A DNA stretch of 64,000 nucleotides from Betaproteobacteria bacterium UKL13-2. Its GTDB lineage: Bacteria > Pseudomonadota > Gammaproteobacteria > Burkholderiales > Usitatibacteraceae. The notes under the pieces were generated by a model. The model had not been told where the DNA came from. It was given only the letters and a program-made list of their open reading frames with translations, and did not search any database. The stretch lies in NCBI GenBank assembly GCA_001602455.1, contig CP012157.1, positions 2,103,733 through 2,167,732 of the forward strand. The letters run 5' to 3'. Numbering within the stretch: position 1 is the first letter of the stretch; each line of letters starts with the position of its first letter. The translations under genes were made by a program, and so were the position numbers. Positions 1-64,000 of this stretch are shown here, in pieces.

Positions 1-905
1 CGGCTAGCGTAATCCTCGTCAACTAGTTTGTTGAATGGAAAATAACGAGACTTTGCGTCTTCATACCGGAAGCCTGCGTGGAGCGACCACCGGCAGACAA
101 AGTCGCCAACCGGCATTTCCTTGTTCATCAACGCAATTTGCGCTGCGGGAGTAGGCATCTTTGCATGGCTTGCCACGCAAAATCGTGACGAAGTGGTATC
201 AAGACACTTGAAAAATCGATTCGTGAGCAGTTGTGCGTCACGAACTTCGACTGCATACACGAGGCCAGGCGGCAGTTTCGACAAAAATCGGTACAACTGG
301 TTTATAAATGGATCAGGGTTTGCGGTGACTCGTTTACCTTGCGGCGGAAACTGAAACACCAAGGGGCCGACTGTGTTACCAAGTCCGGCGGCGGCCGGCG
401 CGATGAACTCGTCTATTGCATAGTCGGCGTTCAAAAAGTAAGGGCTGTCGGCGAACTCACCCGTCTCACTCCGAATGTAGCTCGATGTCACGGCCATCGG
501 CGCTTTGACAACAAAGCGAAAGCTGTTCGGGACTTGGCTCGCATAGTGTGCAAAGTCGGATTCCGAGATCGGCGCATAAAACGTTCGGTCGATGCTCACT
601 GTTTTCATGAGCGGGTGCGCGGCGTAGGCAGGCAGACCATCACGCGCGAGTTTGGTTTCAGAAAATAGCCCGTTGTAGACCAAGCCTTCCCAGCCTGGAA
701 AAGACCACGAAGATGTGCCAAGGCGAATGGCGGCTGGGAGCTTTTTTGCTGTTTCAATGGCGGCAGTGCTCGGTGGCACCGGTGCCAAGCGCGGGTTTTT
801 TTCAGCCGCGGCAGATCGACGTGACACCCGAGTAGATTCGGATGCCCCAGCGGGAATTGGTTCGCCGAAAAGATCGACGAGCGGGGGATTGATCTGTTGA
901 CTCAA
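1..905 (-). CDS. DUF72 (YecE-like) family protein, 3' end cut by window edge
   Basis: About 301 residues are visible and the C-terminus runs off the left edge. The reading frame contains the features of the DUF72/YecE family: LGTSSWSFPGWEG near the start of the domain, then FYAPISESDF, FRFVVKAP, GPLVFQFPP, YAVEVRD and RYFPFNKL. These proteins form a TIM-barrel-like fold of unproven function. There is no ATG before the domain: the frame is open back to a TAA near 945, and the best start is TTG at 903-905, giving a Pro/Ala-rich N-terminal tail of about 65 residues before the domain. The start is therefore uncertain, while the family call is firm. It is transcribed divergently from the amidohydrolase at 1066. 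Confidence 0.82.
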   Translation of the reverse strand, partial: MSQQINPPLVDLFGEPIPAGASESTRVSRRSAAAEKNPRLAPVPPSTAAIETAKKLPAAIRLGTSSWSFPGWEGLVYNGLFSETKLARDGLPAYAAHPLMKTVSIDRTFYAPISESDFAHYASQVPNSFRFVVKAPMAVTSSYIRSETGEFADSPYFLNADYAIDEFIAPAAAGLGNTVGPLVFQFPPQGKRVTANPDPFINQLYRFLSKLPPGLVYAVEVRDAQLLTNRFFKCLDTTSSRFCVASHAKMPTPAAQIALMNKEMPVGDFVCRWSLHAGFRYEDAKSRYFPFNKLVDEDYAS

Positions 906-1065
906 GAATGTCTGACGTGCTTCGTGACGGCTAAATGACGCAGTTTACGAGGGATTTGCGCCGCATAATCGCAAGCGCGATTCATCGGCTAGGATATGAG
1001 CCTCTTGTGCCATCGTTTTGGGCGAATGATCGTGTAGTGTCGAGATAGATTACGGAGAGATCAAG

Positions 1066-2841
1066 ATGTGCCACCATCATATTTTCGCGTTTAGTCGCCG
1101 CGCTTTTTGCGTTGCGAGCGCTGCGCTCGTCCTGAACATATCGAGCGTCTCGGCGCAACCAAGATTAGCAAACGAGATCAGCGGTGGAGGCGACCTTGTA
1201 ATCATCGGAAAAGTTGCCACAATGAATGCGACTCGGGATGTCCTATCTCCGGGCGCGATTTGGATTCGTCAGGGCAAAATCATCGCCGTGGCGAAGGGTA
1301 TGGCGGATTTGGCGCTTGCCGCGAAGCAGTCGACCATCGGTACCAGTGAAGGAGATGCTGCTGATTTGTTGAGATCGGCAAAGGTTCTTCGGCTTGAGGG
1401 CGTCATCTATCCGGGGATGATCGACCTGCATAACCACCCTGAATATGCGATCTATCCGCTGCTACCGATTAAGCGAAAATACAAAGATCGTTATGAGTGG
1501 CGGTTCTACGATGAGGCCTATGCGCGTCGCATCACAAACCTGAACACGTTGCTCACTTCGCCCCAGTATTTCAATCTTGGCACCGAAGTGGGTAAGTATG
1601 GTGAGATTAAGGCGTTGATTGGCGGAACCACATCAATACAGGGTGCCCGAGTGACACTTCCGACGGCAAAAGAAGAATGTCTCTTGCGGAATATTGAAAC
1701 TGCCGGCGTTAGCAATCATCCGACGTTTTCGAGAGTTGATATTGGTAGGGATGCTCGCGAGTGGCAGCGCATGAGTGAGGAGCGTAGCAAAGGAGGAGCC
1801 TTGGTCTTGCATCTTGCAGAAGGCGTTGGGCCACGCATGGCAGCCGAATTTGAGGCGGTGAAGCGCAGTGGCCTACTCGGGCCCGAATTGGTCGCCATAC
1901 ACGGCGTAGGACTGACCCGCACCCAGATCGATGAAATGGGTGCTGCCGCCGCCAAGCTCGTTTGGTCGCCCCTCTCAAACTTTATCCTCTACGGTCAAAC
2001 TGTCGACGTCGCCGCGGCGAAAAGGGCAGGCGTGCTGATTTCGCTCGCACCGGATTGGACGCCGTCTGGTTCAAAATCAATTCTGGGCGAATTAAAGGTC
2101 GCTGATTTAGTGAACCAACATCAGCTCAACGCGCTATTTTCCGATGACGAACTCGTTGAAATGGTCACGGTCAATCCGGCAACAGCGATCGGATGGGGAC
2201 GCCAGCTCGGCCAGATTGCGGCGGGTTATTTGGCGGATTTGGTGGTGGTTGATGATCGAGAGCCAGGGGTCTACCGAAACTTGATTGGCGCCGTAGAAGC
2301 AAGCATTCAGTTGGTTGTTGTCCGTGGCGAAGCGCTCTATGGTGACGCCGCGATCATGGAAGCGCTCAGGCCGGGCAAAGACCTCGAGCCGATGCCTGTT
2401 GGCGCAGGCAAGCGGGTGTTCCGCGCCAAGCAAATCGCGCCCAACTGCGCGGGAACAACCGTTCCACCAATGGCGGTCTCGGAGATTTCGGCAAAGATAC
2501 AGCGCGCACTGCAACTGAAATTCACCGATGTTGCAGGATGGGTATCGGCCGAGCAGATGGAGCGGGATATGAAGGATATCGCGCTTTGCAAAACGACCGG
2601 GCAGGCATCGCCCGTGCAAAATCCGCCGACAGTGCAGGACGCGAAGCGATTCTTGGCATGTCGTTTCCAGTTGCCATTTGAACGCACGCTGTTGAGTCCA
2701 TTGACGACAGCCGAGGATGGCCAGTTTTTCAGTCGCCTGCGCGCGAACTCAAATCTGCCGCGATATTTGGGGCGACTATCGAATTACTACCAACCGACTC
2801 AAGGTGCCAGCCGTTCAATCGTCCAAGCACCAGCACCCTGA
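1066..2841 (+). CDS. Secreted amidohydrolase-family protein
   Basis: 591 residues. An N-terminal signal peptide (hydrophobic stretch ending SSVSAQ) predicts export to the periplasm. The body is an amidohydrolase of the imidazolonepropionase/dihydroorotase superfamily. It has the first metal motif in the form DLHNHPEY (~residue 124), further His positions in LVLHLAEG and VAIHGVG, and the active-site Asp segment [10 protein letters not shown]. The C-terminal return of the small beta domain is seen in [13 protein letters not shown] followed by [10 protein letters not shown]. The first motif is HNH rather than the usual HxH followed by a small residue, which is common among exported members. Substrate cannot be told. 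Its 3' end overlaps the convergent pdxH by 43 bp. Confidence 0.85.
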
Positions 2842-3449
2842 ATTGCCGTCGCTGAGCGGCGATATTGAATGCGATCATGCAATCGGCTTGCCCGACCCTG
2901 CCAGAATTCCATGACAATGGGCACGAGGCGGTAGCCGCCCCAGAACGGTGGACGAACCGGCGCATCGCCATATTGCTCGGTAAACATTCTCACGCGCGCA
3001 TCGAGTGTTTCACGGGAGTCGATCACCTTACTTTGGGGGGAAGCCCAAGCGCCGATGCGACTCCCCACTGGGCGGACGCGGTAATAGGCGTCTGATTCGG
3101 CGGCGCTGACACGCTCGACGGCACCTTCCATTCTCACTTGTCGCTCGAGCTCTGGCCAGAAGAAAACCAATGCCGCATTTGGATTCGCCGCGAGATGATC
3201 CCCCTTGCGACTGGTGTAATTGGTAAAAAATGAGGCACCTCGCTCGTCAAAATCTTTGATGAGTACGATTCGAGCCGCGGGCCTTCCTTCGGCGTCGACA
3301 GTCGCTAGTGTCATTGCATTTGGTTCGGTTACCTGCGCCGCGACTGCATCCGAAAACCACTTCTCGAATTGTTTGAATGGAGAAGGGTACACATCTTGCT
3401 CACCCATTGAGGCAAGCTTGTAGTCTTTGCGAATATCTGCGAGTTCCAT
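2799..3449 (-). CDS. pdxH: Pyridoxamine 5'-phosphate oxidase
   Basis: 216 residues, the usual length for PdxH. It oxidises pyridoxine or pyridoxamine 5'-phosphate to pyridoxal 5'-phosphate with FMN in the cytoplasm. The sequence shows the FMN-binding split-barrel features [23 protein letters not shown] and ALVFFWPEL, then [14 protein letters not shown] and the family-typical C-terminus ending in ERLAP. The start ATG at 3449 fits the family ([10 protein letters not shown]). Six bases separate it from the Nudix gene upstream, so the two are probably co-transcribed. It converges on the amidohydrolase and overlaps its end. Confidence 0.95.
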
Positions 3450-3455
3450 GTTGGG

Positions 3456-4025
3456 TTATGCCTTTGCAAGTTTTCTCGCCATGCGGGTGATGCCAGACTC
3501 CATCCGACCGTCGGCGAGTTGTGCAATTGGCAGCCAGCGAAAGTCGTGTGATTCGTCCGAGAGCCTCACCTGCTGCTGACGGGCGATAAGTAAGTAGCGA
3601 AGATCATAGTGCAGGTGTGCGGGCTCACGTTGGCCGTTTTTGTCGCGCGCCGGAATCGGGTGTACATCAACGTCGTACAGTGTTTCAACCGAGCCGTCTG
3701 TCATTGAGGTTGGTTCAATGTCGGCACTGGTCTCTTCGATCGCTTCGCGCATGGCGGCTCGTCGCGGCGTTTTATCGGCATCATCGACATGCCCACCCGG
3801 TTGCAGCCACTTACCGAGTGCGGCGTGATGCAGCAACAGCGCATGAGAGTGTTCCTTATTCACCACAAAAGCGGAGGCGGTGATGTGTCCTGTCAGCAGG
3901 CTACGCCGCCAAAATTTGTCTGGGTGCGTACTGACAAAGGCCAGCGTCTGTGTCAAATGCGCGGCCTCAATCTCGTCGAACGGACAATGCGCAGTGAGTT
4001 GCATCAGTAGAGTCGAAAGTTGCAT
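3456..4025 (-). CDS. Nudix hydrolase
   Basis: 189 residues from the ATG at 4023-4025; the frame stays open to an ATG at 4106, which would add 27 residues. I prefer the inner start because the text MQLSTLLMQL begins the region that looks conserved. The Nudix box is seen as GGHVDD followed by TPRRAAMREAIEET: the REAxEE core is present, with one extra residue between the Gly and the first acidic position compared with the consensus. Such enzymes cleave nucleoside diphosphates linked to another moiety; the substrate is unknown. The segment GHITASAFVV before the box is typical of one bacterial subgroup. It lies immediately upstream of pdxH and is divergent from the SWIB gene. Confidence 0.85.
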   Translation of the reverse strand: MQLSTLLMQLTAHCPFDEIEAAHLTQTLAFVSTHPDKFWRRSLLTGHITASAFVVNKEHSHALLLHHAALGKWLQPGGHVDDADKTPRRAAMREAIEETSADIEPTSMTDGSVETLYDVDVHPIPARDKNGQREPAHLHYDLRYLLIARQQQVRLSDESHDFRWLPIAQLADGRMESGITRMARKLAKA

Positions 4026-4063
4026 GTTGGTGTCATTTTTAACTGAGAAAAAATCATGTTTTT

Positions 4064-4221
4064 CATAGGGAAAAACGTTTTCCTTCATTTCATTTCTCAA
4101 GCCCAAATTACATCACGAAAACTTCCCTTCACTATGAAAAATGACGATTTTTGACAGATGCCAAAAGTGATTCGGCGTGTTGGATGTTGCAAGCGGTTGG
4201 GAAAAATCTGTTTTCCCCTAT
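4064..4221. promoter_or_regulatory. Two inverted copies of a GGGAAAA...TTTTCCC palindrome between divergent genes
   Basis: At 4064-4083 the sequence is catagggaaaaacgttttcc; at 4199-4221 the opposite strand reads nearly the same word (catagggg, aaaaca, then ttttccc). Each copy is itself an imperfect dyad. The two copies sit in the ~385 bp between the Nudix start and the SWIB start. The first copy lies between the two candidate Nudix starts, which favours the inner start. A regulatory role is inferred from position and symmetry only. Confidence 0.35.
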
Positions 4222-4410
4222 GAAAGTCGCGCGATCAACGCAAACAAAATTCTCTATCAGCACTTGCACACAGCACAAAAGAATGCGTTATATTTGCGCC
4301 GTGGTACGTATTTGCACTATGGAAACGTCAAATTCGTTTTGACAGACATCTTGCAACATCCGACCGCTGCATTTTCAGGGATGCCCTTGACAACACACTG
4401 GAGGAAGTAC

Positions 4411-4839
4411 ATGGCCGCAAAAAAACCCGCAGCAAAAAAACCCGCCGCAAAGAAACCAGCAGCAAAGAAACCCGTCGCAAAGAAACCAGCAGCTAAGAAA
4501 CCAGCAGCAAAAAAACCCGCCGCAAAAAAACCAGCAGCAAAGAAACCCGCCGCAAAAAAACCCGCCGCGAAGAAGCCAGCCGCAAAGCGTAAGCCAAATG
4601 CAGCCTTCATGAAGCCAATGACACCTTCTAGCGTGCTGGCAGCCGTCGTTGGCGCAACAGCGATCCCACGCACTGAAGTCACCAAAAAGCTTTGGGATTA
4701 CATCAAGAAGAACAAGCTCCAGGACGCCGTCAATCGCCGCATGATCAATGCTGACGAAAAACTGAAGGCCGTGTTCGGGGGCAAGAAAGTTGTTTCAATG
4801 TTCGAAATGACCAAGCTTGTTGCCGCACACCTGAGTTAA
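4411..4839 (+). CDS. SWIB/MDM2-domain protein with histone H1-like AAKKP tail
   Basis: 142 residues from the ATG at 4411, preceded by the strong Shine-Dalgarno sequence GAGGAAG at 4401-4407; an open frame further upstream to 4177 is not needed. The N-terminal ~60 residues are eleven tandem AAKKP-type pentapeptides (one begins with V), a highly basic tail like that of histone H1 or AlgP-type proteins, expected to bind DNA. The C-terminal ~75 residues form a SWIB domain (MTPSSVLAAVVG, LWDYIKKNKLQD, LKAVFGGKKVVSMFEMTKLV). Such fusions are typical of betaproteobacteria and are thought to be nucleoid-associated. A clear terminator follows. The repeat tract is prone to length change. Confidence 0.93.
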   Translation: MAAKKPAAKKPAAKKPAAKKPVAKKPAAKKPAAKKPAAKKPAAKKPAAKKPAAKKPAAKRKPNAAFMKPMTPSSVLAAVVGATAIPRTEVTKKLWDYIKKNKLQDAVNRRMINADEKLKAVFGGKKVVSMFEMTKLVAAHLS

Positions 4840-4857
4840 GCGACTTGCTGCACCCAG

Positions 4858-4902
4858 AGCCGGTTGTGCGTTTGTGCGCACACCGGCTTTTTTATTTTTT
4901 TT
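4858..4902 (+). terminator. Rho-independent terminator after the SWIB gene
   Basis: The stem agccggt pairs with accggct, extended by gtgcg/cgcac around a short loop, and is followed by tttttt-a-tttttttt. It begins 19 bp after the stop codon. Confidence 0.85.
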
Positions 4903-4957
4903 GCGTCGCATATAAAAACGACTGTTAAGCGGTTTGAATCGACCTCGGAGAAACGAC

Positions 4958-5959
4958 ATGACCTTGAACCATACCGTACGACTGATGGTGCGCCCCATTG
5001 GTGAACCAACGCTGGCTGACTTCAAGTTCGCCGATGAGCCGCTACCTGCAATCACAGACGGTCAGATGTTGGTCAAAAACCTCTACTTGTCGTTGGACCC
5101 GGCGATGCGTGGCTGGATGAACGAAGGCAAATCCTATATCGAGCCAGTTGGCCTGGGTGATGTGATGCGGGCGGGTGGCATCGGTCAAGTGCTCGAATCG
5201 AAGAACGCAAAGTTTGTCCCCGGCGACTACGTCTCAGGAATGGCAAACGTCCAGACTTACTGCGTCACCGATGGCAAGGGCTGGGTAAAGGTTGACCCGA
5301 ATCTTGCGCCACTGACAACCTACCTGAACGTACTGGGTATGCCGGGCATGACCGCCTACTTCGGGTTGCTCGAATCGGGGCAGCCGAAGGCCGGTGAGAC
5401 GGTGGTGGTATCCGGCGCTGCCGGTGCTGTCGGTGCGACGGTGGGACAGGTGGCGAAGATCAAAGGCTGCCGGGTAGTTGGCATTGCCGGCGGCGCGGAG
5501 AAATGCCGCATCGCGGTCGAGGAGCTCGGTTTTGATGCCTGCATCGACTACAAGAACGAAGATGTTCGCGTTGGACTAAAGCGCGAGTGCCCGAACGGCA
5601 TTGACGTCTACTTCGATAACGTCGGCGGCGAAATTCTAGATACTGTGTTGACCCGAATCAATCTGCGCGCGCGTATCGTCATTTGCGGTGCCATTTCGCA
5701 GTACAACAACACCACGCCAGTCAAAGGCCCGTCTAACTACCTCTCGTTGTTGGTGAATCGGGCGCGCATGGAGGGCATCGTTGTGTTCGACTACGCGCCG
5801 CGTTACAAGGAGGCTGCCCTTGCGATGGGTGCTTGGCTCAAGGAAGGAAAGATGAAGTCCAAAGAGCACATTGAGGAGGGTATCGACCGTTTCCCCGAGG
5901 TGCTTATGAAGCTTTTCAAAGGCGAAAACTTTGGGAAGTTGGTGCTCAAGGTCGGGTGA
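4958..5959 (+). CDS. NADP-dependent MDR-family oxidoreductase (YncB/PTGR-like)
   Basis: 333 residues from the ATG at 4958, preceded by ggagaaacgac. A TTG eight codons upstream is in frame but is not preceded by a better ribosome site. It is a medium-chain dehydrogenase/reductase of the leukotriene B4 dehydrogenase / curcumin reductase group: LSLDPAMRGWM near residue 50, GMPGMTAYFGLLE, then the Rossmann motif VVSGAAGAVGATVGQ and FDNVGGEILD. There are no zinc-ligand cysteines of the alcohol dehydrogenase type. These enzymes reduce the double bond of alpha,beta-unsaturated ketones with NADPH; the natural substrate is unknown. It is convergent with rhlE. Confidence 0.9.
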   Translation: MTLNHTVRLMVRPIGEPTLADFKFADEPLPAITDGQMLVKNLYLSLDPAMRGWMNEGKSYIEPVGLGDVMRAGGIGQVLESKNAKFVPGDYVSGMANVQTYCVTDGKGWVKVDPNLAPLTTYLNVLGMPGMTAYFGLLESGQPKAGETVVVSGAAGAVGATVGQVAKIKGCRVVGIAGGAEKCRIAVEELGFDACIDYKNEDVRVGLKRECPNGIDVYFDNVGGEILDTVLTRINLRARIVICGAISQYNNTTPVKGPSNYLSLLVNRARMEGIVVFDYAPRYKEAALAMGAWLKEGKMKSKEHIEEGIDRFPEVLMKLFKGENFGKLVLKVG

Positions 5960-6045
5960 GCAACAGCCGACACGGTGAACATCGCAAAAGCAGCGCATGA
6001 AATGTTCAGGTTAGTTTTTGCGCCCGATTTCACCCGCGGAGCGCA

Positions 6046-7527
6046 TCAGACCTTGCCGGTTTTCTTTCGTCCCAGCAACGCGCCCACGGGGCGAGGTATG
6101 TTCTTGCCGGGGTGCGCTGGCTTGACTGCGACTGTGTCAACGATTGGCTCACTCTTACTAGGCTCGTAAGGCTTGCTGAAATCAAAGTGTGGGTAACTTG
6201 GCAGGGTCACGCTCGGTGTGCGCTCGATTGGCTGGAAGGGTGCACGCCGCGTCCGACCGGAATCCTTGGCTTCGCGTAAACGGCGTTGTTCGCTGCGTTC
6301 TCGTCGTTCCTCTTCGGACAACGCCGAGGCGGTGCTGCGGGGCTGGAAACCACTCTCACGTTCGCGTGGAGGCCGCGTTTCGCGATCACCGCCGAGTAGT
6401 GGCAACGGCAGCCGCGTAATTTCTCGCTTGAGTAGTTTTTCGATACTGTGGAGGTAGTCCATTTCTTCTGGACTGACCAACGATATTGCTTCACCTGGCG
6501 AGCCTGCGCGTCCGGTGCGCCCGATGCGGTGCACATAGTCTTCGGGCGTATTCGGGATTTCGTAGTTGATGACAAACGGCAATTGGTCAATATCGATGCC
6601 GCGTGCGGCAACATCGGTGGCGACCAGCAACTTCACTTTGCCGGTCTTGAATTCATCTAACGCCAGGCTGCGCTCGGACTGGCTGCGATCGCCGTGGATC
6701 GCCGTTGCCGACAACCCGTCCCGCACCAATTGGCGCGCGAGTTTATCTGCGTCGCGTTTCATTCGGCAGAAAATCAACACCTGCTGCATGTCGCGTGATT
6801 TGACCAAGTGTGCGAGGAGGGCATGCTTCTTCAGGGCCGGGACCTCATAAACTTGATGCGTCACGAGTTCTGCCGGCGCGTTACGACGGGCGACCTCGAT
6901 CATGGTCGGGTTGCGCATAAAGCCGTTGGCCAGCTTCTTGATGTCTTCGGAGAATGTTGCTGAAAACAGGAGGTTCTGACGCATCGGCGGGAGTGCCGCG
7001 AGAATACGTGTGATGGCCGGCATGAAGCCCATGTCGAGCATACGGTCGGCTTCGTCAAGCACCAGCATTTGCACTTGCGAAAGATTGATGCTCTTTTGTT
7101 CGAGGTGGTCAAGCAGGCGTCCGGGCGTCGCGACGACGATCTCCACGCCGCCTTGCATCGATTTAATCTGTGGCTTGATATCCACGCCGCCATAGAGCAG
7201 CGCGGTGCGCAGCGGAAGGTACTTGCCATAGGTGCGAACCGACTCTTCAACTTGTGCGGCGAGCTCACGCGTGGGGGTCAACACCAGCGCTCTGACGGGA
7301 TGTTTGGCGGGAGACGTACTGCTGCTGGCAAATGGAACGAGCAGTTGCAACAGCGGTAGCGTAAATCCCGCTGTTTTACCGGTACCGGTTTGTGCACAGC
7401 CCATGATGTCGAGCCGATTCAACACGGCAGGAATGGCTTGCGCCTGAATCGGGGTGGGCTCGGTATAGCCCTGTTCGTGTACGGCGCGAAGGATTTCTGG
7501 TGCGAGATTCAGTGAAGCAAAGGACAT
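6046..7527 (-). CDS. rhlE: DEAD-box ATP-dependent RNA helicase RhlE-like
   Basis: 493 residues. All DEAD-box motifs are readable: a Q motif in TEPTPIQAQAIP, motif I AQTGTGKT, Ia PTRELA, motif II DEAD (VLDEADRMLDMGF), motif III SAT (LFSATF), motif V ATDVAARGID and motif VI HRIGRTGR. A charged Arg/Glu-rich C-terminal extension of ~120 residues follows, as in RhlE/RhlE2-type proteins, which remodel RNA in ribosome assembly and degradosome work. The start MSFASLNL is characteristic of RhlE. The gene stands alone, convergent with the MDR gene and preceded by a repeat-rich gap. Confidence 0.93.
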   Translation of the reverse strand: MSFASLNLAPEILRAVHEQGYTEPTPIQAQAIPAVLNRLDIMGCAQTGTGKTAGFTLPLLQLLVPFASSSTSPAKHPVRALVLTPTRELAAQVEESVRTYGKYLPLRTALLYGGVDIKPQIKSMQGGVEIVVATPGRLLDHLEQKSINLSQVQMLVLDEADRMLDMGFMPAITRILAALPPMRQNLLFSATFSEDIKKLANGFMRNPTMIEVARRNAPAELVTHQVYEVPALKKHALLAHLVKSRDMQQVLIFCRMKRDADKLARQLVRDGLSATAIHGDRSQSERSLALDEFKTGKVKLLVATDVAARGIDIDQLPFVINYEIPNTPEDYVHRIGRTGRAGSPGEAISLVSPEEMDYLHSIEKLLKREITRLPLPLLGGDRETRPPRERESGFQPRSTASALSEEERRERSEQRRLREAKDSGRTRRAPFQPIERTPSVTLPSYPHFDFSKPYEPSKSEPIVDTVAVKPAHPGKNIPRPVGALLGRKKTGKV

Positions 7528-7642
7528 CTAGTAGCCTAAAGCAAAGGTGAACATACAAAATCGTTGAACGGGGCGCAATCGGGTTGCCAGTCCGAATTTG
7601 GCCGGAAGAGTCGTTATTTTACTCTGCTGACCCGAACAAGCC

Positions 7643-7739
7643 GAACTTCTAAATCCGATGCGTCGTGTAAGCCAACGCGGACCTTTCTGAGACGGGAACT
7701 GATCAACATCGCCCGCGCAGTCGGTAATTAGAAGTTCCC
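7643..7739. repeat. Dispersed intergenic repeat family I, copy 1 (diverged)
   Basis: It begins gaacttctaa and ends ttagaagttc, so the ends are inverted repeats. The inner right part gcccgcgcagtcggtaatta matches copy 2 (gcccgcgcagtaggttttta). The middle differs from the other copies. Confidence 0.55.
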
Positions 7740-7751
7740 GTTAGCAAAACT

Positions 7752-7803
7752 CCAATAAAGACGGGCATCTTCAGGCATTATTGCTCCGAGATTCCCGTCA
7801 ATA
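7752..7803. repeat. Dispersed palindromic repeat family II, copy 1
   Basis: The word ccaataaagacgggcatctt is followed by caggca, a short loop and attcccgtcaata. It shares its left arm with copies at 13372, 51067 (inverted) and 58940. The arms pair as gacggg/cccgtc. It lies between two family I copies. Confidence 0.6.
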
Positions 7804-7823
7804 GGGGACTTTTCAATCTGGGT

Positions 7824-7943
7824 CGACTTCTAAAAACCGTCACGAGCGGGTGAAGTTGGCAGTGAGGAGCGGACACGTACCCAGTGTACGGCGAGCACCG
7901 GAACTGACAGAGTCGCCCGCGCAGTAGGTTTTTAGAAGTTCCC
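7824..7943. repeat. Dispersed intergenic repeat family I, copy 2
   Basis: It begins acttctaaaaaccgtc and ends taggtttttagaagttccc, so the termini are inverted repeats. Internally it shares cgagcgggtgaagtt, acacgtacccagtgtac and gcgagcacc with the inverted copy at 50924-51054. No open frame is supported in the 7528-7952 gap, which these repeats fill. Confidence 0.65.
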
Positions 7944-7952
7944 ATCTGCGAA

Positions 7953-8696
7953 CTAGCCTTTTGTAGTTGCTTCCACCGCTAACTCGCTGGACCGTGTTTG
8001 CATTCGATGCAGCATGCCGAGTACCAACAGATCGAGCGCACAATAAAACGCGCCTGCTGAAAACGGCGGGTTGGCGGCCGACAGGTTCACCCATGGTGCG
8101 GTCGATGCCCAAACCCAATTTCCCATGGCTGTCCCGTACAGCTCCATGATGAGCGCCAACACAAACATGGTTGCGTACAACGGGCGGGCAAGGCCAAACC
8201 ATAGACACACGGCATACAAACCAAATAGCGCCACGCCGTAGCGGTCGGTGTCGGTCACGCCAACGTAGATCGCCCATAGCAGTGCCGCAGCCGTGACGAT
8301 AGTGACCAGCGCACTACTCGAACGCACAAACCGGCGGGCGACCAGGATCCCCAGTGTCATCAGCAACGCATGGCCGGGAGGCACGAACAACGGCACGTTA
8401 TGAAACTGGTAGTCGTACACTCCCCAGACCAGCGACAAAAATACTTCGCCTGCCGCTGACAATACCGTCGCAAGCACCAATACCTGCCGTTCGAGCCGCC
8501 GACCCAGCCAGTAACACCACGCCAGCACACCGAGCGCCCAGGCGGTGGCGAGGTGTTGGCCAGTCCAACCCAGTCGGGCATCCAGCCATAGTCCCACACT
8601 GATCAAAACAACGATATGAAACGCCATCCAGCCCCGTGTATGGCCGGGCAGGTGGGACCAGAGCGCGGTCAGGGTAGGTGGCTGCATCGCCGTCAA
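7953..8696 (-). CDS. Integral membrane protein of unknown function
   Basis: 247 residues with about seven hydrophobic segments and short loops, so an inner-membrane protein. I do not recognise the family. Distinctive text is EVFLSLVWGVYDYQF in the middle and GNWVWASTAPWVNL before the last helix, a pattern with several conserved-looking aromatic and Asp/Asn residues facing a loop. The start overlaps the stop of the YkgJ-like gene upstream by four bases (ATGA at 8693-8696), so it is translated as the last gene of a three-gene unit with 8693-9208 and 9205-11262. Confidence 0.75.
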   Translation of the reverse strand: MTAMQPPTLTALWSHLPGHTRGWMAFHIVVLISVGLWLDARLGWTGQHLATAWALGVLAWCYWLGRRLERQVLVLATVLSAAGEVFLSLVWGVYDYQFHNVPLFVPPGHALLMTLGILVARRFVRSSSALVTIVTAAALLWAIYVGVTDTDRYGVALFGLYAVCLWFGLARPLYATMFVLALIMELYGTAMGNWVWASTAPWVNLSAANPPFSAGAFYCALDLLVLGMLHRMQTRSSELAVEATTKG

Positions 8697-9208
8697 CCGA
8701 GTCTCCGATCGCGCACCAGTTCGACCATTTCTTGCTGGAAGGTCGGTGGTCCGAATCCCAATACACGTTGTTCACCGGTGAAATGGCCGTTGCGGTCAAC
8801 TTCCTGCTCGGTATAAATCAACGGGCGAAATTGTTCTTTGGAATATTGCTGCAGCCACTTCAACGCTTTGTGCGGCACCATCGGTCCGACCGGCAACGCC
8901 AAATCCACGGGGAAGGTGCGCCAGGTGGTCCACGCAGGCAACACGATCACTTTGGCTTCGTTGGGTTTCATCCACGCCGGCAAATGACTGGCCTCGCGTA
9001 CCCAACCACAACTGAAATTCACACACGGATCGAGCGGACGTTCAGCGTAAATTTTGCAACCCCCGCCGCCGTGTTTTGTCGGCGGGCCAGCCGAGTGTGG
9101 ACACGGTTTGCCCGGCAATACCGGTTGGTCGAAGACATTGATGCGCACCCAACCGTCGCAGCGGGCGGTGCACGGCTGGCAGCTTCTTGTTGACGTCTCA
9201 AAATTCAT
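8693..9208 (-). CDS. YkgJ-type cysteine-cluster protein
   Basis: 171 residues. The N-terminal half holds seven cysteines in the spacing of the YkgJ (zinc- or iron-chelating) family: C10, C13, C17, C36, C51, C62 and C67, with CTARCDGWVR, GKPCPH, GGGCKIY, RPLDPC and FSCGW. The C-terminal half is unrelated to any domain I recognise. No signal peptide is visible, so it is probably cytoplasmic. It overlaps both neighbours by four bases, which points to tight translational coupling with the spermidine-synthase-like protein and the membrane protein. Confidence 0.8.
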   Translation of the reverse strand: MNFETSTRSCQPCTARCDGWVRINVFDQPVLPGKPCPHSAGPPTKHGGGGCKIYAERPLDPCVNFSCGWVREASHLPAWMKPNEAKVIVLPAWTTWRTFPVDLALPVGPMVPHKALKWLQQYSKEQFRPLIYTEQEVDRNGHFTGEQRVLGFGPPTFQQEMVELVRDRRLG

Positions 9209-11262
9209 TTCAAGACTTGCAGCAGGTTGTTAAAGTCATCTGTCCACACCCGCCAGCCCGGCTCCGGCGGAATCACGTAGCTCGATTCCACAATGTCTCG
9301 CCTGAGTAAAAACGGCTTATGTCGCGTCAACAATACCCAGTCGCTGCTGGTACTGCCGTCCTCGTAGGTGTCACGAATCCACGCGGCGTGCCAGCCACGT
9401 TTTTCGGCGAGTAACTGCACGACCGGTTTTAGATCTAAAAATCGATTCGACACATGGAACGCAATCACGCCCTCGGGTTTCATGTGTTTGGCGTAGATGT
9501 CGAGGGCTTCTAACGTGATGAGATGTACTGGGATTGAGTCGGATGAAAACGCATCGATGGCAAGCACGTCAAAATTTTGCGAGGACTCGCGTTCGAGATT
9601 CAGGCGGGCGTCACCCAGCGCCACTTCAATTTGCGCCTCTGACTCCTTCAGATACGTAAAATCGCGCTTGGCGATTTCGACGACTGCCGCGTTGATGTCG
9701 TAAAAACGGAATGTGTCACCCTTGTTGCCGTAGGTTGCTAGCGTACCCGCGCCGAGACCAACCAGCCCAACGCGGCGAGGCTGACCGGGGTTAATCTGCT
9801 CTTGGGCCAAGAGCGTCAGGCCAATGCCGGACTTCGGTTTGTAGTAGGTGGTGGCCGACCGATTGTACGGCGGGTCCATGTATTGATCGCCGTGCAAAAT
9901 TGCACCGTGGATGAGTGAACGACGTCGATACTGCACTTCCGGTGGACGGTACTCTTTGACGCGTAAGGTGCCGTAGAAATTGCGCGTTTGGTAGACAACA
10001 CCATCGTTGTAGCTGCGCATGGTCATCACGGTCGCCCCAATACAAAATCCACACACCACGACACCCATGGCGTTCGCACCATAGACCATCCACGTTGGTG
10101 CATAACGTCCGCGCGACCACGTCCCCCATGCGAGCCACGTGGCCAACACGGCGAGTGCAATCAGCGAAAGTTCGAGTTCGAAGTAGGCGTTCAAGGTAAG
10201 CGGTGCCACGATGCCGACCAACGCCGCACCAACCGCCCCACCGATTGAAATCATCAAATAGAACTGGGTGAGGAATTTGGGATGTGGCTTACGTTCGACC
10301 AATTCACCGTGGCAGAACATACACGCGACAAACAGCCCAGCGGAAAAGATACCGATTTGCCACTTCAGCTCGAAGTGCAGCGATGAATCGGCAAGTGTCC
10401 ACGCCATGCCAACGAGGAATACGCCGAGTAGGGGCAGCATGAGTGTTCGCTGGTATATGCCCTTGCCGTCGAAGGTGAGAATGAAGGTCAGCAGGTAGAG
10501 CGCCAGCGGGACGACCCAGAGCAGCGGAATCGACGAGATGTTTTGCGTCAGATGATTCGAGATCGCCAGCAACAGGATCGAGCCGAGGCCGGAAAGTGCG
10601 ATCCACAAGAGCTTCTCGCGCCAAGTTGGTGCGATTGCGTCAGCCTCCATCGCCGCAGCAACAGGGGCGACTTCGCGTTGTGTTTTGAGGGCGAACCAAG
10701 CTGCACCAGAAATCAATACCGCAAAGGTGGCGAAGCCCAGTGACCAACCGATGGCCTGATTTTTGGTGGCAATGTTCGGCTCAAATAAAAACGGATACCC
10801 CAACAGTGCCAGCATCGACGCTAGATTTGAAAGGGCAAAAAGTCGGTATGGACTTTGCCCCGGATAACTGCGCGAAAACCAAGCCTGAATGAGTGGACTG
10901 GTGGTGGATAACAAGAAATAGGGAAGACCGATGGTTGCGGCGAGCAACAGAATGATTCTGAATGTTGGTTCCTCATCACCGGTGGGCTTCCACGCGGCGT
11001 CTGGAATGATCGGCAACAACAACAGGGTTAAGGCGATCAACGTCACATGCAAGATGGCTTGGTTACGCGGCGTGAGTTTGCGTGTTGACCAGTCTGAGTA
11101 GAAGTAGCCTAGTAGCAGGGTGCTTTGGAAGAACACAAGACAGGTTGTCCAAACGGCCGCTGTGCCACCGAACCAAGGCAGGATCTGCTTGGCAATGACT
11201 GGTTGGATCAAAAACAGCAAGAACGCTGAGATGAAGATCGTGGTTGCGTAGAGAATCATCAT
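9205..11262 (-). CDS. Membrane protein with C-terminal spermidine-synthase-like domain
   Basis: 685 residues from the ATG at 11260-11262 (MMILYATTIF); a longer frame begins at 11322. The N-terminal ~430 residues contain about a dozen hydrophobic helices, beginning FLLFLIQPVIAKQILPWFGG, which is typical of the fused MFS/spermidine synthase family. The C-terminal ~230 residues form a Rossmann methyltransferase-like fold: VGLVGLGAGTLA, FYDINAAVVEIA, LGDARLNLE and VLAIDAFSSDSIPVHL. The family name is by homology; polyamine synthesis is not established for such fusions. It is the first gene of a three-gene unit with overlapping starts and stops. Confidence 0.85.
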   Translation of the reverse strand: MMILYATTIFISAFLLFLIQPVIAKQILPWFGGTAAVWTTCLVFFQSTLLLGYFYSDWSTRKLTPRNQAILHVTLIALTLLLLPIIPDAAWKPTGDEEPTFRIILLLAATIGLPYFLLSTTSPLIQAWFSRSYPGQSPYRLFALSNLASMLALLGYPFLFEPNIATKNQAIGWSLGFATFAVLISGAAWFALKTQREVAPVAAAMEADAIAPTWREKLLWIALSGLGSILLLAISNHLTQNISSIPLLWVVPLALYLLTFILTFDGKGIYQRTLMLPLLGVFLVGMAWTLADSSLHFELKWQIGIFSAGLFVACMFCHGELVERKPHPKFLTQFYLMISIGGAVGAALVGIVAPLTLNAYFELELSLIALAVLATWLAWGTWSRGRYAPTWMVYGANAMGVVVCGFCIGATVMTMRSYNDGVVYQTRNFYGTLRVKEYRPPEVQYRRRSLIHGAILHGDQYMDPPYNRSATTYYKPKSGIGLTLLAQEQINPGQPRRVGLVGLGAGTLATYGNKGDTFRFYDINAAVVEIAKRDFTYLKESEAQIEVALGDARLNLERESSQNFDVLAIDAFSSDSIPVHLITLEALDIYAKHMKPEGVIAFHVSNRFLDLKPVVQLLAEKRGWHAAWIRDTYEDGSTSSDWVLLTRHKPFLLRRDIVESSYVIPPEPGWRVWTDDFNNLLQVLK

Positions 11263-11407
11263 CGAGGAGTCGCATGGGCAGGGTTTGTGGATATCGACAT
11301 TTTGGCACGTGCCAGACAACAATCCACCTCACACAGCGCCACGAACCGCGCAAGTGCCTAGGTAGCCCGTAAAATGGCGTCTTCCAACCAACGTTTCACT
11401 CAATGCG

Positions 11408-12115
11408 GTGCAAAATCGGCGGCAGGCATACCTCCAAGGCGCGAAAGACGCCTTACCCTCGCTAATTGGGCTGACGCCATTCGGGCTAATTGTCGGTACC
11501 GCATCGACCGCTGCGGGCATGGATCCATGGTTGGCGCTCGCAATGTCGATCATTGTCTATGCTGGCGCATCTCAGCTCGCCGCGATTGGCTTGATGGTGC
11601 AGAGTGCGCCAATTCTGATTGTCTTGGCGACCGTGCTCGTCGTCAATTTAAGGTTTGTCATGTACTCGGCAGCGCTGGCACCATTCTTTCGCGAGTTGCC
11701 GATTGGACGTCGATGGATAATGTCCTACGCGCTAACGGACCACTTGTTTGCACTCGTCAATACTCGCTTCTCGCGAGACGGCACCCACCGGCACGTGGAC
11801 GCATATTTCATCGGTGGTGCTGTACCGACTTGGCTGATGTGGAATGTCATGGTTGCCATTGGGATCTTTGCGGGCACGTTGGTGCCGAAGGAATGGTCGC
11901 TCGATTTTGCTATTCCACTGGTGTTTTTGGCGTTGGTTTTTCCGGCGCTTCAGACTCGCGCACATTGGGTCACCGCCGCCACCGCTGCCACTGCCGCTTA
12001 CTTCACGACCCCTTTGCCGATGAAGCTCGGCCTGATCGCGGCGGCGCTAACGGGGGTGGTGGTGGGGAGCTGGCTAGACTACCGCGACGAAGCCCGCGCC
12101 AGGGGAAAGGCATGA
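11408..12115 (+). CDS. azlC: AzlC-family branched-chain amino acid exporter subunit
   Basis: 235 residues, GTG start at 11408. It is the large subunit of an AzlCD two-component exporter in the inner membrane. The family text is clear: LIGLTPFGLIVG, the helix SIIVYAGASQLAAIGLM, VVNLRFVMYSA and the closing helices. The stop overlaps the ATG of azlD by four bases, the usual arrangement. The start lies about 85 bp from the divergent gene at 11322/11262. Confidence 0.92.
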   Translation: MQNRRQAYLQGAKDALPSLIGLTPFGLIVGTASTAAGMDPWLALAMSIIVYAGASQLAAIGLMVQSAPILIVLATVLVVNLRFVMYSAALAPFFRELPIGRRWIMSYALTDHLFALVNTRFSRDGTHRHVDAYFIGGAVPTWLMWNVMVAIGIFAGTLVPKEWSLDFAIPLVFLALVFPALQTRAHWVTAATAATAAYFTTPLPMKLGLIAAALTGVVVGSWLDYRDEARARGKA

Positions 12116-12450
12116 GTATCGCGGCGGACTGGATCGGTGTCATCACCGTACTGGGGGCGGGCGTCGTCACGCTGTTGGCGCGGGCATCGTTTATTGTTCT
12201 GCCTGCTGACACACCGGTTCCGCATTGGCTGACGCGTGGGCTGAAGTTTGTCGGTGCGGCGGTGCTACCTGCACTGATTTTGCCCGATGTGTTGTTTCGC
12301 GAGATCGCGCCAGGGGAGGTCATCAATCTTTATCGCGTGATCGCCACGTTTGTTGCGGCATTGATTGCGTTTCGCACGCGCAGCATTTTTGCGACCATCG
12401 GCACCGGGATGCTGGTGCTTTGGGTACTCAAAATTTGGGGGCCGCTTTAG
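12112..12450 (+). CDS. azlD: AzlD-family branched-chain amino acid exporter small subunit
   Basis: 112 residues with four hydrophobic helices. It has the AzlD features of a first helix with LLARASFIVLP, then LTRGLKFVGAAVLPALILPDV and a closing AFRTRSIFATIGTGM. The ATG at 12112 overlaps the azlC stop. Its stop TAG shares a base with the GTG start of the next gene, so all three are one transcription unit. Confidence 0.9.
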   Translation: MSIAADWIGVITVLGAGVVTLLARASFIVLPADTPVPHWLTRGLKFVGAAVLPALILPDVLFREIAPGEVINLYRVIATFVAALIAFRTRSIFATIGTGMLVLWVLKIWGPL

Positions 12451-13376
12451 TGCTGGGTTGGTGGCTTCGAGGTCTTCTCTTGGCCGAGTTGCTGGCCTAT
12501 GTGTTACTGAGTTGGGTGCTGCTGCGCTCGGGGATGAGCGCGGCATTCACGCTGTTTGCGATTATTGTCGTGGCAATCATATGGCGAGCCTCGCATGTCC
12601 TCGTTAGCTTTACCGTTGCGACGCTCATGCGCCGACAAGCGCAGCGCGACGAACGCTCGGGGACTACGATACCTGCGCTGTGGAGCGAGTTTTGTGCAAG
12701 GCTGATTAGCTTTAATTGGAGTCAGCCATTTTCAGATGGGGTCATGGGAAGGGAGCCTGCGGGATCGCTGTCGGGCACGCCAATCCTGTTGATACCGGGC
12801 TACTTATCCAATCGCGGCATGTGGGTACAATTTCGCGCCCGACTAATTCGTGATGGATTGGGGCCGGTTTATGCGATCGATCTTGAGCCACCTTTCGGTG
12901 ACATCGACCATTTCGTCGCGCAGCTCGCCGCACGCATCGAACAAATCGGTCGAGAGACGGGCGCCGAAGAAATACATATCGTCGCCCACAGCATGGGTGG
13001 GCTGGTCATTCGATCCTATCTCGCGAGCAACGCGGTCGACCGACTTCGGCCGCGCATCCTAACCTTGACGATGCTCGGTTCTCCACACCACGGCACCAAA
13101 CTCGCCACATTCGGAATCGGAAGGGCGGTAAAACAAATGCGACAAAATAGCGCCTGGCTCCGCAAACTCGCCGCGCTGGAATGTCAACGAGAACAACCGC
13201 CGCCGCCGACACTTTCTATCTTTACCCGAAACGATGATCTCATTTATCCGCCGGAGAGCGCTGAGTTGCCGTGGGCCAACAATGTCGCCGTTGACAGTAT
13301 TGGGCATGTCGGACTGCTTTTTTCTGAGCCGGTCTATCAACTCGTTAAGTCGCAACTGGCAAGAAAAGACAAGTAA
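12450..13376 (+). CDS. Membrane-anchored lipase-like alpha/beta hydrolase
   Basis: 308 residues from the GTG at 12450-12452, which overlaps the azlD stop by one base; the open frame reaches 12225 but there it only shadows azlD. Two hydrophobic helices in the first ~55 residues anchor it to the membrane. An alpha/beta hydrolase domain follows: ILLIPGYLSNRGMW (oxyanion region), the nucleophile elbow AHSMGG (~residue 180), GSPHHGTKLA typical of triacylglycerol-lipase-like enzymes, an acid in TRNDDLIYP and the catalytic His in DSIGHVGLL. The substrate is probably a lipid ester. A palindromic repeat directly after the stop may act as terminator. Confidence 0.85.
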   Translation: MLGWWLRGLLLAELLAYVLLSWVLLRSGMSAAFTLFAIIVVAIIWRASHVLVSFTVATLMRRQAQRDERSGTTIPALWSEFCARLISFNWSQPFSDGVMGREPAGSLSGTPILLIPGYLSNRGMWVQFRARLIRDGLGPVYAIDLEPPFGDIDHFVAQLAARIEQIGRETGAEEIHIVAHSMGGLVIRSYLASNAVDRLRPRILTLTMLGSPHHGTKLATFGIGRAVKQMRQNSAWLRKLAALECQREQPPPPTLSIFTRNDDLIYPPESAELPWANNVAVDSIGHVGLLFSEPVYQLVKSQLARKDK

Positions 13377-13410
13377 AGACGGGTATCTTCAGACGAAAAG
13401 GCCTGATTTA
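13372..13410. repeat. Dispersed palindromic repeat family II, copy 2 (partial)
   Basis: The word taaagacgggtatcttcaga with cgaaaaggcctga matches the left arm and loop of the copy at 51067-51122; the right arm is lost. It overlaps the last bases of the lipase-like gene and lies between convergent genes. Confidence 0.5.
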
Positions 13411-13475
13411 GTTTTGCCATGTCAGCCTTTACCCATATCGGTCTTAATCGGTTTGATTATCGAAGGTTGCTTGTG

Positions 13476-15026
13476 CTACCAACTGTAGCGAACCGTGTAA
13501 CGCACAACAGCTTGGGCACCTTTGGCAAGCTTCAATGGGAAATAAATCGTTCGCGCATCGATTTTCTCGAATTCTGCGCTCGTTGACTTGATGGTCCAGT
13601 TTGCCCAGCGGAACAAGTTTTCCTTGATGATCACGGTGGCCGCAGTGTCCTTCTGGTTGCGGACCTTGATTTCAATGTCCTCTTCCATCCACTTCGCTGC
13701 GTTGTCGACACGAAAATCGACTTGGCTACGCTCACCCACGACATCAAATGCGCTACCGAGCTTGATTTGAATTGTTTCGTTTTTTGGTGTGTGGTCGAGT
13801 AAATCTTCGCCGATGAATTCCAACGATTGATCCGCATTGTCCAGCGTTGAAACGCGGACCTTGCCCGCAGGGAGCGCAAGACCGAGCTTGTTATCTGCGC
13901 GATTTTTGAAGCGTAGGTAGACGTCGACTTTCTTGCTGGATTGGTTGCCAAAATTGCGATCAGTCATCGGGTTGCCGTAGTAGCCGTTGAACCAGCCCGC
14001 CTGACCGTAGTAGACCAGCGTTTTTTCGCACTGCACACCGTGGGCAGAAGGAAACAATTCGATTTGCTTGGTGCTGTTGTTGGCGAGTGTCGTGGGGCGA
14101 CCGAGAGTGTACAAATGGTACTCAAAGAACGACTTCTCCGCGAAGCCCGCGGCCTCCGACTTGCGTAGCGTTGCGGCGGCCATCGGATACCCCGCGTCGG
14201 CTGCGCTGCGTGGCTGAGCACGCTGCACGTCCCCTGCCACGAGCTTGAGTTTGGCATCCCGAAACGTGGCACCCGTTTGGTTGACGATGGTGACCCAGGC
14301 GCCGACGTCGAGCTTGCAAGTGTTGTTATCCTCGCTTAGTGTTAGGTTGTAGTCGGTCCACCACGTAATACCTTGCGTTTGGTATCCATAGCGCACTCGG
14401 TGGGGCCCGGCACGCTCAGTGGCGATGTCCCAGACGAGTGTCGGCTTGCTGATCAGCCCGCCGGGAAGGCTCGCCAAACGCGCCGCGCTGTAGTTAGTGA
14501 TGGTTCTGATGCTGCCATCGGCCATGCGGAGCACTAATCCGTCTCGCGCCGAAAGTAGGGTACCGGTAAAGTTCTCAACACTGCTTCCCCTGATTTGTTC
14601 GACAGTGACTTCACGGTCTAGGTATTTCTCCAACAGTTTTCGTGTGCTGGTGAGATCGAACTCGAAATTCTGTTCCACTACCCGTGTACCCGCGCTATCG
14701 ATGAGAGACTCGAATGACACGGTGGTGGGGTCGATCATGGCGGGCACATCCGCAACACGAATAATGGTGCGGCCGCGGGCGAGATCGAACGACTGTTCTT
14801 GGCGAACGATCGCATAGCCTGGAATGGCACTGTTCTCACCGCTGTTCTTGAATGTAGACGCAGACAAGGTGCCGGGCTGTGCGCTGGAGTAGATGGTGAC
14901 GGCGGTTTGTGCCATGGCGCTCGTCGCGAGCATCGCAAGTGCGGCGGCGATCAGACGCAAGAGGATTGTCGCTGTCGTGTCAGATGTATGCGGTACGCGA
15001 GGTTGATTGGTAGGTCGGTGCAGCAT
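13476..15026 (-). CDS. DUF4139-domain secreted protein
   Basis: 516 residues with a signal peptide (hydrophobic LIAAALAMLATSAMAQ near residues 25-40; the true start may be further in). The body matches the bacterial DUF4139 family: VTIYSSAQPG, the repeated beta-rich segments around VRQEQSFDLARGRT and LPGGLISKPTLVWDI, then the central YQTQGITWWTDYNLTL. The C-terminal part ends in a beta-sandwich-like segment (VRYTVRYSW). These are exported proteins of unknown role. The gene stands alone, divergent from the MoxR gene. Confidence 0.85.
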   Translation of the reverse strand: MLHRPTNQPRVPHTSDTTATILLRLIAAALAMLATSAMAQTAVTIYSSAQPGTLSASTFKNSGENSAIPGYAIVRQEQSFDLARGRTIIRVADVPAMIDPTTVSFESLIDSAGTRVVEQNFEFDLTSTRKLLEKYLDREVTVEQIRGSSVENFTGTLLSARDGLVLRMADGSIRTITNYSAARLASLPGGLISKPTLVWDIATERAGPHRVRYGYQTQGITWWTDYNLTLSEDNNTCKLDVGAWVTIVNQTGATFRDAKLKLVAGDVQRAQPRSAADAGYPMAAATLRKSEAAGFAEKSFFEYHLYTLGRPTTLANNSTKQIELFPSAHGVQCEKTLVYYGQAGWFNGYYGNPMTDRNFGNQSSKKVDVYLRFKNRADNKLGLALPAGKVRVSTLDNADQSLEFIGEDLLDHTPKNETIQIKLGSAFDVVGERSQVDFRVDNAAKWMEEDIEIKVRNQKDTAATVIIKENLFRWANWTIKSTSAEFEKIDARTIYFPLKLAKGAQAVVRYTVRYSW

Positions 15027-15083
15027 ATTGAGCTCCTATAATAGGTGATCCGTGGGCGACGCTCGCAACCAACGACAGTGAAT

Positions 15084-15926
15084 ATGAAGTTTACCGGCAG
15101 CCAAAATTACATCGCGACCAATGATCTCATGTTAGCGGTCAACGCCGCCATCACATTGGAACGACCGCTATTGATCAAAGGTGAGCCCGGCACGGGAAAA
15201 ACCATGCTTGCCGAACAAGTCGCGGCGGCGCTCGGTAAGCCGCTACTTCAATGGCACATCAAATCGACCACTAAAGCCCAACAAGGTCTTTATGAATATG
15301 ATGCAGTTTCGCGCCTCCGTGATTCGCAGCTCGGCGATGAAAAAGTAAAGGATATCCGAAACTACATTCATCAAGGCACGCTGTGGCAGGCGTTCACCGC
15401 GGATGAGCAAGTGGTGTTGCTGATTGATGAGATCGACAAAGCCGACATTGAATTTCCGAACGATCTGCTACGCGAGTTGGATCGGATGGAATTCTTCTGT
15501 TACGAAACGCGAGAGACTATCCGCGCCAGACATCGTCCGATTATTTTTATTACGAGTAACAATGAAAAAGAACTCCCGGACGCCTTTCTGCGGCGCTGCT
15601 TCTTTCACTACATTCGTTTCCCCGATCACGACACGATGCAGCAGATCGTTGATGTGCACTTCCCTGGGCTGAAAAAGGCGCTGCTGAAAGAGGCGCTGGA
15701 AGTGTTCTTCGACATCCGTGAGATGCCTGGCCTAAAGAAAAAACCATCAACCTCCGAGCTCCTTGATTGGATCAAGCTGCTTGTGGCAGAAGATATCCCC
15801 GTCGAGGCGCTGAAATCGGGAGACACTAACAAGTTGATTCCACCGCTTTACGGCGCACTCGTCAAAAACGAGCAGGATGTGCATTTGTTTGAGCGTCTTG
15901 TATTTTTGTCGAAGCGCCGTTCATAG
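15084..15926 (+). CDS. MoxR/CbbQ-type AAA+ ATPase
   Basis: 280 residues from the ATG at 15084 (MKFTGSQNYI); GTG at 15078 and an upstream frame to 15045 are alternatives. It has the AAA+ features Walker A GEPGTGKT, Walker B VVLLIDEIDKAD, sensor 1 IFITSNN and the Arg finger region AFLRRCFFHYIRFP. MoxR ATPases act as chaperones that mature partner enzymes together with a VWA-domain protein. That partner lies 20 bp downstream. The target enzyme is not encoded nearby, so the client is unknown. Confidence 0.92.
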   Translation: MKFTGSQNYIATNDLMLAVNAAITLERPLLIKGEPGTGKTMLAEQVAAALGKPLLQWHIKSTTKAQQGLYEYDAVSRLRDSQLGDEKVKDIRNYIHQGTLWQAFTADEQVVLLIDEIDKADIEFPNDLLRELDRMEFFCYETRETIRARHRPIIFITSNNEKELPDAFLRRCFFHYIRFPDHDTMQQIVDVHFPGLKKALLKEALEVFFDIREMPGLKKKPSTSELLDWIKLLVAEDIPVEALKSGDTNKLIPPLYGALVKNEQDVHLFERLVFLSKRRS

Positions 15927-15946
15927 ACCATTGGAACTGGCCAAAC

Positions 15947-17134
15947 GTGCTGATCGATTTTTTTCTCGCACTTAAAAGCGCTGGCCTCCCGGTATCGGTG
16001 AAGGAGTACCTTACGCTGTGCGAGGCCATGCAGAAGGGGGTGGCTTATGGAAATGTTGACGACTTCTACTACCTTTCGCGTACTTGTTTAGTGAAAGATG
16101 AGGCTAACTTTGATCGGTTTGATCGTGCGTTCGGACAGTACTTTAAGGGGATGGAAAATCTCGACGCCGCGCTCACAAAACTTTTCGAGCAGGAGATTCC
16201 AGCGGAGTGGCTTCAAAAGCTTGCCGAAAAACTGTTGACCGATGAGGAGAAAGCGCAGATCAAGTCGCTCGGCGGCTGGGATAAGTTGATGGAAACGCTT
16301 CGAGAAAGGCTTGCGGCGCAGAAGGATCGCCACCAGCGTGGCAATAAATGGATCGGTACTGCGGGAACGTCTCCGTTCGGTGCGTATGGCTACAACCCGG
16401 AAGGGATTCGGATTGGGCAAGACAAAAGCCGCCACAAATCCGCCGTCAAGGTTTGGGACCAGCGAGAGTATCGTGACTACGATAGCCAGGTAGAACTCGG
16501 CATCCGCAATATCCAGATGGCCTTGCGGCGTCTGCGCAAGTTCGCCCGAACAGGGGCGGCGGCGGAACTGGATCTCGACAACACCATCAAGGCAACTGCG
16601 AACAACGCAGGTTATCTCGACATCAAGCTGGTTCCTGAGCGGCACAATCGTGTAAAAGTATTGTTGTTTTTTGATGTCGGCGGCTCCATGGATGAGTACA
16701 TCCATCGCTGCGAAGAGCTGTTTTCGGCGGCGAAAACAGAATTTAAGCACTTGGAATACTTTTACTTCCACAACTTCGTCTATGAGTCGGTTTGGCGCAA
16801 CAATCGCTTGCGCCAAACAGAAAAATTTTCAACGTGGGACGTGATTCATCGGTACGGCAACGATTACAAACTCATCATCGTCGGCGATGCGACGATGAGT
16901 CCTTACGAGATTCTTCAACCGGGTGGCAGCGTTGAGCATTGGAATGAAGAGACGGGCAGTACTTGGTTGGAGCGCTTGACCAGTACCTATCGGCACGCCG
17001 TTTGGATCAACCCCACGCCAGAGGCGCACTGGCCGTGGACGCAGTCTGTGTTGCTCACCCGACAACTCATGGAGGACAGAATGTATCCCATGACGGTCGA
17101 TGGTCTAGACCGCGCGATGAGGGCGCTCATCTGA
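15947..17134 (+). CDS. VWA-domain (CoxE-like) protein, partner of the MoxR ATPase
   Basis: 395 residues, GTG start at 15947. It has an alpha-helical N-terminal half (FFLALKSAGLPVSVKEYLTL), a basic linker with GTSPFGAYGYNPEG, and a C-terminal VWA domain with the MIDAS-like loop FDVGGSMDEY (~residue 243). The canonical DxSxS is thus changed to DxGGS, as in the CoxE/YehP-like subgroup. Together with the upstream AAA+ protein it forms the known MoxR-VWA chaperone pair. Confidence 0.9.
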   Translation: MLIDFFLALKSAGLPVSVKEYLTLCEAMQKGVAYGNVDDFYYLSRTCLVKDEANFDRFDRAFGQYFKGMENLDAALTKLFEQEIPAEWLQKLAEKLLTDEEKAQIKSLGGWDKLMETLRERLAAQKDRHQRGNKWIGTAGTSPFGAYGYNPEGIRIGQDKSRHKSAVKVWDQREYRDYDSQVELGIRNIQMALRRLRKFARTGAAAELDLDNTIKATANNAGYLDIKLVPERHNRVKVLLFFDVGGSMDEYIHRCEELFSAAKTEFKHLEYFYFHNFVYESVWRNNRLRQTEKFSTWDVIHRYGNDYKLIIVGDATMSPYEILQPGGSVEHWNEETGSTWLERLTSTYRHAVWINPTPEAHWPWTQSVLLTRQLMEDRMYPMTVDGLDRAMRALI

Positions 17135-17317
17135 CCTGCTCCGGGCCGAGGCCGACTGGGAAGCGCCGTGCGTTTCACGCGCGGGGTGAGCCGGTAGGCT
17201 AAACTCTTGCGATAGCGCAGTTAGCCACGCTTGAACATTTCACGGCGGCACGTTGGAAAACGGGGGCGTGAGCGACCCGTAGAATATTCAGGCTCGCGCA
17301 ACCAGAGGGACTTGGTC

Positions 17318-18013
17318 ATGAGAATTGCAATGCTGGAAGACGACGTCGATGTAGGGTCGGCGTTGAAGCAGTGGTTAGAAGCGGCGGGGCACATGGTCCA
17401 CCATTTCACGCAAGGCAAAGCGATTGTTCGAGAAGCGGGTCGAGAGAGTTTTGACCTCTATCTGTTGGACTGGCATGTCCCAGATTTGTCCGGCACGGAA
17501 GTTCTGCAATGGCTACGTCAGAAGCAGCAGATCGAAACGCCCGTGCTGTTTGCGACCAGCCGAGAGTCGGAAGCAGACATCGTCGCGGCATTGAGCGCCG
17601 GTGCTGATGATTACATGGTGAAACCGATCCGCCGCCTAGAGTTGCTCGCTCGCGTTGACGCACTGCTGCGTCGGTCGCGCCCTCGGGGGGCAGAGATTGC
17701 CAACATCGAGCTTGCGCCGTACCTGATCGATTTGGCGAATCGAGTCGTTCGAGTGGACGGCAAGCCCATCGAAATGACAGACAAAGAATACGAACTGACC
17801 GTGTTTTTGTTTCAGAATATCGGGCGGTTGCTTTCGCGCGGGCATATCACAGAGAGTGTATGGGGGCGCGCCGCCGAAGTGCAGTCGCGTACGGTTGACA
17901 CCCATATCAGCCGGATTCGCAAGAAGTTGGACTTAGGTTCGGCTCATGGCGTTCGTCTGACGCCGATCTACAATTTTGGTTATCGACTTGAGAAAGTTTC
18001 TGTCGCCGCTTAG
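17318..18013 (+). CDS. OmpR/PhoB-family response regulator
   Basis: 231 residues from the ATG at 17318, preceded by AGAGGGA. The receiver domain has the acidic pair in LEDDVD, the phospho-acceptor D51 in LLDWHVPDL, Thr/Ser in FATSRE and the Lys in MVKPI. The winged-helix effector domain is recognisable in LTVFLFQNIGRLLSRGHI, SRTVDTHISRIRKKL and NFGYRLEKV. No histidine kinase gene is adjacent, so it is an orphan here. The regulon is unknown. Confidence 0.93.
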   Translation: MRIAMLEDDVDVGSALKQWLEAAGHMVHHFTQGKAIVREAGRESFDLYLLDWHVPDLSGTEVLQWLRQKQQIETPVLFATSRESEADIVAALSAGADDYMVKPIRRLELLARVDALLRRSRPRGAEIANIELAPYLIDLANRVVRVDGKPIEMTDKEYELTVFLFQNIGRLLSRGHITESVWGRAAEVQSRTVDTHISRIRKKLDLGSAHGVRLTPIYNFGYRLEKVSVAA

Positions 18014-18242
18014 GCTGAACATTTCATGGGGGCGCGTTCGAAAGCGGATCAGCGAGCGAACGGGCGTACGGGACAGCGATTTTTCGCCTGACCGACCGTA
18101 GCATAGCAAGTCGTGTTTGCCAAAAGCGTGCGAGAGGAATGCGTGGATTTGTCAAACACGTTGCCGTCCAGTCGCCCGAGCGCGAACGCGCCGCCCGCAC
18201 CCACGGCAAAAGAGGAGCGAGCCAAATTGGTTATCTTCTCGT

Positions 18243-19328
18243 TCAGAGGCAACCTCCTTCGACGCTGCGGGCGACCCGCTTAAACACCCAAAGCCCATCA
18301 GCATCCTGTGCGCGTGTTGCTCGCCCCGCATACCAGAGGTAGTGAAGATGCGCGATGGCTTCACCAATCGCAAATACCAACTGGTGGTGGTCGAGTGGTC
18401 GGCGGAAAAGTACCGGCAGAATCTCAGCGGCGGTCTTTGGTGTGTCTAGCGCCGCTGCAAGCTCATCCAAGCGCTCTTGATGATGTACAACCAGTTGATC
18501 CAAGCGGGTGTGCAAGCCAGTAAATACGCGATCATGCGATGGCAGGATGAGTGTGTCGGCTGGGAGCGGCCGAAACTTGTCCATGCTGGTCAAAAACTGC
18601 GCGAGTGGATTGGCGTCAGGCTGGTTGCCCCATACCCCGACGTTGGTGGTGATGCGCGGCAGGACTTGATCGCCTGAGATCAGAATGTTCCCATCGGTTG
18701 AGAACAAACAGGCGTGCTCTGGCGCGTGGCCGAACGCGGTGATGATGCGCCATCGACGATTGCCGATCGTTAGCACATCGTGTTCCATCAGACGTCGATA
18801 GCGCGTGGGCACCGTTGGTACGCCGCGTTGATAAGACTCTGTTCGGGCCTTTTGTGCTTCTGCGAAGTCGGGGCGTGCGCGTGCCAGCCCATGTGCGACA
18901 AACAGCGCTTCTGAATTGGCGCGACCAAATCCCGCGAAGTCCTGCACTGCGGCGTGCGCCGACAGGTACTCCGACGTCGTCATGTAGAAGGGCGCTTGAG
19001 TTTGCGCATGCAGCCATGCGGCGCAGCCGACATGGTCGGGATGAAAATGGGTGACGATAATTCTTTTGATCGGCAGCCCACGCATTGTGGTGGTGAAATG
19101 TTGTCGCCAGAGTGCGTGCGTGGTCTCCACGCCATAGCCAGTATCAACGATGGTCCAGCCTTCACCAGATTCATCGTGATCTTCGAGTAACCACAGGTTG
19201 ATGTGATTCAGCGCGAAGGGCAGCGGCATTCGAAGCCAGAAGATACCGTCGGCGACTTGTATCGCCTCGCCAGGGTTGGGAGGAGACTCGTGCGGGTAAG
19301 TGATCGCGCTTGGCTTGGACGTTGTCAT
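18243..19328 (-). CDS. MBL-fold metallo-hydrolase
   Basis: 361 residues. It has the metallo-beta-lactamase superfamily motif HFHPDH (H94, H96, D98, H99), a third-ligand segment FGHAPEHACLF and the later metal Asp in LISGDQVLP. The C-terminal ~80 residues resemble the winged-helix-like tail of LACTB2/RNase Z-like hydrolases (AEILPVLFRRPLDHHQL, AIAHLHYLW). Substrate unknown; thioester or lactone hydrolysis is common in this group. The ~230 bp between its stop and the response regulator gene hold no gene I can support. Confidence 0.88.
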   Translation of the reverse strand: MTTSKPSAITYPHESPPNPGEAIQVADGIFWLRMPLPFALNHINLWLLEDHDESGEGWTIVDTGYGVETTHALWRQHFTTTMRGLPIKRIIVTHFHPDHVGCAAWLHAQTQAPFYMTTSEYLSAHAAVQDFAGFGRANSEALFVAHGLARARPDFAEAQKARTESYQRGVPTVPTRYRRLMEHDVLTIGNRRWRIITAFGHAPEHACLFSTDGNILISGDQVLPRITTNVGVWGNQPDANPLAQFLTSMDKFRPLPADTLILPSHDRVFTGLHTRLDQLVVHHQERLDELAAALDTPKTAAEILPVLFRRPLDHHQLVFAIGEAIAHLHYLWYAGRATRAQDADGLWVFKRVARSVEGGCL

Positions 19329-19632
19329 GACGACATTATCCGTGCCACGGCGGCCTGTGTGCTCGTCGATACAAAAATTAAAGCTTATATTTTTCGCAGA
19401 TGGGCCGCTGCGTTTGTCAAGTGGAGCCTCCCCGCGTCTCGCCGACCCCGTTGATTTCTCTCAATCATTGCCGGACGCTGATCTCTTGTTCCGTCGGGCG
19501 AAGGCAGTACGTTGAGGACAGAATCGAGGGAAGAGTCGATTGAAGAAAATTGGCTCGCCGTGAAATATTTTTGCAAATACGGATATTTACCCTTTTGCGT
19601 GGGAACTCCCGTCACTGCGAGGGTTTCATGTT
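19329..19632. other. Intergenic region, nothing recognised
   Basis: About 300 bp between the MBL gene and the cyclase stop. No supported open frame, hairpin or repeat was seen. It should hold the MBL promoter. Confidence 0.4.
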
Positions 19633-21885
19633 TTATTTTGTGGTGAACGTGAACACGCCATCCCAGCCTTCGCCTGGTGAGTTGCCGCGCAGTGCCGCGA
19701 TTCGCTCCAAATAAATTTGGTAGATCTTACGGCTTGGATCAGACTTGGCAAGTGACGCGATGGTCTGCTCGGCTTCATCCCAATGTTGCTGGCGGTAGTG
19801 ATCAAGCGCAAGATGGAACCGATCAATTGTGTTGATCTCGGCCTCAACCACGCCGCCTTGCTCACCAACGGGCTCAAAGATTGTGATGGGCTGAGCTTTT
19901 CCTTTCACACGTACCCGGTCTAGCTCGCGGTATACCATGCTAGGTACGGCAGCGACGATGTTCTCTGATACGAGAATACCGACGCCGTATTGCTTGGTGA
20001 GACTTTCAAGGCGGGACGCCAGGTTCACAGCGTCACCCATCACGGTGTATGCGCGACGAAACGCCGAACCCATGTCACCAACGTTCATCGGCCCACAATT
20101 TAGTCCCACCCCAATTTCGAGTCTTGGCCAGCCGCGCTTAATGAAGTCAGGCGCGATGTCTTGTAGCTGTTGCTGCATCGCCATTGCTGACTTCAATGCG
20201 TGTTTAGCATGTTCTGCATCATGAAGCGGCGCACCCCAGAAAGCCATAATGGCATCGCCAATGTATTTATCAATCGTGCCACGCTCGGCCTGAATCGTCT
20301 TTGTCATCTCCGTCAGATAGGTGTTCATGAGTGCAGTAAGCTCGGTCGCCGACAGGCCTTCTGAAATCGAGGTGAAGCTGCGAACGTCGGAGAACAGCAC
20401 CGTCATTTCTCGCATTTCGCCCTTGGTGGAGTAGGCAGTAGGATTCTTGGCCATTTCGTCGACTAGCTCTTTTGGCACATAGGTCCCAAAAATTTTGGTG
20501 ATTGCTTTCTTGCTGCGAACTTCGATGAAGAAGCCATAGGCCATATTGAGCAGGTACAACAGCAAGATCAGCAGTAATGGCATCACGATCTGCAAGACGT
20601 ACCCTACATTCCACCAGTACAGGTTGAATGCGATTAAAGCCGCGACCGCTACGACGGCAAGCACGGTTGAGGTGATCGGTGTGAGGCGAGCGAAAACAAA
20701 CGCAAGCGGGACGCCGACGAGCAGGAATGTCAGCACCCGAATGCTCATATCTGACGTTGGCTTTTGCTTGATGCGATTGTCTAAAAAGCCACTCAACATG
20801 TTTGCGTGTACTTCGACCCCAGGAAAGACGTTGTTTACGGGCACGTTCCTCAAGTCGAGCAGACCTTGTGCGGAGGTGCCGACAAGGGCAATTTTTCCCT
20901 CGAGCTCGCCCTTGGAGAGCTTACCCTGCAGGATGTCAGTTGCCGAGATATAACGGAACATTGGTGTCGGACCGCGGAACGGTACTAACGCTGTTGCCCG
21001 AAGATCGACGGGGATTAGGGAGTTTTTAATGCGAAAGTGCTCGACCTGTTTCGCCGCAGCGCCGGGTTCATCGACAAACTTCATACTCAGTGGTTCGTTG
21101 TCTAAGTAAGCACGGAGGACTGCCAGTGACAGCGCCTCGTAATATCCGTCCCTATAACTCACCATCATTGGCACGCGCCTCAGCACGCCATCGAAATCGA
21201 TGTCCGGGATGATATGGCCAGTGCCAAAGGCGACATCTTGGAACATTTTTAGGTTCGCGCTGTAGCCATAAATGGCAAGCGAATAAATGGGCTGCTGAAG
21301 TGTTTGTGCCGAAAAGACTGGCGCCGGGATGTCACCGATTGTCAGGGAGCTGAGCTTGTCAGCATCGTTCGACCCTGCAAAAGACATGATGACGACATGC
21401 TTCTTGATGGCATCGGCAAATCTGGCATCGTAGTCAAGTTTGCCCTTTAGATCCTGCAGCGAGGACAAGAAGCCTGCGTCTTTCTTTAGTGTAGTCTGCC
21501 CCAGTTGTTCGAGCACGGCAAGGCCAGAACTCTTATCTGGTTCGGAAAAGAATACGTCGAACCCCAAAACCTTTACGCCGTAATCGTCAAAGGATTTCGT
21601 GACGAGCTGCGCAACTTTGTCGCGGCTCCACGGCCAGCGACCCTCCGCCTGTAAACTCTTTTCATCCAAGTCAATGATAACGATGCGTGGATCAACCGTG
21701 TTTGGCATCGTTGCCTTCAGGCGAATATCGTAGGCAGTCAATTCGAGGCGATTCAGAAACCCCGCTGACTCGTCGCCGTGCTCATTGAGGACGAACAGCA
21801 TGACGATGAATAAACCAATGGCGATGCGAATGGCTGGGTTCATCGACGAAAGATAGCGCTTTCGGCACTGGTTCAGTCTAGTCAT
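19633..21885 (-). CDS. CHASE2-domain class III adenylate/guanylate cyclase
   Basis: 750 residues (an inner ATG at 21843 is also possible). After an N-terminal membrane helix comes an extracytoplasmic CHASE2 sensor domain (DPRIVIIDLDEKSL, GRWPWSRDKVAQL, GFDVFFSEPD, GKIALVGTSAQGL). Three hydrophobic helices follow and then the cytoplasmic cyclase domain. The catalytic features are present: metal Asp in FSDVRSF and GDAIMAFWG, the substrate Lys in DKYIGD, and VMGDAVNLASRLE with the base-specifying Asp and the transition-state Asn/Arg. It should be a membrane-bound cAMP (possibly cGMP) synthase responding to an external signal. A C-terminal ~90-residue tail with a helical repeat may be TPR-like. 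Confidence 0.92.
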   Translation of the reverse strand: MTRLNQCRKRYLSSMNPAIRIAIGLFIVMLFVLNEHGDESAGFLNRLELTAYDIRLKATMPNTVDPRIVIIDLDEKSLQAEGRWPWSRDKVAQLVTKSFDDYGVKVLGFDVFFSEPDKSSGLAVLEQLGQTTLKKDAGFLSSLQDLKGKLDYDARFADAIKKHVVIMSFAGSNDADKLSSLTIGDIPAPVFSAQTLQQPIYSLAIYGYSANLKMFQDVAFGTGHIIPDIDFDGVLRRVPMMVSYRDGYYEALSLAVLRAYLDNEPLSMKFVDEPGAAAKQVEHFRIKNSLIPVDLRATALVPFRGPTPMFRYISATDILQGKLSKGELEGKIALVGTSAQGLLDLRNVPVNNVFPGVEVHANMLSGFLDNRIKQKPTSDMSIRVLTFLLVGVPLAFVFARLTPITSTVLAVVAVAALIAFNLYWWNVGYVLQIVMPLLLILLLYLLNMAYGFFIEVRSKKAITKIFGTYVPKELVDEMAKNPTAYSTKGEMREMTVLFSDVRSFTSISEGLSATELTALMNTYLTEMTKTIQAERGTIDKYIGDAIMAFWGAPLHDAEHAKHALKSAMAMQQQLQDIAPDFIKRGWPRLEIGVGLNCGPMNVGDMGSAFRRAYTVMGDAVNLASRLESLTKQYGVGILVSENIVAAVPSMVYRELDRVRVKGKAQPITIFEPVGEQGGVVEAEINTIDRFHLALDHYRQQHWDEAEQTIASLAKSDPSRKIYQIYLERIAALRGNSPGEGWDGVFTFTTK

Positions 21886-22360
21886 GGTCCATTTTCAGCG
21901 TAAGATTTCCTTCTCAAGGATGGAGAAGTTGCAAAGTTGCCCAGTGTTTTTCCATAGCAAAACAACGCGCTTCGACGCAGCGCGCGGCCCATGAAATATT
22001 CAGGCTAGGTTACTAGGTTAAGGTGCGGTGAGGGTAAGATCCTCAAGGCGATTAGCAAGCCAGAAGAAACGGATGTGTTCTTGCTCCAACCGCAGCCCCA
22101 TACGAATGCGATTATCGCACTAGCCGCCACGCCGGGTGGTGGGTGTGCAGGTTATCGAGAGTGGCGAAGTCGAGAGCCACCGATCAGCTCCCTTTTTCGC
22201 ACTGATAATTAGTGCCGAATCCTTCAGTGTCTGTGAGAGTCAGCGCGCAAACAGTCACTCTACGAAGCGTTGTTCTGCAAATTGGTACCGGCGTGCGAAT
22301 GTTTGTCATCGGAAAATCTGTTCAAAGTGGGCGTGGTCGCTTTCATGTGCGCCGAACACA
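21886..22360. other. Intergenic region, nothing recognised
   Basis: About 475 bp with no frame I can support on either strand; a long plus-strand frame crossing into the next gene is antisense to it. It probably contains the cyclase promoter. Confidence 0.35.
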
Positions 22361-22798
22361 TCACTTCACCCGCCACAGCCCCTTGATCACATCGGCTCCC
22401 GGTTTGCCTTTGCCCGACGCAAGCTGATCTTCGTCTTGTTGCACAATGGTCAGTGGCGCCTTAATCTGAGCCTCTTGGCGAGTAGCAGCGAAAGCGGAAT
22501 CGTCGCTCAAGTGGATGAAAATGCGCCCCTCCGCTCGACTACCCGCCACGTCCATCCAACCGCGTCCGCTCAACGGTTCGTTTTCATCAGTGCCCGACCA
22601 GGAAAACTCGACGTGCGCCACGCCATCGACCTCGCTGACACGGGCATCGATATCACCTTGCACCAAGCCGAACTGGAACGTACCCATCAGGTCATCGCGG
22701 ATCGTCAGGTACGCCGGGACTTGCATATCAACGTAATCGGCATCCCATACTTCCATGCTGGTGATGCGCCAAGTACCGACCGCCTTTTCGGACTTCAT
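22361..22798 (-). CDS. Conserved hypothetical protein
   Basis: 145 residues, no signal peptide or membrane helix. The text GTWRITSMEVWDADYVDM at the start and TFQFGLVQGDID in the middle look like a compact beta-rich (lipocalin-like) cytoplasmic domain; I know it only as a hypothetical family. Its ATG overlaps the stop of a short upstream frame (22795-22911) by four bases, which suggests coupled translation. Confidence 0.65.
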   Translation of the reverse strand: MKSEKAVGTWRITSMEVWDADYVDMQVPAYLTIRDDLMGTFQFGLVQGDIDARVSEVDGVAHVEFSWSGTDENEPLSGRGWMDVAGSRAEGRIFIHLSDDSAFAATRQEAQIKAPLTIVQQDEDQLASGKGKPGADVIKGLWRVK

Positions 22799-22911
22799 TT
22801 TTCGCCTACCAAAGCGGTTTCTGACACCAGGCCCAGCAGAACAGCGCGGTCGACATCAGCCAGTTGAGTTTTGCGGTCGCTCCGGCGAGGGGAGGGGTTC
22901 TTTTTTGCCAT
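22795..22911 (-). CDS. Possible 38-residue small protein coupled to the downstream gene
   Basis: An ATG at 22911 opens a 38-codon frame, MAKKNPSPRRSD followed by an amphipathic stretch (RAVLLGLVSE), ending in TGA that overlaps the ATG of the next gene. The only support is the ATGA overlap and a reasonable amino-acid composition; the ribosome site is weak. Confidence 0.3.
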   Translation of the reverse strand: MAKKNPSPRRSDRKTQLADVDRAVLLGLVSETALVGEK

Positions 22912-22974
22912 CTGAAATGTTTCTTTTGTGTTTTGTGACCAGTATCTCATTTGCATCCGCATTGATTTGGAATT

Positions 22975-23438
22975 TTAAGATAATTGGAACCTTCGTCCAT
23001 CGACCCCATGCTCAGCCAGCAACTTATCCATGTCGTCGCCCACGCCATAACCAAAGTTGTGGCTGATATGTCGAACTTCGTCCCGCCGATCCAAGAGATC
23101 CAGTCGCACCGTTTCGGGCAAGGCACCAATGACCTTCAATGCCTGCCCAAACATCCGAACCAGCGTACCAACGTAAACCTCGTCCTGCGCGCCAACATGG
23201 TCACTGAAACCAGCCGCCTGCTCGCCGTAAAAAACCATCAGTTCCGCCAGCCCGTCTGGCTGCCCAACAGCCTTCTTGTAGGCCGCAATTGCTGTCTTGG
23301 CCGTGGCGACCGAGGTGTCTTGGTTCATCAACACATCTGGCCACAGCCACCGGTCGATGGTGGCCTTATAGGGTTTCAGAACATCGTCGCCCAGACTAAA
23401 ACGAGCGTGCAGAAAGCTGTCTGCAGGTCGTTTCCCGC
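22975..23438 (-). pseudogene. 3' fragment of a gene broken by the insertion sequence (DUF6155-like)
   Basis: The last ~145 codons of an open frame, from about ARFSLGDDVL to the stop, look like ordinary protein, while the part upstream of ~23440 (Cys-rich, odd composition) is a shadow of the transposase. Text such as TAIAAYKKAVGQPDGLAELMVFYGE and RRDEVRHISHNFGYGVGDD resembles the C-terminal half of DUF6155-type proteins, but this is a weak match. The N-terminal half is not found beyond the insertion, where the LysR gene begins, so it was lost rather than just interrupted. Confidence 0.55.
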
Positions 23439-25112
23439 AAGTTAGCGCGCGGCAAGCAACCGCTTGAGCGCAGACGGCTGAAACTGTCGCGCAGTTGTGA
23501 TTGAGCCTAAATCCGGCAGTTACCCTGCCGCTGTAAGTTGGGCTGACGGTAGCCAAGGTGGCAGTGGGCGCGTGATTTTGGCCACCACGTAGTCCAGAAA
23601 TGTCTTCCATCGATCCGTAAAAGGCAACTGCTCCGCAATATCCCTGACATGACTTAAAGCCGCACGAATGTTGGCAATGAGCGCGAGCAACTTGTCCTTG
23701 GCAGCATGCATCGGTGTCAGATACAGCGTTGTCTGTCCCGCATGTTTGACAGCGCGCCCCACACTGGCAAGCAATAACGCTCGGCTGGTGATGGCTTCCA
23801 TGCGTGCACCCGGCTTGGCCGCCCGGCAATACCAGGACCACCAGTTGTACACCAGCGCTACAGCGCGAGCACTGGTCTGGCAGCGCTCAATGTCCTGGGT
23901 CGTGAAGCCACCCCATCCCCACTGATTTTTGAGCTCGTCAAATCCGTTCTCGCAGTCAGCCCGGTCCCGATAGAGTTGACCGAACGCGTCCAATGCGTAG
24001 GCGCTGTTTGTCACCAACACCGCGTATTCCCAAACCTGAACATCCTTGTCCGGCATCAGCAACTCAATCTGCTCGCCCGGCTCGTTCTTGGTCTTTCAAC
24101 TCAGCGCCAAATCGGCTTTGACGGCACGCCGCAAGATCACTACCCGACGTGATTTGTCCCAGCCCGAGAGTTTGAGGGTATCTTCGACTGCGCTCCAGCC
24201 TTGCTCGCTGGGGCCGGGTGTGCTCCAGTCATCACGCGCGAATTGGCGTGCCAATAATTTCTTGACACCCACAGTCTGACGCAGCTTGAACAGGTAGGGC
24301 TGGTCTCGCTCCTCCAGCTCGGCAATAAAGGGTTCGTTGCCAAAGCCGCAGTCGCCTCGGACCAAGGCCGGACGCTGCTGGGGCGTGAGCTTTTCCAGTA
24401 CGCCGATCAGCCCAGGCCGCGCTTTGGCTGCGCTGTGCTCTTTGCCGGGGCAGACGACAACATCCAGCACCAGGCGCAGGTTGCCAACCCAGTATGTGTG
24501 CAGTGCGTGGCTCGGGCGACCGGGTTTGTGTGGGTTGTAGCTGACCTCAGCTCCGCTTTGTTTTCCGAACATCGGCTTGATGGTGGTGTCGATATCCAGG
24601 ATCCAAGGGGTGCTCAGTGCCGCTTGCACACTACCCATGAGCTGGGGGGCAAGCCAGGCCTGGCTTTGCTCGGCGCTCATACGCGACAGTGCGCGTCGCA
24701 GCGCGTCTTCGCTGATGATTTTCTTCATCCCCAGAATCTGCGGGCTCACCGCGTCGCCGCGCAGCCCGGTGATATGGGCGTAGCGGTTGTGCCCTGCCAG
24801 TATCGCCAGCAGCCATGTGCCCAAGATATCCTGTTTGCTGGGTGCATTGGGGCTTGTGTAGCTCAATGGGCAGCTATCGACCCAGGAGCTGTACACACCC
24901 GTGGTGGCCAAGAACTCGGAGAAGAAGGTCAACTGTGCATTCGGTGTGGCGCTGGCACCATGGTCCCACTTCACATGAATTCGCCCGCCCGGCGTATCCA
25001 CCACCATGGCCTCCAGTGCCTGCGTTTGGACAGCAAGTTGACGCCTTTTTGCTTCACCCATTTGGTGACTCCAATAAATCCATTGAAATTGGCGTCTAGT
25101 CTAGCTTGCAGC
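23439..25112 (-). mobile_element. Insertion sequence (IS1380-like), ends approximate
   Basis: Bounded by the host gene fragment on the left and by the 3' end of the LysR gene on the right. Exact ends are not fixed. The only matching outward words are gcaagttag (left, ~23437) and gcaagctag (right, read on the minus strand, ~25112). No target duplication could be confirmed. Confidence 0.5.
23520..25061 (-). pseudogene. DDE transposase (IS1380-like) with in-frame TGA
   Basis: The frame from the ATG at 25061 runs to 23520 as 513 codons interrupted once by TGA at 24096-24098; the two halves are in the same phase, so this is a nonsense change and not a frameshift. The N-terminal 321 residues include the DDE features TPWILDIDTTIKP, SYNPHKPGRPSH, LRLVLDVVVCPG and LVRGDCGFG. 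The rest includes YRDRADCENGFDELKNQWGW with the catalytic Glu, VYNWWSWY and LTPMHA. The family is IS1380-like by memory of such proteins. The element is probably immobile on its own. Confidence 0.85.
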
Positions 25113-25976
25113 CGGTTTACGCAATGTCAACTGCCGGAAATAGGTTGAGTAGAAGTTTTCCACCACCTTGGGTAGCTCGCAGTATTTTTGTAGCCCGCCA
25201 AACTTTAGCTCGTCTTGGACGACCACTTCCGGCACCAGCGCGACCCCACCTGAATCTCGCGCCAGTAGACGGAGCATGGCCATGTCGTCAACCTCGGCGT
25301 ACGGGCGCACAGCCACGGCCAGATCCTCACACAAGAGCTCAAATTGGGTGCGAATATCACTACTGCGGCCCGGTAGCAGCAGCTTGACGTTGGGCAAATC
25401 GCGGGGAAAATGAAATTTACTGTTCCGCTTCATCGGCGGGCCGACGAGGCAAACCGGCTGGCGGGCGATGCGCTTGCAGCGCCATGAATGCTGCACATCG
25501 GGTACCACTGGTCGATTTGACAGAATCAGATCCAGCTTATGCACACGCATACGCTCCAAGAGCTCCTCAAGGCTGGCCGACTCCAGCACAAGCAGCAGTT
25601 GTGTTTCCTCGAAGACCGGGCGCAGAAAATTCTCCAAAAAGTTGCGCGATAGGGTTGCAACGGCACCAATGCGCAACTGCTGGCTGGCCTGGCCTTCGCC
25701 ACCACTCACCGATGAGATCAATTCGCGCCCGAGGTTGAAAATCCCATCGGCATAACCGAGCACGACGTGGCCCACTTCGGTTATTCGCAGCGCACGGCCT
25801 TCCCGATCAAACAAGGCGTGGCCGAGTTGGTCCTCCAGATGTCGAATTTGTGAGGACAGCGCCGATTGCGAAATATGTAGCTGCTGGGCGGCTCGTGTCA
25901 GATTGCCGTCCTTGGCCACCACCCAGAAGTAGTGCAGGTGGTGAAAGTTTAGGCGCTTGAGGTCAATAGTTCGCAT
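25101..25976 (-). CDS. LysR-family regulator (NhaR-like)
   Basis: 291 residues. The N-terminal winged helix-turn-helix is typical of NhaR-type LysR proteins: LNFHHLHYFWVVAKDGNLTR, then AAQQLHISQSALSSQIRHLE and FDREGRALRITEVG. A ligand-binding domain follows from ~95. It is divergent from the SbtA-like permease with ~270 bp between, and NhaR-type regulators respond to sodium, so it most likely controls that sodium-dependent transporter. Its last codons lie at the edge of the insertion sequence, and its 3' end may have been reshaped by the insertion. Confidence 0.85.
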   Translation of the reverse strand: MRTIDLKRLNFHHLHYFWVVAKDGNLTRAAQQLHISQSALSSQIRHLEDQLGHALFDREGRALRITEVGHVVLGYADGIFNLGRELISSVSGGEGQASQQLRIGAVATLSRNFLENFLRPVFEETQLLLVLESASLEELLERMRVHKLDLILSNRPVVPDVQHSWRCKRIARQPVCLVGPPMKRNSKFHFPRDLPNVKLLLPGRSSDIRTQFELLCEDLAVAVRPYAEVDDMAMLRLLARDSGGVALVPEVVVQDELKFGGLQKYCELPKVVENFYSTYFRQLTLRKPAAS

Positions 25977-25977
25977 A

Positions 25978-26007
25978 AATAGAACGGATTGTTAACATCA
26001 ATCTATT
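25978..26007. promoter_or_regulatory. Candidate LysR-regulator binding dyad
   Basis: Immediately upstream of the LysR ATG the sequence reads aataga, a central tgttaaca and tctatt, a near-perfect 30-bp dyad. Position between a LysR gene and its divergent neighbour is what is expected for an autoregulatory site. Inferred only. Confidence 0.4.
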
Positions 26008-26245
26008 TTACTAAAACGCGACTGTTCCGCAAAATGCGGCTGTCTTTCAAGCACAGGACGAGGAGGCTGCGCGGCAGACTCCTCGTGCGCGATCGCAATT
26101 TCTCGCAATTTCTCGCAATTTCCATTACCTCCTGCTCGATACTTCCGGCCGTTTTTCTTGGAGCACGACGGCTGGCGGCAATCGTGTCGGTGTGGGATCG
26201 CGAAAAAAGCCTTTCACATTCCTCTCACCACCGGAGCCCACCATC

Positions 26246-27223
26246 ATGCCAGGACTTGACCTTCTGCAGACCAATCTGCTTCAGCCCATTGTGCTCGCCT
26301 TTCTGCTCGGCGCGATTGCCGGCTTCGTTAAGAGCGAGCTGGAGCTGCCAGAGGCGGTGATCAAGCTGCTCTCGATCTACCTTCTGTTTTCGCTGGGCAT
26401 GACAGGAGGCCGGGAGCTGGCCAAGGCCGAGATCGGCGCTGTGCTGCCGCTAATCGGTGTCACGCTGCTGATGACGTTCGCGATTCCTACGTTCGCTTAC
26501 TTCATCACACGACGGTTTGGCAAGTTTGATATCTCCAACGCTGCGGCCATCGCCGCCCATTACGGCTCGGTCTCGACGGCGACTTTCTTCGCATCGGTGA
26601 CGTTTGCAACCGCCATGAACACGCCGAGCGAAGGCTACATGGCAGCGATGGTGGCCCTGATGGAGTTTGGCGTCATCTACTCGCTGGTGATTGCACGCAT
26701 CGCAATGGGCCGGCAGAGCGGTGGTGTGCGCGCCGCTGATCTCTTCCTTAGCGTGATCCGCGGCCGCGGTATCCTGCTGCTGATGGGGGGCATGGTCATC
26801 GGTTACTTGGCCACCGACAAGCAGTGGAGCCAGATTTCACCGTTCTATGAAGGGCTGTTCCGCGGCATGTTGATGCTGTTCCTGCTTGAGATGGGCATCA
26901 CGGCGGCACGGCAGATCCAGGCCTTCAAGCAGGTGGGGCCGTTCATGCTTGGCTTCGGCGTCCTGCTGCCAATGGTCAACGGTGTGGTCGGCGTGACGCT
27001 GGGACACTGGGCCGGACTGACCATTGGTGGGGCCTTTGTTTTTGGCGCCATCTGCGCCAGCGCGTCCTTCATCGACGCACCGGCAGCCTGCCGAGCCTCG
27101 CTGCCCGAAGCCAACCCCGGTATCTATCTGACATCATCGCTCGGCGTGACGCTGCCCTTCAACCTGCTGTTCGGTTTACCGCTTTACTACAAGTATGCCG
27201 CGTGGCTGACTGGCACCTCCTGA
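26246..27223 (+). CDS. SbtA-like sodium-dependent bicarbonate transport family permease
   Basis: 325 residues from the ATG at 26246 (preceded by ggagcccacc); an 18-codon longer frame begins at 26192. Ten hydrophobic helices in two similar halves. The family text is clear: LQPIVLAFLLGAIAG, LSIYLLFSLGMTGG, IAAHYGSVSTATFF in the first half, and GAICASASFIDAPAACR with PSLPEANPG-like text in the second (here ASLPEANPGIYLTSSLGVTLP). Cyanobacterial SbtA imports bicarbonate with sodium; substrates of proteobacterial members are less certain. The divergent NhaR-like regulator supports a sodium link. Confidence 0.88.
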   Translation: MPGLDLLQTNLLQPIVLAFLLGAIAGFVKSELELPEAVIKLLSIYLLFSLGMTGGRELAKAEIGAVLPLIGVTLLMTFAIPTFAYFITRRFGKFDISNAAAIAAHYGSVSTATFFASVTFATAMNTPSEGYMAAMVALMEFGVIYSLVIARIAMGRQSGGVRAADLFLSVIRGRGILLLMGGMVIGYLATDKQWSQISPFYEGLFRGMLMLFLLEMGITAARQIQAFKQVGPFMLGFGVLLPMVNGVVGVTLGHWAGLTIGGAFVFGAICASASFIDAPAACRASLPEANPGIYLTSSLGVTLPFNLLFGLPLYYKYAAWLTGTS

Positions 27224-27759
27224 CGGCTGAGCGAGCACACGCGGTGGCCGATGCCAAGACCGACCACGCCGACGCGAAGCGTGCGTATGAAAGCGGGGAC
27301 GATGTCTGCCGGGTATTCTGGAAGATGCTCGCCAGCGGTTACCAGCCGACGATTGAGATCGGCGACTGAAAGAGGCCCAATCGGCTGGCGAGAGACTGCA
27401 GTCCAGCATGGCGTCAATGATGGGGTTCGAATGAAGCCTCCCTACATTGAGAGCCCACCAGCCGACACCCGCACCTACAGCACAGGGCACACCGCTTAAG
27501 TTTGCTTTTTACCGGACTGTTCGCTACCATGCGCCCGGCGGCGATTCACTACCAATCGATGAGCGGCGGCAGGTCCGAGCGGGTCATCTTCCCGCTCGCC
27601 CTGATCGGATTCTGGCTACTACAGGCGACCCTTGGAGCCCACCCCTGAAGCCCACATCGGCCACGACCGCGATTACTGCGTGAGCGTGCGGAACTTCTCA
27701 GCACTTCGCAGCACTAAATCGCCTAGAACAGCTTTTTAATCATAAAGGAGACCACCCGC
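27224..27759. other. 536-bp gap between permease and TonB receptor with short frames of doubtful status
   Basis: No convincing gene. Two short plus-strand frames have protein-like text. The first, GTG 27202 to 27369, contains KTDHADAKRAYESGDDVCR and overlaps the permease end. The second, ATG 27529 to 27648, contains SERVIFPLALIGFWLLQATL, one hydrophobic helix. They may be remnants of decayed genes. The receptor's Shine-Dalgarno sequence aaaggaga lies at the right end, 27744-27751. Confidence 0.35.
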
Positions 27760-30700
27760 ATGACGTTCAACCGAAAACCTCTCACCGCTGCAATTTCGCT
27801 GGCGCTACTTGGTCTGACCCCGGCAATCGGCATTGCCCAAACCGCACCGACGGCGCCGGCAAGCCAATCGGCCGCCGACGCCAAGAAGGCGGAGGAGGCT
27901 GAAAAAGCTGCTGCCGCGAAAAACGTGGAGCCTGAAACCATTGTCGTTACGGGTATTCGCGCCTCGGCAGAACGTGCCTTGCTGCTCAAACGCGATGCCG
28001 CGGCCAACGTCGATGCGATCACGGCCCATGACGTGGGCAAGATGCCCGACAAGAACCTAGCCGACTCGCTGCAGCGCGTAGTGGGCGTGGCTGTGCGTAC
28101 CGACTACGACGAGGCTGAGAAGGTCAGCATGCGCGGCACCAACCCCGACATGAGCCTGATCCTATTCAACGGCCACACCGTCAGCGGTGGCGACTGGTTC
28201 GTCGCCGATCAGGCCAGCAGCAGCCGTTCGACCTCGCTGTCGCTGATGCCCAGCTCGGTTCTCAACAGCGCGCTGGTCTATAAGACCTCGCAGGCCAACA
28301 TCCTCGACGGCGGCCTGGCCGGCACCATCAACGTCACCACGCGCAAGCCGCTGGCGGTACGTCAGCACTTCGGCGGCACCGTTAACCTCGGCTCCGTGTA
28401 TGCCGACCTGCCGGCCAAGACCAGTCCGCAGCTCAACGCCAGCATGAACTGGAAGAACGAGGCCTCGACCTTCGGTATCATCACCCAGGCCTTTGCCGAG
28501 AAGCGCTACGTGCGGCGCGACTCCGTCAGCCGCTTTGCGCAGGGCGGCAACAGCGGCTGGGGCGTGATCAATACCGCGACGATGCGCGGCATTACTGATG
28601 CCTCGCTGGCCGGCAGCGGTTTCACTGCGGCGCAGCTCAACGGTGTACGCCTCCCAGGCTCGATGAGTAGCGAGTTCGTCGAAGGTGTGCGCGACCGCAA
28701 AGGCGGCATGTTCTCAGCGCAGGCGCGGGTGCGGCAGGATCTCGAGTTCGGTGTCACCGCGTTCTATTCGACCATGGGCGCCGAGAACTATGGGCGCTTG
28801 TACTCAGGTGCCATGATCAGCATGCTGCAAGGCCTGAACAGCGTCGGCTCAGCCAACGGTAGCGGCACGACCGGCACCAATGGGCAGGTGTTCGCGCAGT
28901 TGCGCAACCCCGTAATCGGCACGCAGATCACCACCAGCGGACAGGAGCTGCGTTACCTGCGGAGCGCCGAGATCGTCTACCCCGGCAGTACACCGCGCTA
29001 CATCGGCAACATGGGCACCAACCTGCGCAGCGGTGCCGAAGCCTCCAGTGGCTTTTTCGATATCGACGCCACCTGGCGCCCGCGTGAGGACTTGCAGCTC
29101 AAGGCGCTGTTCAGCACCACGCGCGGTGTCGGCAAGACGGCGCTGGACCAGGGCTTGGTTTACGCGCGTAACGGTCTGTCAACCCGCTTCCAGATGAACG
29201 GCCTGCAAGAGGCACCGACCTGGAGCTACACCGGCACCGGCGGCAACACGCCGCAGCTCAATGCCGATGGTAGCGGCTACAGCGTGGTGAGCCGCGCCGG
29301 CGCACGCAACCAGACCACAGACAGTGAGAGGAGCCTCGCCATTGATGGCGAGTGGGACTTGAACCGCGGTGCCTTCAAAACGCTGCACTTCGGTGCCCGC
29401 CATGCCGACCACGAGCGCGACCTGCGTCGGCAGGTGGCGCAACTTGCGCAGCGCACGGTGCAGGGGCCTGATCCCTCACTGGCGATCTCCTTTCCGGGCA
29501 ACTTCGGCGGTGGCCTAGGCGGTGGCATCGACCGCAGTGGCGACTTCTACTTTCCGCGCGGGGTGGTGGTGAGTTACCTGCAAGGCCAGATCCGCCCGAC
29601 AACGCCGGAGTTCGAGCGCCGTGTCATCACCGAGATTGAGATGGTCGAGCGCCAGACAGCGCTGTACGGCATGCAGGACTTCATGTTGTCCGAGCAGTTG
29701 AAGGGTAACTTCGGCCTGCGCTTGGTGCGTACGCTTGTCGACTCGCAGATCGCCACGCCGATCGGGGCCACCATCTGCCCCAAGATCGAGCCCGGCCAGC
29801 CGGTGCTGCCCTGCGCGCGTTTCCCGAACGCCATCAATACCGCCGGCGACGGCACGAACTACTTCGTCGGCGAGGCCTTCATTCCGACGCAGGGCACCAC
29901 CTACTACAAGGTGCCGCTCGTGCGCAGCTTTGTGCACGTACTGCCGAGCCTGAACCTGCGCTGGGAGCCCATTGACAACCTCGTCATGCGGCTGGGCACC
30001 AGCCGCACCATTGGGCGCCAGAACTACAACATCTACGGCAGCGGCTTCACCGGGCAGACCTGCAACACGAACTTCACCGTTTGTACCGTCACCGGCCCCA
30101 ACCCGGGGCTGAAACCGATGACGGCAGACAACTTGGACGCATCGGTGGCTTGGTTTTTCGCGCGTCGCTCACTGGTGCAGCTAAGCGTCTACGCCAGCCG
30201 CATCGACGGCTATGCTAAGACCGGCGGCACCCCTACTGGCGAGACTGTCGATCTCACCGATCCGGCCTCGCCCAATAACGATGTGCGCTCGTACACCATC
30301 CTTTCGACCTCGCAGCAAACGGCTAGCATCAACGGCGCCGAGCTGAGCTGGGAGCAGCCCATCGGCGGCGGCTTCGGCATCACCGCCAACGTCAGCCGCG
30401 CCAACAACAAGGTGCAAGACGGCCGCCCGATGGTAGGGGTGAGCAAGGACTCGCGCAACCTAGGCCTGTATTTTGAGAACGACCGCTTTAACGTGCGGCT
30501 GGTCTACAACTATCGCAGTGCCTACGTGGCGAGCAGCACAGCGCCGTCGCCCACGGCCAACAGCCAAGCCACGGTGGTGATCGACGGCCAAACGCTGCCT
30601 GCCGCCGCCACGTGGGCCGCGCCGGTGGCCAACGTGGCACTCTCGGCCAACTGGAACATCACCAAGGGCTGGCAGTTGAGCTTCAGCGGCACCAACCTCA

Positions 30701-30801
30701 CCAACCCGACGCGGGCGCAGTACCTCTACTCCGAGGCTGAGCAGCAGAAGGTGGACGTTAGCGGGCGCCAGTATTACCTAGAGCTGCGGCACAAGTTCTG
30801 A
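27760..30801 (+). CDS. TonB-dependent outer-membrane receptor
   Basis: 1013 residues, with a signal peptide (ISLALLGLTPAIGIAQ) after aaaggagacc. An Ala/Glu/Lys-rich linker is followed by the TonB box-like ETIVVTGIRAS, then the plug domain (DAITAHDVGKMPDKNLADSL, VSMRGTNPDMSLILFNG, LDGGLAGTINVTTRKPL). A long beta-barrel domain follows, ending in an aromatic residue (YYLELRHKF), as needed for BAM-dependent assembly. No STN signalling domain is present. The length suits a receptor for a carbohydrate or large ligand rather than a simple siderophore, but the substrate is unknown. It looks more GC-rich by eye than the flanking core genes, which fits horizontal origin together with the permease. Confidence 0.9.
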   Translation: MTFNRKPLTAAISLALLGLTPAIGIAQTAPTAPASQSAADAKKAEEAEKAAAAKNVEPETIVVTGIRASAERALLLKRDAAANVDAITAHDVGKMPDKNLADSLQRVVGVAVRTDYDEAEKVSMRGTNPDMSLILFNGHTVSGGDWFVADQASSSRSTSLSLMPSSVLNSALVYKTSQANILDGGLAGTINVTTRKPLAVRQHFGGTVNLGSVYADLPAKTSPQLNASMNWKNEASTFGIITQAFAEKRYVRRDSVSRFAQGGNSGWGVINTATMRGITDASLAGSGFTAAQLNGVRLPGSMSSEFVEGVRDRKGGMFSAQARVRQDLEFGVTAFYSTMGAENYGRLYSGAMISMLQGLNSVGSANGSGTTGTNGQVFAQLRNPVIGTQITTSGQELRYLRSAEIVYPGSTPRYIGNMGTNLRSGAEASSGFFDIDATWRPREDLQLKALFSTTRGVGKTALDQGLVYARNGLSTRFQMNGLQEAPTWSYTGTGGNTPQLNADGSGYSVVSRAGARNQTTDSERSLAIDGEWDLNRGAFKTLHFGARHADHERDLRRQVAQLAQRTVQGPDPSLAISFPGNFGGGLGGGIDRSGDFYFPRGVVVSYLQGQIRPTTPEFERRVITEIEMVERQTALYGMQDFMLSEQLKGNFGLRLVRTLVDSQIATPIGATICPKIEPGQPVLPCARFPNAINTAGDGTNYFVGEAFIPTQGTTYYKVPLVRSFVHVLPSLNLRWEPIDNLVMRLGTSRTIGRQNYNIYGSGFTGQTCNTNFTVCTVTGPNPGLKPMTADNLDASVAWFFARRSLVQLSVYASRIDGYAKTGGTPTGETVDLTDPASPNNDVRSYTILSTSQQTASINGAELSWEQPIGGGFGITANVSRANNKVQDGRPMVGVSKDSRNLGLYFENDRFNVRLVYNYRSAYVASSTAPSPTANSQATVVIDGQTLPAAATWAAPVANVALSANWNITKGWQLSFSGTNLTNPTRAQYLYSEAEQQKVDVSGRQYYLELRHKF

Positions 30802-30843
30802 CCGACTCCATGCACCTCACCTGCGGCCGCATCCTGTTGATTT

Positions 30844-30868
30844 CCGTCTCTCACTGAGAGACGGTTTT
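30844..30868 (+). terminator. Terminator after the TonB receptor
   Basis: The stem ccgtctct/gagagacgg with a short loop is followed by tttt, 42 bp after the receptor stop. Confidence 0.7.
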
Positions 30869-30897
30869 CATGCAAAAGCGAGCCACAGGAGGGGGCG

Positions 30898-31035
30898 TTT
30901 TGTTTGTTGGCGGAGCGGAAGAATCCTTTTGCGATGAAGCCGCAAAAGCCGCAAAAGCCACTTCGCGCCCTGCATGGCGCTCAGATTCGTGAGGCGCAAA
31001 ACATGAAGCAGTTCATGTTTTGTGTCCCCACTCAG
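30898..31035 (+). repeat. Structured ~105-bp repeat, copy A, with tmRNA-3'-end-like left flank
   Basis: From gaatccttttgcgatgaag (~30926) to gtccccactca (31035) it is nearly identical to 42139-42243, apart from a 9-bp internal duplication (ccgcaaaag twice). It contains three possible hairpins: cttttgcg/cgcaaaag, gcgcc/ggcgc and aaacatgaa/ttcatgttt. The left flank ttttgtttgttggcggagcg (from 30898) resembles the sequence downstream of and including the 3' end of tmRNA (42330-42358), with mismatches. Confidence 0.7.
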
Positions 31036-31039
31036 GTCT

Positions 31040-31299
31040 CTCCAGCCTTGTACCAGTCCATACATCCGCTGCCACAGCATGTCGTGGATGCTGTGGGTGA
31101 TCGAGGAGGGTTCGCGTGGATCGGTATTGGCTTGTGCGGCGGCACCGGTCAAAGCCAGCCGCTGATCCAATTTGGCTAGCAACATCACGCCGCCATCACT
31201 GTTCATGTTGCCGCCATCAAAGCGGCCTTCAATGACGCGTCGCCCAAGACGGCCGAAGTCGAGTCACGTCGACGGTAAAGCTTCGGTACAATTTGGCAT
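31040..31299 (-). pseudogene. 5' remnant of an IS1380-family transposase
   Basis: From the ATG at 31299 the minus strand encodes MPNCTEALPST, an in-frame TGA, then LDFGRLGRRVIEGRFDGGN, NSDGGVMLLAKLDQRLAL, DPREPSSITHSIHDMLWQR and YGLVQGW. This is the standard N-terminus of IS1380 transposases. After WRDL the frame runs directly into repeat copy A, so the remaining ~350 codons are missing. Another open frame starting at 31206 is the part after the TGA. It is a different transposase from the one at 23520-25061. Confidence 0.8.
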
Positions 31300-31442
31300 C
31301 GGCGTTGCTCCTCTTTTGTGTGTTGATTTGATACCTCCATCATGGAAGAGATATGAGTCAACGCCGATTTCTTTTTACAACTATGGTGAAATATTCGGGC
31401 TAATACGCTCGGTGCGCCTGATTTTCTATTGGAGACTGACTG

Positions 31443-33074
31443 ATGCGATTTGCGAATAGTCCTTGTTTCTGGGTGGTAGTTTTCTTGCTGCTACCGAGCA
31501 CTGCCAGTAGCCAAGCGATTTCAGCGACCCTGATGCACGACCGCGCGGTCGCCGCAGTTGAGCGACCACTACCCGGCCTAGCAGACGTGTTGGGTGCAGA
31601 GCCGACCCTGCGTGCGTCACCCGTGTTCGTGATTAGTCGCTTCGACAATACCGGCGATACGGGAGATAGTGACTGGGGTGCTGCTGTGGGCTGGGCTCTC
31701 ATGAATAGCATATCCGGACAATTTGGCGAGCTTGCTGTCATACCACCATACCAATCAGCGGAAGATGCAGCCACCAGAGGAGGTGCGGCTTTGACGGGCA
31801 GCGCGGCACTTAGCCTTTCTGCGAAGAGAACAGGGGCCGGCTTTGGATTGAGCGGCTCGATTCGCGTCGTAGATAGTCGGTTTGAGTTCCGCATGGATCT
31901 CTTCGAGTTTCCCGCTAACCATGTGAAACTTTCGACGACCAAAATCGGAGTGCTTTCTGCGTTGCCCGAAGCTCTGCAAGCGGCCGCGCAAGAATTGATT
32001 GAGCAAGCGGTCTTGGACTCGAGCGGGCAACGGTCGAGCGGAAAAGTTTTGACGCCGAGGCTCTCCGAGCTGACCGCGTTGTCCCGCGCGTTTGCGAAAC
32101 AATCGACATATAGCGCCCGCGAGTTGGCGGAAAGATATGCCACACTCAGCCGTGAGAACGAGGCTTCAGCTTCTCTTAACCTTCTATATCTGCAAGCACT
32201 TAACAGCCTTGCGGATCAGCGGCGCATGAGTGCAGCGGTACAAACAAAGATGCCGACCGCTCGCCAACGGCAGGAGCCCGCAGAAATCTATTCGCGGCTG
32301 TTACGTAGCCAATACAACCATGCCGGGATAGATGCAAGCTCAATCCTACATCTATCAAAGACGATCTTAGAGAATCCGAACAACATCGGCGCATGGTTTG
32401 CATTGACGGATGCCTACAATTCCGAAAACGTTATGTACCAAGACGACGAACGCGGAGGGACTTATGTAATTTCGGCAGCGATTGATCACCATCTAGGTAC
32501 GGCAAACGCCATAACGATTGCGCTGGAAACTTTGCGCCGATGGCCAGATCATTATCGGAGCTGGTCCACATTGGCCACGAGCTTGGCAGTGTACGCTGGA
32601 CTTGTGAGAGGCACAGCCTACTGGAATGAGATCCCCGAGGATGCGCGCACACGTTACCGAGCGATCATGGAAGTGGTAGAAGATTGTTTGCGAACGGCGA
32701 TTCGCAAGCATCCTGATCGTGGAGAGCTTCACCGAGCAATGATTGACCATGATCTGCGCGCTGGTCGAGATTGGATGGACTCATTTCGAGTCGCAGCGCA
32801 ATTGACGCCGCATTCCAAACGGCTTTACCAAACTGCGTTTAACTATGCGCGCCCGCAGTGGGGTGGTACCAAGGATCAACTAAAAGAGATATATGCGACG
32901 TCCGTGAAAAACAATCCGGGCGAAACTTGGCCTCAGATGCTGAGAGAAGAATGGGCGCCTGAAATAGTGCCGTGGATCGATCTCGAAAAGCCGCTTGTTC
33001 GCTATACGCTGATATTCGTGGGTTTGGTGCTGTTCGTCATTGTTTGGCAAGTACGGAAGCAGCGTCGAAGTTAG
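31443..33074 (+). CDS. Exported TPR-type protein with TolB-N-like domain and C-terminal membrane anchor
   Basis: 543 residues. A signal peptide ends near STASSQA. Residues ~58-180 (FVISRFDNTGDTGDSDWGAA, then GFGLSGSIRVVDSRFEFRMD) resemble the TolB-N/FlgO-like domain often placed before TPR repeats in signalling proteins. The middle is helical with TPR-like stretches (DASSILHLSKTILENPNNIG, AWFALTDAYN). A single membrane helix near the C-terminus (YTLIFVGLVLFVIVW) is followed by a basic tail KQRRS, so the bulk is periplasmic. Function unknown. It lies inside the repeat-bounded segment but is convergent with the kinase/helicase operon, so a link to it is uncertain. Confidence 0.75.
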   Translation: MRFANSPCFWVVVFLLLPSTASSQAISATLMHDRAVAAVERPLPGLADVLGAEPTLRASPVFVISRFDNTGDTGDSDWGAAVGWALMNSISGQFGELAVIPPYQSAEDAATRGGAALTGSAALSLSAKRTGAGFGLSGSIRVVDSRFEFRMDLFEFPANHVKLSTTKIGVLSALPEALQAAAQELIEQAVLDSSGQRSSGKVLTPRLSELTALSRAFAKQSTYSARELAERYATLSRENEASASLNLLYLQALNSLADQRRMSAAVQTKMPTARQRQEPAEIYSRLLRSQYNHAGIDASSILHLSKTILENPNNIGAWFALTDAYNSENVMYQDDERGGTYVISAAIDHHLGTANAITIALETLRRWPDHYRSWSTLATSLAVYAGLVRGTAYWNEIPEDARTRYRAIMEVVEDCLRTAIRKHPDRGELHRAMIDHDLRAGRDWMDSFRVAAQLTPHSKRLYQTAFNYARPQWGGTKDQLKEIYATSVKNNPGETWPQMLREEWAPEIVPWIDLEKPLVRYTLIFVGLVLFVIVWQVRKQRRS

Positions 33075-33165
33075 AGGGATCGTAAACAGCATGCGCCAGG
33101 TTCAAATTCAAATCCGCATTTCACATTTGAACCGCCGTCCGCAATTTTGTCGACCACTTGCGATG

Positions 33166-34404
33166 TCACACAGACGCCTGACCCGTAGTTGAAGCAATAA
33201 AGGTTTCGTCTTTCGTTCGAAGCGACACCTTCTTTATCTCTTCTAATGAAAACCCAGTTTCAGAAGTTCGGGTCGAGAGTGCCTCGAAAAGTTGCTCAGG
33301 GTTTGACTGTCTCTTGATCTTCATTTCTGTGATTACCTGGTCAATAAACCTCAAAACAATGACATCGCGCTCAAGTTTTGATCCACGTCTTGCCAGTAAC
33401 GACAGGGTGCGCCCCCTCAAGATACGAGGAAATCCAGGTACTGGCCGCGCAAGAAGACTTCCAGCAGCAACATGCAATGGGTAAAGCCGACCCGCAACCT
33501 TTTGTTCAAAGAACCTGTCATCGCAACCTGACAAAGTGAATACTGGGTTGCTGTTGGAATCAAGCTCACCCTGGCCATCCAAAACCAATCCAATCCTCTT
33601 CAATTCCTCTGCCAGGGCTCGAACGACCTGAACGGGACTACTGGCAGGGTACCCAAGAGGTTCGAGCAAGCCGAGGACATCGCTTGCGCTGAGCCAGTCC
33701 ACCTTGCCGTGCGAAAAATGAAGTTCCACTTTTGTTTCCACACCTAGCTTGAACAACAATATTTCACACTCAAGAAACTTGGGCTTTTCTGACTGCGCAA
33801 GGACGCCGCAAATCTCAATCGCCTCCTCCGGGAGGTTTACTGCACGCTTGTTTGGTATGGACCCCAAATTAAGGTGCGACAGGGTTATTTCAGAGCTCTC
33901 CCTGATTAGGTCAGGAACAAATCTAGACCCTCTCAGTTGCGAGGGATCTATCGTCGGCATCAAGTAGAGCTCCCGAGGCACCAACCTGCCAGAAAGCCCG
34001 CAAAGGAGAATCACACGATCCGTTTCGAGCACCTCTGCGCCGTGCGCAATTGTTAGCTTACCGAGTTCACTAAGCATGAATTTGGTTGCATGCATGGAAT
34101 CTTGCGAAAGCAACCCTCTTCCTGATAGCTCATGAAGAATAGGAACTAGCTTTTCTTCTGGGAAACCAATGACAAATGCAAATTCCGCTTGATCGGACAC
34201 GCCATGGCCAGCAAACCGGAGAATGTGCGATTCGAAATCCCCCAGCTGCTCACGACTCTTTTCCCGTATACGGACGACAATCTCAAGAACCGGATACAAA
34301 GCCTGTTGTTGATAGATCACCGATCCGCCTTGAGCAGAGATCCGGTCAACGACAGACCGAACGCGCGTACGTGGAGAAATCGGCTTTTTGGACGTCTGAT
34401 TCAT
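33166..34404 (-). CDS. Unrecognised protein with winged-helix-like N-terminal part, last gene of the kinase/helicase operon
   Basis: 412 residues from the ATG at 34404, two bases after the helicase stop; the frame extends 11 codons further into the helicase. I do not recognise the family. Residues ~50-115 (ESHILRFAGHGVSDQAEFAF, then PEEKLVPILHELSGRGLLS and KFMLSELGKLTI) read like a winged helix, with a helix, a turn, a recognition helix ending RGLL, and a strand-turn. The rest is mixed alpha/beta without known motifs. No membrane helix or signal peptide. Tight spacing shows it is translated with the helicase, so it is a likely sensor, adaptor or DNA-binding partner. Confidence 0.75.
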   Translation of the reverse strand: MNQTSKKPISPRTRVRSVVDRISAQGGSVIYQQQALYPVLEIVVRIREKSREQLGDFESHILRFAGHGVSDQAEFAFVIGFPEEKLVPILHELSGRGLLSQDSMHATKFMLSELGKLTIAHGAEVLETDRVILLCGLSGRLVPRELYLMPTIDPSQLRGSRFVPDLIRESSEITLSHLNLGSIPNKRAVNLPEEAIEICGVLAQSEKPKFLECEILLFKLGVETKVELHFSHGKVDWLSASDVLGLLEPLGYPASSPVQVVRALAEELKRIGLVLDGQGELDSNSNPVFTLSGCDDRFFEQKVAGRLYPLHVAAGSLLARPVPGFPRILRGRTLSLLARRGSKLERDVIVLRFIDQVITEMKIKRQSNPEQLFEALSTRTSETGFSLEEIKKVSLRTKDETFIASTTGQASV

Positions 34405-34406
34405 AC

Positions 34407-37400
34407 TTATTTGGATTTTGCCAAGTCGGGCAGCCAAGCCGACGCATCAATCAATTGGCCGTGCTTTTGAACAAACGACCGAAGCTGAGCCATTGCGTCC
34501 TTGAACTCAGCGTCACGACGCCCAACCTTTGATGGTTTGGCCAATGTGGAGAAGTCTCCAATCATCACCAGTTGCCGCTTTGCCCTTGTCATAGCAACAT
34601 TCAGTCGACGCCAATCGGCAAGAAACCCGACCCCACCATTTGGGTTGGAGCGCGTAAAAGTGAAGACAATCAGATCACGTTCTTGGCCTTGATAGCTGTC
34701 AACAGAGGCAACCAATTCATTTATGGGTGACGGTAAGCCGAGCAATTCGCCAGCGCGCTGGCGGGCGGAGATTGCACGTTGAATTTCCTGTACATGCAAC
34801 TTATAGGGAACAATAACCCCAATTTCCCGTCTCTCACCTAAATCAGGCGACGAGCTCAACGCCCGCCCCAACACATCCAAGACTAATCGCGTTTCAATCA
34901 CGTTGCCAATCAGTTCATCCCGATCATCTCCGCGACGTGAACTCTCTTGCCTAACGTGCATAGGCAATTTCGATGTATCTATGAAAACCATAGGGCTGCT
35001 GAAAAAACTAAATAATGGTTTCTTCTCAGCCATGCCAGCACCGGCAAAATATTTATTTTCATAAAACGCTGCGGATATGTAATCACTGATTACGGCTGGA
35101 CACCTGAATTGTGTATTCAGCATGGCCTTGCGGTCTTCCGGGGCAGAATCCCACAACAATTCGAACCAACTCTTCTTCAAGAGCTTGGTATCAATGTCTC
35201 CACTATCTGCTTCTGCCCGTGACGCTACTTCGTCAACCAACTCATCTTTTACAACCGGCGGAAGCTGCTTGTGATCCCCCACCAAGATGGCCTTCGGCGC
35301 GCGTGACAAGGGAACCGATAAATTGTGCAACTGTATTTGTCCCGACTCGTCAACAATTACAACGTCAAACAAAGCCTCCTTAAAAAATTTGTTTGTATTG
35401 ATACCAATACAAGTGGCCCCGACAACATCAACAAAATTCAAGAGAATTGAATACAAGCCTTCCTGACGCTGATTGGAAATAGTCTTATGCCATGCGGTTG
35501 CCTCGTGTACAACTCGAACAAAGGACTCACGAACTACTGCCAACTGGGTCAGCTTTACTTTTCTTAGGGTCTCGACACTGCCCAACAGCTGCTGATACTC
35601 ACTATTCAACTTACCTTGGACTGAGCCATGCTCTGCTTCAATTTGAGCTAGCAGCGCCACTGCTTCTCTAGTGACGGCGTCCACTTTATCGGTATAACGC
35701 TTCTCGGCCGCTGCCAATTCGGATTCATGCTTCGCAATCAAGGCCCGTTTGCGGCGTGAAACCCCCCATGCCGCGATGCTGTACAAAGGCTTCAATAAAC
35801 CGCTCTTCTCACTAAGCTGTTGCTTGCGATCATCCAAAGCTTCACACTGGGTTTGATGAACTGCGCCAAAACTTTCAACTTCCGTTTTTCGGTCTTTTAC
35901 TAGTTTTGAAAGTAGTGCTGTCTTTTGATCTTCAACACCCAGCGAATTACTCTTCAGTTCATTCGTTAACTGCTCAAGCCGAAGGGGTATCGCAGTTAGC
36001 CGATCGTGATAAGTCCGCAAAACACTGGTCGAAAAAACGTTTTCCCCAACAACCGCGTGGGTGAGAAATCCTTTTAAATCGCCAAGCTTTTCAAAAGCGA
36101 ACTCCTGAAGCCGATCGAGACCGTCTGCAAATCCATCCACACCGTGTCCCATGGCATTTCCTGAGACTTCCATAGCAATGCACATTTTTTCAAAGTGTGC
36201 CAACAACGAAACGTTTCGCTCCAGTGCGTCAACAAGCCTTCGCTGCAGGCTGGATGCACAGTTGTCAATCAGTAGATCGTGAACGGATGAACTTACGGTT
36301 CCTTCACTGCCAAGTCGGACACAAGTCAACTTGCGGTTCTCTGCGAGTCGCTCCAATACGTTATCTACGGCCTTGTTATTCTGCGAACTTATCAAAATTC
36401 GCTTCCCTTGAGACGCGAAAAACTCAACCCACCGCAAAATAACGGTCGTCTTTCCCGTCCCAGGTGGGCCAAGAACGAGCATGTAGTCATCTGTTCCAGC
36501 GCCTGCGTTGATCGCAAGCAACTGAGAGGGATTTGGTGGATTCTTAGCAGGAGGAATAGGAACCGAAATGGTTGGTCTATTCGAATGTACGTAACTCTGC
36601 GCCGCCAGAGGTACTAACCAACGGTTAGGAGACAGTCGCTGTCTCAAGTTTTCTATGACTTGCAGCCTGACGTTTTTTTGAGTTGGATTTGCAAATAGCA
36701 CCAAAGTACCTGTATCGGGAATTGCTCCCGACGCAAGTTGCTCCCCAGTCGAGACAACGATCTGATGTATTCCTCCATTGGGTGCCAAATCATCGACACG
36801 AAACTGCAAAAGACGCTCGCCAACGGCTCCCTCAAGTGCCAACATACCTGGTGCCAGCGCCCTTAGTCGCTTGCAATCGGACTCCAACAAACGAAGGCGA
36901 AAATACTTCCGAACACTTGCAACCCGCTTCTCTGGCGTGACCTCTACGAATGCGAACCCGGCAATCGCACGTGCCTCTTGTTCTTCCAGGAAATACTCGG
37001 CCTCTACATAGGTCTCAAGCGTATGAAGGAGGTTTTCCTCAGTTTCAAGCAATGGCGTCAATGGCTCGTCTTCCTCGTCGGCTCGATGCTTCCCTTTTCC
37101 AACCTCGGGGGCTTGCTTTGCTTCAAGTGAGACAAGTTCTGTGGCGAAGCGCCCGCTGGAGTAAACGCTGTCACGATCCGTGAAGTCGCGAAAAAATGCA
37201 TCAAACGTGGTCAATGCAATGCCTCTGTGCTCTATCCGAACACCCTGCACAAGCATTGTTCTCCGCATGCTGTTATTTGCGAATTTAATGCCTGACTTGG
37301 TTAAATTGACCCTTAAGGTTCCTTGCCCGCTTTGATTCCGCTTGCACACCGTCTGGATCATGTACCTACCGACAAGAAAATTCAAAAAGTGACCGCCGCC

Positions 37401-37622
37401 TCCATCCATAGGTTTGATGGAAACATATGCGGACTTACTAGCTGACAATTCCGCCTTGATCTCCGACCATGAGGGAAAGTTTCCTCCAGGCCACTCAGTT
37501 CGTTGGTCATAGTCTTCACCACGAATGATTGGTATGACGAAAGATAGCTGAACAATATCTTGAGGCCTCCAAAACTTTAGTGTTCCAGTCGTCGGTATCA
37601 ACTTGGCGTCAGATGTGCGCAT
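34407..37622 (-). CDS. UPF1-like superfamily 1 helicase with coiled-coil insert
   Basis: 1071 residues. Residues 1-360 are an N-terminal region I do not recognise. The helicase core has Walker A GPPGTGKT (385-392), motif Ia ISSQNNKAVDN, motif II DES (VVIVDESGQ, 758-760), motif III VGDHKQLPP, motif V VASVDSYQGQERD (971-983) and motif VI RLNVAMTRAKRQ. This order and the AAA_11/AAA_12 style place it with UPF1/DNA2/Nam7-type SF1B helicases. Between motif Ia and motif II is a ~300-residue insert rich in charged helices (about residues 540-720), probably a coiled coil like a DNA-clamp arm. It lies 37 bp downstream of the kinase gene. Confidence 0.9.
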   Translation of the reverse strand: MRTSDAKLIPTTGTLKFWRPQDIVQLSFVIPIIRGEDYDQRTEWPGGNFPSWSEIKAELSASKSAYVSIKPMDGGGGHFLNFLVGRYMIQTVCKRNQSGQGTLRVNLTKSGIKFANNSMRRTMLVQGVRIEHRGIALTTFDAFFRDFTDRDSVYSSGRFATELVSLEAKQAPEVGKGKHRADEEDEPLTPLLETEENLLHTLETYVEAEYFLEEQEARAIAGFAFVEVTPEKRVASVRKYFRLRLLESDCKRLRALAPGMLALEGAVGERLLQFRVDDLAPNGGIHQIVVSTGEQLASGAIPDTGTLVLFANPTQKNVRLQVIENLRQRLSPNRWLVPLAAQSYVHSNRPTISVPIPPAKNPPNPSQLLAINAGAGTDDYMLVLGPPGTGKTTVILRWVEFFASQGKRILISSQNNKAVDNVLERLAENRKLTCVRLGSEGTVSSSVHDLLIDNCASSLQRRLVDALERNVSLLAHFEKMCIAMEVSGNAMGHGVDGFADGLDRLQEFAFEKLGDLKGFLTHAVVGENVFSTSVLRTYHDRLTAIPLRLEQLTNELKSNSLGVEDQKTALLSKLVKDRKTEVESFGAVHQTQCEALDDRKQQLSEKSGLLKPLYSIAAWGVSRRKRALIAKHESELAAAEKRYTDKVDAVTREAVALLAQIEAEHGSVQGKLNSEYQQLLGSVETLRKVKLTQLAVVRESFVRVVHEATAWHKTISNQRQEGLYSILLNFVDVVGATCIGINTNKFFKEALFDVVIVDESGQIQLHNLSVPLSRAPKAILVGDHKQLPPVVKDELVDEVASRAEADSGDIDTKLLKKSWFELLWDSAPEDRKAMLNTQFRCPAVISDYISAAFYENKYFAGAGMAEKKPLFSFFSSPMVFIDTSKLPMHVRQESSRRGDDRDELIGNVIETRLVLDVLGRALSSSPDLGERREIGVIVPYKLHVQEIQRAISARQRAGELLGLPSPINELVASVDSYQGQERDLIVFTFTRSNPNGGVGFLADWRRLNVAMTRAKRQLVMIGDFSTLAKPSKVGRRDAEFKDAMAQLRSFVQKHGQLIDASAWLPDLAKSK

Positions 37623-37659
37623 AGATCTGTTTTGGAGTGGGAATGAAAATCAACCGAAT

Positions 37660-38526
37660 TTATGAGAAGTATTTCCGTTGAACATTCATGACTGCAGCCT
37701 TGAACTGGGATGAGTCCTGGTAGCGATTCTTCGGGTTGTAGTTCATCGACTTCAACAACACACCCTGCAATTCATCAATACCGGGAATTCGCGATTCGTT
37801 CGCCGACAATCGACAATCCAACCCACCCGCCCAATCCGTAACCGTATCGTTGGGGAACCGGAGTAACGGTGCGCCAGTAAATAAAAACCAGCCGACTTGA
37901 CCCATTCCGAACACATCGGTTGCGGGGCTAAGGTTGAAGTCACGCCGTCCAGCCTGCTCCGGCGATTGATAGTCCAGTGTTCCTTCTTCTAAAACTCGCT
38001 TTACCGCGCTTGATCCAAAATCAATTACAGCCACGCCATCCCTCGGAGACCTTCGATTTCTCAAAAGCATGTTTTGCGGCTTTATGTCACGGTGAATGAA
38101 TCGAGCCTGATGGATTCTCTCAATGGTTTTGGCCATTTCAACAATCATTGCTACTCGGAGAGAGAAACTCTCCCGATCAAGTGCAGGCTCTCTTTTGGTG
38201 ACATCATCGAAAGTATCCCCGTCCATCCAGTCCATGAAGATGTAGGTAAAACCTTGTCGCGCGAAAATACTGCGGAAACGGGGAAGTAGGGAAGGCAGCT
38301 GAACTTGCCGATTTAGTGCTACCAGTTCCGTGTGAATTGCACGAGAGTCATTCAAAGAATCGTCAAAAACTTTCATGGCATATTGAAGGCCATCTTCTTG
38401 ATTCTTGACTTGATAAAGGGCCCTACCCGTGGTGTTAATGGCGTTATAGATTGTCTTGACAATGTGAACCGTATGGGATTGAGTCCACTCCAGTGGCTGT
38501 CCGACCCTCAAATCAATCATCGCCAT
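37660..38526 (-). CDS. Ser/Thr protein kinase with intact catalytic residues
   Basis: 288 residues (or 286 from the inner ATG at 38520, which makes an ATGA overlap with the upstream stop). All key positions are present: the Lys of the VAIK strand in YAMKVF (K52), the catalytic loop HRDIKPQNMLL (H145-D147), the DFG motif in VIDFGSS (169-171), the SPE variant of APE (188-190) and DVFGMG with the conserved Asp. The glycine loop is poorly conserved. It is a soluble eukaryotic-type (Hanks) kinase without an extracellular domain. It follows the NERD/pseudokinase gene directly, so the fusion protein or the helicase is a likely substrate. Confidence 0.92.
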   Translation of the reverse strand: MAMIDLRVGQPLEWTQSHTVHIVKTIYNAINTTGRALYQVKNQEDGLQYAMKVFDDSLNDSRAIHTELVALNRQVQLPSLLPRFRSIFARQGFTYIFMDWMDGDTFDDVTKREPALDRESFSLRVAMIVEMAKTIERIHQARFIHRDIKPQNMLLRNRRSPRDGVAVIDFGSSAVKRVLEEGTLDYQSPEQAGRRDFNLSPATDVFGMGQVGWFLFTGAPLLRFPNDTVTDWAGGLDCRLSANESRIPGIDELQGVLLKSMNYNPKNRYQDSSQFKAAVMNVQRKYFS

Positions 38527-40595
38527 TTCTCGACTACTTCCACTAACTTGCTTCCAACAGGCCTACGACTCGGATCGAAAGCAAGGATGCTGGACATCGA
38601 GTTCTCTTCATCAGGGTCAAAGCCACAATGCGTACTTACCGAAGCCCAAAACCCCGCTTTGGCCATTTTCTTTTGTTGCTCTGCTGGAGACGCATATGGC
38701 AGCGACGCATCAGCCGATAGAACGAAGCAAGCCAATTTACCAAAGCTATATACATCGGCCGAAGGACTCACTTGACGTCCAGCTACTAGAACTTCCGGCG
38801 ATTGATAATGGGTGTCAAGTAGCGCTCGCGCGTTCTGTGCAATGGTCGCTGAGCTTTGCAACTTGCAAAGTTCAAAATTAATGATGATGTGTTCACCTTT
38901 TTCGTCCACGCGAAGGTTGGACGGAGTCAAGGCCCGATGAACAACTTCTTCTTTGGCAAGAATACTTAACGTCTTGGCGATGTCCAACAAGAGCCTCAAA
39001 CGTTGCTCGCGTGAAGGATTGGTGTTGCGAAGCCAGTCGTCAAGTTTCTCGCCAGCAATGTGATCTAACGCAACAAAAAGACTCCCAGGTTCATCCCAAG
39101 CATCCAGAGCTCGTTGAATATGCTGACTCACGGGCAGATCTTGTGACGCTGTCAGTTCCCGACGTAAACGGTCTATCTCGCTTTCAAGCCCGTCGCCCCT
39201 ATCCATTGAAGTTAAGGGATATTCCTTTATCCACACCATTCGATCTTTGCCCTGGACGTTACCCAGATACACCTTGTAAAAACTGTTTGACTCACTCTCC
39301 AGTGCAATGGGACGGTACGTGAAGCGGCCATGCTGCCTCAAGGCAGTTGTTGATACTCCTACCGGCAACGAACGCGTGAGGTGCATAACAATCTTTTCAA
39401 TCTCCTTTTGACTAATGATTGAGGGCAGCACATTGGGTAGCGGACGACCGGTCACATTCGCTAACTTGGAACCAAGTGTCGACTGATGAGGCCCAGAATT
39501 TGGCTGTTGAGGTACAAACCGCTGCATCTTGGCTTTTATCGCGGCGGCCATTGACTCTGGTGTGCAAACGATGACGTCTCCCAAGTCTCTTGGTAAAGGT
39601 CTTGTTTTTGACTCATAGTCAATACTGTGCACATTGACATTGGGATTTGTGAACACAACTACCCCATACGCCCGTGCCGCCTTTTGAAGGGGTGTACCCC
39701 AGTCAAACCTTTGGAAGTTACTTCTCAATAGCCCCATTAATTGCGCGATTGGGTTTTTCCCATCCAACGGCTCAACACGGTTACCGCGAACTCTGGACAT
39801 TTTTGTATTTTGCGAATTCTCTGGTAGCGTGATTTGCCCCCAATGGTCTTTGAGTTCCAAGACGAACAACCCCCACGGGCTTACCAATATCCCGTCCGCC
39901 ATATTCGAAGAATGGACCCCCTGGAAGTATTGCCCGCCAACGATTTTGAACCCATCAAAAGTGGGGTCTCGAAAGAGGCAGTCGGCAACTCTCGAAAGCC
40001 CCCTTTTTTCATGATCCCGTTCTTCTTGAGAACCTGCAAAAGGGTTGTACGTCCAATTGCTATTGACATAGCTCAAAGTTGACTCAAAGGGAAATGCGAG
40101 CATTGCCCAATCGTCGCAGCCTGAAACTCTTTTACCCAGCGCGGCCAAGTCGTCTTCTGACCGCGAATTCTCAAGGGTTTGCGCCCCAATGCCTTTGAAT
40201 TCGGCGCCAAACCCAGTGGCAGAGGCAAGAAAATACTCGGACGCATTGAGGTTTAATCGGCTCGTTTGAGGCACCAGGGTGGCGGACCGGTCGAGTCGAA
40301 TAACGTTCGATGCGCCAAGTGATTGAACGACAATGTGCCCGGGCTCGCGTTGAAACACTGTCAGCCGCAATTTTTCAGTGCCTTGAGAAGCCGAAGTTTC
40401 AGCTATCGCGACAGCCGCCACTGCACTTAACTGGTCATGGCCATCCCATTGGCACGTGAGTTCCGAGATGAAGTCGGCTGAGTTCTCCAGACGAGTGGCG
40501 TCAATCACAGCCGCAAGGACACCGCCAGGATGTATCCAAGCAGCTTTTCCTGAGACCTTCTTGTCCGAAGTCACCACTTTAAAGAACATTTCCAT
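38517..40595 (-). CDS. PP2C-like / NERD nuclease-related / pseudokinase fusion
   Basis: 692 residues in three parts. Residues 1-170 resemble a degraded PP2C phosphatase: AVIDATRLE, VQSLGASNVIRLD, YFLASATGFG and the closing GCDDWAMLAF, with most metal Asp lost. Residues ~190-330 are a NERD (nuclease-related) domain with the active-site pattern intact: ADGILVSPWGLFVLELKDHW, giving D234, E247 and K249. Residues ~430-690 have a kinase fold with the VAIK-type Lys (VWIKEY, K457), but the catalytic loop is HRALTPSNL (HRD to HRA) and DFG is NFE, so phosphotransfer is not expected. It is the first gene of the operon. Closest architecture known to me is PglW (kinase plus NERD) of BREX type 2. Confidence 0.85.
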   Translation of the reverse strand: MEMFFKVVTSDKKVSGKAAWIHPGGVLAAVIDATRLENSADFISELTCQWDGHDQLSAVAAVAIAETSASQGTEKLRLTVFQREPGHIVVQSLGASNVIRLDRSATLVPQTSRLNLNASEYFLASATGFGAEFKGIGAQTLENSRSEDDLAALGKRVSGCDDWAMLAFPFESTLSYVNSNWTYNPFAGSQEERDHEKRGLSRVADCLFRDPTFDGFKIVGGQYFQGVHSSNMADGILVSPWGLFVLELKDHWGQITLPENSQNTKMSRVRGNRVEPLDGKNPIAQLMGLLRSNFQRFDWGTPLQKAARAYGVVVFTNPNVNVHSIDYESKTRPLPRDLGDVIVCTPESMAAAIKAKMQRFVPQQPNSGPHQSTLGSKLANVTGRPLPNVLPSIISQKEIEKIVMHLTRSLPVGVSTTALRQHGRFTYRPIALESESNSFYKVYLGNVQGKDRMVWIKEYPLTSMDRGDGLESEIDRLRRELTASQDLPVSQHIQRALDAWDEPGSLFVALDHIAGEKLDDWLRNTNPSREQRLRLLLDIAKTLSILAKEEVVHRALTPSNLRVDEKGEHIIINFELCKLQSSATIAQNARALLDTHYQSPEVLVAGRQVSPSADVYSFGKLACFVLSADASLPYASPAEQQKKMAKAGFWASVSTHCGFDPDEENSMSSILAFDPSRRPVGSKLVEVVEKWR

Positions 40596-40851
40596 ATCAC
40601 ACCCCTATGTCGCCAGAAGTCAACGGACAATCTTATGGTGAAAGTTCATGAAAAATCTGTTTTGGGCGTAATAGCAGCATATGAAAGCGACCTGGAAAGA
40701 TCTGCAGAGTTGTTTTCCTGTCAATGGCAGTTCATATGCCTAGATGCTTTTTCACTAGGCTATCGTCGTTCGACCGTCCCGTTACAGCAGAAGCGTTCGA
40801 TTGCTCCTTATCTCTGTCACTGTGGCCATTTACCCTGAAAGTCAGCTGGTT

Positions 40852-41040
40852 ATGCAAGTAAAAACCCAAGAAAAGTTTTTGGTCGCGGAAGCTATCAGCG
40901 GCGCTGTTATTGGTGCCCTTTGTGGGGCGGTCTTTGTGTCGTCGGGAGAGCTTCAAGAAGATGAAACATCGATGATGAGTCAGAAACAAAAAGAAGGTCA
41001 TGCGGCGGGGGTCAAAATCGGTGGTCAGCAGGGGAATTGA
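40852..41040 (+). CDS. Possible small membrane protein
   Basis: 62 codons from the ATG at 40852 (the frame is open from 40801). It has one hydrophobic, glycine-rich helix (AISGAVIGALCGAVFVSSG) followed by a polar tail with QKQKEGHAAG. There is no clear ribosome site. It lies alone in the ~500 bp between the operon start at 40595 and mazF. The remaining gap should hold the promoter of the minus-strand operon. Confidence 0.35.
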   Translation: MQVKTQEKFLVAEAISGAVIGALCGAVFVSSGELQEDETSMMSQKQKEGHAAGVKIGGQQGN

Positions 41041-41104
41041 ACTTCCGTTCGGAAGATTGCGGAAAGATGCGGAAAGGAACCAACTAACGATGGGTGTTTG
41101 CGGG

Positions 41105-41452
41105 TCACGCGATGGCCAGCAACGCTTTGATTTTTGCCCTTACGTGACTCATTACTGAGGTGGGGGCGACCGCCTTTTTCTTCGCATTTCGAATCTTCCA
41201 ATCGAGCGACTTCACTTGATCAGACAGCACCGCACCGGGAACCCCGTCAATCTCAAACACCACCTCAAACGGATGCCCCTTGACTTTGGTGCTCATGGGG
41301 CAGTAGACCATCAGCCCTGTTTTACCGTTGTAGCTTGCCGGACTGACGACCAAAGCAGGACGATGCCCAGCTTGCTCATGTCCAGCCTGGGGATTGAACT
41401 CCAGCCAAACAACATCTCCAGCATCAGGCACATAGCGGCGCGATGCCATCAA
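41105..41452 (-). CDS. mazF: MazF-type endoribonuclease toxin
   Basis: 115 residues. The MazF/PemK family is clear: YVPDAGDVVWLEFNPQAGHE followed by QAGHRPALVVSP with the catalytic Arg, LMVYCPMSTKVKGHPFEV with Thr/Ser in the second catalytic segment, and VLSDQVKSLDWKIR. It cleaves RNA at short sequences when freed from its antitoxin. The ATG overlaps the mazE stop by four bases (a second ATG follows directly). Confidence 0.94.
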   Translation of the reverse strand: MMASRRYVPDAGDVVWLEFNPQAGHEQAGHRPALVVSPASYNGKTGLMVYCPMSTKVKGHPFEVVFEIDGVPGAVLSDQVKSLDWKIRNAKKKAVAPTSVMSHVRAKIKALLAIA

Positions 41453-41691
41453 AGCGCCTCTTTGCCCACTGGCTTGCCGAAGCTGACCTCAGCATGTGCA
41501 TTTTGCGGGGTGATTCCAGCGAGCAAGTCATCCAAGTTGTATTCCACATGCTCAGATGGCTCAATCACGATACGTCCACGGCTGACGATGATCGTTACCT
41601 TCTGCTCCAAGCTTAAGGCAGCTTCCTTTAGTGCCAACGCAGGCAACCTTAGGGCCGGGCTGTTACCCCATTTTCGAATGACAGCTTCCAT
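41449..41691 (-). CDS. mazE: MazE/AbrB-type antitoxin
   Basis: 80 residues. The N-terminal swapped-hairpin AbrB fold begins MEAVIRKWGNSPALRLPALA, as in MazE; the C-terminal ~35 residues, acidic and probably flexible, should bind MazF. It is upstream of the toxin, coupled by an ATGA overlap. A dyad just upstream is a likely autoregulatory operator. Confidence 0.92.
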   Translation of the reverse strand: MEAVIRKWGNSPALRLPALALKEAALSLEQKVTIIVSRGRIVIEPSEHVEYNLDDLLAGITPQNAHAEVSFGKPVGKEAL

Positions 41692-41709
41692 GATTGAGTC
41701 CTTAAAAAT

Positions 41710-41728
41710 GTTTATACATTGTATACAC
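41710..41728. promoter_or_regulatory. Candidate MazE operator
   Basis: The sequence gtttatacattgtatacac is a near-perfect dyad (TATAC, 3 bp, GTATA with flanking matches), 19 bp upstream of the mazE ATG. AbrB-type antitoxins bind such AT-rich dyads. Inferred. Confidence 0.5.
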
Positions 41729-42053
41729 GTACTTGCCGCGCGTCAACTCTCTCGGTAGCCTTGCCTCAATGTCGTTCCTATGGGATTTGGACGCCAAGTC
41801 TGTGCGGGAAAAACACAGCCTGCTGCGCAGACTTGATGGAATCCTTTCTCTCGCTGTTTTTGCGATGCCGCCCAATGCTCGAAAAAACATCCGTGGTCAC
41901 GACAATGCATAAGTTGTTGATTTTGAAGGACTCGTCCTTGCGGATTTGGCCGTTTGCGCGTCCGCAGGGAGTAGAGAAAGAGAGAGGAAAAACGGGCTAG
42001 GAACGCCAAGATCAGGCCTCGCTGCGGGCGGCCAAGTCCGCAAGCCCAAGTGA

Positions 42054-42087
42054 AAAACCCCGCCAGGCTTGGGGCCTGACGGGGTTG
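42054..42087. terminator. Hairpin, possible bidirectional terminator
   Basis: aaccccg-c-caggc pairs with gcctg-a-cggggtt; a run of A precedes it on the left (T run on the minus strand). Confidence 0.55.
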
Positions 42088-42092
42088 ATCGA

Positions 42093-42123
42093 AATGCAAA
42101 GAGAGTGTCTTTGCAAGTTTTTA
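42093..42123 (+). terminator. Terminator-like hairpin
   Basis: tgcaaaga, 5-base loop, tctttgca, then agttttta. It lies directly before the tmRNA-end-like word at 42124. Confidence 0.6.
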
Positions 42124-42143
42124 TGGTGGAGCCGGCGGGAATC
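42124..42143. repeat. Attachment-site-like duplicate of the tmRNA 3' end
   Basis: tggtggagccggcgggaatc matches the tmRNA 3' end at 42339-42358 (tggtggaaccggcgggaatc) at 19 of 20 positions. tmRNA 3' ends are well-known integration sites, and such a direct repeat is what an integrated island leaves. No integrase gene is present in the window. Confidence 0.6.
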
Positions 42144-42243
42144 CTTTTGTGATGAAGCCGCAAAAGCCACTTCGCGCCCTGCATGGCGCTCAGATTCGTG
42201 AGGCGCAAAACATGAAGCAGTTCATGTTTTGTGTCCCCACTCA
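42139..42243 (+). repeat. Structured ~105-bp repeat, copy B
   Basis: Nearly identical to copy A and in the same orientation, from gaatccttttgtgatgaag to gtccccactca. With copy A it brackets 31.0-42.1 kb. It contains the same three potential stems as copy A. Confidence 0.75.
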
Positions 42244-42299
42244 TCCCGCGTCCGTTCCGGACGCGAGTTCGGTTCCCATCAACGTCGAAGTCAACAAAC

Positions 42300-42332
42300 A
42301 AAAATACCACCCAAACGGCGGGTGGTATTTTT
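42300..42332 (-). terminator. Terminator downstream of tmRNA
   Basis: aaaaataccaccc pairs with gggtggtattttt around a short loop, 7 bp past the tmRNA 3' end. It is T-rich on both strands, so it may work both ways. Confidence 0.85.
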
Positions 42333-42338
42333 GTTTGT

Positions 42339-42700
42339 TGGTGGAACCGGCGGGAATCGAACCCGCGTCCGCAAGCCCTCTACAGGCCGATCTACATACT
42401 TAGATTCCATTATTTGATTTCGCCCCACGTACGCCAATGGCCGGGCTGACGCGACGCTAGCCACCTTAATTTAACTCCCTGCCAAGTAGCCCGGCAGAAA
42501 GCGATCCTCGTTAATGACTCTGCTGTACCTTGCGATACCTAGCGTTGAGGCCCACTAGTGCAGAGCGCGGCCGGTTATTAAGCGGCTAGTGCGTAGTTTT
42601 CGTCGTTTGCGACTATTTGTTTGCGGTTGTATTTACGAGGTGACCACCCCTCGGTATGCACGGTTCTGCTTAATGCCCACGTCGAAACCAGGTCGGCCCC
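42339..42700 (-). ncRNA. ssrA: Transfer-messenger RNA (tmRNA)
   Basis: 362 nt. The 5' end GGGGCCGACCTGGTTTCGAC and the 3' end GGTTCGATTCCCGCCGGTTC plus CACCA form the tRNA-like domain; GGGGCCG pairs with CGGTTCC (two G-U pairs) and CCA is encoded. The tag reading frame at 42610-42578 is GCA AAC GAC GAA AAC TAC GCA CTA GCC GCT TAA TAA, giving ANDENYALAA, a tag of betaproteobacterial type. It rescues stalled ribosomes with SmpB. It forms the right border of the accessory region, in line with its common use as an integration target. Confidence 0.96.
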
Positions 42701-42840
42701 AGAATCTCAGTGCAGCCATTGTACTTGATGTGCGGCGATTGCTCGTCACTGAAAGCGAGGAGAGTCAAAAACGGGCATAAAATCTCTCAGTTCATACAGA
42801 ATGCATCGTTCAAAAAATTGTTCAATTCAGGAGGATTTCC

Positions 42841-45624
42841 ATGACGCACGCCCACGCACGACAACCCCATTCTTTTGCGCTCAAAATCCTCACGATGGCC
42901 ATATTGGCATCGCTGTCTGCGACCTCGATTGCGCAGGCACCGCCACCCGCTGCGCCCGCACCAGCCGCCGCATCGCCGCTGGCTACCGCCGCAACGCCGC
43001 TGGCTACCGCCGCAATGCCGCCAACATTACGCCCGTTTGCTGAGGTGAGCCGCGATGCCAAGGTGACCAAGGGGATGTTCAACCTGTACCAGAAGGACGA
43101 AAAGGTCTGGATTGAAATCGCGCCCGATCAATTCGACACGCCATTTTATTTTCAGGTCAATTCGACACGCGGTCTGGGCGAAGCGGGCATCTACCCAAAC
43201 TGGATGTTGCGGGGGCACATCGTTGAGTTTAAGCGCATTGGAAATACGGTTCAGTTGATCGCGAAAAACCATCGCGCATCGGCCAAGGCTGGCAGCGCCA
43301 TTGCGCGCGCCGTTAAGGAGGGCTTTACCGATAGCTTGATTGGTGCGACAACAGTGTCGAGCGTGCCGCATGCGGAGCGCAAGTCTGTATTGGTCGATGC
43401 CAACGCACTATTTCTCGCAGATATCGCGGGTACGTCAACACAACTAGAAACGACGTTTCGAATTCAGTATGCATTTGATGCGCGTAACTCAAGCTTCGTC
43501 AACCTTCGCGCGACCGACGACATGGTGGCATTTAACGTGAGTGCGCATTTCGCGATTCCGCGGATTCCGGCGCCATCGCTCACTCCGTCGCCTGTACCAA
43601 TGCCGCTACCGCCAGCGATGCTCGAAGACACCCGCAGTATGTTGCTTGGTTACTACTACACCATCTCGAAGCTGCCAGAGCAGCCGATGCCCATCCGATT
43701 GGCAGATAGTCGCATCGGACATTTCGCACTTCAACGGTGGAATTTCACGGATGACATCTCGCCATTTCCACGTCAGAATTTCGTGTCGCGTTGGCGGCTG
43801 GAAAAGAAAGAGCCTGCCGCTGCAATGTCTGAGCCCGTTCAACCGATCACATACTGGCTGGACAAAAATATTCCGCTGAAATATCGCGAGACCGTGAAAG
43901 AAGGTGTGCTGGTCTGGAACAAGGCGTTTGAGAAGATCGGGTTTAAGAATGCGATCCAGGTTCGTCAGCAGCAAGACACGGACGAGTTTGATAACAACGA
44001 CACACGTCATGCTTCAATTCGTTGGTATGTTGACACCAGTGATGGTGCGCTTGCAATCGGCCCGTCTCGTGTTGACCCACGAACTGGCGAGATTCTTGAC
44101 GCCGATATTTCGTTGTCCGATGGGTGGACGCGCTTGCCGCGCCGCCGTGCCGTTGAACAGTTGAGCAGCGTGGCGATCAATCGATCGCATTCAACCTCAC
44201 ATTCGCACGCTCACACGCATACACATACACACGCACACACACCCGCGGCACAACTAGCAGACCAAGCGCTTCAGCGCGGCCAAATGCCCCAGCTTTGTAG
44301 CGCAGCCGACAGCGCGATGGAGGAGGTAATGTTTGCCCTAGACTTGCTCGCTGCGCGCGGCGATATTGCGCCTGATAGTCCTGAAGCGGAGGCAATTGTG
44401 ATGGCGACGCTAAAAGATGTGGTGGCGCACGAAGTTGGCCACACGCTGGGTTTGCAGCACAATTTCCGTGCATCGGCCATTCACTCGCTCGAACAACTCG
44501 AAGACAAAGAGTTCACCAAGAAAAATGCGCTCGCAGGCTCGGTGATGGAATACAACGCCTTGAACATTGCGCCGAAAGGGCGCAAGCAGGGGGAGTATGT
44601 GATGAGCGGAATCGGTCCGTATGACGAGTGGGCGATTGAATATGCATATAAGCCAATCGATCCTGCGAAGGAGAAAGAGGAACTTCTCAAGATTGCGAGT
44701 CGCTCAAACGAGCCTTTACTGGCATTTGCTAATGACATCGACGCGGGATTGGGGACGGTAGAAGGTATGGACCCTGAAGTCAACCGCCGCGACTTGGGGT
44801 CTGACCCGCTCGCGTTTGCGGAACGTCGGATGTTGTTGTCAAAAGAATTATGGGAGCGATTACAAGAGCGCAAGCTCAAGCCGGGCGAGCAGTATGATGT
44901 TCTGCGACGCAACTTCATCTCGGCTAATGCGCAGATCGCGCTCGCGGCGAACGTCGCGGCCAAGTATGTTGGTGGTGTGGTTCACTACCGCGATCTTTCC
45001 AACAGCACACGCGCACCACTCATACCGGTCGTTGGGTCGAAGCAGCGCCAAGCACTCAAACTCATTTCAGACAATTTGTTTAAGGTTGATAGCTTCCGCT
45101 TCAAACCGGAATTTGTTGCGCGTCTGGTGCCCGATGAATGGGATCGTTGGTTTGACCGCAGCAACGTCGCCGCTGCCGTCAACCCAGATGTGAGTATCAG
45201 CGGCTTGGTGCTCGGCTTGCAACGCACGACGTTGACCCAACTGATGAGTGATCCTGTCGCCGCGCGAATTTTGGATGCACCAAACAAGATGCAGGATGCG
45301 AAGCAGGCGTTCGCTCTTTCAGAGCTTTATGACACCCTGCAGGGCGCGATCTGGAGTGAATTGAGGACGGGCAGCGATATTGGACCGCTTCGCCGCAACT
45401 TGCAACGCGAGCATCTCAAACTGGTGGTTGAGTCGCTGCTCCGCACGCGACCAACCACGCCGGCGGATGCACGCGCCTTGCAACGTGAAAACGCCAGAAA
45501 ACTCGCAGCACTCATTCGCGCCGCGTCAGCCAAGCCGATGAGTAAGGAGGCTAAAGCACACTTGGCTGAAAGCCTAGATACGCTGACCGAAGCCCTCAAA
45601 GCGCCGATGCAGCGGACTTCTTAA
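42841..45624 (+). CDS. Exported zinc metalloprotease (DUF5117/DUF4953-type)
   Basis: 927 residues, start preceded by the strong site aggagg. It has a signal peptide (ILTMAILASLSATSIAQA), then an Ala/Pro linker with the small repeat ATPLATAA. The N-terminal DUF5118/DUF5117 region (WIEIAPDQFDTPFYFQVNST, ITYWLDKNIPLKYRETVKEG) precedes the zinc motif HEVGHTLGLQH (530-540), with the following NFRAS and SVMEYNALN as in metzincin-like proteases. A His/Thr/Ala-rich tract (SHSHAHTHTHTHAHT, ~450-465) is inserted before the catalytic domain, a feature unlike most relatives. Periplasmic or surface location; substrate unknown. Confidence 0.88.
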   Translation: MTHAHARQPHSFALKILTMAILASLSATSIAQAPPPAAPAPAAASPLATAATPLATAAMPPTLRPFAEVSRDAKVTKGMFNLYQKDEKVWIEIAPDQFDTPFYFQVNSTRGLGEAGIYPNWMLRGHIVEFKRIGNTVQLIAKNHRASAKAGSAIARAVKEGFTDSLIGATTVSSVPHAERKSVLVDANALFLADIAGTSTQLETTFRIQYAFDARNSSFVNLRATDDMVAFNVSAHFAIPRIPAPSLTPSPVPMPLPPAMLEDTRSMLLGYYYTISKLPEQPMPIRLADSRIGHFALQRWNFTDDISPFPRQNFVSRWRLEKKEPAAAMSEPVQPITYWLDKNIPLKYRETVKEGVLVWNKAFEKIGFKNAIQVRQQQDTDEFDNNDTRHASIRWYVDTSDGALAIGPSRVDPRTGEILDADISLSDGWTRLPRRRAVEQLSSVAINRSHSTSHSHAHTHTHTHAHTPAAQLADQALQRGQMPQLCSAADSAMEEVMFALDLLAARGDIAPDSPEAEAIVMATLKDVVAHEVGHTLGLQHNFRASAIHSLEQLEDKEFTKKNALAGSVMEYNALNIAPKGRKQGEYVMSGIGPYDEWAIEYAYKPIDPAKEKEELLKIASRSNEPLLAFANDIDAGLGTVEGMDPEVNRRDLGSDPLAFAERRMLLSKELWERLQERKLKPGEQYDVLRRNFISANAQIALAANVAAKYVGGVVHYRDLSNSTRAPLIPVVGSKQRQALKLISDNLFKVDSFRFKPEFVARLVPDEWDRWFDRSNVAAAVNPDVSISGLVLGLQRTTLTQLMSDPVAARILDAPNKMQDAKQAFALSELYDTLQGAIWSELRTGSDIGPLRRNLQREHLKLVVESLLRTRPTTPADARALQRENARKLAALIRAASAKPMSKEAKAHLAESLDTLTEALKAPMQRTS

Positions 45625-45648
45625 GTAAAGGCACGTGTCGATATTCTG

Positions 45649-46428
45649 TTAACCATTCTTCCAGTTGGGTTTACGCTTTTCTAGGAAGGCGTTCACCCCT
45701 TCTTGCTGGTCTTCGAACGTGAACAGATCCATAAACCGTTCGCGTTCTAGTGCCAGCCCCGCCGTACGCGGGATGCCGTTACGCGCATTGTGAATGAGTG
45801 ATTTGCAGAACGATACCGACTTAGGTGATAGCCCTGCCACTCGCTCCGCCATTTTTATGGCGGCGGCGAGTGACGTACCTTTCTCCACCACTTCCTCAAC
45901 CAAACCAATACGTAGCGCTGTTTCAGCGTTCACGCGCTCGTTGGTCAGAATCATTCGTTTGGCCCAACCTTCGCCGATAAGCCACGGCAGGTTTTGTGTG
46001 CCGCAGCCGCCAGGCAGTAAGCCGACCGCTGGTTCGGGCATTGCCATTTGCGCGTGAGATTCGGCGATACGAATGTCGCACGCCAGCGCACCTTCGAGCC
46101 CGCCACCCATGCAATAACCATTGATTGCGGCAATGGTGACAAACCGAGCGTTCATCCAAACCTCAAACGCAGCGCCAAAGGTGTGGATGAAGTGGCGCGC
46201 CGCCATGATGTTCTTTTCATCACCACCCTGGAATCGGTTGAGGTCAGCGCCTGCTGAGAAAAATTTCTCACCTTTGCCGGTGAGGACAGCCGCATAGATG
46301 TTGTCGTCGGCTTCGAGCTTGTGCGCGAGGTCTTTGAGTTCGCTGAGCGATTCAGGCGTCCAAGTATTAACGGGTGGGCTGTTCAGTGTGACCACACAGG
46401 TGTGGCCGATGATCTTTGTCTCAATCAT
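45649..46428 (-). CDS. Enoyl-CoA hydratase/isomerase family protein of the valine pathway cluster
   Basis: 259 residues from the ATG at 46428, preceded by AGGGAACGACGA; the frame extends to 46491. It has the crotonase fold: oxyanion segments FFSAGADLNRF and NGYCMGGGLEGALACDIRI, then EPAVGLLPGGCGTQNLPWLI with the active-site Glu region. By position after mmsB it probably hydrates methacrylyl-CoA or a related acyl-CoA, but the sequence does not fix the substrate. Its first 32 codons with the ribosome site are the start of the tandem repeat array, so the region before the gene holds seven further copies of its 5' end. Confidence 0.88.
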   Translation of the reverse strand: MIETKIIGHTCVVTLNSPPVNTWTPESLSELKDLAHKLEADDNIYAAVLTGKGEKFFSAGADLNRFQGGDEKNIMAARHFIHTFGAAFEVWMNARFVTIAAINGYCMGGGLEGALACDIRIAESHAQMAMPEPAVGLLPGGCGTQNLPWLIGEGWAKRMILTNERVNAETALRIGLVEEVVEKGTSLAAAIKMAERVAGLSPKSVSFCKSLIHNARNGIPRTAGLALERERFMDLFTFEDQQEGVNAFLEKRKPNWKNG

Positions 46429-48045
46429 TCGTCGTTCCCTTTTGTCATTCTGACCGAAGCGCAGCGGAGGAATCTCATCTGGAAGCACCAACGTACATCG
46501 ACGGGATGAGATCCCTCATTGCATTCGGGATGAAAGTGAAAAAATTTGAGTTCGCTGAGCGATTCAGGCGTCCAAGTATTAACGGGTGGGCTGTTCAGTG
46601 TGACCACACAGGTGTGGCCGATGATCTTTGTCTCAATCATTCGTCGTTCCCTTTTGTCATTCCGACCGAAGCGCAGCGGAGCGGAGGAATCTCATCTGGA
46701 AGCACCAACGTACATCGACGGGATGAGATCCCTCATTGCATTCGGGATGAAAGTGAAAAAATTTGAGTTCGCTGAGCGATTCAGGCGTCCAAGTATTAAC
46801 GGGTGGCTGTTCAGTGTGACCACACAGGTGTGGCCGATGATCTTTGTCTCAATCATTCGTCGTTCCCTTTTGTCATTCTGACCGAAGCGCAGCGGAGGAA
46901 TCTCATCTGGAAGCACCAACGTACATCGACGGGATGAGATCCCTCATTGCATTCGGGATGAAAGTGAAAAAATTTGAGTTCGCTGAGCGATTCAGGCGTC
47001 CAAGTATTAACGGGTGGGCTGTTCAGTGTGACCACACAGGTGTGGCCGATGATCTTTGTCTCAATCATTCGTCGTTCCCTTTTGTCATTCCGACCGAAGC
47101 GCAGCGGAGGAATCTCATCTGGAAGCACCAACGTACATCGACGGGATGAGATCCCTCATTGCATTCGGGATGAAAGTGAAAAAATTTGAGTTCGCTGAGC
47201 GATTCAGGCGTCCAAGTATTAACGGGTGGGCTGTTCAGTGTGACCACACAGGTGTGGCCGATGATCTTTGTCTCAATCATTCGTCGTTCCCTTTTGTCAT
47301 TCCGACCGAAGCGCAGCGGAGCGGAGGAATCTCATCTGGAAGCACCAACGTACATCGACGGGATGAGATCCCTCATTGCATTCGGGATGAAAGTGAAAAA
47401 ACTTGAGTTCGCTGAGCGATTCAGGCGTCCAAGTATTAACGGGTGGCTGTTCAGTGTGACCACACAGGTGTGGCCGATGATCTTTGTCTCAATCATTCGT
47501 CGTTCCCTTTTGTCATTCTGACCGAAGCGCAGCGGAGGAATCTCATCTGGAAACACCAACGTACATCGACGGGATGAGATCCCTCATTGCATTCGGGATG
47601 AAAGTGAAAAAATTTGAGTTCGCTGAGCGATTCAGGCGTCCAAGTATTAACGGGTGGACTGTTCAGTGTGACCACACAGGTGTGGCCGATGATCTTTGTC
47701 TCAATCATTCGTCGTTCCCTTTTGTCATTCCGACCGAAGCGCAGCGCAGCGGAGGAATCTCATCTGGAAACACCAACGTACATCGACGGGATGAGATCCC
47801 TCATTGCATTCGGGATGAAAGTGAAAAAATTTGAGTTCGCTGAGCGATTCAGGCGTCCAAGTATTAACGGGTGGCTGTTCAGTGTGACCACACAGGTGTG
47901 GCCGATGATCTTTGTCTCAATCATTCGTCGTTCCCTTTTGTCATTCTGACCGAAGCGCAGCGGAGCGGAGGAATCTCATCTGGAAGCACCAACGTACATC
48001 GACGGGATGAGATCCCTCATTGCATTCGGGATGAAAGTGAAAAAA
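46333..48045. repeat. Eight tandem ~212-217-bp repeats carrying the 5' end of the enoyl-CoA hydratase gene
   Basis: Units begin (tttgagttcgctgagcg) at 46333, 46545, 46762, 46973, 47185, 47402, 47613 and 47830; the last ends next to the mmsB stop at 48046. Each unit holds ~96 bp of the gene start (ATG plus 31 codons), its ribosome site and ~115 bp of palindromic intergenic sequence (ggaatctcatc ... gatgagatccctc). Units differ by a 1-bp deletion (gtgggctg/gtggctg) and by a 5-bp agcgg insertion. Only the first unit belongs to the intact gene. The other starts would give ~71-residue or shorter frameshifted peptides. Confidence 0.95.
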
Positions 48046-48930
48046 TTAGTCTTTCTTGTATAACTTGATGATGCTCGAAAAATCCAACGCGCCATTGCCC
48101 ATTGCCGAATGCATTTGATACAACTGTTGCGCCGCCGCGCCGAGCATCACGGGTTGCTTTGCGGCCTTAGCCGCCTCTGTCACCAACGTCAAGTCTTTGA
48201 GCATTAAGTCCGAACCGAACCCGCCGCTGTAACCGCGATTCGCTGGTGCCGTCGGCACCACGCCGGGGTAGGGGTTGTATGTATCGGAAGACCAGCAACG
48301 CCCGCTAGACGTATTCGCGATGCTGGCAAACACGTTCGGGTCCATACCGAGCCGAGTTGCCAATGCCATGCCTTCAGCGGTGGCGATCATCTCAATGGCC
48401 AGCATCATGTTGTTGCAAATTTTCGCCACTTGTCCATTACCTGCGTCGCCGCAATGCACGATGTTTTTACCCATACATTCGAGGATGGGTTTTGCGCGCA
48501 AAAAGTTTTCCGCAGTGCCACCAACCATAAAGGTCAGTGTGCCGGCTTCCGCACCGCCCGTTCCGCCTGAAACCGGCGCGTCAATCATCGCCAAACCTTT
48601 CCCCATCGCATCCATCGCCACATCGCGAGAGGTGTGGGGGTCAATGGTCGATGAGTCGATGAGTAATGTGTTCGGTGCCGCCGATGCGAGCACGCCGTGT
48701 GCATCCTGATACACCCGACGTACATGTGGCGAGGAGGGCAGCATGGTGATAACGACATCCACGTCCTGCGCGCACTTGCCCGCAGAAGTTGCAGTTTCAC
48801 AGCCAAGATCGGCGAGTGGTTTGACCAATGCGGGAACGATGTCGAATACTTTTAACGCGTGGCCGTGCTTGAGGAGATTCCGAACCATCGGATTCCCCAT
48901 ATTCCCCAGACCAATGAACCCTATCCTCAT
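48046..48930 (-). CDS. mmsB: 3-hydroxyisobutyrate dehydrogenase
   Basis: 294 residues from the ATG at 48930 (MRIGFIGLGNMG); the frame is open to 49002. It oxidises 3-hydroxyisobutyrate to methylmalonate semialdehyde with NAD in valine breakdown. The Rossmann motif GFIGLGNMGNPM, the substrate signature DAPVSGGTGGAEAGTL and the catalytic Lys in NGQVAKICNNMML are present, with a C-terminal KDLTLVTEAAK. It precedes the tandem repeat array and enoyl-CoA hydratase, and follows mmsA and a small membrane protein gene on the same strand. Confidence 0.95.
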   Translation of the reverse strand: MRIGFIGLGNMGNPMVRNLLKHGHALKVFDIVPALVKPLADLGCETATSAGKCAQDVDVVITMLPSSPHVRRVYQDAHGVLASAAPNTLLIDSSTIDPHTSRDVAMDAMGKGLAMIDAPVSGGTGGAEAGTLTFMVGGTAENFLRAKPILECMGKNIVHCGDAGNGQVAKICNNMMLAIEMIATAEGMALATRLGMDPNVFASIANTSSGRCWSSDTYNPYPGVVPTAPANRGYSGGFGSDLMLKDLTLVTEAAKAAKQPVMLGAAAQQLYQMHSAMGNGALDFSSIIKLYKKD

Positions 48931-49020
48931 AAATCGCTCACTTTCGTCGCGATACTGCGTTGCGCTCGCTTGCCGTACGACTTGTACTGTCTGCGCTCGC
49001 ACGCCTTATCTTGCTTGAAA

Positions 49021-49308
49021 TTAAGCAATTTCTGAGGCGCTCGTCTTCGAACTGTCATTCGATTTCTTGCCAGCCTGCTTCCATTCCCGCCATGAAAAAT
49101 ACCAGACGACATATGTACAAACCAAAAAGAACGTGCTCTTGGCGATTCGTCCCCATTTTTCTGAAAACACTGCTATCAATAGTCCATCGATCCAACCGCC
49201 ACGGCTATATGGCGAGAGCGGTTGGTTCGTTGCAAATGTGCCTAGACCAACGATCACCAAGACCAGCGCGAATCCAAAGCCAAGCGATGCGGAAAAGCGA
49301 CTCTTCAT
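49021..49308 (-). CDS. Small membrane protein between mmsA and mmsB
   Basis: 95 residues. Two hydrophobic helices (FGFALVLVIVGLGTFA and FLVCTYVVWYFSW) with a loop, and a polar Lys/Ser-rich C-terminus. It begins directly after the mmsA stop, so it is in the operon. I do not recognise it. Confidence 0.7.
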   Translation of the reverse strand: MKSRFSASLGFGFALVLVIVGLGTFATNQPLSPYSRGGWIDGLLIAVFSEKWGRIAKSTFFLVCTYVVWYFSWREWKQAGKKSNDSSKTSASEIA

Positions 49309-50841
49309 TTACTTCAAACTTATCGTCGTATTTACGCCACCGCTGTTGCCACCGTCCACAGCCGCATCATCAAACCACCTTGCCGTAACCGTCTTCACCT
49401 GCGTATAAAAATGCACCGCCTGTTTGCCGTATGGCCCCAAGTCGCCGAGCTTGGAGCCGCGCGAGCCGGTGAAGCTGAAGTAGGGCACCGGCACGGGAAT
49501 CGGCACGTTGATCCCGACTTGGCCGACGTCAATTTCGTTCTGGAACTTGCGCGCGACTGCACCGGACTGCGTAAAAATGCCGGTGCCGTTACCGTAGGGG
49601 TTGGCGTTGGTGAGCGCAATCGCCTCGTCCAAAGTTGCCACCGACACGATGACCAACACCGGCCCGAAAATTTCTTCCTTGTAAACCGTGTGGTGCGGTT
49701 TCACACCTGAGATCACGGTGGGGGCAATGAAATTCCCGGATGGGTAGCCGTCGATCTTTGGGTTGCGTCCATCGAGGTCAAGTGTGCAGCCTTCTTCAAC
49801 ACCTTTGGCAATCAAGCCTTCGATACGTGCCTTGGCTTGTTTGGAAATCACCGGGCCCACGTCTGTCCCCTTGACGATGCCTGCGTTGACCTTGAGTGTT
49901 TTAGCTTTGGCAACAATGTCGGGAATCCACTTGCCCGCTTCACCGACTAGCACGCCAACCGAGGTCGCCATACAACGCTGGCCGGCGGCGCCGAACGCTG
50001 CGCCCACCAACGCGTTAAGGGCTTGGTCTTTGTTGGCGTCGGGCATGACAATCGCATGGTTTTTTGCACCCATCATGCACTGCGCACGTTTGCCATGGGT
50101 CGATGCTAAGTTGTAAACGTGTTCACCGACATGGCATGACCCCACGAACGAGACCGCCTTCACCATCGGGTGGGTACATAACGTATCGACGGCTTCTTTG
50201 CCGCCGTGGACGACGTTCAGCACGCCGGGGGGGACACCAGCTTCAATCGCAAGCTCGACCAGCAACATTGTCGTCATCGGGTCTTGTTCAGATGGCTTTA
50301 GCACAAAGGTATTTCCGCTGACAATGGCCATCGGGAACATCCACAGCGGAATCATCGCTGGAAAGTTGAACGGCGTGATGCCGACGCAAACACCGATGGG
50401 CTGGCGGATGAAATAGGTATCAACGCCGTTGGCGACGTTCTCTGCCATCTCGCCTAATGACAAGCTACCAATGCCACAAGCGTGCTCGACTACTTCGAGA
50501 CCGCGAAAAACGTCGCCTTCGGCGTCGGGGAGTGTCTTGCCTTGTTCTGCCGTCAAACACGCGGCGAGCTTTTTCATATCGCGCCGAATGAGCTCTTGCA
50601 GCTTAAGCATAATCCGCGCACGTTGACCAATCGGCGCGTTTTTCCATGTCTTGAATGCCTCAGCGGCGGACTGAATAGCGTCGTTGACTTCATCCGCGCC
50701 ACACATTGGCACACGGGCTAACACCTGTTGCGTCGCGGGATTCACAATGTCGCGCCACTGAGCCGCGTGCGACTCGCGCTGTTCACCGTTGATCACGAGC
50801 TTGACGGTGGGGATCGTAGAAGCGTTGGGTAGCGCGGCCAT
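49309..50841 (-). CDS. mmsA: Methylmalonate-semialdehyde dehydrogenase (CoA-acylating)
   Basis: 510 residues from the ATG at 50841, six bases after GAGGAG; ATG at 50847 and an open frame to 50922 are alternatives. It converts methylmalonate semialdehyde to propionyl-CoA with NAD and CoA, the last step of valine breakdown. It shows the aldehyde dehydrogenase features [30 protein letters not shown], the catalytic Cys in [10 protein letters not shown] and EEIFGPVL. It is the first gene of the mms cluster. Confidence 0.95.
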
Positions 50842-50923
50842 CGACATCTCCTCAATTTTCTGGTTTCGAAAAATTATACGCCGCAGGGCGAGAAGGGGGT
50901 ATTCACAAGGACTATTACTCAAA

Positions 50924-51054
50924 GGGAACTTCTATAAACCTGCTGCGTGGGCGAATTTCGCGCCGGCGGTGCTCGCTGTACACTGGGTACGTGTCCCGTG
51001 TTTGCCAAACCCGTCGGCATGAACTTCACCCGCTCGCGACGGTTTCGAGAAGCC
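50924..51054. repeat. Dispersed intergenic repeat family I, copy 3 (inverted)
   Basis: Read on the minus strand it begins cttctcgaaaccgtcgcgag, contains gacacgtacccagtgtac and gcgagcacc, and ends caggtttatagaagttccc. It matches copy 2 (7824-7943) over most of its length with a few insertions. Confidence 0.65.
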
Positions 51055-51066
51055 CAAAGAGAAAAG

Positions 51067-51122
51067 CCCTTACTTGACAGGCGTTTTCAGACGAAAAGGC
51101 TTGAAGATGCCCGTCCTACTTA
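51067..51122. repeat. Dispersed palindromic repeat family II, copy 3 (inverted)
   Basis: cttgacaggcgttttcaga and tgaagatgcccgtcct are the two arms; they pair with each other (gacaggcgttttca/tgaagatgcccgtc). The same words in the other orientation occur at 58940 and 7752. Confidence 0.65.
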
Positions 51123-51307
51123 GAGTTTTAAGTTTTTACGTTTGCGGAGTATGAATTAAAGTCGGCCCCAAGTTTTTCTCATTAGCGCAGGCATCCCAAT
51201 CAATTGGCGCACTATTCATCGCCGCCGCATGGGCAGATAAATACGAAAGCCGCATTCGCGGCACTCGTCGGCACCGCGCTCGCGGTATAAGATAGACAAT
51301 TACATCA

Positions 51308-53293
51308 TCACTCGTTGAAGCTGAACAGCACTGCATCTGCTGGCACCATTTGACCGACCTGAAACGCCACATGCTCGATCACCCCACGGCGCGGGCTGAT
51401 GATCGTGTGTTCCATCTTCATGGCTTCCATGATGATGAGCGCTTGGCCTTTTTGTACTTCGTCACCCACGCTGACCATCAGCTTGACGACGCGGCCGGGC
51501 ATCATTGCCGTTAATCGTCCTTCGCTGCTCGCATTTACCGCTTCAACATGGTACGGATCAAACAGACTCAAACTCACGCGGCCGGACGGTGTGAGTACCA
51601 CCAGCGCGTCGCGGTCGCGTACCACTTGCGCCGACTGAATTTGATCATTCAAGCGAATGCGGAACACGCCGTCTTGATTGATTGCCCATCCAAATGCGGT
51701 GGTGGCATACGGCGTGGTCAGCGCCAAACCATGTGGGGTTTCGTGCACATGACAGGCGACTTCTTCGCCCGCCATTGTCTTGAACTCAATTAAACGCGAG
51801 GCCGACTGATTGAGACGCCAGCCTGTGTGGCTGTCCCACGCATCGGTTTGCGGTGCCGCAGTGGCTTCGTCGGCGAGGACACGCGCACATGCCGCGGCCA
51901 ACACCGCGCTGGATAAGGAAGTGGCCTGCAGTAGTGCCGCGTTGTGTTTGGTGATGAAGGCCGTATCGGTGTCGCCGGCGAGAAACGCCGGATGCTGAAC
52001 CAGCGTTTGCAAAAACGCGAGGTTGGTTTTAACCCCAATCACCGCTGTTTCGGCCAGTGCGCCCTGCATCCGACGAATCGCCTCCGGGCGGTCGCCGCCC
52101 CAAGTGATGAGCTTGGCAATCATCGGGTCATAAAAGATGCTGATGTGGTCGCCACTGACCACGCCCGTGTCGAGACGAATATCGTCGTCTTCAGCCGTCT
52201 CTGGCGCGACGAATACACGCAGGTCGCCGATTTCGGGCAAAAAGTCGTTCTCTGGATTCTCCGCACAAATGCGGACTTCAATGGCATGCCCGCCCGTGAT
52301 GATTTCATTTTGCGTCAGCGGTAATGCCTCACCGGCCGCGACCAGCAATTGCCACTCGACGAGATCCTCGCCGGTGATCATCTCGGTAATCGGGTGCTCA
52401 ACTTGTAGGCGAGTATTCATTTCCATGAAAAAGAACTCGCGGTTTTCACCTGCGATAAATTCGATGGTTCCCGCGCCGCGATAGTCAATCGCGCGCGCCG
52501 CCGCGACTGCCGCTGCCCCCATCGTGTCGCGCATGAGGTCGTCAACTTGATCCAGAAAGGGCGAAGGTGTTTCTTCCAGTATTTTTTGATGACGGCGCTG
52601 GATTGAGCATTCACGTTCAAACAAGTGGACAACATTACCGTGACTGTCACCGAATACCTGAAACTCAATATGGTGAGGGCCTTTGATAAACCGCTCGATC
52701 AGCACGTTGTCATCACCGAATGCGTTCTTCGCTTCGCGCTTGGCCGCATCAAGCTGCGCGATAAATTGTTCGGCCCGCTCCACCAGTCGCATGCCTTTGC
52801 CGCCGCCGCCCGCAACCGCCTTGATTAGTTGTGGGTAGCCAATCTTCTTGGATTGCTCAGCCAAAAACGCCGTATCTTGTTCAGCGCCGTGATAACCCGG
52901 TACAACCGGTACGCCTGCCTTTTCCATCAGCGCCTTAGCGGCACTCTTGGAACCCATTTTTTCGATGGCATCCGGCGTAGGCCCAATGAATGCAATGCGA
53001 GCGGCTTCACATGTGCGTGCAAAGTGCGGGTTCTCGGACAGAAAGCCGTAACCCGGATGAATAGCCTCAGCACCTGCTTTTTGAGCAACCGCGAGGATGA
53101 CATCGGCGCGCAGGTAAGAATCGCGAGGAGGGGCGCCGCCAATGCAGTAGGCTTCATCGGCGAGTCGGACGTGTTGTGCGCTGCGATCAGCGTCGGAATA
53201 TACCGCCACTGTTTTGATGCCGAGACGTTTACAGGTACGGATCACCCGACAGGCAATTTCTCCGCGGTTGGCAATCAGAATTTTATTGAACAA
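51308..53293 (-). CDS. liuD: Methylcrotonyl-CoA carboxylase biotin-containing alpha subunit
   Basis: 661 residues from the TTG at 53293, with aaaggg eight bases upstream; the open frame to 53374 is antisense-like and lies within the MAPEG gene. It has the biotin carboxylase domain (NKILIANRGEIACRVI, HPGYGFLSEN, GGGGKGM, ERECSIQRRHQK, MNTRLQVEHP) and a C-terminal biotin carrier domain with MEAMKMEHT. With LiuB it carboxylates 3-methylcrotonyl-CoA in leucine breakdown. Last gene of the liu operon here. Confidence 0.93.
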   Translation of the reverse strand: MFNKILIANRGEIACRVIRTCKRLGIKTVAVYSDADRSAQHVRLADEAYCIGGAPPRDSYLRADVILAVAQKAGAEAIHPGYGFLSENPHFARTCEAARIAFIGPTPDAIEKMGSKSAAKALMEKAGVPVVPGYHGAEQDTAFLAEQSKKIGYPQLIKAVAGGGGKGMRLVERAEQFIAQLDAAKREAKNAFGDDNVLIERFIKGPHHIEFQVFGDSHGNVVHLFERECSIQRRHQKILEETPSPFLDQVDDLMRDTMGAAAVAAARAIDYRGAGTIEFIAGENREFFFMEMNTRLQVEHPITEMITGEDLVEWQLLVAAGEALPLTQNEIITGGHAIEVRICAENPENDFLPEIGDLRVFVAPETAEDDDIRLDTGVVSGDHISIFYDPMIAKLITWGGDRPEAIRRMQGALAETAVIGVKTNLAFLQTLVQHPAFLAGDTDTAFITKHNAALLQATSLSSAVLAAACARVLADEATAAPQTDAWDSHTGWRLNQSASRLIEFKTMAGEEVACHVHETPHGLALTTPYATTAFGWAINQDGVFRIRLNDQIQSAQVVRDRDALVVLTPSGRVSLSLFDPYHVEAVNASSEGRLTAMMPGRVVKLMVSVGDEVQKGQALIIMEAMKMEHTIISPRRGVIEHVAFQVGQMVPADAVLFSFNE

Positions 53294-53309
53294 TGGCGTC
53301 GCCCTTTCG

Positions 53310-53732
53310 TTACGCAACGACAAGCTGGTAGGCAATCGCGAGCCAAAGCACCGCGAGTACGAGACAACTGGCAAAAAATGCGTAGAAACGCCAGATGACT
53401 TTGTTGAACGTGCAATGAATAAGTGAATGTGCTCCGCGCGTCAGAACATACACCCACGCCAGAGCGAGCAACAGTGGTGAGATGAGTTTGGCGACGAAGA
53501 TGGTGAGCACCGCAGCATAAAAAAGAACCGGCATCTCAAACAGATTACGGAAATTGTCTGCGGCTCTTGGATCTTCACCCACCGACGCCATTTTTGCCGC
53601 AGTCGCCACCTGCTGCGGATGGATGCGCTCGCTGGTGAGGAAGGTGAGCCTGCGTTTCATCATGGTGACGGCGACCACAAACGTGATGAGCACCATCGCC
53701 AGGAGGGGATACAAAATCAAACTCGATCTCAT
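53310..53732 (-). CDS. MAPEG-family membrane protein
   Basis: 140 residues with four hydrophobic helices. It has the MAPEG features DNFRNLFEMPVLFYAA in the second helix region and ALAWVYVLTRGAHSLIHCTF in the third. The family includes glutathione-dependent eicosanoid enzymes; the role of bacterial members is mostly unknown. It overlaps the liuC stop by four bases and lies 16 bp before liuD, so it is part of the operon. Confidence 0.88.
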   Translation of the reverse strand: MRSSLILYPLLAMVLITFVVAVTMMKRRLTFLTSERIHPQQVATAAKMASVGEDPRAADNFRNLFEMPVLFYAAVLTIFVAKLISPLLLALAWVYVLTRGAHSLIHCTFNKVIWRFYAFFASCLVLAVLWLAIAYQLVVA

Positions 53733-54556
53733 CGGTCGCGCCCCCCCGGCTCAATGGGCAAGATGGGCGCAATCCCCCGATCCCAGTTGGGCTTGCGTTT
53801 TTCGACAAAAGCGCGGAGTCCTTCCTGACCTTCCATGCTGACGCGCACACGCGCGATGGTGGCGACCGTATCGCCGATCACTTCGCTGTTAACGGGGCGG
53901 TCGGCCACGCGACCGATCAAGTGCTTGGCCTCGCTCACTGCCACCGGACCGGCCGCAAGTAAGGCGTTGACCATGCTCTCGATGATTTCGTCCATCGCGT
54001 CTTCGCTTTGCGCGATTTCGGTCAGCAGCCCAAGCCGATAGGCTTCGCCTGCGTCAAATTTCTCAGCGGTGAGAAAATAGCGGTGCGCTGCGCGTTGACC
54101 AATGGCGGCGACCACGTAGGGCGAGATCACGGCAGGAACCAAACCGAGCTTGACCTCGGAGAGACAAAAGCTCGCATCGTGTGTGCCCACCGCCATGTCG
54201 CAACAGGCTACTAATCCCACGCCGCCACCGTAGGCCGGGCCTTGCACACGCGCAATGGTGGGTTTCGGTAGGCCGTGCAATGTACGCATGAGGGTCGCTA
54301 ATCCCATCGCGTCACGCTCATTGTCTGACTGTGAATAGGTCGCCACACGCTTCATCCAATTCAAATCAGCGCCTGCTGAGAACGACTTTCCCGTCGCCGA
54401 CAACACCACCGCACGCACGTCAATGCGCTCGCCAACGGCCTGTAGGTGCAGGGTCAGCTCGTCAATCAGGCTATCGTCGAATGCGTTGTGCTTGTCGGCA
54501 CGGTTCAGTGTGATGATCGCCAGTGGGCCATCGATTTCAGTTAACACATAGCTCAT
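53729..54556 (-). CDS. liuC: 3-methylglutaconyl-CoA hydratase (enoyl-CoA hydratase family)
   Basis: 275 residues. The crotonase features are SFSAGADLNWMKRVA, GPAYGGGVGLVACCDMAV and LSEVKLGLVPAVISPYVVA, the latter typical of methylglutaconyl-CoA hydratases rather than short-chain enoyl-CoA hydratases. It hydrates 3-methylglutaconyl-CoA to HMG-CoA in leucine breakdown. Its start overlaps the DUF559 stop and its stop overlaps the MAPEG start. Confidence 0.9.
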   Translation of the reverse strand: MSYVLTEIDGPLAIITLNRADKHNAFDDSLIDELTLHLQAVGERIDVRAVVLSATGKSFSAGADLNWMKRVATYSQSDNERDAMGLATLMRTLHGLPKPTIARVQGPAYGGGVGLVACCDMAVGTHDASFCLSEVKLGLVPAVISPYVVAAIGQRAAHRYFLTAEKFDAGEAYRLGLLTEIAQSEDAMDEIIESMVNALLAAGPVAVSEAKHLIGRVADRPVNSEVIGDTVATIARVRVSMEGQEGLRAFVEKRKPNWDRGIAPILPIEPGGRDR

Positions 54557-54912
54557 AGGGGTCGATTTAGGTTGGCTTCGATGACTTGAAGCACGCTGTT
54601 GGTTTCATTGAGTACTTGCAAGTTGTCAAACCGTAGCACCAATAGCTGCTGGGACAGCAAAAAGTGGGTACGGTCTTCATCATTGTCCTGATGGTCGGAT
54701 GCCAGATGCTGGGAGCCATCAATCTCGATGACAAGTTTGGCAGTCGGCGCGATGAAATCAACAATGTATGGGCCTACCGGCCGCTGCCGTTTAAATTGAA
54801 CGTTGCACAGTTGCTTGCGCCGGAGGTGATACCAAAGCTTTTGCTCGGCGTCGGTCATATTACGACGCAGGCCTCTCGCGAGAGGCTTCAGGTCAGGACG
54901 ATAATTCAACAT
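54553..54912 (-). CDS. DUF559 (Vsr-like endonuclease fold) protein
   Basis: 119 residues from the ATG at 54912; the open frame to 55002 is dispersed-repeat sequence. It has ARGLRRNMTDAEQKLWYHLR, QFKRQRPVGPYIVDFIAP, LVIEIDGSQH and VLRFDNLQVL, the pattern of the DUF559 family, which shares the restriction-endonuclease-like fold (D, E-x-D pattern). Its function is unknown. It is coupled to liuC by an ATGA overlap, an insertion between liuB and liuC with its own repeat-rich leader. Confidence 0.9.
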   Translation of the reverse strand: MLNYRPDLKPLARGLRRNMTDAEQKLWYHLRRKQLCNVQFKRQRPVGPYIVDFIAPTAKLVIEIDGSQHLASDHQDNDEDRTHFLLSQQLLVLRFDNLQVLNETNSVLQVIEANLNRPL

Positions 54913-54916
54913 CGAG

Positions 54917-55065
54917 AATCCCCCTCGATCCCCCTTTTCCAAAGGGCTGAAGGAAAATCCCCCTCGATCCCCCTTTTCCAAAGGGGGAAGTAGCTTCGAC
55001 AAGTGTTTGCACTAACGCGCTGGACTCCTCCCTTTCCTAAAGGGAGGTTGGGAGGGATTTTAGAT
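54917..55065. repeat. Direct and inverted C/T-rich repeats upstream of the DUF559 gene
   Basis: The word aatccccctcgatccccctt with ttccaaaggg occurs twice (54917 and 54956) as a direct repeat, and a related ctccctttcctaaagggagg with ttgggagggatttt follows at ~55027. Such elements commonly flank DUF559 genes in many bacteria. Confidence 0.7.
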
Positions 55066-55086
55066 ATACCGTTCTTTGCCACTGCA

Positions 55087-56715
55087 TCACATCCGGAAAA
55101 CACCGTAGTCGGTCTTTTCAATCGGCGCGTTCATTGACGCTGAGATCGCAAGTCCCAGCACCGTACGCGTCTGCGCCGGGTCAATCACACCATCGTCCCA
55201 AAGTCTTGCGGTGGCGTAATAGGGATTACCCTGGCGCTCGTACTGGTCGCGAATCGGTGCCTTAAACGCTTCTTCCTCCGCCGCCGTCCACGCACTGCCT
55301 TTGGCCTCGATGCCGTCGCGCTTGACCGTTGAGAGCACCGAGGCGGCTTGTTCGCCACCCATCACCGAGATGCGTGCGTTTGGCCAGGCCCACATAAAAC
55401 GTGGATTAAATGCACGCCCACACATACCGTAGTTGCCAGCACCGAATGAGCCACCGATGATGACGGTGAATTTTGGCACCTTTGCACATGACACGGCCGT
55501 CACCATTTTTGCGCCGTCTTTGGCGATGCCACCGGTTTCATACTTTTTGCCCACCATGAAGCCAGTGATGTTTTGCAGGAACAGCAGCGGCACACCGCGC
55601 TGGTTACACAGCTCAATAAAGTGTGCGCCCTTGAGTGCAGATTCGGAAAACAAGATGCCGTTGTTGGCAACGATGCCAATCGGATAACCATGTAGATGGG
55701 CAAAGCCACAAACCAATGTCGTGCCATACAAGGCTTTGAATTCATGGAACTCAGACCCATCAACAAGCCGGGCAATCACTTCGCGTATGTCGAAGGGCTG
55801 CTTGGTGTCTTTCGGAATAATGCCGTACAACTGTTCGGCGGGGTAGGCGGGCTCTAACGATTCACGCTTGGCAACGGGTATGAATTTTTCACGATTCAGA
55901 TGCGATACGATTTCGCGCACAATGCCTAGCGCGTGTTTGTCATTCTCCGCCAGATGATCGGTCACTCCGGACGTGCGGCTGTGTACATCTCCGCCACCCA
56001 AATCCTCTGCGGTGACGATTTCGCCCGTTGCCGCTTTGACGAGCGGCGGGCCGCCGAGAAAAATCGTGCCTTGATTTTTGACGATGATGGATTCATCGCA
56101 CATCGCCGGCACATAAGCGCCCCCGGCGGTACAGGAGCCCATCACACAGGCGATTTGGGCAATGCCCTTCGCCGAGAGATTGGCTTGGTTGTAGAAGATG
56201 CGACCGAAGTGTTCTTTGTCGGGAAAGACTTCATCTTGTAGCGGCAAAAACGCACCGCCGGAATCCACCAAGTAGATACACGGCAAGTTGTTTTGCATGG
56301 CAACTTCTTGTGCTCGCAAATGTTTCTTCACCGTCATCGGGTAGTAGGTGCCGCCTTTGACGGTGGCATCGTTGGCGACGATCACACATTCGATGCCGGA
56401 CACACGACCGATGCCAGTGATGACACCGGCGGCGGGCGCATCACCCGGTTGGCTAGCATCGGTTTTTCCATACATACCCCACGCGGCGAGTGGCGAGAGT
56501 TCGAGGAAAGGTGAGCCCGGATCAAGCAATGCGGCGACACGATCTCGCGGCAGCAGCTTGCCGCGGGCTGCATGTTTGGCATTGGCCTCCACGCCGCCAC
56601 CTTGCGCGACCAATTGTGAACGAGCAACTAATTCATTCACCAGCGTACGCATTTGCGCGGCATTTACGGCAAACGCGGGGGAGAGTGGATCAAGTTTGGA
56701 TACAATTTTCGGCAT
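55087..56715 (-). CDS. liuB: Methylcrotonyl-CoA carboxylase beta (carboxyltransferase) subunit
   Basis: 542 residues, full length for LiuB/MccB. It has two crotonase-like carboxyltransferase halves: [20 protein letters not shown] and [15 protein letters not shown] in the N-terminal half, then [31 protein letters not shown] and [18 protein letters not shown] in the C-terminal half. It transfers carboxyl from biotin on LiuD to 3-methylcrotonyl-CoA. Upstream gene on the same strand is the acyl-CoA dehydrogenase. Confidence 0.95.
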
Positions 56716-56818
56716 GATGTTTTTGTCGCTACAGAGTAACCGAGAGAGTCACCGAGAGAATGATTAGCCGCCGCCAGCAAGCCATTTGCCAACGCATCAG
56801 CCGCTACTTTTTTCAGCA

Positions 56819-57976
56819 TTAGTCTTTTGCCAGTTCACGCGCAATCACCATACGCTGGACCTCGCTAGTGCCTTCGTAAATTTGGGTAATTCTGGCGTCC
56901 CGATAAAACCGCTCGACGGGATAGTCCTCTAGGTAGCCATAGCCGCCGTGAATCTGGATCGCCTTACTACACACCCACTCGGCCAGCTCGGACGCATACA
57001 ACTTCGCCTGCGATGCCTCGGATAAGCAAGGCAAGCCCGCGTCACGCATTTTTGCCGCGTGCAGGATCATCAGCCGTGCGGCGTTGATGCGGGTATGCAT
57101 ATCGGCCAGCAGGTTGGCGATCGACTGATGTTCCACAATTTTCTTGCCGAATTGATTGCGCTCTTTCGCATAGGCAAGTGCCGCTTCCAACGCGGCGCGT
57201 GCGATGCCGAGCGCTTGTGCGGCAATACCGATTCGTCCACCTTCGAGGTTCGATAGCGCAATCGCGAGACCTTTGCCTCGTGGGCCAAGCATGTGATCCT
57301 CCGGCACTGCACAATCAACCAAGCTGATGGGGCAGGTGTCGGATGCACGAATGCCGAGCTTCTTTTCCATCGGCCCGACGTTAAAACCCAGTGTGTCGGT
57401 TGGCACGACAAAACACGAGATACCTTTTTTGCCGAGGTCAGGATCGGTCACCGCGAACACAATGGCTAACTTGGCGCGTTTACCGTTGGTGATGAATTGT
57501 TTGGAACCATTGATAACCCACTTGCCGTCTTTTAACTCTGCTTTGGTTTTTAGGTTGTTGGCCTCTGAACCTGCTTGCGGTTCGGTCAAACAAAAACAAC
57601 CGATCTTTTTGCCAGTCGCCAAGTCACGTAACCAGCGTTCTTTTTGTGTCTGCGTTCCCCACGCATCCACCGGCCCGCAGCCAACGGAATTGTGCACACT
57701 CATCAGTGTGGATGTTGACGCATCACCCGCGGCGATTTCTTCAATAGCCAGCGCATACGCAACGTAGTCCGAAAACGAACCTCCCCATTGGTCACCGACG
57801 GTCATGCCAAGTAGGCCAAGCTCGCCCATTTGGGTGACAACTGCATCGGGAATCCATTTGTCACGCTCCCATTGCGCGGCGTGTGGTGCCAGCTCGTTCT
57901 GCGCAAAATCGCGCGCCATATCGCGAATGGCGCGTTGGTCATCAGTCAAGAAATCGTGCGTGGCCATCATAAGCAT
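56819..57976 (-). CDS. Acyl-CoA dehydrogenase (short/branched-chain type)
   Basis: 385 residues; the ATG at 57976 shares a base with the lipoprotein stop (TAATG), and inner ATGs at 57970 and 57967 are also possible. It is an FAD enzyme with [16 protein letters not shown], a central [10 protein letters not shown], a C-terminal [20 protein letters not shown] and the catalytic Glu in YEGTSEVQR (~366), the position used by butyryl-/short-chain dehydrogenases. This differs from the IVD-like gene at 60204, whose Glu is elsewhere. It probably acts on 2-methylbutyryl- or isobutyryl-CoA; not fixed by sequence. Confidence 0.92.
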
Positions 57977-58248
57977 TACTGGTCGGCCTTTTTCGCTCGA
58001 TCTGCGGCGACCTTGGCGGCCTCGTCGGCAGTGGCTTTGGCGTTATCGAGCGCTTGTACTTGGGTGCCAAACACGGCTGATTCTTTGGCTTTCTCGCGGC
58101 TCTCGGCGCGTTGTGTTTCGCGGCTCTCGGCGCGTTGTGTTTCGCGGCTCTCGGCGCGTTGTGTTTCGGTCGGCTCCTTGCCGCAGCCGATCAATAACAC
58201 AGCGATGCAGCAGGCCGCGGCCACGCCCAAAATCTGTTTGGTCACCAT
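57976..58248 (-). CDS. Small lipoprotein with octapeptide repeats
   Basis: 90 residues. The signal ends in the lipobox LLIGC, so lipidation at Cys22 is expected. After it come three tandem ETQRAESR octapeptides (24-bp repeats in the DNA at ~58089-58170), then a helical Ala/Lys-rich tail ([20 protein letters not shown]), likely a coiled coil. It overlaps the SDR stop by seven bases and the dehydrogenase start by one. No function is known. Confidence 0.8.
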
Positions 58249-58916
58249 GCCAGTTCCGCTCCGTCGTAGTTGAAGAATTTGCCGTTCGACTCAGGCGTTG
58301 CGCTGGCAATCACCTTTCGCATTCCGCTGATACTGACCACCGGCTCAATATCCGCATCTGCGCCACCCATGTCGGTTTTAACCCACCCCGGATGCATCAC
58401 AAAGGCAGTGACACCTTGTGGCCCGTACTCGATGGAAGTCGCCTTCACCACGGCATTAAGTGCGGCCTTGCTGGCGCGGTAGGTTGGAGCGACTGCGCTC
58501 GCCATCAATCCAATCGAACCCATGCGGCTGGAGATGAAAACAAATTTCCCTTTGGACTTGAGTAGGGCTGGTGCCACCACCGGGATCGCCTGCATCGCGC
58601 CAAACACATTGGCATGCATGACTTGGTCAAACACCTCTTTGCTCGGCGCCACGGACGGACCTTCACGAGAACCAAACGCGCCAGCGTTGTAAATGCAGAC
58701 ATCAATACTGGTGCCGACCAGCGCACGGCTGAGCCCGGCAAAACTATCGGGGTCGGATACGTCTAAGCGGATGACAGTGGCACCTTCGGCACTCAGCAGC
58801 GCGTCTTGTTCGGGCGAACGGCAGGTACCTAGGGTCAACCACCCCGCTTTGCGGTATTGCCGGACAAACTCCAAACCGAGGCCACGCGAGGCGCCGATGA
58901 TCAATACCGATTGCAT
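58242..58916 (-). CDS. Short-chain dehydrogenase/reductase
   Basis: 224 residues. The classical SDR motifs are GASRGLGLEF (cofactor), NAGAFG, the catalytic Ser in FISSRMGS and YxxxK in YRASKAALNA, then HPGWVKTDMGG. It is a cytoplasmic NAD(P) oxidoreductase of the carbonyl-reductase-like CsgA/SDR group. Its place between thiolase and lipoprotein in the operon does not identify the substrate. Confidence 0.88.
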   Translation of the reverse strand: MQSVLIIGASRGLGLEFVRQYRKAGWLTLGTCRSPEQDALLSAEGATVIRLDVSDPDSFAGLSRALVGTSIDVCIYNAGAFGSREGPSVAPSKEVFDQVMHANVFGAMQAIPVVAPALLKSKGKFVFISSRMGSIGLMASAVAPTYRASKAALNAVVKATSIEYGPQGVTAFVMHPGWVKTDMGGADADIEPVVSISGMRKVIASATPESNGKFFNYDGAELAW

Positions 58917-58939
58917 AAAATCCTTTAAGTCTTACAAAG

Positions 58940-58993
58940 TCCAATAAGGGCGGGCATCTTCAGGCAAAAATGCCTGAAAACAGCCGTCAATAC
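58940..58993. repeat. Dispersed palindromic repeat family II, copy 4
   Basis: ccaataagggcgggcatctt, caggcaaaaatgcctg and aaaacagccgtcaatac form a long hairpin (inner stem caggc/gcctg). It lies between the SDR and thiolase genes inside the operon. Confidence 0.65.
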
Positions 58994-59002
58994 TAGAGTT
59001 TG

Positions 59003-60181
59003 CTAAAACATTTCAACCGCGATCGCCGTCGCTTCACCGCCGCCGATACATAGTGATGCAATACCGCGCTTACCGCCGCGGGCTTTCAGCGCATGCAACA
59101 GCGTGACGATCAAGCGTGCACCAGATGCACCGATCGGGTGGCCGAGCGCACACGCGCCGCCGTTGACATTAACCTTGGTGTGCGGCAAGTTCAAATCTTT
59201 CATCGCCGCCATCGCCACCACCGCGAAGGCTTCGTTGATCTCGTAAAGATCGACATTCTCCGGGCCCCATCCCAAGCGCTTGTGAAGTTTATCGATCGCC
59301 CCAACTGGCGCGGTGGTGAACCACTCCGGTTCATGCGCATTTTGTGCGTGGCCGACGATACGTGCGATGGGCTTGATACCCTTGGCTATCGCGTCGGATT
59401 CTTTCATCAAAATCAGCGCCGCCGCGCCATCTGAAATGGAGGAGGAGGACGCGGCGGTGACGGTGCCATCTTTGTTGAAGGCGGGCTTGAGTGACGGAAT
59501 TTTTTCCGGTTTGCAGAGGCCCGGTGGCTCGTCGGTTGCAAGCACGGTATCGGCACCTTTCACCGTAACGGTCACACCGGCGATTTCATCCGTGAACGCA
59601 CCCGAGGCAACCGCACCTTGTGCGCGTTTGACACTCTCGGCGGCAAACGCATCCTGATCTTGACGCGTGAAGCCGTACTTGGCGGCAGTTGCATCGGCAA
59701 AGATACCCATCGATTTGCCGTCGTAAGCGTTCTCCAAACCGTCAAAGGCCATGTGATCGAGCGCCTTGAAGTGGCCGTAACGATAACCTTGACGTGCCTT
59801 TGGCAGCATGTGCGGGGCGTTGCTCATGCTTTCCATACCACCAACCAATACGGTCGATGCTGAGCCTGCCATGATCGCGTCGTAACCCATCATGGTGGTC
59901 TTCATGCCGGAGCCACACACCTTGTTGACGGTGGTGCAGGCGGTAGATTTCAATAAATCGGCACCGAGCACCGCTTGACGCGCGGGCGCTTGGCCGAGGG
60001 CTGCCGGCAGCACACAACCGATGATCGCTTCGGTAATGTCTTCGGCTTTAACGCCGGACGCCGCAACCGCCGCTTTAATCGCGGTGGACATGAGTTGAGG
60101 TGAGGTGAGGCCAACCAGTTGGCCGTTCATGGAACCAATCGGGGTACGTTTTGCGGCGACGATGACAACGGAATCTGACAT
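59003..60181 (-). CDS. Acetyl-CoA C-acyltransferase (thiolase)
   Basis: 392 residues. Type II biosynthetic-like thiolase: active Cys89 in [28 protein letters not shown] with the catalytic His, and the second Cys in [11 protein letters not shown]. It condenses or cleaves acetoacetyl-CoA, which here would handle acetoacetate from leucine breakdown. Start ATG with family-typical text [17 protein letters not shown]. It is downstream of liuA by 22 bp. Confidence 0.94.
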
Positions 60182-60203
60182 TTTCTACTCCTGAGTAAAG
60201 AAC

Positions 60204-61370
60204 TTATGTGCTTTCGCCGAACAACTCCCGCCCAATCAACATCCGGCGAATTTCATTTGTACCCGCACCAATATCGTAGAGCTTCGCATCGCGAAACAAT
60301 CGTCCGGTCGAGTATTCGTTGATATATCCATTGCCGCCCAAACACTGGATGGCTTCTAGCGTCACCCGCACCGCTGACTCCGACGCATACAAGATACAAG
60401 CGGCGGCGTCTTTGCGCGCCGCACGGCCACGACCTTGGTCCAGCATATTCGCCACTTTATAGGTGAAAGCGCGTGAGGTTTGTAACGCCACATACATATC
60501 GGCGACCTTGCCCTGCATCAGGCCAAAGGTGCCGATGGCGGCACCAAATTGTTTGCGTTCGTGAATGTAGGGCAACACCACATCCATCGCCGCTTGCATG
60601 ATACCGATAGGCCCGGCGGATAGCACGGTGCGTTCGGTATCGAGACCTTTCATCAACACTGTAGTGCCGCCGTTGACTTGGCCTAGCACGTTCTCGTCAG
60701 GAATCTCGCAGTCTTCGAAGACCAATTCACAAGTATCTGACCCACGCATACCGAGTTTGTCGAGTTTCTGCGCGGTGCGAAAACCTTTGAAGCCGCGTTC
60801 GACGATAAACGCGGTCATCGCTTTGGAGCCCATCTCTCTTGGTGCGGTACGCATATAGACGATCAGCGTATCGGCGTGCGGGCCATTCGTGATCCACATC
60901 TTGTTACCGTTGGCGATCCAACGATCACCTTTCTTTTCCGCGCGACACGCCATCGAGCCCACCACGTCGGACCCGGCACCGGGTTCACTCATGGCCAATG
61001 CACCGACGTGTTCACCTGAGCAGAGCGTTGGCAAGTATTTGGCGCGCTGCGCGTCGGTGCCATTGAGGTACAGATTGTTTACGCATAGGTTGGAATGCGC
61101 GCCATAGGCTAAGCCGACCGAGCCGGATGCGCGTGAAATTTCCTCCATTGCCACGGTGTGTGCAACGTAACCCATGCCGGTGCCGCCGAACTCTTCGGGG
61201 ATGGAAACGCCGAGCAGGCCCATGTCGCCAAACTTCTTCCACATGTCCATCGGGAAGGTGTTGTCGTGATCGATCTGCGCCGCACGCGGTGCGAGCGCGT
61301 CGTCACAGAGGCGCTTGACAGTATCGCGCAGGGCGTCGTTGTCGTCGGAGATGTGGGTGTCAAAGATCAT
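60204..61370 (-). CDS. liuA: Isovaleryl-CoA dehydrogenase
   Basis: 388 residues. FAD-dependent acyl-CoA dehydrogenase with SEPGAGSDVVGSM, WITNGPHADTLIVY and RDAKLYDIGAGTNEIRRMLI. At the usual catalytic Glu position there is a Gly (GAGTNE), and the Glu sits in LDTERTVLSAG (~243), the hallmark of isovaleryl-CoA dehydrogenases. It starts leucine oxidation by making 3-methylcrotonyl-CoA, the substrate of LiuBD. A palindromic repeat precedes it. Confidence 0.95.
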   Translation of the reverse strand: MIFDTHISDDNDALRDTVKRLCDDALAPRAAQIDHDNTFPMDMWKKFGDMGLLGVSIPEEFGGTGMGYVAHTVAMEEISRASGSVGLAYGAHSNLCVNNLYLNGTDAQRAKYLPTLCSGEHVGALAMSEPGAGSDVVGSMACRAEKKGDRWIANGNKMWITNGPHADTLIVYMRTAPREMGSKAMTAFIVERGFKGFRTAQKLDKLGMRGSDTCELVFEDCEIPDENVLGQVNGGTTVLMKGLDTERTVLSAGPIGIMQAAMDVVLPYIHERKQFGAAIGTFGLMQGKVADMYVALQTSRAFTYKVANMLDQGRGRAARKDAAACILYASESAVRVTLEAIQCLGGNGYINEYSTGRLFRDAKLYDIGAGTNEIRRMLIGRELFGEST

Positions 61371-61393
61371 CGATAAGCTCCAACATAAAGACC

Positions 61394-61511
61394 GTCATTT
61401 CGACCGGAACGTCGCGACGCGACATGAAGTGGAGAAATCTCATCCAGATGTGCGATGGCGTTATTCGGCCAGATGAGATTCCTCACCAAAAGCCGTTCGG
61501 AATGACGAGGA
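61394..61511. repeat. Palindromic GTCATT...AATGAC element
   Basis: gtcatttcgaccgg at the left and cggaatgacgagg at the right are inverted, with gagaaatctcatcc and gatgagattcctc as an inner inverted pair. The same architecture and words occur in the intergenic half of the tandem array at 46444-46544. Confidence 0.6.
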
Positions 61512-61542
61512 CTACTTTGTCGGGTTTGAGCGCATTGGGGTG

Positions 61543-62319
61543 TCACTTTGCCCCCATGCGAATTGCACCGTCCAAGCGGATGACGGTACCGTTCAAAACT
61601 TCATTTTCGACGATGTGTTTTGCCAGCGCCGCATATTCCTCCGGTGTGCCTAAGCGCGGCGGGAAGGGTACTTGTGCGCCAAGCGATGCGCGCACTTCTT
61701 CAGACATGCCTTGCAACATTGGTGTGTCAAAAATACCGGGCGCGATGGTCACTACACGAATGCCAAATTTCGCCAGCTCGCGGGCAATCGGCAATGTCAT
61801 GCCGTTCACACCGGCTTTGGATGCAGCGTAACCCGCCTGGCCAATCTGGCCTTCAAACGACGCCACCGACGAGGTATTGATGATGACGCCGCGTGTCCCC
61901 GTCTTGTCCAAACCGGCGTCAGGCGACTGTGTACTCATGGCGTGCGCGGCAAGACGAATCGCATTAAACGTGCCGATGAGGTTTATGTTGATGGTGCGCG
62001 CAAAGTTAGCCAGCACATGAGGCCCGGTTTTACCAACCACCCGTTCGCCTGGCGCGACCCCCGCACAATTCACCAATCCGTGAATGCCGCCAAAGGCAGA
62101 CTTGCAGAGATCGACCGCGGCTTGCACGCTGGCTTCGTCGGTCACGTCAGTACGAATAAACGCCGCGCGTGGGCCAATCTGGGCGGCGAGGGCAGCAATC
62201 GCCTCCGCGTTTACATCAGCCAGTACCACGTTGGCACCTTGTTCGGCGAACAACTTAGCCGTTGCCCCGCCGAGTCCGGAGCCGCCGCCCGTAATGAGGA
62301 ATGTGTGTTGTGGGAATTG
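61543..62319 (-). CDS. SDR-family 3-hydroxyacyl-CoA dehydrogenase-like (HSD17B10-like)
   Basis: 258 residues from the ATG at 62319; the frame is open to 62349. SDR motifs: [25 protein letters not shown], the Ser in [22 protein letters not shown] and a C-terminal [13 protein letters not shown]. The long insert [20 protein letters not shown] is typical of type II 3-hydroxyacyl-CoA dehydrogenases, which oxidise 2-methyl-3-hydroxybutyryl-CoA in isoleucine breakdown. First gene of the liu-type operon visible here. Confidence 0.88.
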
Positions 62320-62452
62320 CATCGAACGCGCCGCATGAGATAAAGACAAAAATTATAGTCTTTCACCCTCGTTTGAGCGCAAGCGCGACTTTTCTAGGAG
62401 GCGCCTTATCGCTCGGGTGTCTGCGGCAAGTTTTGTTGCTCGGATGCGTTCC

Positions 62453-64000
62453 CTATTCCGCCCCACGTTCTGCCAACAACGAACCGGTGTTGGTACTGAC
62501 CGGCGACCTCGAAAACCTGCGCTTCAGCCATAACTCAAAGTCGTCCACAAAGGTGTAAACCGCAGGGATAACAATTAGCGAAAGCAGGGTGGATGTCACC
62601 AAGCCACCGATTACCGCAATCGCCATGGGAGATCGGAAGGACGGATCGGCCCCGAAGCCCAGCGCGATGGGCAACATACCAAATCCCATGGCGAGGGTGG
62701 TCATGATGATGGGTTGGGCGCGCTTGTGGCAGGCGTCCACCAGCGCGTCTATCCGGGAAAGACCCAAGTCGCGCTGCGCCATGATGGCGTATTCCACCAG
62801 CAGGATTGAATTCTTGGTGACGACGCCCATCAACATAAGCAACCCGATGAGGGAGGGCATCGAAAAACTCTTGCCGGTGAGCAACAGCAAAATAAATGCG
62901 CCACCAATGGAGAGCGGTAGCGCGGCCAGAATGGTGATCGGTTGTAAGAAATCCTTGAACAACAGCACCAACACGGCGAAGATACACAAGATACCGATGA
63001 TCATTGCCAAGCCAAAACTCGCAAATAGCTCGGCCATCATTTGTGCGTCACCCAAGTTTGCTTCGGTGACACTGGGCGGTAGCGCCTTCATGGCGGGTAG
63101 GGCGTTGACCTCGTCAGTGACCGCACCCAGCTCGCGGTTGCCAAGCTCAATTTCGATGGTGATTTGGCGATTGCGGTTCAAGCGATCGACCTGTGACGGA
63201 CCACTGCCAACTTCGACACTCGCGACTTGTGTCAGCATGACCGGGCCGTTTTTGCCCATGACTTGCAAGCGCTTGATGGCCTCGATGTCTGCGCGGGTCG
63301 ATAACGGCAATCGGACATTGATTGGAATCTGGCGCTCACTGACATTGAATTTCGGTAAGTTTTGACTGTAATCCCCGGCTGTCGCAACTCGAATGGTCTC
63401 CCCAATAGCGGACGCGGAAACGCCTAAGTCGGCCGCACGGGCAAAATCGGGCCGCACGATGATTTCCGGACGTACGAGGCTTGCGGTGGACGTGACATTG
63501 CCAATGCCCGGCAGAGTTCGCGCATCACGTTCGACCGCTTGGGCTGCGGCAACGAGCGCGACGGCGTCCTCAGATTGCAAGACCAGCAGCTTCTTGACCC
63601 CCGTGTCCTGCGCACCAACGGTAATGCGTACGCCGGGCTGATCCGCCAGCTTTTCTCGAATTTCGATCTCGACTGCCGTTTGATTGCGCGACCGTTCGCC
63701 CCGATGTGCCATTTCAACGGTCAGTGCAGCCTTGCGCGCTTCCGCCGCGGCGCCAGGCACAAATGCATCGCCAGAGACGCCACCACCGACCGAACTAAAG
63801 ACATGCTTCACATCCTTTACGCTCATGACAGCCAAACGCGCACGCTCGGCCGCTGCCAAGGTCTCGGCGAGCGTGCTGCCCGGGGGAAGCTCTACATTGA
63901 CGATGGTCTTCGCCCGATCTGCGGGCGGCACAAATCCGGTTGGTAGAAGCGGGACGAGTGAAATCGAACCGACAAAAAACAGTGCCGCTGCGATCGCGGT
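62453..64000 (-). CDS. RND-family efflux permease, N-terminal part beyond the window
   Basis: The frame is open to the right edge; ~515 C-terminal residues are visible. After a helix (LFFVGSISLVPLLPTGFVPP) comes the second periplasmic loop (TIVNVELPPGSTLAET, VRPEIIVRPDFARAADLGVS, QIPINVRLP). Then come the C-terminal membrane helices with IGILCIFAVLVLLFKDFLQP, GGAFILLLLTGKSFSMPSLI, GVVTKNSILLVEYA and TTLAMGFGMLPIALG. This matches AcrB/HAE1-type proton-driven exporters. An inner ATG at 63931 is not the true start. Confidence 0.93.
   Translation of the reverse strand, partial: TAIAAALFFVGSISLVPLLPTGFVPPADRAKTIVNVELPPGSTLAETLAAAERARLAVMSVKDVKHVFSSVGGGVSGDAFVPGAAAEARKAALTVEMAHRGERSRNQTAVEIEIREKLADQPGVRITVGAQDTGVKKLLVLQSEDAVALVAAAQAVERDARTLPGIGNVTSTASLVRPEIIVRPDFARAADLGVSASAIGETIRVATAGDYSQNLPKFNVSERQIPINVRLPLSTRADIEAIKRLQVMGKNGPVMLTQVASVEVGSGPSQVDRLNRNRQITIEIELGNRELGAVTDEVNALPAMKALPPSVTEANLGDAQMMAELFASFGLAMIIGILCIFAVLVLLFKDFLQPITILAALPLSIGGAFILLLLTGKSFSMPSLIGLLMLMGVVTKNSILLVEYAIMAQRDLGLSRIDALVDACHKRAQPIIMTTLAMGFGMLPIALGFGADPSFRSPMAIAVIGGLVTSTLLSLIVIPAVYTFVDDFELWLKRRFSRSPVSTNTGSLLAERGAE

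Follow-up and report, generated by a model that had tools for sequence, protein, structure and literature searches.

What kind of system is encoded by the four tightly packed genes at positions 33166-40595 of the window analysed here, a 64,000-nt stretch of contig CP012157.1 of Betaproteobacteria bacterium UKL13-2? An earlier note on this DNA proposed a wholly new defence system, in which a kinase-controlled nuclease acts with a helicase, and compared it with PglW of BREX type 2. Judging from the domains, gene order and relatives described below, we consider it probable that the operon is of antiphage type and a relative of Mokosh type I in which the tasks of the MkoA protein are divided among separate polypeptides.

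The operon and its genomic segment

The four open reading frames are intact, lie on the minus strand and follow one another in the order gene 1, gene 2, gene 3, gene 4. Their domains and the boundaries of the surrounding segment are:

38517..40595, minus strand: gene 1, a PP2C-like, NERD and pseudokinase fusion of 692 aa (ORF; Pfam Pkinase 5e-18, NERD 0.0023; 12 homologues aligned)
40080..40595, minus strand: PP2C/PPM-like domain of gene 1, residues 1-172, degenerate in the window copy (profile of 13 homologues; alignment)
39396..40070, minus strand: NERD nuclease domain of gene 1, residues 176-400, with PD-(D/E)xK-type residues E196, D234, E247 and K249 (invariant residues; Pfam NERD in homologues)
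38520..39323, minus strand: pseudokinase domain of gene 1, residues 425-692, with K457 kept, HRD changed to HRA and DFG to NFE (alignment; structure match)
37660..38526, minus strand: gene 2, a Ser/Thr protein kinase of 288 aa (Pfam Pkinase 1.9e-23; catalytic motifs all kept)
34407..37622, minus strand: gene 3, a UPF1/COG1112-type SF1 helicase of 1071 aa, core at about 34554-36533 (AAA_12 1.1e-40, AAA_11 9.2e-39; PADLOC MkoA 2.3e-91)
33166..34404, minus strand: gene 4, a winged-helix protein of 412 aa from ATG 34404 (PADLOC MkoB 9.6e-5; hhalign; fold match)
30946..31034, plus strand: left copy of an 89-bp direct repeat, segment boundary
42119..42243, plus strand: right boundary, formed by the second 89-bp repeat at 42155-42243 and, ahead of it at 42119-42143, 25 nt that imperfectly repeat the tmRNA 3' end

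Genes 1 and 2 overlap by 10 bp (38517-38526), and a 37-bp gap (37623-37659) separates gene 2 from gene 3. Gene 4 follows gene 3 after 2 bp if it starts at ATG 34404; as listed with a TTG start, it is 423 aa long and overlaps gene 3 by 31 bp instead. The coordinates, strand, overlap and gaps match the tight four-gene arrangement reported in the earlier note, and its description of a repeat-bounded accessory segment beside tmRNA and a mazEF pair is likewise borne out. The 89-bp direct repeats are identical, lie 11.2 kb apart and flank the operon segment, the right copy being situated just past the 3' end of the tmRNA (42339-42700). A MazF/PemK-MazE pair is found at 41105-41691, and the GC content of the operon is 46-50%, against 53-65% in its surroundings. 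The segment looks like an island at ssrA; we infer this, rather than assert it, because no integrase was seen between the repeats and weaker copies of the 89-bp repeat are present elsewhere in the genome. A phage-borne origin is unsupported, as viral contigs scanned with the gene 1 and gene 3 alignments contained no relative; a phage search with the gene 3 helicase returned distant helicases only.

Domains and active sites of the four proteins

The N-terminal domain of gene 1 was matched to the PP2C/PPM family through a profile built from 13 homologues (RsbX, 2.2e-8; tPphA, 1.9e-7). In the alignment, the window copy has lost the conserved metal-site motifs, with D32-G having become D32-A and the SDG motif having disappeared. 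The same motifs are lost in the nearest relative (L043), while Azospirillum and others keep them in part. The PP2C domain of the window copy is probably inactive. This degenerate state had escaped the earlier note, as had a fifth, CorA-like gene, which the majority of relatives carry.

The NERD residues E196, D234, E247 and K249 are unchanged in all 13 gene 1 homologues. The Pfam NERD profile matches the window copy alone at 0.0023 and its homologues at 1.3e-6 to 3.6e-4, with two gene 1 relatives passing Pfam's own cut-off; the domain could nevertheless serve to bind nucleic acid only. The C-terminal kinase domain is a pseudokinase in 13 of 13 proteins: HRD is replaced by HRA, HRG or HRS, and DFG by xFE, so that the Asp of HRD and both the Asp and Gly of DFG are lost, with the ATP-binding Lys retained. 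In the predicted structure of gene 1 (pLDDT 80), this region superimposes on PknB (5u94) with a Z-score of 23.8 and 2.9 A over 246 residues. The fold search with this model returned kinases only and no PP2C or NERD match, and the assignments of those two domains are therefore based on sequence profiles.

Gene 2, on the other hand, has the hallmarks of an active kinase, with K52, E67, the HRD motif (D147) and the DFG Asp (D169) invariant in 13 of 13 homologues. The helicase motifs of gene 3 are also invariant, the Walker A lysine K391 being found in 15 of 15 homologues. The residues that the earlier note singled out (NERD D234, E247 and K249, kinase D147, Walker A K391) are thus correct as well as invariant (13/13, 13/13 and 15/15), and the domain make-up that it assigned agrees with the Pkinase, AAA_11/AAA_12, NERD and PP2C profiles and with the winged helix-turn-helix (wHTH) fold. 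MkoA, the top PADLOC match of gene 3, aligns with residues 358-1049 but covers only positions 611-1099 of the 1112 in the HMM. An NCBIfam model for a helicase-like protein, "PLuB", scores 144.6 bits, far below its cut-off of 999; the name left no trace in the literature searched.

The sole PADLOC match of gene 4 is MkoB, and profile-profile alignment (hhalign) reaches 97.4% with an E value of 9.7e-12 over residues 23-224, ending before the PLD part. The motif HxK(x4)D is the signature of PLD. Pfam PLD is absent from gene 4, and HxK(x4)D is absent from gene 4 and its close orthologues. By these profile comparisons, the homology of gene 4 is with the N-terminal half of MkoB, and the PLD is missing; when aligned with the MkoB of long MkoA proteins, the match spans the wHTH only. 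The predicted structure is fairly confident (pLDDT 83), and residues 49-123 of the model form a MarR/Csa3-like winged helix (Z 12.2 to Csa3, 1.6 A over 73 residues). Fold searches matched this wHTH only; as residues 124-412 were barely probed, the missing match there does not speak for a new fold.

Related loci across bacteria

When the helicase alignment was run against 84,980 species genomes, 33 loci were found. The full four-gene set recurs in the same order in 11 further loci: L033, L039 (Vibrio sinaloensis), L040 (Shewanella fodinae), L041 (V. aestivus, with gene 4 split over two frames), L043 (Oxalobacteraceae), L044, L045, L046 (Idiomarina), L047 (Aliidiomarina), L048 and L049 (Aliarcobacter). 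Three more (L038, L042, L065) are interrupted by contig ends, L052 is missing gene 1, and L061 carries a fusion of the helicase with gene 4. One of the 11 is on an Azospirillum plasmid; with tblastn, the operon was found on plasmid AZO_p1 of Azospirillum lipoferum, where it adjoins BrxL (3e-289), PglZ (1e-251) and an AbiU-like gene. Because the identical order recurs in 11 further loci, an accidental gene cluster was rejected. Close to home, the distribution is sparse: within the order of the window's host, gene 1 is found in one of 150 genomes (its own), the sole same-genus genome lacks it, and a search of 369 genomes of the class gave, besides gene 1 itself, kinase-domain matches only. A related VWA-PP2C-kinase-helicase operon is present in Polaromonas.

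Homologous loci are flanked by a type IV restriction enzyme (L048), MkoC of Mokosh II (L043) and the type IV CRISPR protein DinG (L044). When 59 flanking genes were scanned as a pool, strong matches to JetC/JetD, LeoA/LeoB and methyltransferases came up, as a raw tally without a matched background. The reading in the earlier note is supported here on two points. The four genes do form a conserved set (the 11 loci in the same order, plus the three at contig ends), and their setting is defence-like, considering the low-GC, repeat-bounded segment in the window and the neighbouring BREX genes, type IV restriction enzyme, MkoC and DinG elsewhere.

The operon also has a second version. A further 19 loci, mostly from Firmicutes, contain the kinase and helicase and nearly always a relative of gene 4, and the upstream first protein, where seen, ends in a C-terminal pseudokinase-like domain. 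The N-terminus of several Firmicutes first proteins matches not NERD but DUF4145, one of the HEPN families (PMC3710099), at 1.7e-5 and 2.5e-5 in the best cases. As far as these matches go, NERD is replaced by DUF4145/HEPN in the Firmicutes operons. Among the 14 non-Firmicutes loci whose downstream sequence is available, nine have the fifth, CorA-like gene, as does L059. It touches or overlaps the end of gene 4 and encodes a product of 400-500 aa with C-terminal hydrophobic segments, which matches PADLOC CorA at up to 1.7e-16 (5e-17 in L059). This gene is absent in the window, L043, L044, L045 and L038.

In a limited helicase tree with FastTree local supports, the split operons form their own clade (0.995), which is joined by the Firmicutes operons (0.992). 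This clade falls outside both the short and the long MkoA proteins; it is tied to short MkoA with a support of only 0.45, too little to establish descent from Mokosh itself.

Relation to Mokosh type I and proposed working

The closest parallel to genes 1-3 is the long MkoA of Mokosh I (PADLOC PDLC03921), in which NERD (5e-7 to 4e-18 in two proteins scanned), two kinase-like regions and a UPF1-like helicase succeed one another in the same order in one chain. Its MkoB partner has an N-terminal wHTH and no detected PLD motif, as in gene 4. The differences are that long MkoA is a single chain of ~1,650 aa rather than separate genes, that no PP2C domain was found in it, and that its helicase belongs to a different clade from those of the split operons. 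The short MkoA (PDLC03920) and its MkoB (PDLC03922) are the top PADLOC matches of genes 3 and 4 and likewise combine kinase and helicase; however, the kinase is fused to the helicase, there is no NERD, and the MkoB usually has the PLD motif, unlike the operon here. Since long MkoA has the same NERD-pseudokinase-kinase-helicase order, the operon is best seen as kin, in split form, to a system already described. In its domains, it resembles a long-MkoA protein divided into three genes, with the addition of a PP2C-like domain and a PLD-less MkoB-like partner. The idea of a wholly new system accordingly finds no support, given the MkoA and MkoB matches and the shared order.

The operon is nonetheless not ordinary Mokosh in the strict sense. 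The domains given for Mokosh type I include both NERD and PLD, and a PLD-like nuclease domain is given for type II as well (PMC10952713). The UPF1/COG1112-type MkoA helicase is present (gene 3), as is the adjacent MkoB partner (gene 4, a homologue of its N-terminal half). The kinase and NERD, however, are not fused to the helicase: the window, like each of the 11 other complete loci, encodes them in genes of their own. Nor does gene 4 have a PLD-like domain, which is also lacking in the seven long-type MkoB proteins examined. Lacking both the fusion and the PLD, the operon was not accepted as ordinary Mokosh. As a PLD site, HxK(x4)D is found in six of seven MkoB partners of NERD-less MkoA (the exception being L034), in none of seven partners of NERD-type MkoA and in none of 30 split-operon gene 4 proteins, where the few matches to the pattern fall outside a PLD context. 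Each system in this small, partly related sample thus seems to carry either PLD or NERD/HEPN, and it is mainly because PLD in MkoB alternates with NERD/HEPN beside the kinases that we name NERD as the effector. The profile libraries used (PADLOC 2023, NCBIfam June 2026) contain no dedicated model for the proteins of the operon, and such loci would therefore be unannotated or mistaken for partial Mokosh.

The earlier comparison with PglW stands for part of the operon. PglW of BREX type 2 consists of NERD, a pseudokinase and then an active kinase (PMC12839542), the order found in genes 1 and 2, and PglW profiles align collinearly with gene 1 homologues. As the closest relative, PglW gives way to Mokosh type I, which had been overlooked. 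PglW extends into RNAP-alpha-CTD-like, triple wHTH and iSTAND regions, whereas gene 1 stops at the pseudokinase and gene 2 at the kinase. BREX has PglX, PglZ and BrxC, without a UPF1-like helicase of this type; none of the three was seen among the window ORFs by inspection, and the ORFs scanned gave no PADLOC match to them. BREX type 2 was accordingly rated low, as none of its core genes was seen among these ORFs. Some DndF proteins of DndFGH have an N-terminal NERD and tandem inactive and active kinases (PMC10853773), the same enzymatic module as genes 1 and 2, but joined to a P-loop nucleotide-kinase core with no UPF1-like helicase. In the kinase-kinase-phosphatase module KKP, two kinases and a PP2C control defence (PMC11341870), as three separate proteins for which neither NERD nor a UPF1-like helicase is described.

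How might such an operon work? Invader RNA or DNA would be recognised or tracked by the UPF1-like helicase together with the MkoB-like winged-helix protein, and the active kinase and the pseudokinase would form a switch, in which the kinase phosphorylates the pseudokinase-NERD protein. Through phosphorylation, the NERD nuclease of that fusion would be released or activated and would go on to cut nucleic acid. The PP2C-like domain may originally have countered the kinase and reset the switch; in this genome it is probably a structural brake only. The kinase-controlled NERD nuclease with helicase put forward in the earlier note remains the best model here too, with its motifs intact. The sequence itself shows the gene set with its conserved order, the intact residues of nuclease, kinase and helicase, the lost catalytic residues of the pseudokinase, the homology to MkoA/MkoB and to PglW's NERD-pseudokinase module, and the exchange of NERD for DUF4145/HEPN in Firmicutes. 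From these we infer its nuclease output and protective role: the antiphage function, the direction of the phosphorylation signal, the nucleic-acid target and NERD as the effector.

A bolder reading, which we hold only tentatively, is that these loci constitute a separate defence family, a cousin of Mokosh I rather than its offspring, with a kinase/pseudokinase switch, a helicase-wHTH sensor, a nuclease that can be exchanged (NERD in the Proteobacteria, HEPN in the Firmicutes) and an optional CorA-like second effector. Alternatively, the effector could be the kinase, whose phosphorylation of host or phage proteins would stop growth as in PglW-like signalling, leaving NERD cutting aside and the helicase and wHTH protein to sense only. 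The NERD-pseudokinase-kinase order of PglW and some DndF, the collinear PglW profiles and the fully intact kinase motifs are consistent with this; yet the NERD residues do not vary among the 13 homologues, and the Firmicutes version swaps its nuclease for a HEPN family instead of losing it, which makes this alternative unlikely.

Somewhat less likely still is ordinary Mokosh type I with an MkoA gene broken up by gene fission. It would account for the domains, their order and the top PADLOC matches of genes 3 and 4, but the split state is common to 12 loci in several phyla, their helicases form a clade of high local support that lies outside both MkoA types, and the traits held in common include the PP2C domain, a CorA-like fifth gene and the lack of PLD. 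We give least weight to a non-defence regulator of stress or RNA decay on a mobile segment, in which a UPF1-like helicase is coupled to a kinase switch. UPF1-like helicases do act in RNA metabolism too, and the Polaromonas operon could be read in this way; the patchy distribution, the low-GC, repeat-bounded segment, the defence neighbours and the homology to Mokosh parts all speak against it.

Returning to the Mokosh-related antiphage operon that we favour, its parts are on separate genes, so that the nuclease, pseudokinase, kinase and helicase, which are fused in MkoA and PglW, can be removed singly. This makes the role of the kinase pair in NERD-kinase defence systems (PglW, DndF, Mokosh) directly testable. 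The exchange of NERD for HEPN, together with the missing PLD, suggests a rule for these systems, in which one nuclease per system is placed on a common sensor-kinase core.

Gene sets at other loci

The four-gene operon, in which a kinase and a UPF1-like helicase are accompanied by a PP2C-like/NERD/pseudokinase fusion (gene 1) and a winged-helix protein (gene 4), can be set beside gene sets found elsewhere. On Polaromonas naphthalenivorans plasmid pPNAP01, a single operon (L077:4779-12493) encodes VWA, PP2C, kinase and UPF1-like helicase proteins together with a 479-aa gene; this is a further kinase/phosphatase and helicase set, possibly a TerY-P-like relative. At another locus (L052:8452-14115), gene 1 is missing, and a kinase with an unassigned 245-aa N-terminal extension is found with a helicase and a gene-4 relative; the N-terminal part of this kinase may be another effector.

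Convergent to the operon on Azospirillum lipoferum plasmid AZO_p1 is a BREX-type neighbour (L033:22162-29505), in which BrxL and PglZ are accompanied by an AbiU/AIPR-like gene and a gene of 414 aa. On plasmids of Photobacterium, Acinetobacter and Moellerella (L079, L080 and L081), one gene set recurs: a helicase gene with genes for a PIN-domain protein, a hypothetical protein, an AAA ATPase and a 4Fe-4S protein. A BrxL gene lies near the Acinetobacter copy.

Other sequences in the window and genome

Two further features lie in the window:

24096-25061 and 23520-24062 (span 23520-25061), minus strand: transposase-like ORFs in two frames
31443-33074, plus strand: 543-aa protein within the repeat-bounded segment; its N-terminus is signal-like, and its C-terminal part contains a hydrophobic segment

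The transposase-like ORFs are probably a single gene broken by a frameshift; the 543-aa protein has no Pfam match.

Elsewhere in the UKL13-2 genome, a fragment of a second UPF1-like helicase (G000:C1:2399927-2400187; 51% identity over 86 residues, one internal TGA) is probably a decayed gene, and a stretch of ~42 bp resembling the island-bounding repeat forms a tandem array of five copies at 159 bp spacing (G000:C1:688772-689449; L105-L109).

Follow-up and report, generated by a model that had tools for sequence, protein, structure and literature searches.

The order of a NERD domain, an inactive kinase and then an active kinase is described in the literature for PglW and a subset of the DndF proteins (PMC12839542), and NERD is also listed among the domains of Mokosh type I (PMC10952713). 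In Streptomyces, the kinase activity of PglW is essential for phage resistance, the K677A substitution abolished its autophosphorylation, and cloning of the full-length protein in E. coli was barely possible (PMC4365076). No role for the dead kinase in PglW, DndF or Mokosh was found in the literature, and a literature search gave no paper in which NERD, PP2C, kinase, helicase and phage occur side by side.

In Betaproteobacteria bacterium UKL13-2, related domains are encoded in a stretch of 64,000 nucleotides (contig CP012157.1, positions 2,103,733 to 2,167,732), referred to here as the window. The open reading frame at 38517..40595 (-) encodes a protein of 692 aa, which was divided with the help of Pfam and syntenic relatives into a PP2C-derived part, a NERD domain and a pseudokinase. 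Judged from its sequence, the gene product is probably an enzyme that cuts DNA or RNA, with a dead kinase domain and a degraded phosphatase. We consider it reasonably likely that the operon of this gene is a rare relative of Mokosh type I with an anti-phage function, in which MkoA-like parts are distributed over three genes and the product of this gene is the subunit that holds nuclease and switch.

The gene is the first of a four-gene operon and is followed by genes encoding an intact kinase, a helicase and a wHTH protein, all four being full-length and open. The kinase gene (37660..38526, -) overlaps the NERD-pseudokinase gene by 10 bp and encodes, according to ORF analysis and Pfam, an active-type Ser/Thr kinase of 288 aa with intact AMK, HRDIKPQN and IDFG motifs. 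The helicase (34407..37622, -; 1071 aa) is an SF1 enzyme of the COG1112/IGHMBP2 family and of MkoA type, with the motifs GPPGTGKTT (Walker A) and DESGQ; MkoA was the top of all PADLOC models (305.6 bits), and matches to TIGR00376 (221 bits), AAA_11 and AAA_12 were also obtained. The last gene (33166..34437, -), overlapping the helicase gene by 31 bp, encodes a wHTH-containing protein of 423 aa whose similarity to MkoB covers only residues 46-164 in PADLOC (9.6e-5) and only 87 N-terminal columns in hhalign (49%). No consistent PLD (HKD) motif was found in any MkoB-like protein. Since the same operon encodes an intact kinase, a Mokosh-type helicase and a wHTH protein, the 692-aa protein does not act alone. 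These live kinase and helicase partners had been missed in the preliminary description of the gene, as had the probably live phosphatase of its relatives and the precedents in PglW, DndF and Mokosh.

Relatives of the 692-aa protein, with 30-33% identity, were found in Azospirillum lipoferum 4B (locus L004) and Shewanella fodinae (locus L005). In both loci the first four genes occur in the same order as in the window, with kinase and helicase as separate genes; the partner kinase is intact in 3/3 of these split loci, and the window helicase is 41-42% identical to those of both relatives. A fifth operon gene in both relatives (15669-16940 of L004 and 17151-18419 of L005) encodes a CorA-like membrane protein, similar to PADLOC CorA models and a possible membrane effector; tblastn found no CorA-like gene in the window. 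The Azospirillum operon lies on a plasmid and adjoins a BREX operon (BrxL, PglZ, PglX and BrxC), and upstream of the Shewanella operon are a LeoA-type dynamin gene (LeoA) and a gene for a PtuA/NsnB-like ATPase. Samples of 399, 398, 274, 190 and 247 genomes, which partly overlap, gave matches only in the genomes from which the queries came. Besides these samples, one plasmid in 72,556 matched, narrow search patterns led to one genome locus, and no match was found in viral contigs (three queries), phages or E. coli genomes. Three members were found in total, and the 692-aa protein is very rare.

Pfam Pkinase matched residues 441-679 (5e-18), and motif alignment places the pseudokinase domain at residues about 430-690 (38526..39308, -). 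As had been read from the sequence before, the VAIK-type lysine of strand beta-3 is kept (K457), HRA at 553-555 replaces HRD and NFE at 573-575 replaces DFG; E480, a candidate alpha-C Glu, and N560 are also retained. The two aspartates required in an active kinase are thus replaced by A555 and N573. According to the preliminary description, HRD and DFG in homologues would have refuted its reading; the homologues carry instead HRA/NFE in Shewanella, HRG/GFE in Azospirillum and, in PglW, HRA/N-W. Because the loss is found again in homologues that share about 30-33% identity, chance is excluded as its explanation. Further, S581 and T584 in the former activation loop are invariant across the three related proteins and are candidate phosphosites.

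A similar loss is seen in PglW from other genomes: in five full-length proteins, the first kinase has HRA and N-W-Q at the corresponding places, while HRD/DF is present in the second; one divergent PglW has HRN/AFD. In the first kinase of long Mokosh MkoA (n=8), the beta-3 Lys is replaced by Arg, the HRD Asp is kept in 8/8 and the DFG Asp is lost in 8/8. A dead first kinase is found in PglW, MkoA and the split loci alike and is thus a constant part of the NERD-kinase-kinase arrangement; Mokosh, however, has lost other residues than the group formed by PglW and the split loci. The NERD-pseudokinase module is colinear with PglW over 397 columns (E 8e-15) and with long MkoA over 361 columns (E 1e-11). 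For long MkoA, domains were also aligned separately, as a global alignment misplaced them. By these alignments, the head of BREX PglW and that of long MkoA are both homologues of the module. In a kinase-domain tree of these very divergent domains, grouping the pseudokinases with the first kinase of PglW or with that of MkoA gave a p-AU of 0.08 in each case, and grouping them with their own partner kinases gave 0.28; none of the three was either supported or rejected. Since this tree does not tell whether PglW or MkoA is nearer, the HRA common to PglW and the split group could be due to descent or to convergence. Separately, two plasmid Mokosh loci were seen with an interrupted long MkoA, which is split after NERD in one (L021, 6995-11947) and cut by an IS3-type element in the other (L023, 6977-13363).

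Residues 1-172 (40080..40595, -) form a degenerate PP2C/SpoIIE/RsbX-like domain that was recognised through its relatives. Alone, this region of the window protein gave no match in Pfam or other profile libraries. The corresponding region of the Azospirillum relative matched PF07228 SpoIIE (2.3e-4), that of the Shewanella relative matched PF07228 SpoIIE (0.025) and PP2C_2 (PF13672; 0.054), and the window N-terminus aligned end to end with those of the relatives (hhalign 95%, E 4e-8). At the four metal-binding positions of RsbX/SpoIIE-type phosphatases, both relatives align with four aspartates (D-D-D-D) and the window protein with K17, D32, T127 and D162. The earlier reading of a PP2C phosphatase without metal ligands is thus right as to origin and to the loss at K17 and T127, but two of the four ligands remain. 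Because both relatives keep all four aspartates, the degeneracy is confined to the window copy; the phosphatase is probably live in the family, and the window domain is left with a binding or structural function at best. The earlier picture of two dead domains around a live nuclease would accordingly fit the window protein, but not its relatives, in which the PP2C domain is probably not dead. Regulatory use of the dead domains, as was also proposed, is probable. A search of the N-terminal profile against PDB structures gave RsbX without significance (E 0.27-0.36) and G-alpha structures by chance. AlphaFold2 models, made from an alignment of only two rows, reached a pLDDT of 38 for the N-terminal domain and 32 for the full protein, too low for the models to be of use.

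The window locus could be a decaying copy, since it is without the CorA-like gene and has lost PP2C ligands; the family would then work with an active phosphatase and the membrane protein, and the rest of the window operon would be drifting after the loss of both. In addition, the PP2C domain of the window copy seems to have a shorter helix-rich stretch, though the alignment is uncertain there. However, the four remaining genes are complete, their lengths match those of the relatives, and the motifs of helicase, kinase and NERD are all preserved, which makes decay an unlikely explanation.

The NERD domain comprises residues about 183-345 (39561..40049, -). Pfam NERD matched residues 228-288 with a value of 0.0023, below the Pfam cut-off, and a profile-profile comparison with the NERD domains of eight Mokosh MkoA proteins by hhalign gave 93% and E 3e-7 (controls E>0.3). 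The helix Glu, Asp and ExK (E196, D234 and E247-x-K249) are in register with the MkoA NERD columns and are invariant in the three related proteins at 30-33% identity, which bears out the earlier claim of intact nuclease residues. It could be argued that NERD serves as a nucleic-acid-binding or scaffold domain in which these residues are kept for structure, and that the wHTH protein or the helicase does the damage, all the more as the nuclease activity of the PglW NERD was still uncharacterised at the time of the PglW study (PMC4365076). The invariance of the whole set and its alignment with MkoA speak against this, and we regard it as rather improbable.

The operon sits within perfect direct repeats of 89 bp, 11.2 kb apart (30946..31034 and 42155..42243, both +), the right copy being beside the tmRNA (42339-42700). 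The block between them has a low GC content, 0.47-0.50 as compared with about 0.6 to its left, and no integrase was recognised between the repeats. The 3' end region of the tmRNA is partly repeated nearby (window 42119-42358, with 25 nt at 42119) and on the far side of the block (30898-31034, where tmRNA 3' end repeats of 17 and 30 nt accompany the 89-nt repeat). This repetition, both nearby and across the block, suggests insertion of the block at the tmRNA. A host regulatory or stress system with no role in phage defence is very improbable: kinase, PP2C and helicase modules serve cellular regulation as well, but the operon is sporadic and absent from the other sampled genomes, lies beside BREX on the Azospirillum plasmid and occupies a low-GC block between repeats in the window.

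Other features were observed around the operon. A complete MazEF-type toxin-antitoxin pair (41105-41691, -) is present between the operon and the tmRNA, with a MazF (41105-41452, -) above the NCBIfam cut-off and a MazE-like ORF of 80 aa (41449-41691, -). Inside the repeat-bounded block, an ORF of 543 aa (31443-33074, +) is convergent with the operon; it has a signal-like start and a hydrophobic C-terminal stretch, and had no match in Pfam, NCBIfam, PADLOC or PHROGs. Further along the window, a tandem array (46333-48047; 212-bp unit, 8 copies, 96% match) begins within an enoyl-CoA-hydratase-like gene (45649-46491, -), in its 5' part, and extends upstream of the gene.

The reading of the 692-aa protein as part of a Mokosh-related anti-phage operon draws on its domains as seen in the sequence, on motif losses that the relatives share, on the operon itself, on homology with both PglW and MkoA, and on the defence genes that lie next to the operons of the relatives. 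In such an operon, the helicase with the wHTH protein would detect nucleic acid of the infection, and the intact kinase, which would pair with the pseudokinase in the manner of PglW, would phosphorylate or remodel the NERD protein. NERD would thereby become an active nuclease and cut phage or host nucleic acid. In the relatives, an intact PP2C on the same chain may keep the switch off or reset it, and in the window the degenerate PP2C could presumably only bind. A more tentative proposal, which we hold to be somewhat doubtful, is that phosphatase, nuclease and pseudokinase form a one-chain switch of an anti-phage nuclease with the kinase acting in trans. The PP2C/kinase pair of the family would then be a reversible guard; in the window, the phosphatase would have become a dead docking domain and the nuclease would be controlled only through pseudoenzymes. 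Since NERD-pseudokinase and live kinase are on separate proteins, gating of the nuclease by the pseudokinase can be asked about directly, with the kinase added or withheld. The family further suggests a phosphatase as off-switch, of which live and degenerate versions can be compared.

Among known systems, RsbX and SpoIIE-type PP2C phosphatases share their four-Asp pattern with the Azospirillum and Shewanella copies; unlike them, the PP2C domains of the relatives and of the window are fused to NERD-pseudokinase, and the window copy is without two of the four ligands. By its published description, the DndF subset of DndFGH also contains NERD, an inactive kinase and an active kinase, but these are followed by a P-loop kinase and sensor domains, unlike in the window protein. 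PglW of type 2 BREX has the same order of NERD, pseudokinase and active kinase that occurs here over two genes, and HRA together with the loss of the DFG Asp is likewise found in its first kinase. However, PglW is a single chain of 1400-1600 aa in a BREX operon, whose C-terminal half has wHTH and inactive STAND domains, whereas the window distributes the order over two genes, adds a helicase and has a PP2C domain besides, its protein ends with the pseudokinase, and its four-gene operon contains none of PglX, PglY and PglZ. Mokosh type I likewise combines NERD, a dead and a live kinase with a COG1112 helicase, and an MkoB-type gene comes next. Its MkoA joins kinase and helicase in a single chain of about 1600-1700 aa, in contrast to the three genes of the window; the first kinase of MkoA has Arg for the beta-3 Lys and keeps the HRD Asp, whereas the window protein keeps K457 and has HRA. 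Further, Mokosh type I has no PP2C domain, and the likeness of the window operon to MkoB is confined to the N-terminal wHTH. We do not assign the operon to Mokosh type I proper, because it has no fused MkoA and resembles MkoB only in part. Thus, the tandem of NERD, dead kinase and live kinase was known before, and what is new is its split over separate genes, the added PP2C domain and the union of a PglW-like signature with a Mokosh-like helicase.

Follow-up and report, generated by a model that had tools for sequence, protein, structure and literature searches.

The gap between mmsB and the enoyl-CoA hydratase (ECH) gene, inside an apparent valine operon, is filled in this genome by eight head-to-tail units, each repeating the first 32 ECH codons together with a palindromic spacer. 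Chance is excluded as an origin of such an array. Most probably, the insertion of a palindrome of the REP/MITE type seeded an illegitimate duplication in tandem, which recombination then expanded; the effect on ECH is likely to be incidental and modest. The comparison with related genomes offers a polarised case of three states (no element, one element and eight tandem units), which illustrates the passage from a REP-like insertion to a tandem array with coding sequence inside it. This case, in a genome where one palindrome family has nearly all of its placed copies in clusters, turns the trigger of such amplification into a testable question.

Structure of the array

The window, which is the whole stretch of 64,000 nucleotides analysed here, belongs to a genome assembled as a single contig of 3,387,087 bp. 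The main features of the locus are the following:

45649..46428, minus strand: intact ECH gene, 259 aa, NF006566/PRK09076 by profile match; its first 96 nt lie within unit 1
46333..48047, minus strand: tandem array of eight units of 211-217 bp with a 428-bp higher-order pattern, from TRF and unit spacing
46429..46544, minus strand: palindromic spacer and leader of unit 1, one of the eight copies, adjoining the intact gene and folding as a hairpin (MFE -37.8 kcal/mol, z -2.2)
48046..48948, minus strand: mmsB, 3-hydroxyisobutyrate dehydrogenase, TIGR01692 by profile match; its stop codon abuts the array
49309..50922, minus strand: mmsA, methylmalonate-semialdehyde dehydrogenase, TIGR01722 by profile match; upstream in the same apparent operon

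The profile scores of ECH (393 bits, cut-off 286) and mmsB (438 bits, cut-off 292) exceed their cut-offs, and a biotin carboxylase-type subunit and a second crotonase gene are also found upstream of mmsB. A preliminary description had proposed an eight-unit tandem array here, which was confirmed by TRF (8.0 copies, 96-98% matches, score of at least 3173; period 212, with 428 and 640 also called), although the unit size of 212-217 bp given then has to be widened to 211-217 bp as measured from start to start. It had also been right in extending the array across the whole gap of 1617 nt, from the mmsB stop codon (48046-48048) to the intact ECH start ATG at 46428, and in assigning a start codon, the first 32 ECH codons and a palindromic element to every unit, as alignment of the units with ECH bore out. 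The units start at positions 46333, 46545, 46762, 46973, 47185, 47402, 47613 and 47830 of the window. In each of them ECH codons 1-32 make up the 96 nt on the side of the intact gene, and leader and palindromic spacer the remaining ~119 nt; on the minus strand a unit reads TTTTTTCAC...GACGA, which comprises the spacer and the leader, and then continues with those 96 nt of ECH. Seven distinct sequences occur among the eight units, a 1-nt and a 5-nt indel recur together in 428-bp blocks of two units, and only ~2 nt are common to both sides of the array junction.

Insertion and amplification in related genomes

In the outgroup genomes (L029-L035) the mmsB-ECH gap measures just 1-12 nt, whereas in the closest sister genome (L036/G004) it reaches 121 nt and holds exactly one spacer copy at the same site. 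With no element in the outgroups, one copy in the sister and eight in the window genome, insertion must have come first and amplification later. The sister genome is a draft of ~100 contigs, and a single copy was given weight only at loci crossed by a long contig. The expectation that copy number should vary is supported between species.

Sequence differences also inform about the timing of the process. The sister spacer is 98-99% identical to each array unit (1-2 substitutions in ~116 aligned positions, mean difference 1.4), whereas the ECH part of the units differs from the sister at 10-11 of 96 nt. Within the array, mean differences are 0.4 nt for the ECH parts and 1.25 for the spacer parts. 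As the units are near-identical in an ECH part that is ~10/96 away from the sister, the expansion, or at least the last homogenisation, was recent relative to the sister split. In this regard, the short common sequence at the junction indicates that the first duplication did not take place between existing long repeats, and the indels recurring in 428-bp blocks suggest later unequal exchange of two-unit blocks. Other, different palindrome-like sequences occupy the same gap in two further genomes of the genus (L028/G003 and L112/G001), so the mmsB-ECH junction seems to be a repeated site of insertion.

The high identity of the spacer between the window genome and its sister contrasts with that of third codon positions (60% in ECH, 73% in mmsB), and could mean that the spacer has a function. 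The other element spacers, however, are 88-97% identical to the sister, and the mmsA-mmsB spacer (390 nt), which carries no element, is also 93% conserved. Hyperconservation was consequently rejected as a proof of function and is taken as only suggestive: judged from sequence, it hints at constraint or at local exchange without proving either.

The palindrome across the genome

The 13-base core of the palindrome, GATGAGATYCCTC, occurs at 197 sites in the 3.387-Mb genome, against 0 for a reversed control. Of the 196 sites that were placed, 189 group into 15 clusters with at least four members each and 7 are single, making 22 loci in all. TRF detected tandem arrays in 14 of the 15 clusters, the exception being 2308k; the period with the best score ranges from 125 to 718 bp. 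A contiguous control stretch of 400 kb without clusters holds only 2 arrays with a period of at least 40, and the element is absent from both. Besides this locus there are 14 clusters (32k, 793k, 1709k, 1752k, 1760k, 1780k, 1894k, 1903k, 2043k, 2060k, 2302k, 2308k, 2498k and 2622k). Of these, 13 are tandem arrays, each with a period of its own and most of them wholly intergenic. The array had originally been regarded as a feature of this operon, but 14 tandem arrays, this one included, are built on the palindrome dispersed through the genome. With most of the others lying wholly between genes, there are simpler readings than a tuning role specific for ECH.

Core sites number 18 in the sister genome, and each of the 11 further genomes of the genus has at most one. 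At 1709k, where the window genome has an array of eight units of 291 bp that include 87 nt of a gene's 3′ end, the sister has one copy, as it does at 1760k against ~14 here, in both cases on a long contig. One copy is found in each of the two genomes at 1600k, and arrays in both at 1752k. At the 2060k locus the sister contig C90 ends near the array, so some sister arrays may have been lost or collapsed in the draft assembly.

Some minor observations accompany these loci. At the 1709k array (L150, ~genome 1709470) the adjoining gene end differs from the copies held in the array, which match the sister species; either an old allele was preserved in the array or the flank was replaced. A 12-bp repeat, TTGTTGGCAGAA, occurs within the units of some other clusters. 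Tandem repeats of 252 bp are found in two long ORFs of 1639 and 1249 aa (L022 4461-5461 and L023 7819-10001), each near palindrome arrays, and a palindrome-free tandem array of 141 bp (3.6 copies, 100% identical) lies at genome positions 2898981-2899486 (L177).

Proposed origin of the array

As the comparison of genomes shows, a REP/MITE-type element entered the short mmsB-ECH junction in an ancestor common to the sister genome. In the window lineage, the element together with the first 32 ECH codons would then have been duplicated in tandem, with breakpoints that, as read from the junction, had ~2 nt in common. From that same junction, template switching or slippage at the hairpin is the most likely way for this first duplication. 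Unequal recombination between the copies, including two-unit blocks as the 428-bp pattern suggests, would later have raised their number up to eight. The local array would be one case of a genome-wide process that yielded 14 tandem arrays on the same palindrome. Any effect on ECH is likely to be incidental and modest: ribosomes would encounter seven decoy starts and, as the stop of the final decoy ORF overlaps the true ECH start, translation could be handed over to ECH by termination-reinitiation.

Comparison with known repeat systems

REP clusters reiterated with flanking DNA have been reported in many species (Di Nocera et al. 2013, PMC3733652), and 16 tandem REPIN clusters with flanking DNA are known in P. 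fluorescens SBW25 (Bertels and Rainey 2011, PMC3116915). The array looks like these already described clusters, and no new device is shown by it. In common with REPINs we find hairpin-forming, dispersed and mostly extragenic palindromes in many copies (197 sites against 0, at 22 loci), tandemly reiterated with flanking DNA at many loci (TRF arrays in 14 of 15 clustered loci). Compared with the SBW25 clusters, however, nearly all placed core sites are clustered, the arrays are longer (8 or more units) and one unit includes 32 codons of a gene. Moreover, no RAYT was found adjoining the element, as none of six Y1_Tnp loci has a core site within 1.5 kb. Whereas the GTAG/CGTC REP is a palindrome of 20-40 bp, the present one spans ~100-130 bp with ends GTCATTCCGA/TCGGAATGAC, and no GTAG or CGTC tag was seen at its foot when element sequences at 2150k, 1709k, 1600k and 1760k were read by eye. 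Lacking both a linked RAYT and the tag, the element is not claimed as a strict REPIN.

The MIRUs, in which, according to a review (PMC12548453), an internal ORF is presumably coupled at -4 nt to the gene that follows, are similar by arrangement: a tandem unit between operon genes, at a start codon, with an ORF that ends in a -4 (ATGA) overlap. This 4-nt overlap with the downstream start is present at this locus in both G000 and the single-copy G004. MIRUs belong however to a different phylum and insert regularly at start codons, whereas most other arrays of the present element are away from them, being mostly intergenic or at gene 3′ ends. As in VNTR loci, the number of units differs between genomes, in this instance in a between-species comparison (1 in the sister, 8 here).

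Decoy reading frames and alternative explanations

The array contains seven decoy starts, each repeating the ECH leader and start. In four of the seven decoy ORFs, among them the one immediately preceding ECH, the stop overlaps the following start as ATGA; the other three are frameshifted and stop ~50 nt short of it:

46425..46640, minus strand: last decoy ORF, 71 aa, ATG at 46640, fusion of ECH codons 1-32 with spacer; ATGA overlap between its TGA (46425-46427) and the true ECH start
46853..47068, minus strand: decoy ORF, 71 aa, ATGA overlap with the next decoy start at 46856
47065..47280, minus strand: decoy ORF, 71 aa, ATGA overlap with the next decoy start at 47068
47493..47708, minus strand: decoy ORF, 71 aa, ATGA overlap with the next decoy start at 47496
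47760..47924, minus strand: frameshifted decoy ORF, 54 aa, with 1 nt deleted from the ECH part; ends ~50 nt ahead of the next start
Starts 47496 and 46856, minus strand: same frameshifted decoy type, from ORF reading

Decoy starts, hairpins or promoters had been suggested to change the expression of ECH. The starts and the hairpins are there, but consensus promoters are not: none of these, and no intrinsic terminator, was found on either strand of the array, where shuffled sequences average 1.3 and 2.0, respectively. An Rfam search of positions 45500-49500 matched no family. Termination-reinitiation could, on sequence grounds, keep ECH translated. A selected expression device can be built upon these parts, with repeated leaders, hairpins and coupled leader ORFs setting ECH relative to mmsA/mmsB and copy number acting as the dial. 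It would fit the overlaps, the conserved spacer and the coupling attributed to MIRUs, as well as a mini-ORF, MTKGNDE*, that in the single-copy sister already ends at the ECH ATG. Nevertheless, the ATGA overlap is statistically unremarkable; it follows from a start reading ATGATTG and the spacing of 212, and is plausibly due to chance. Moreover, three of the decoys are frameshifted. No common regulatory arrangement is seen either, with most other arrays intergenic and the one at 1709k including a gene 3′ end. Altogether, we consider a selected device improbable.

Tandem copying driven by a Y1 (RAYT/IS200-like) transposase is a still weaker candidate. The genome does encode six Y1_Tnp genes, and REP arrays have been proposed to derive from circular transposition intermediates (PMC3733652), but the distance of these genes from every core element, the extension of the units into ECH codons, well beyond the palindrome, and the ~2 nt shared at the junction make such an origin very unlikely. 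That one unit was multiplied in the assembly is hardly credible: the genome is a single contig, the units differ by point variants and indels of their own, evidence against an artefact, and similar arrays with different periods occur at 13 other loci. Duplication seeded by the palindromic insertion and followed by recombination is therefore preferred as the origin of the array.

Position relative to the replication terminus

With dnaA at 381k, the terminus is expected near 2.075 Mb. Clusters are closer to this point, opposite dnaA, than would be expected from a uniform distribution (KS p ~9e-5, 15 clusters), although neighbouring clusters may not be independent and, merged into ~8 groups, give p ~0.07 as a rough estimate only; a bias toward the terminus is thus suggestive. 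No dif-like site with 6 or fewer substitutions was found in the window and five nearby stretches. A broader proposal, that the palindrome predisposes its surroundings to tandem amplification, chiefly around the terminus, and that coupled leader ORFs additionally set ECH translation here, strikes us as doubtful in that combined form.

The window itself is located near the expected terminus, and GC skew changes sign within it (around 24000-40000), with GC falling to 0.495 at 32-40 kb. A lone copy of the core, GATGAGATTCCTC, stands at window positions 61472-61484 (genome 2165204), outside any array.
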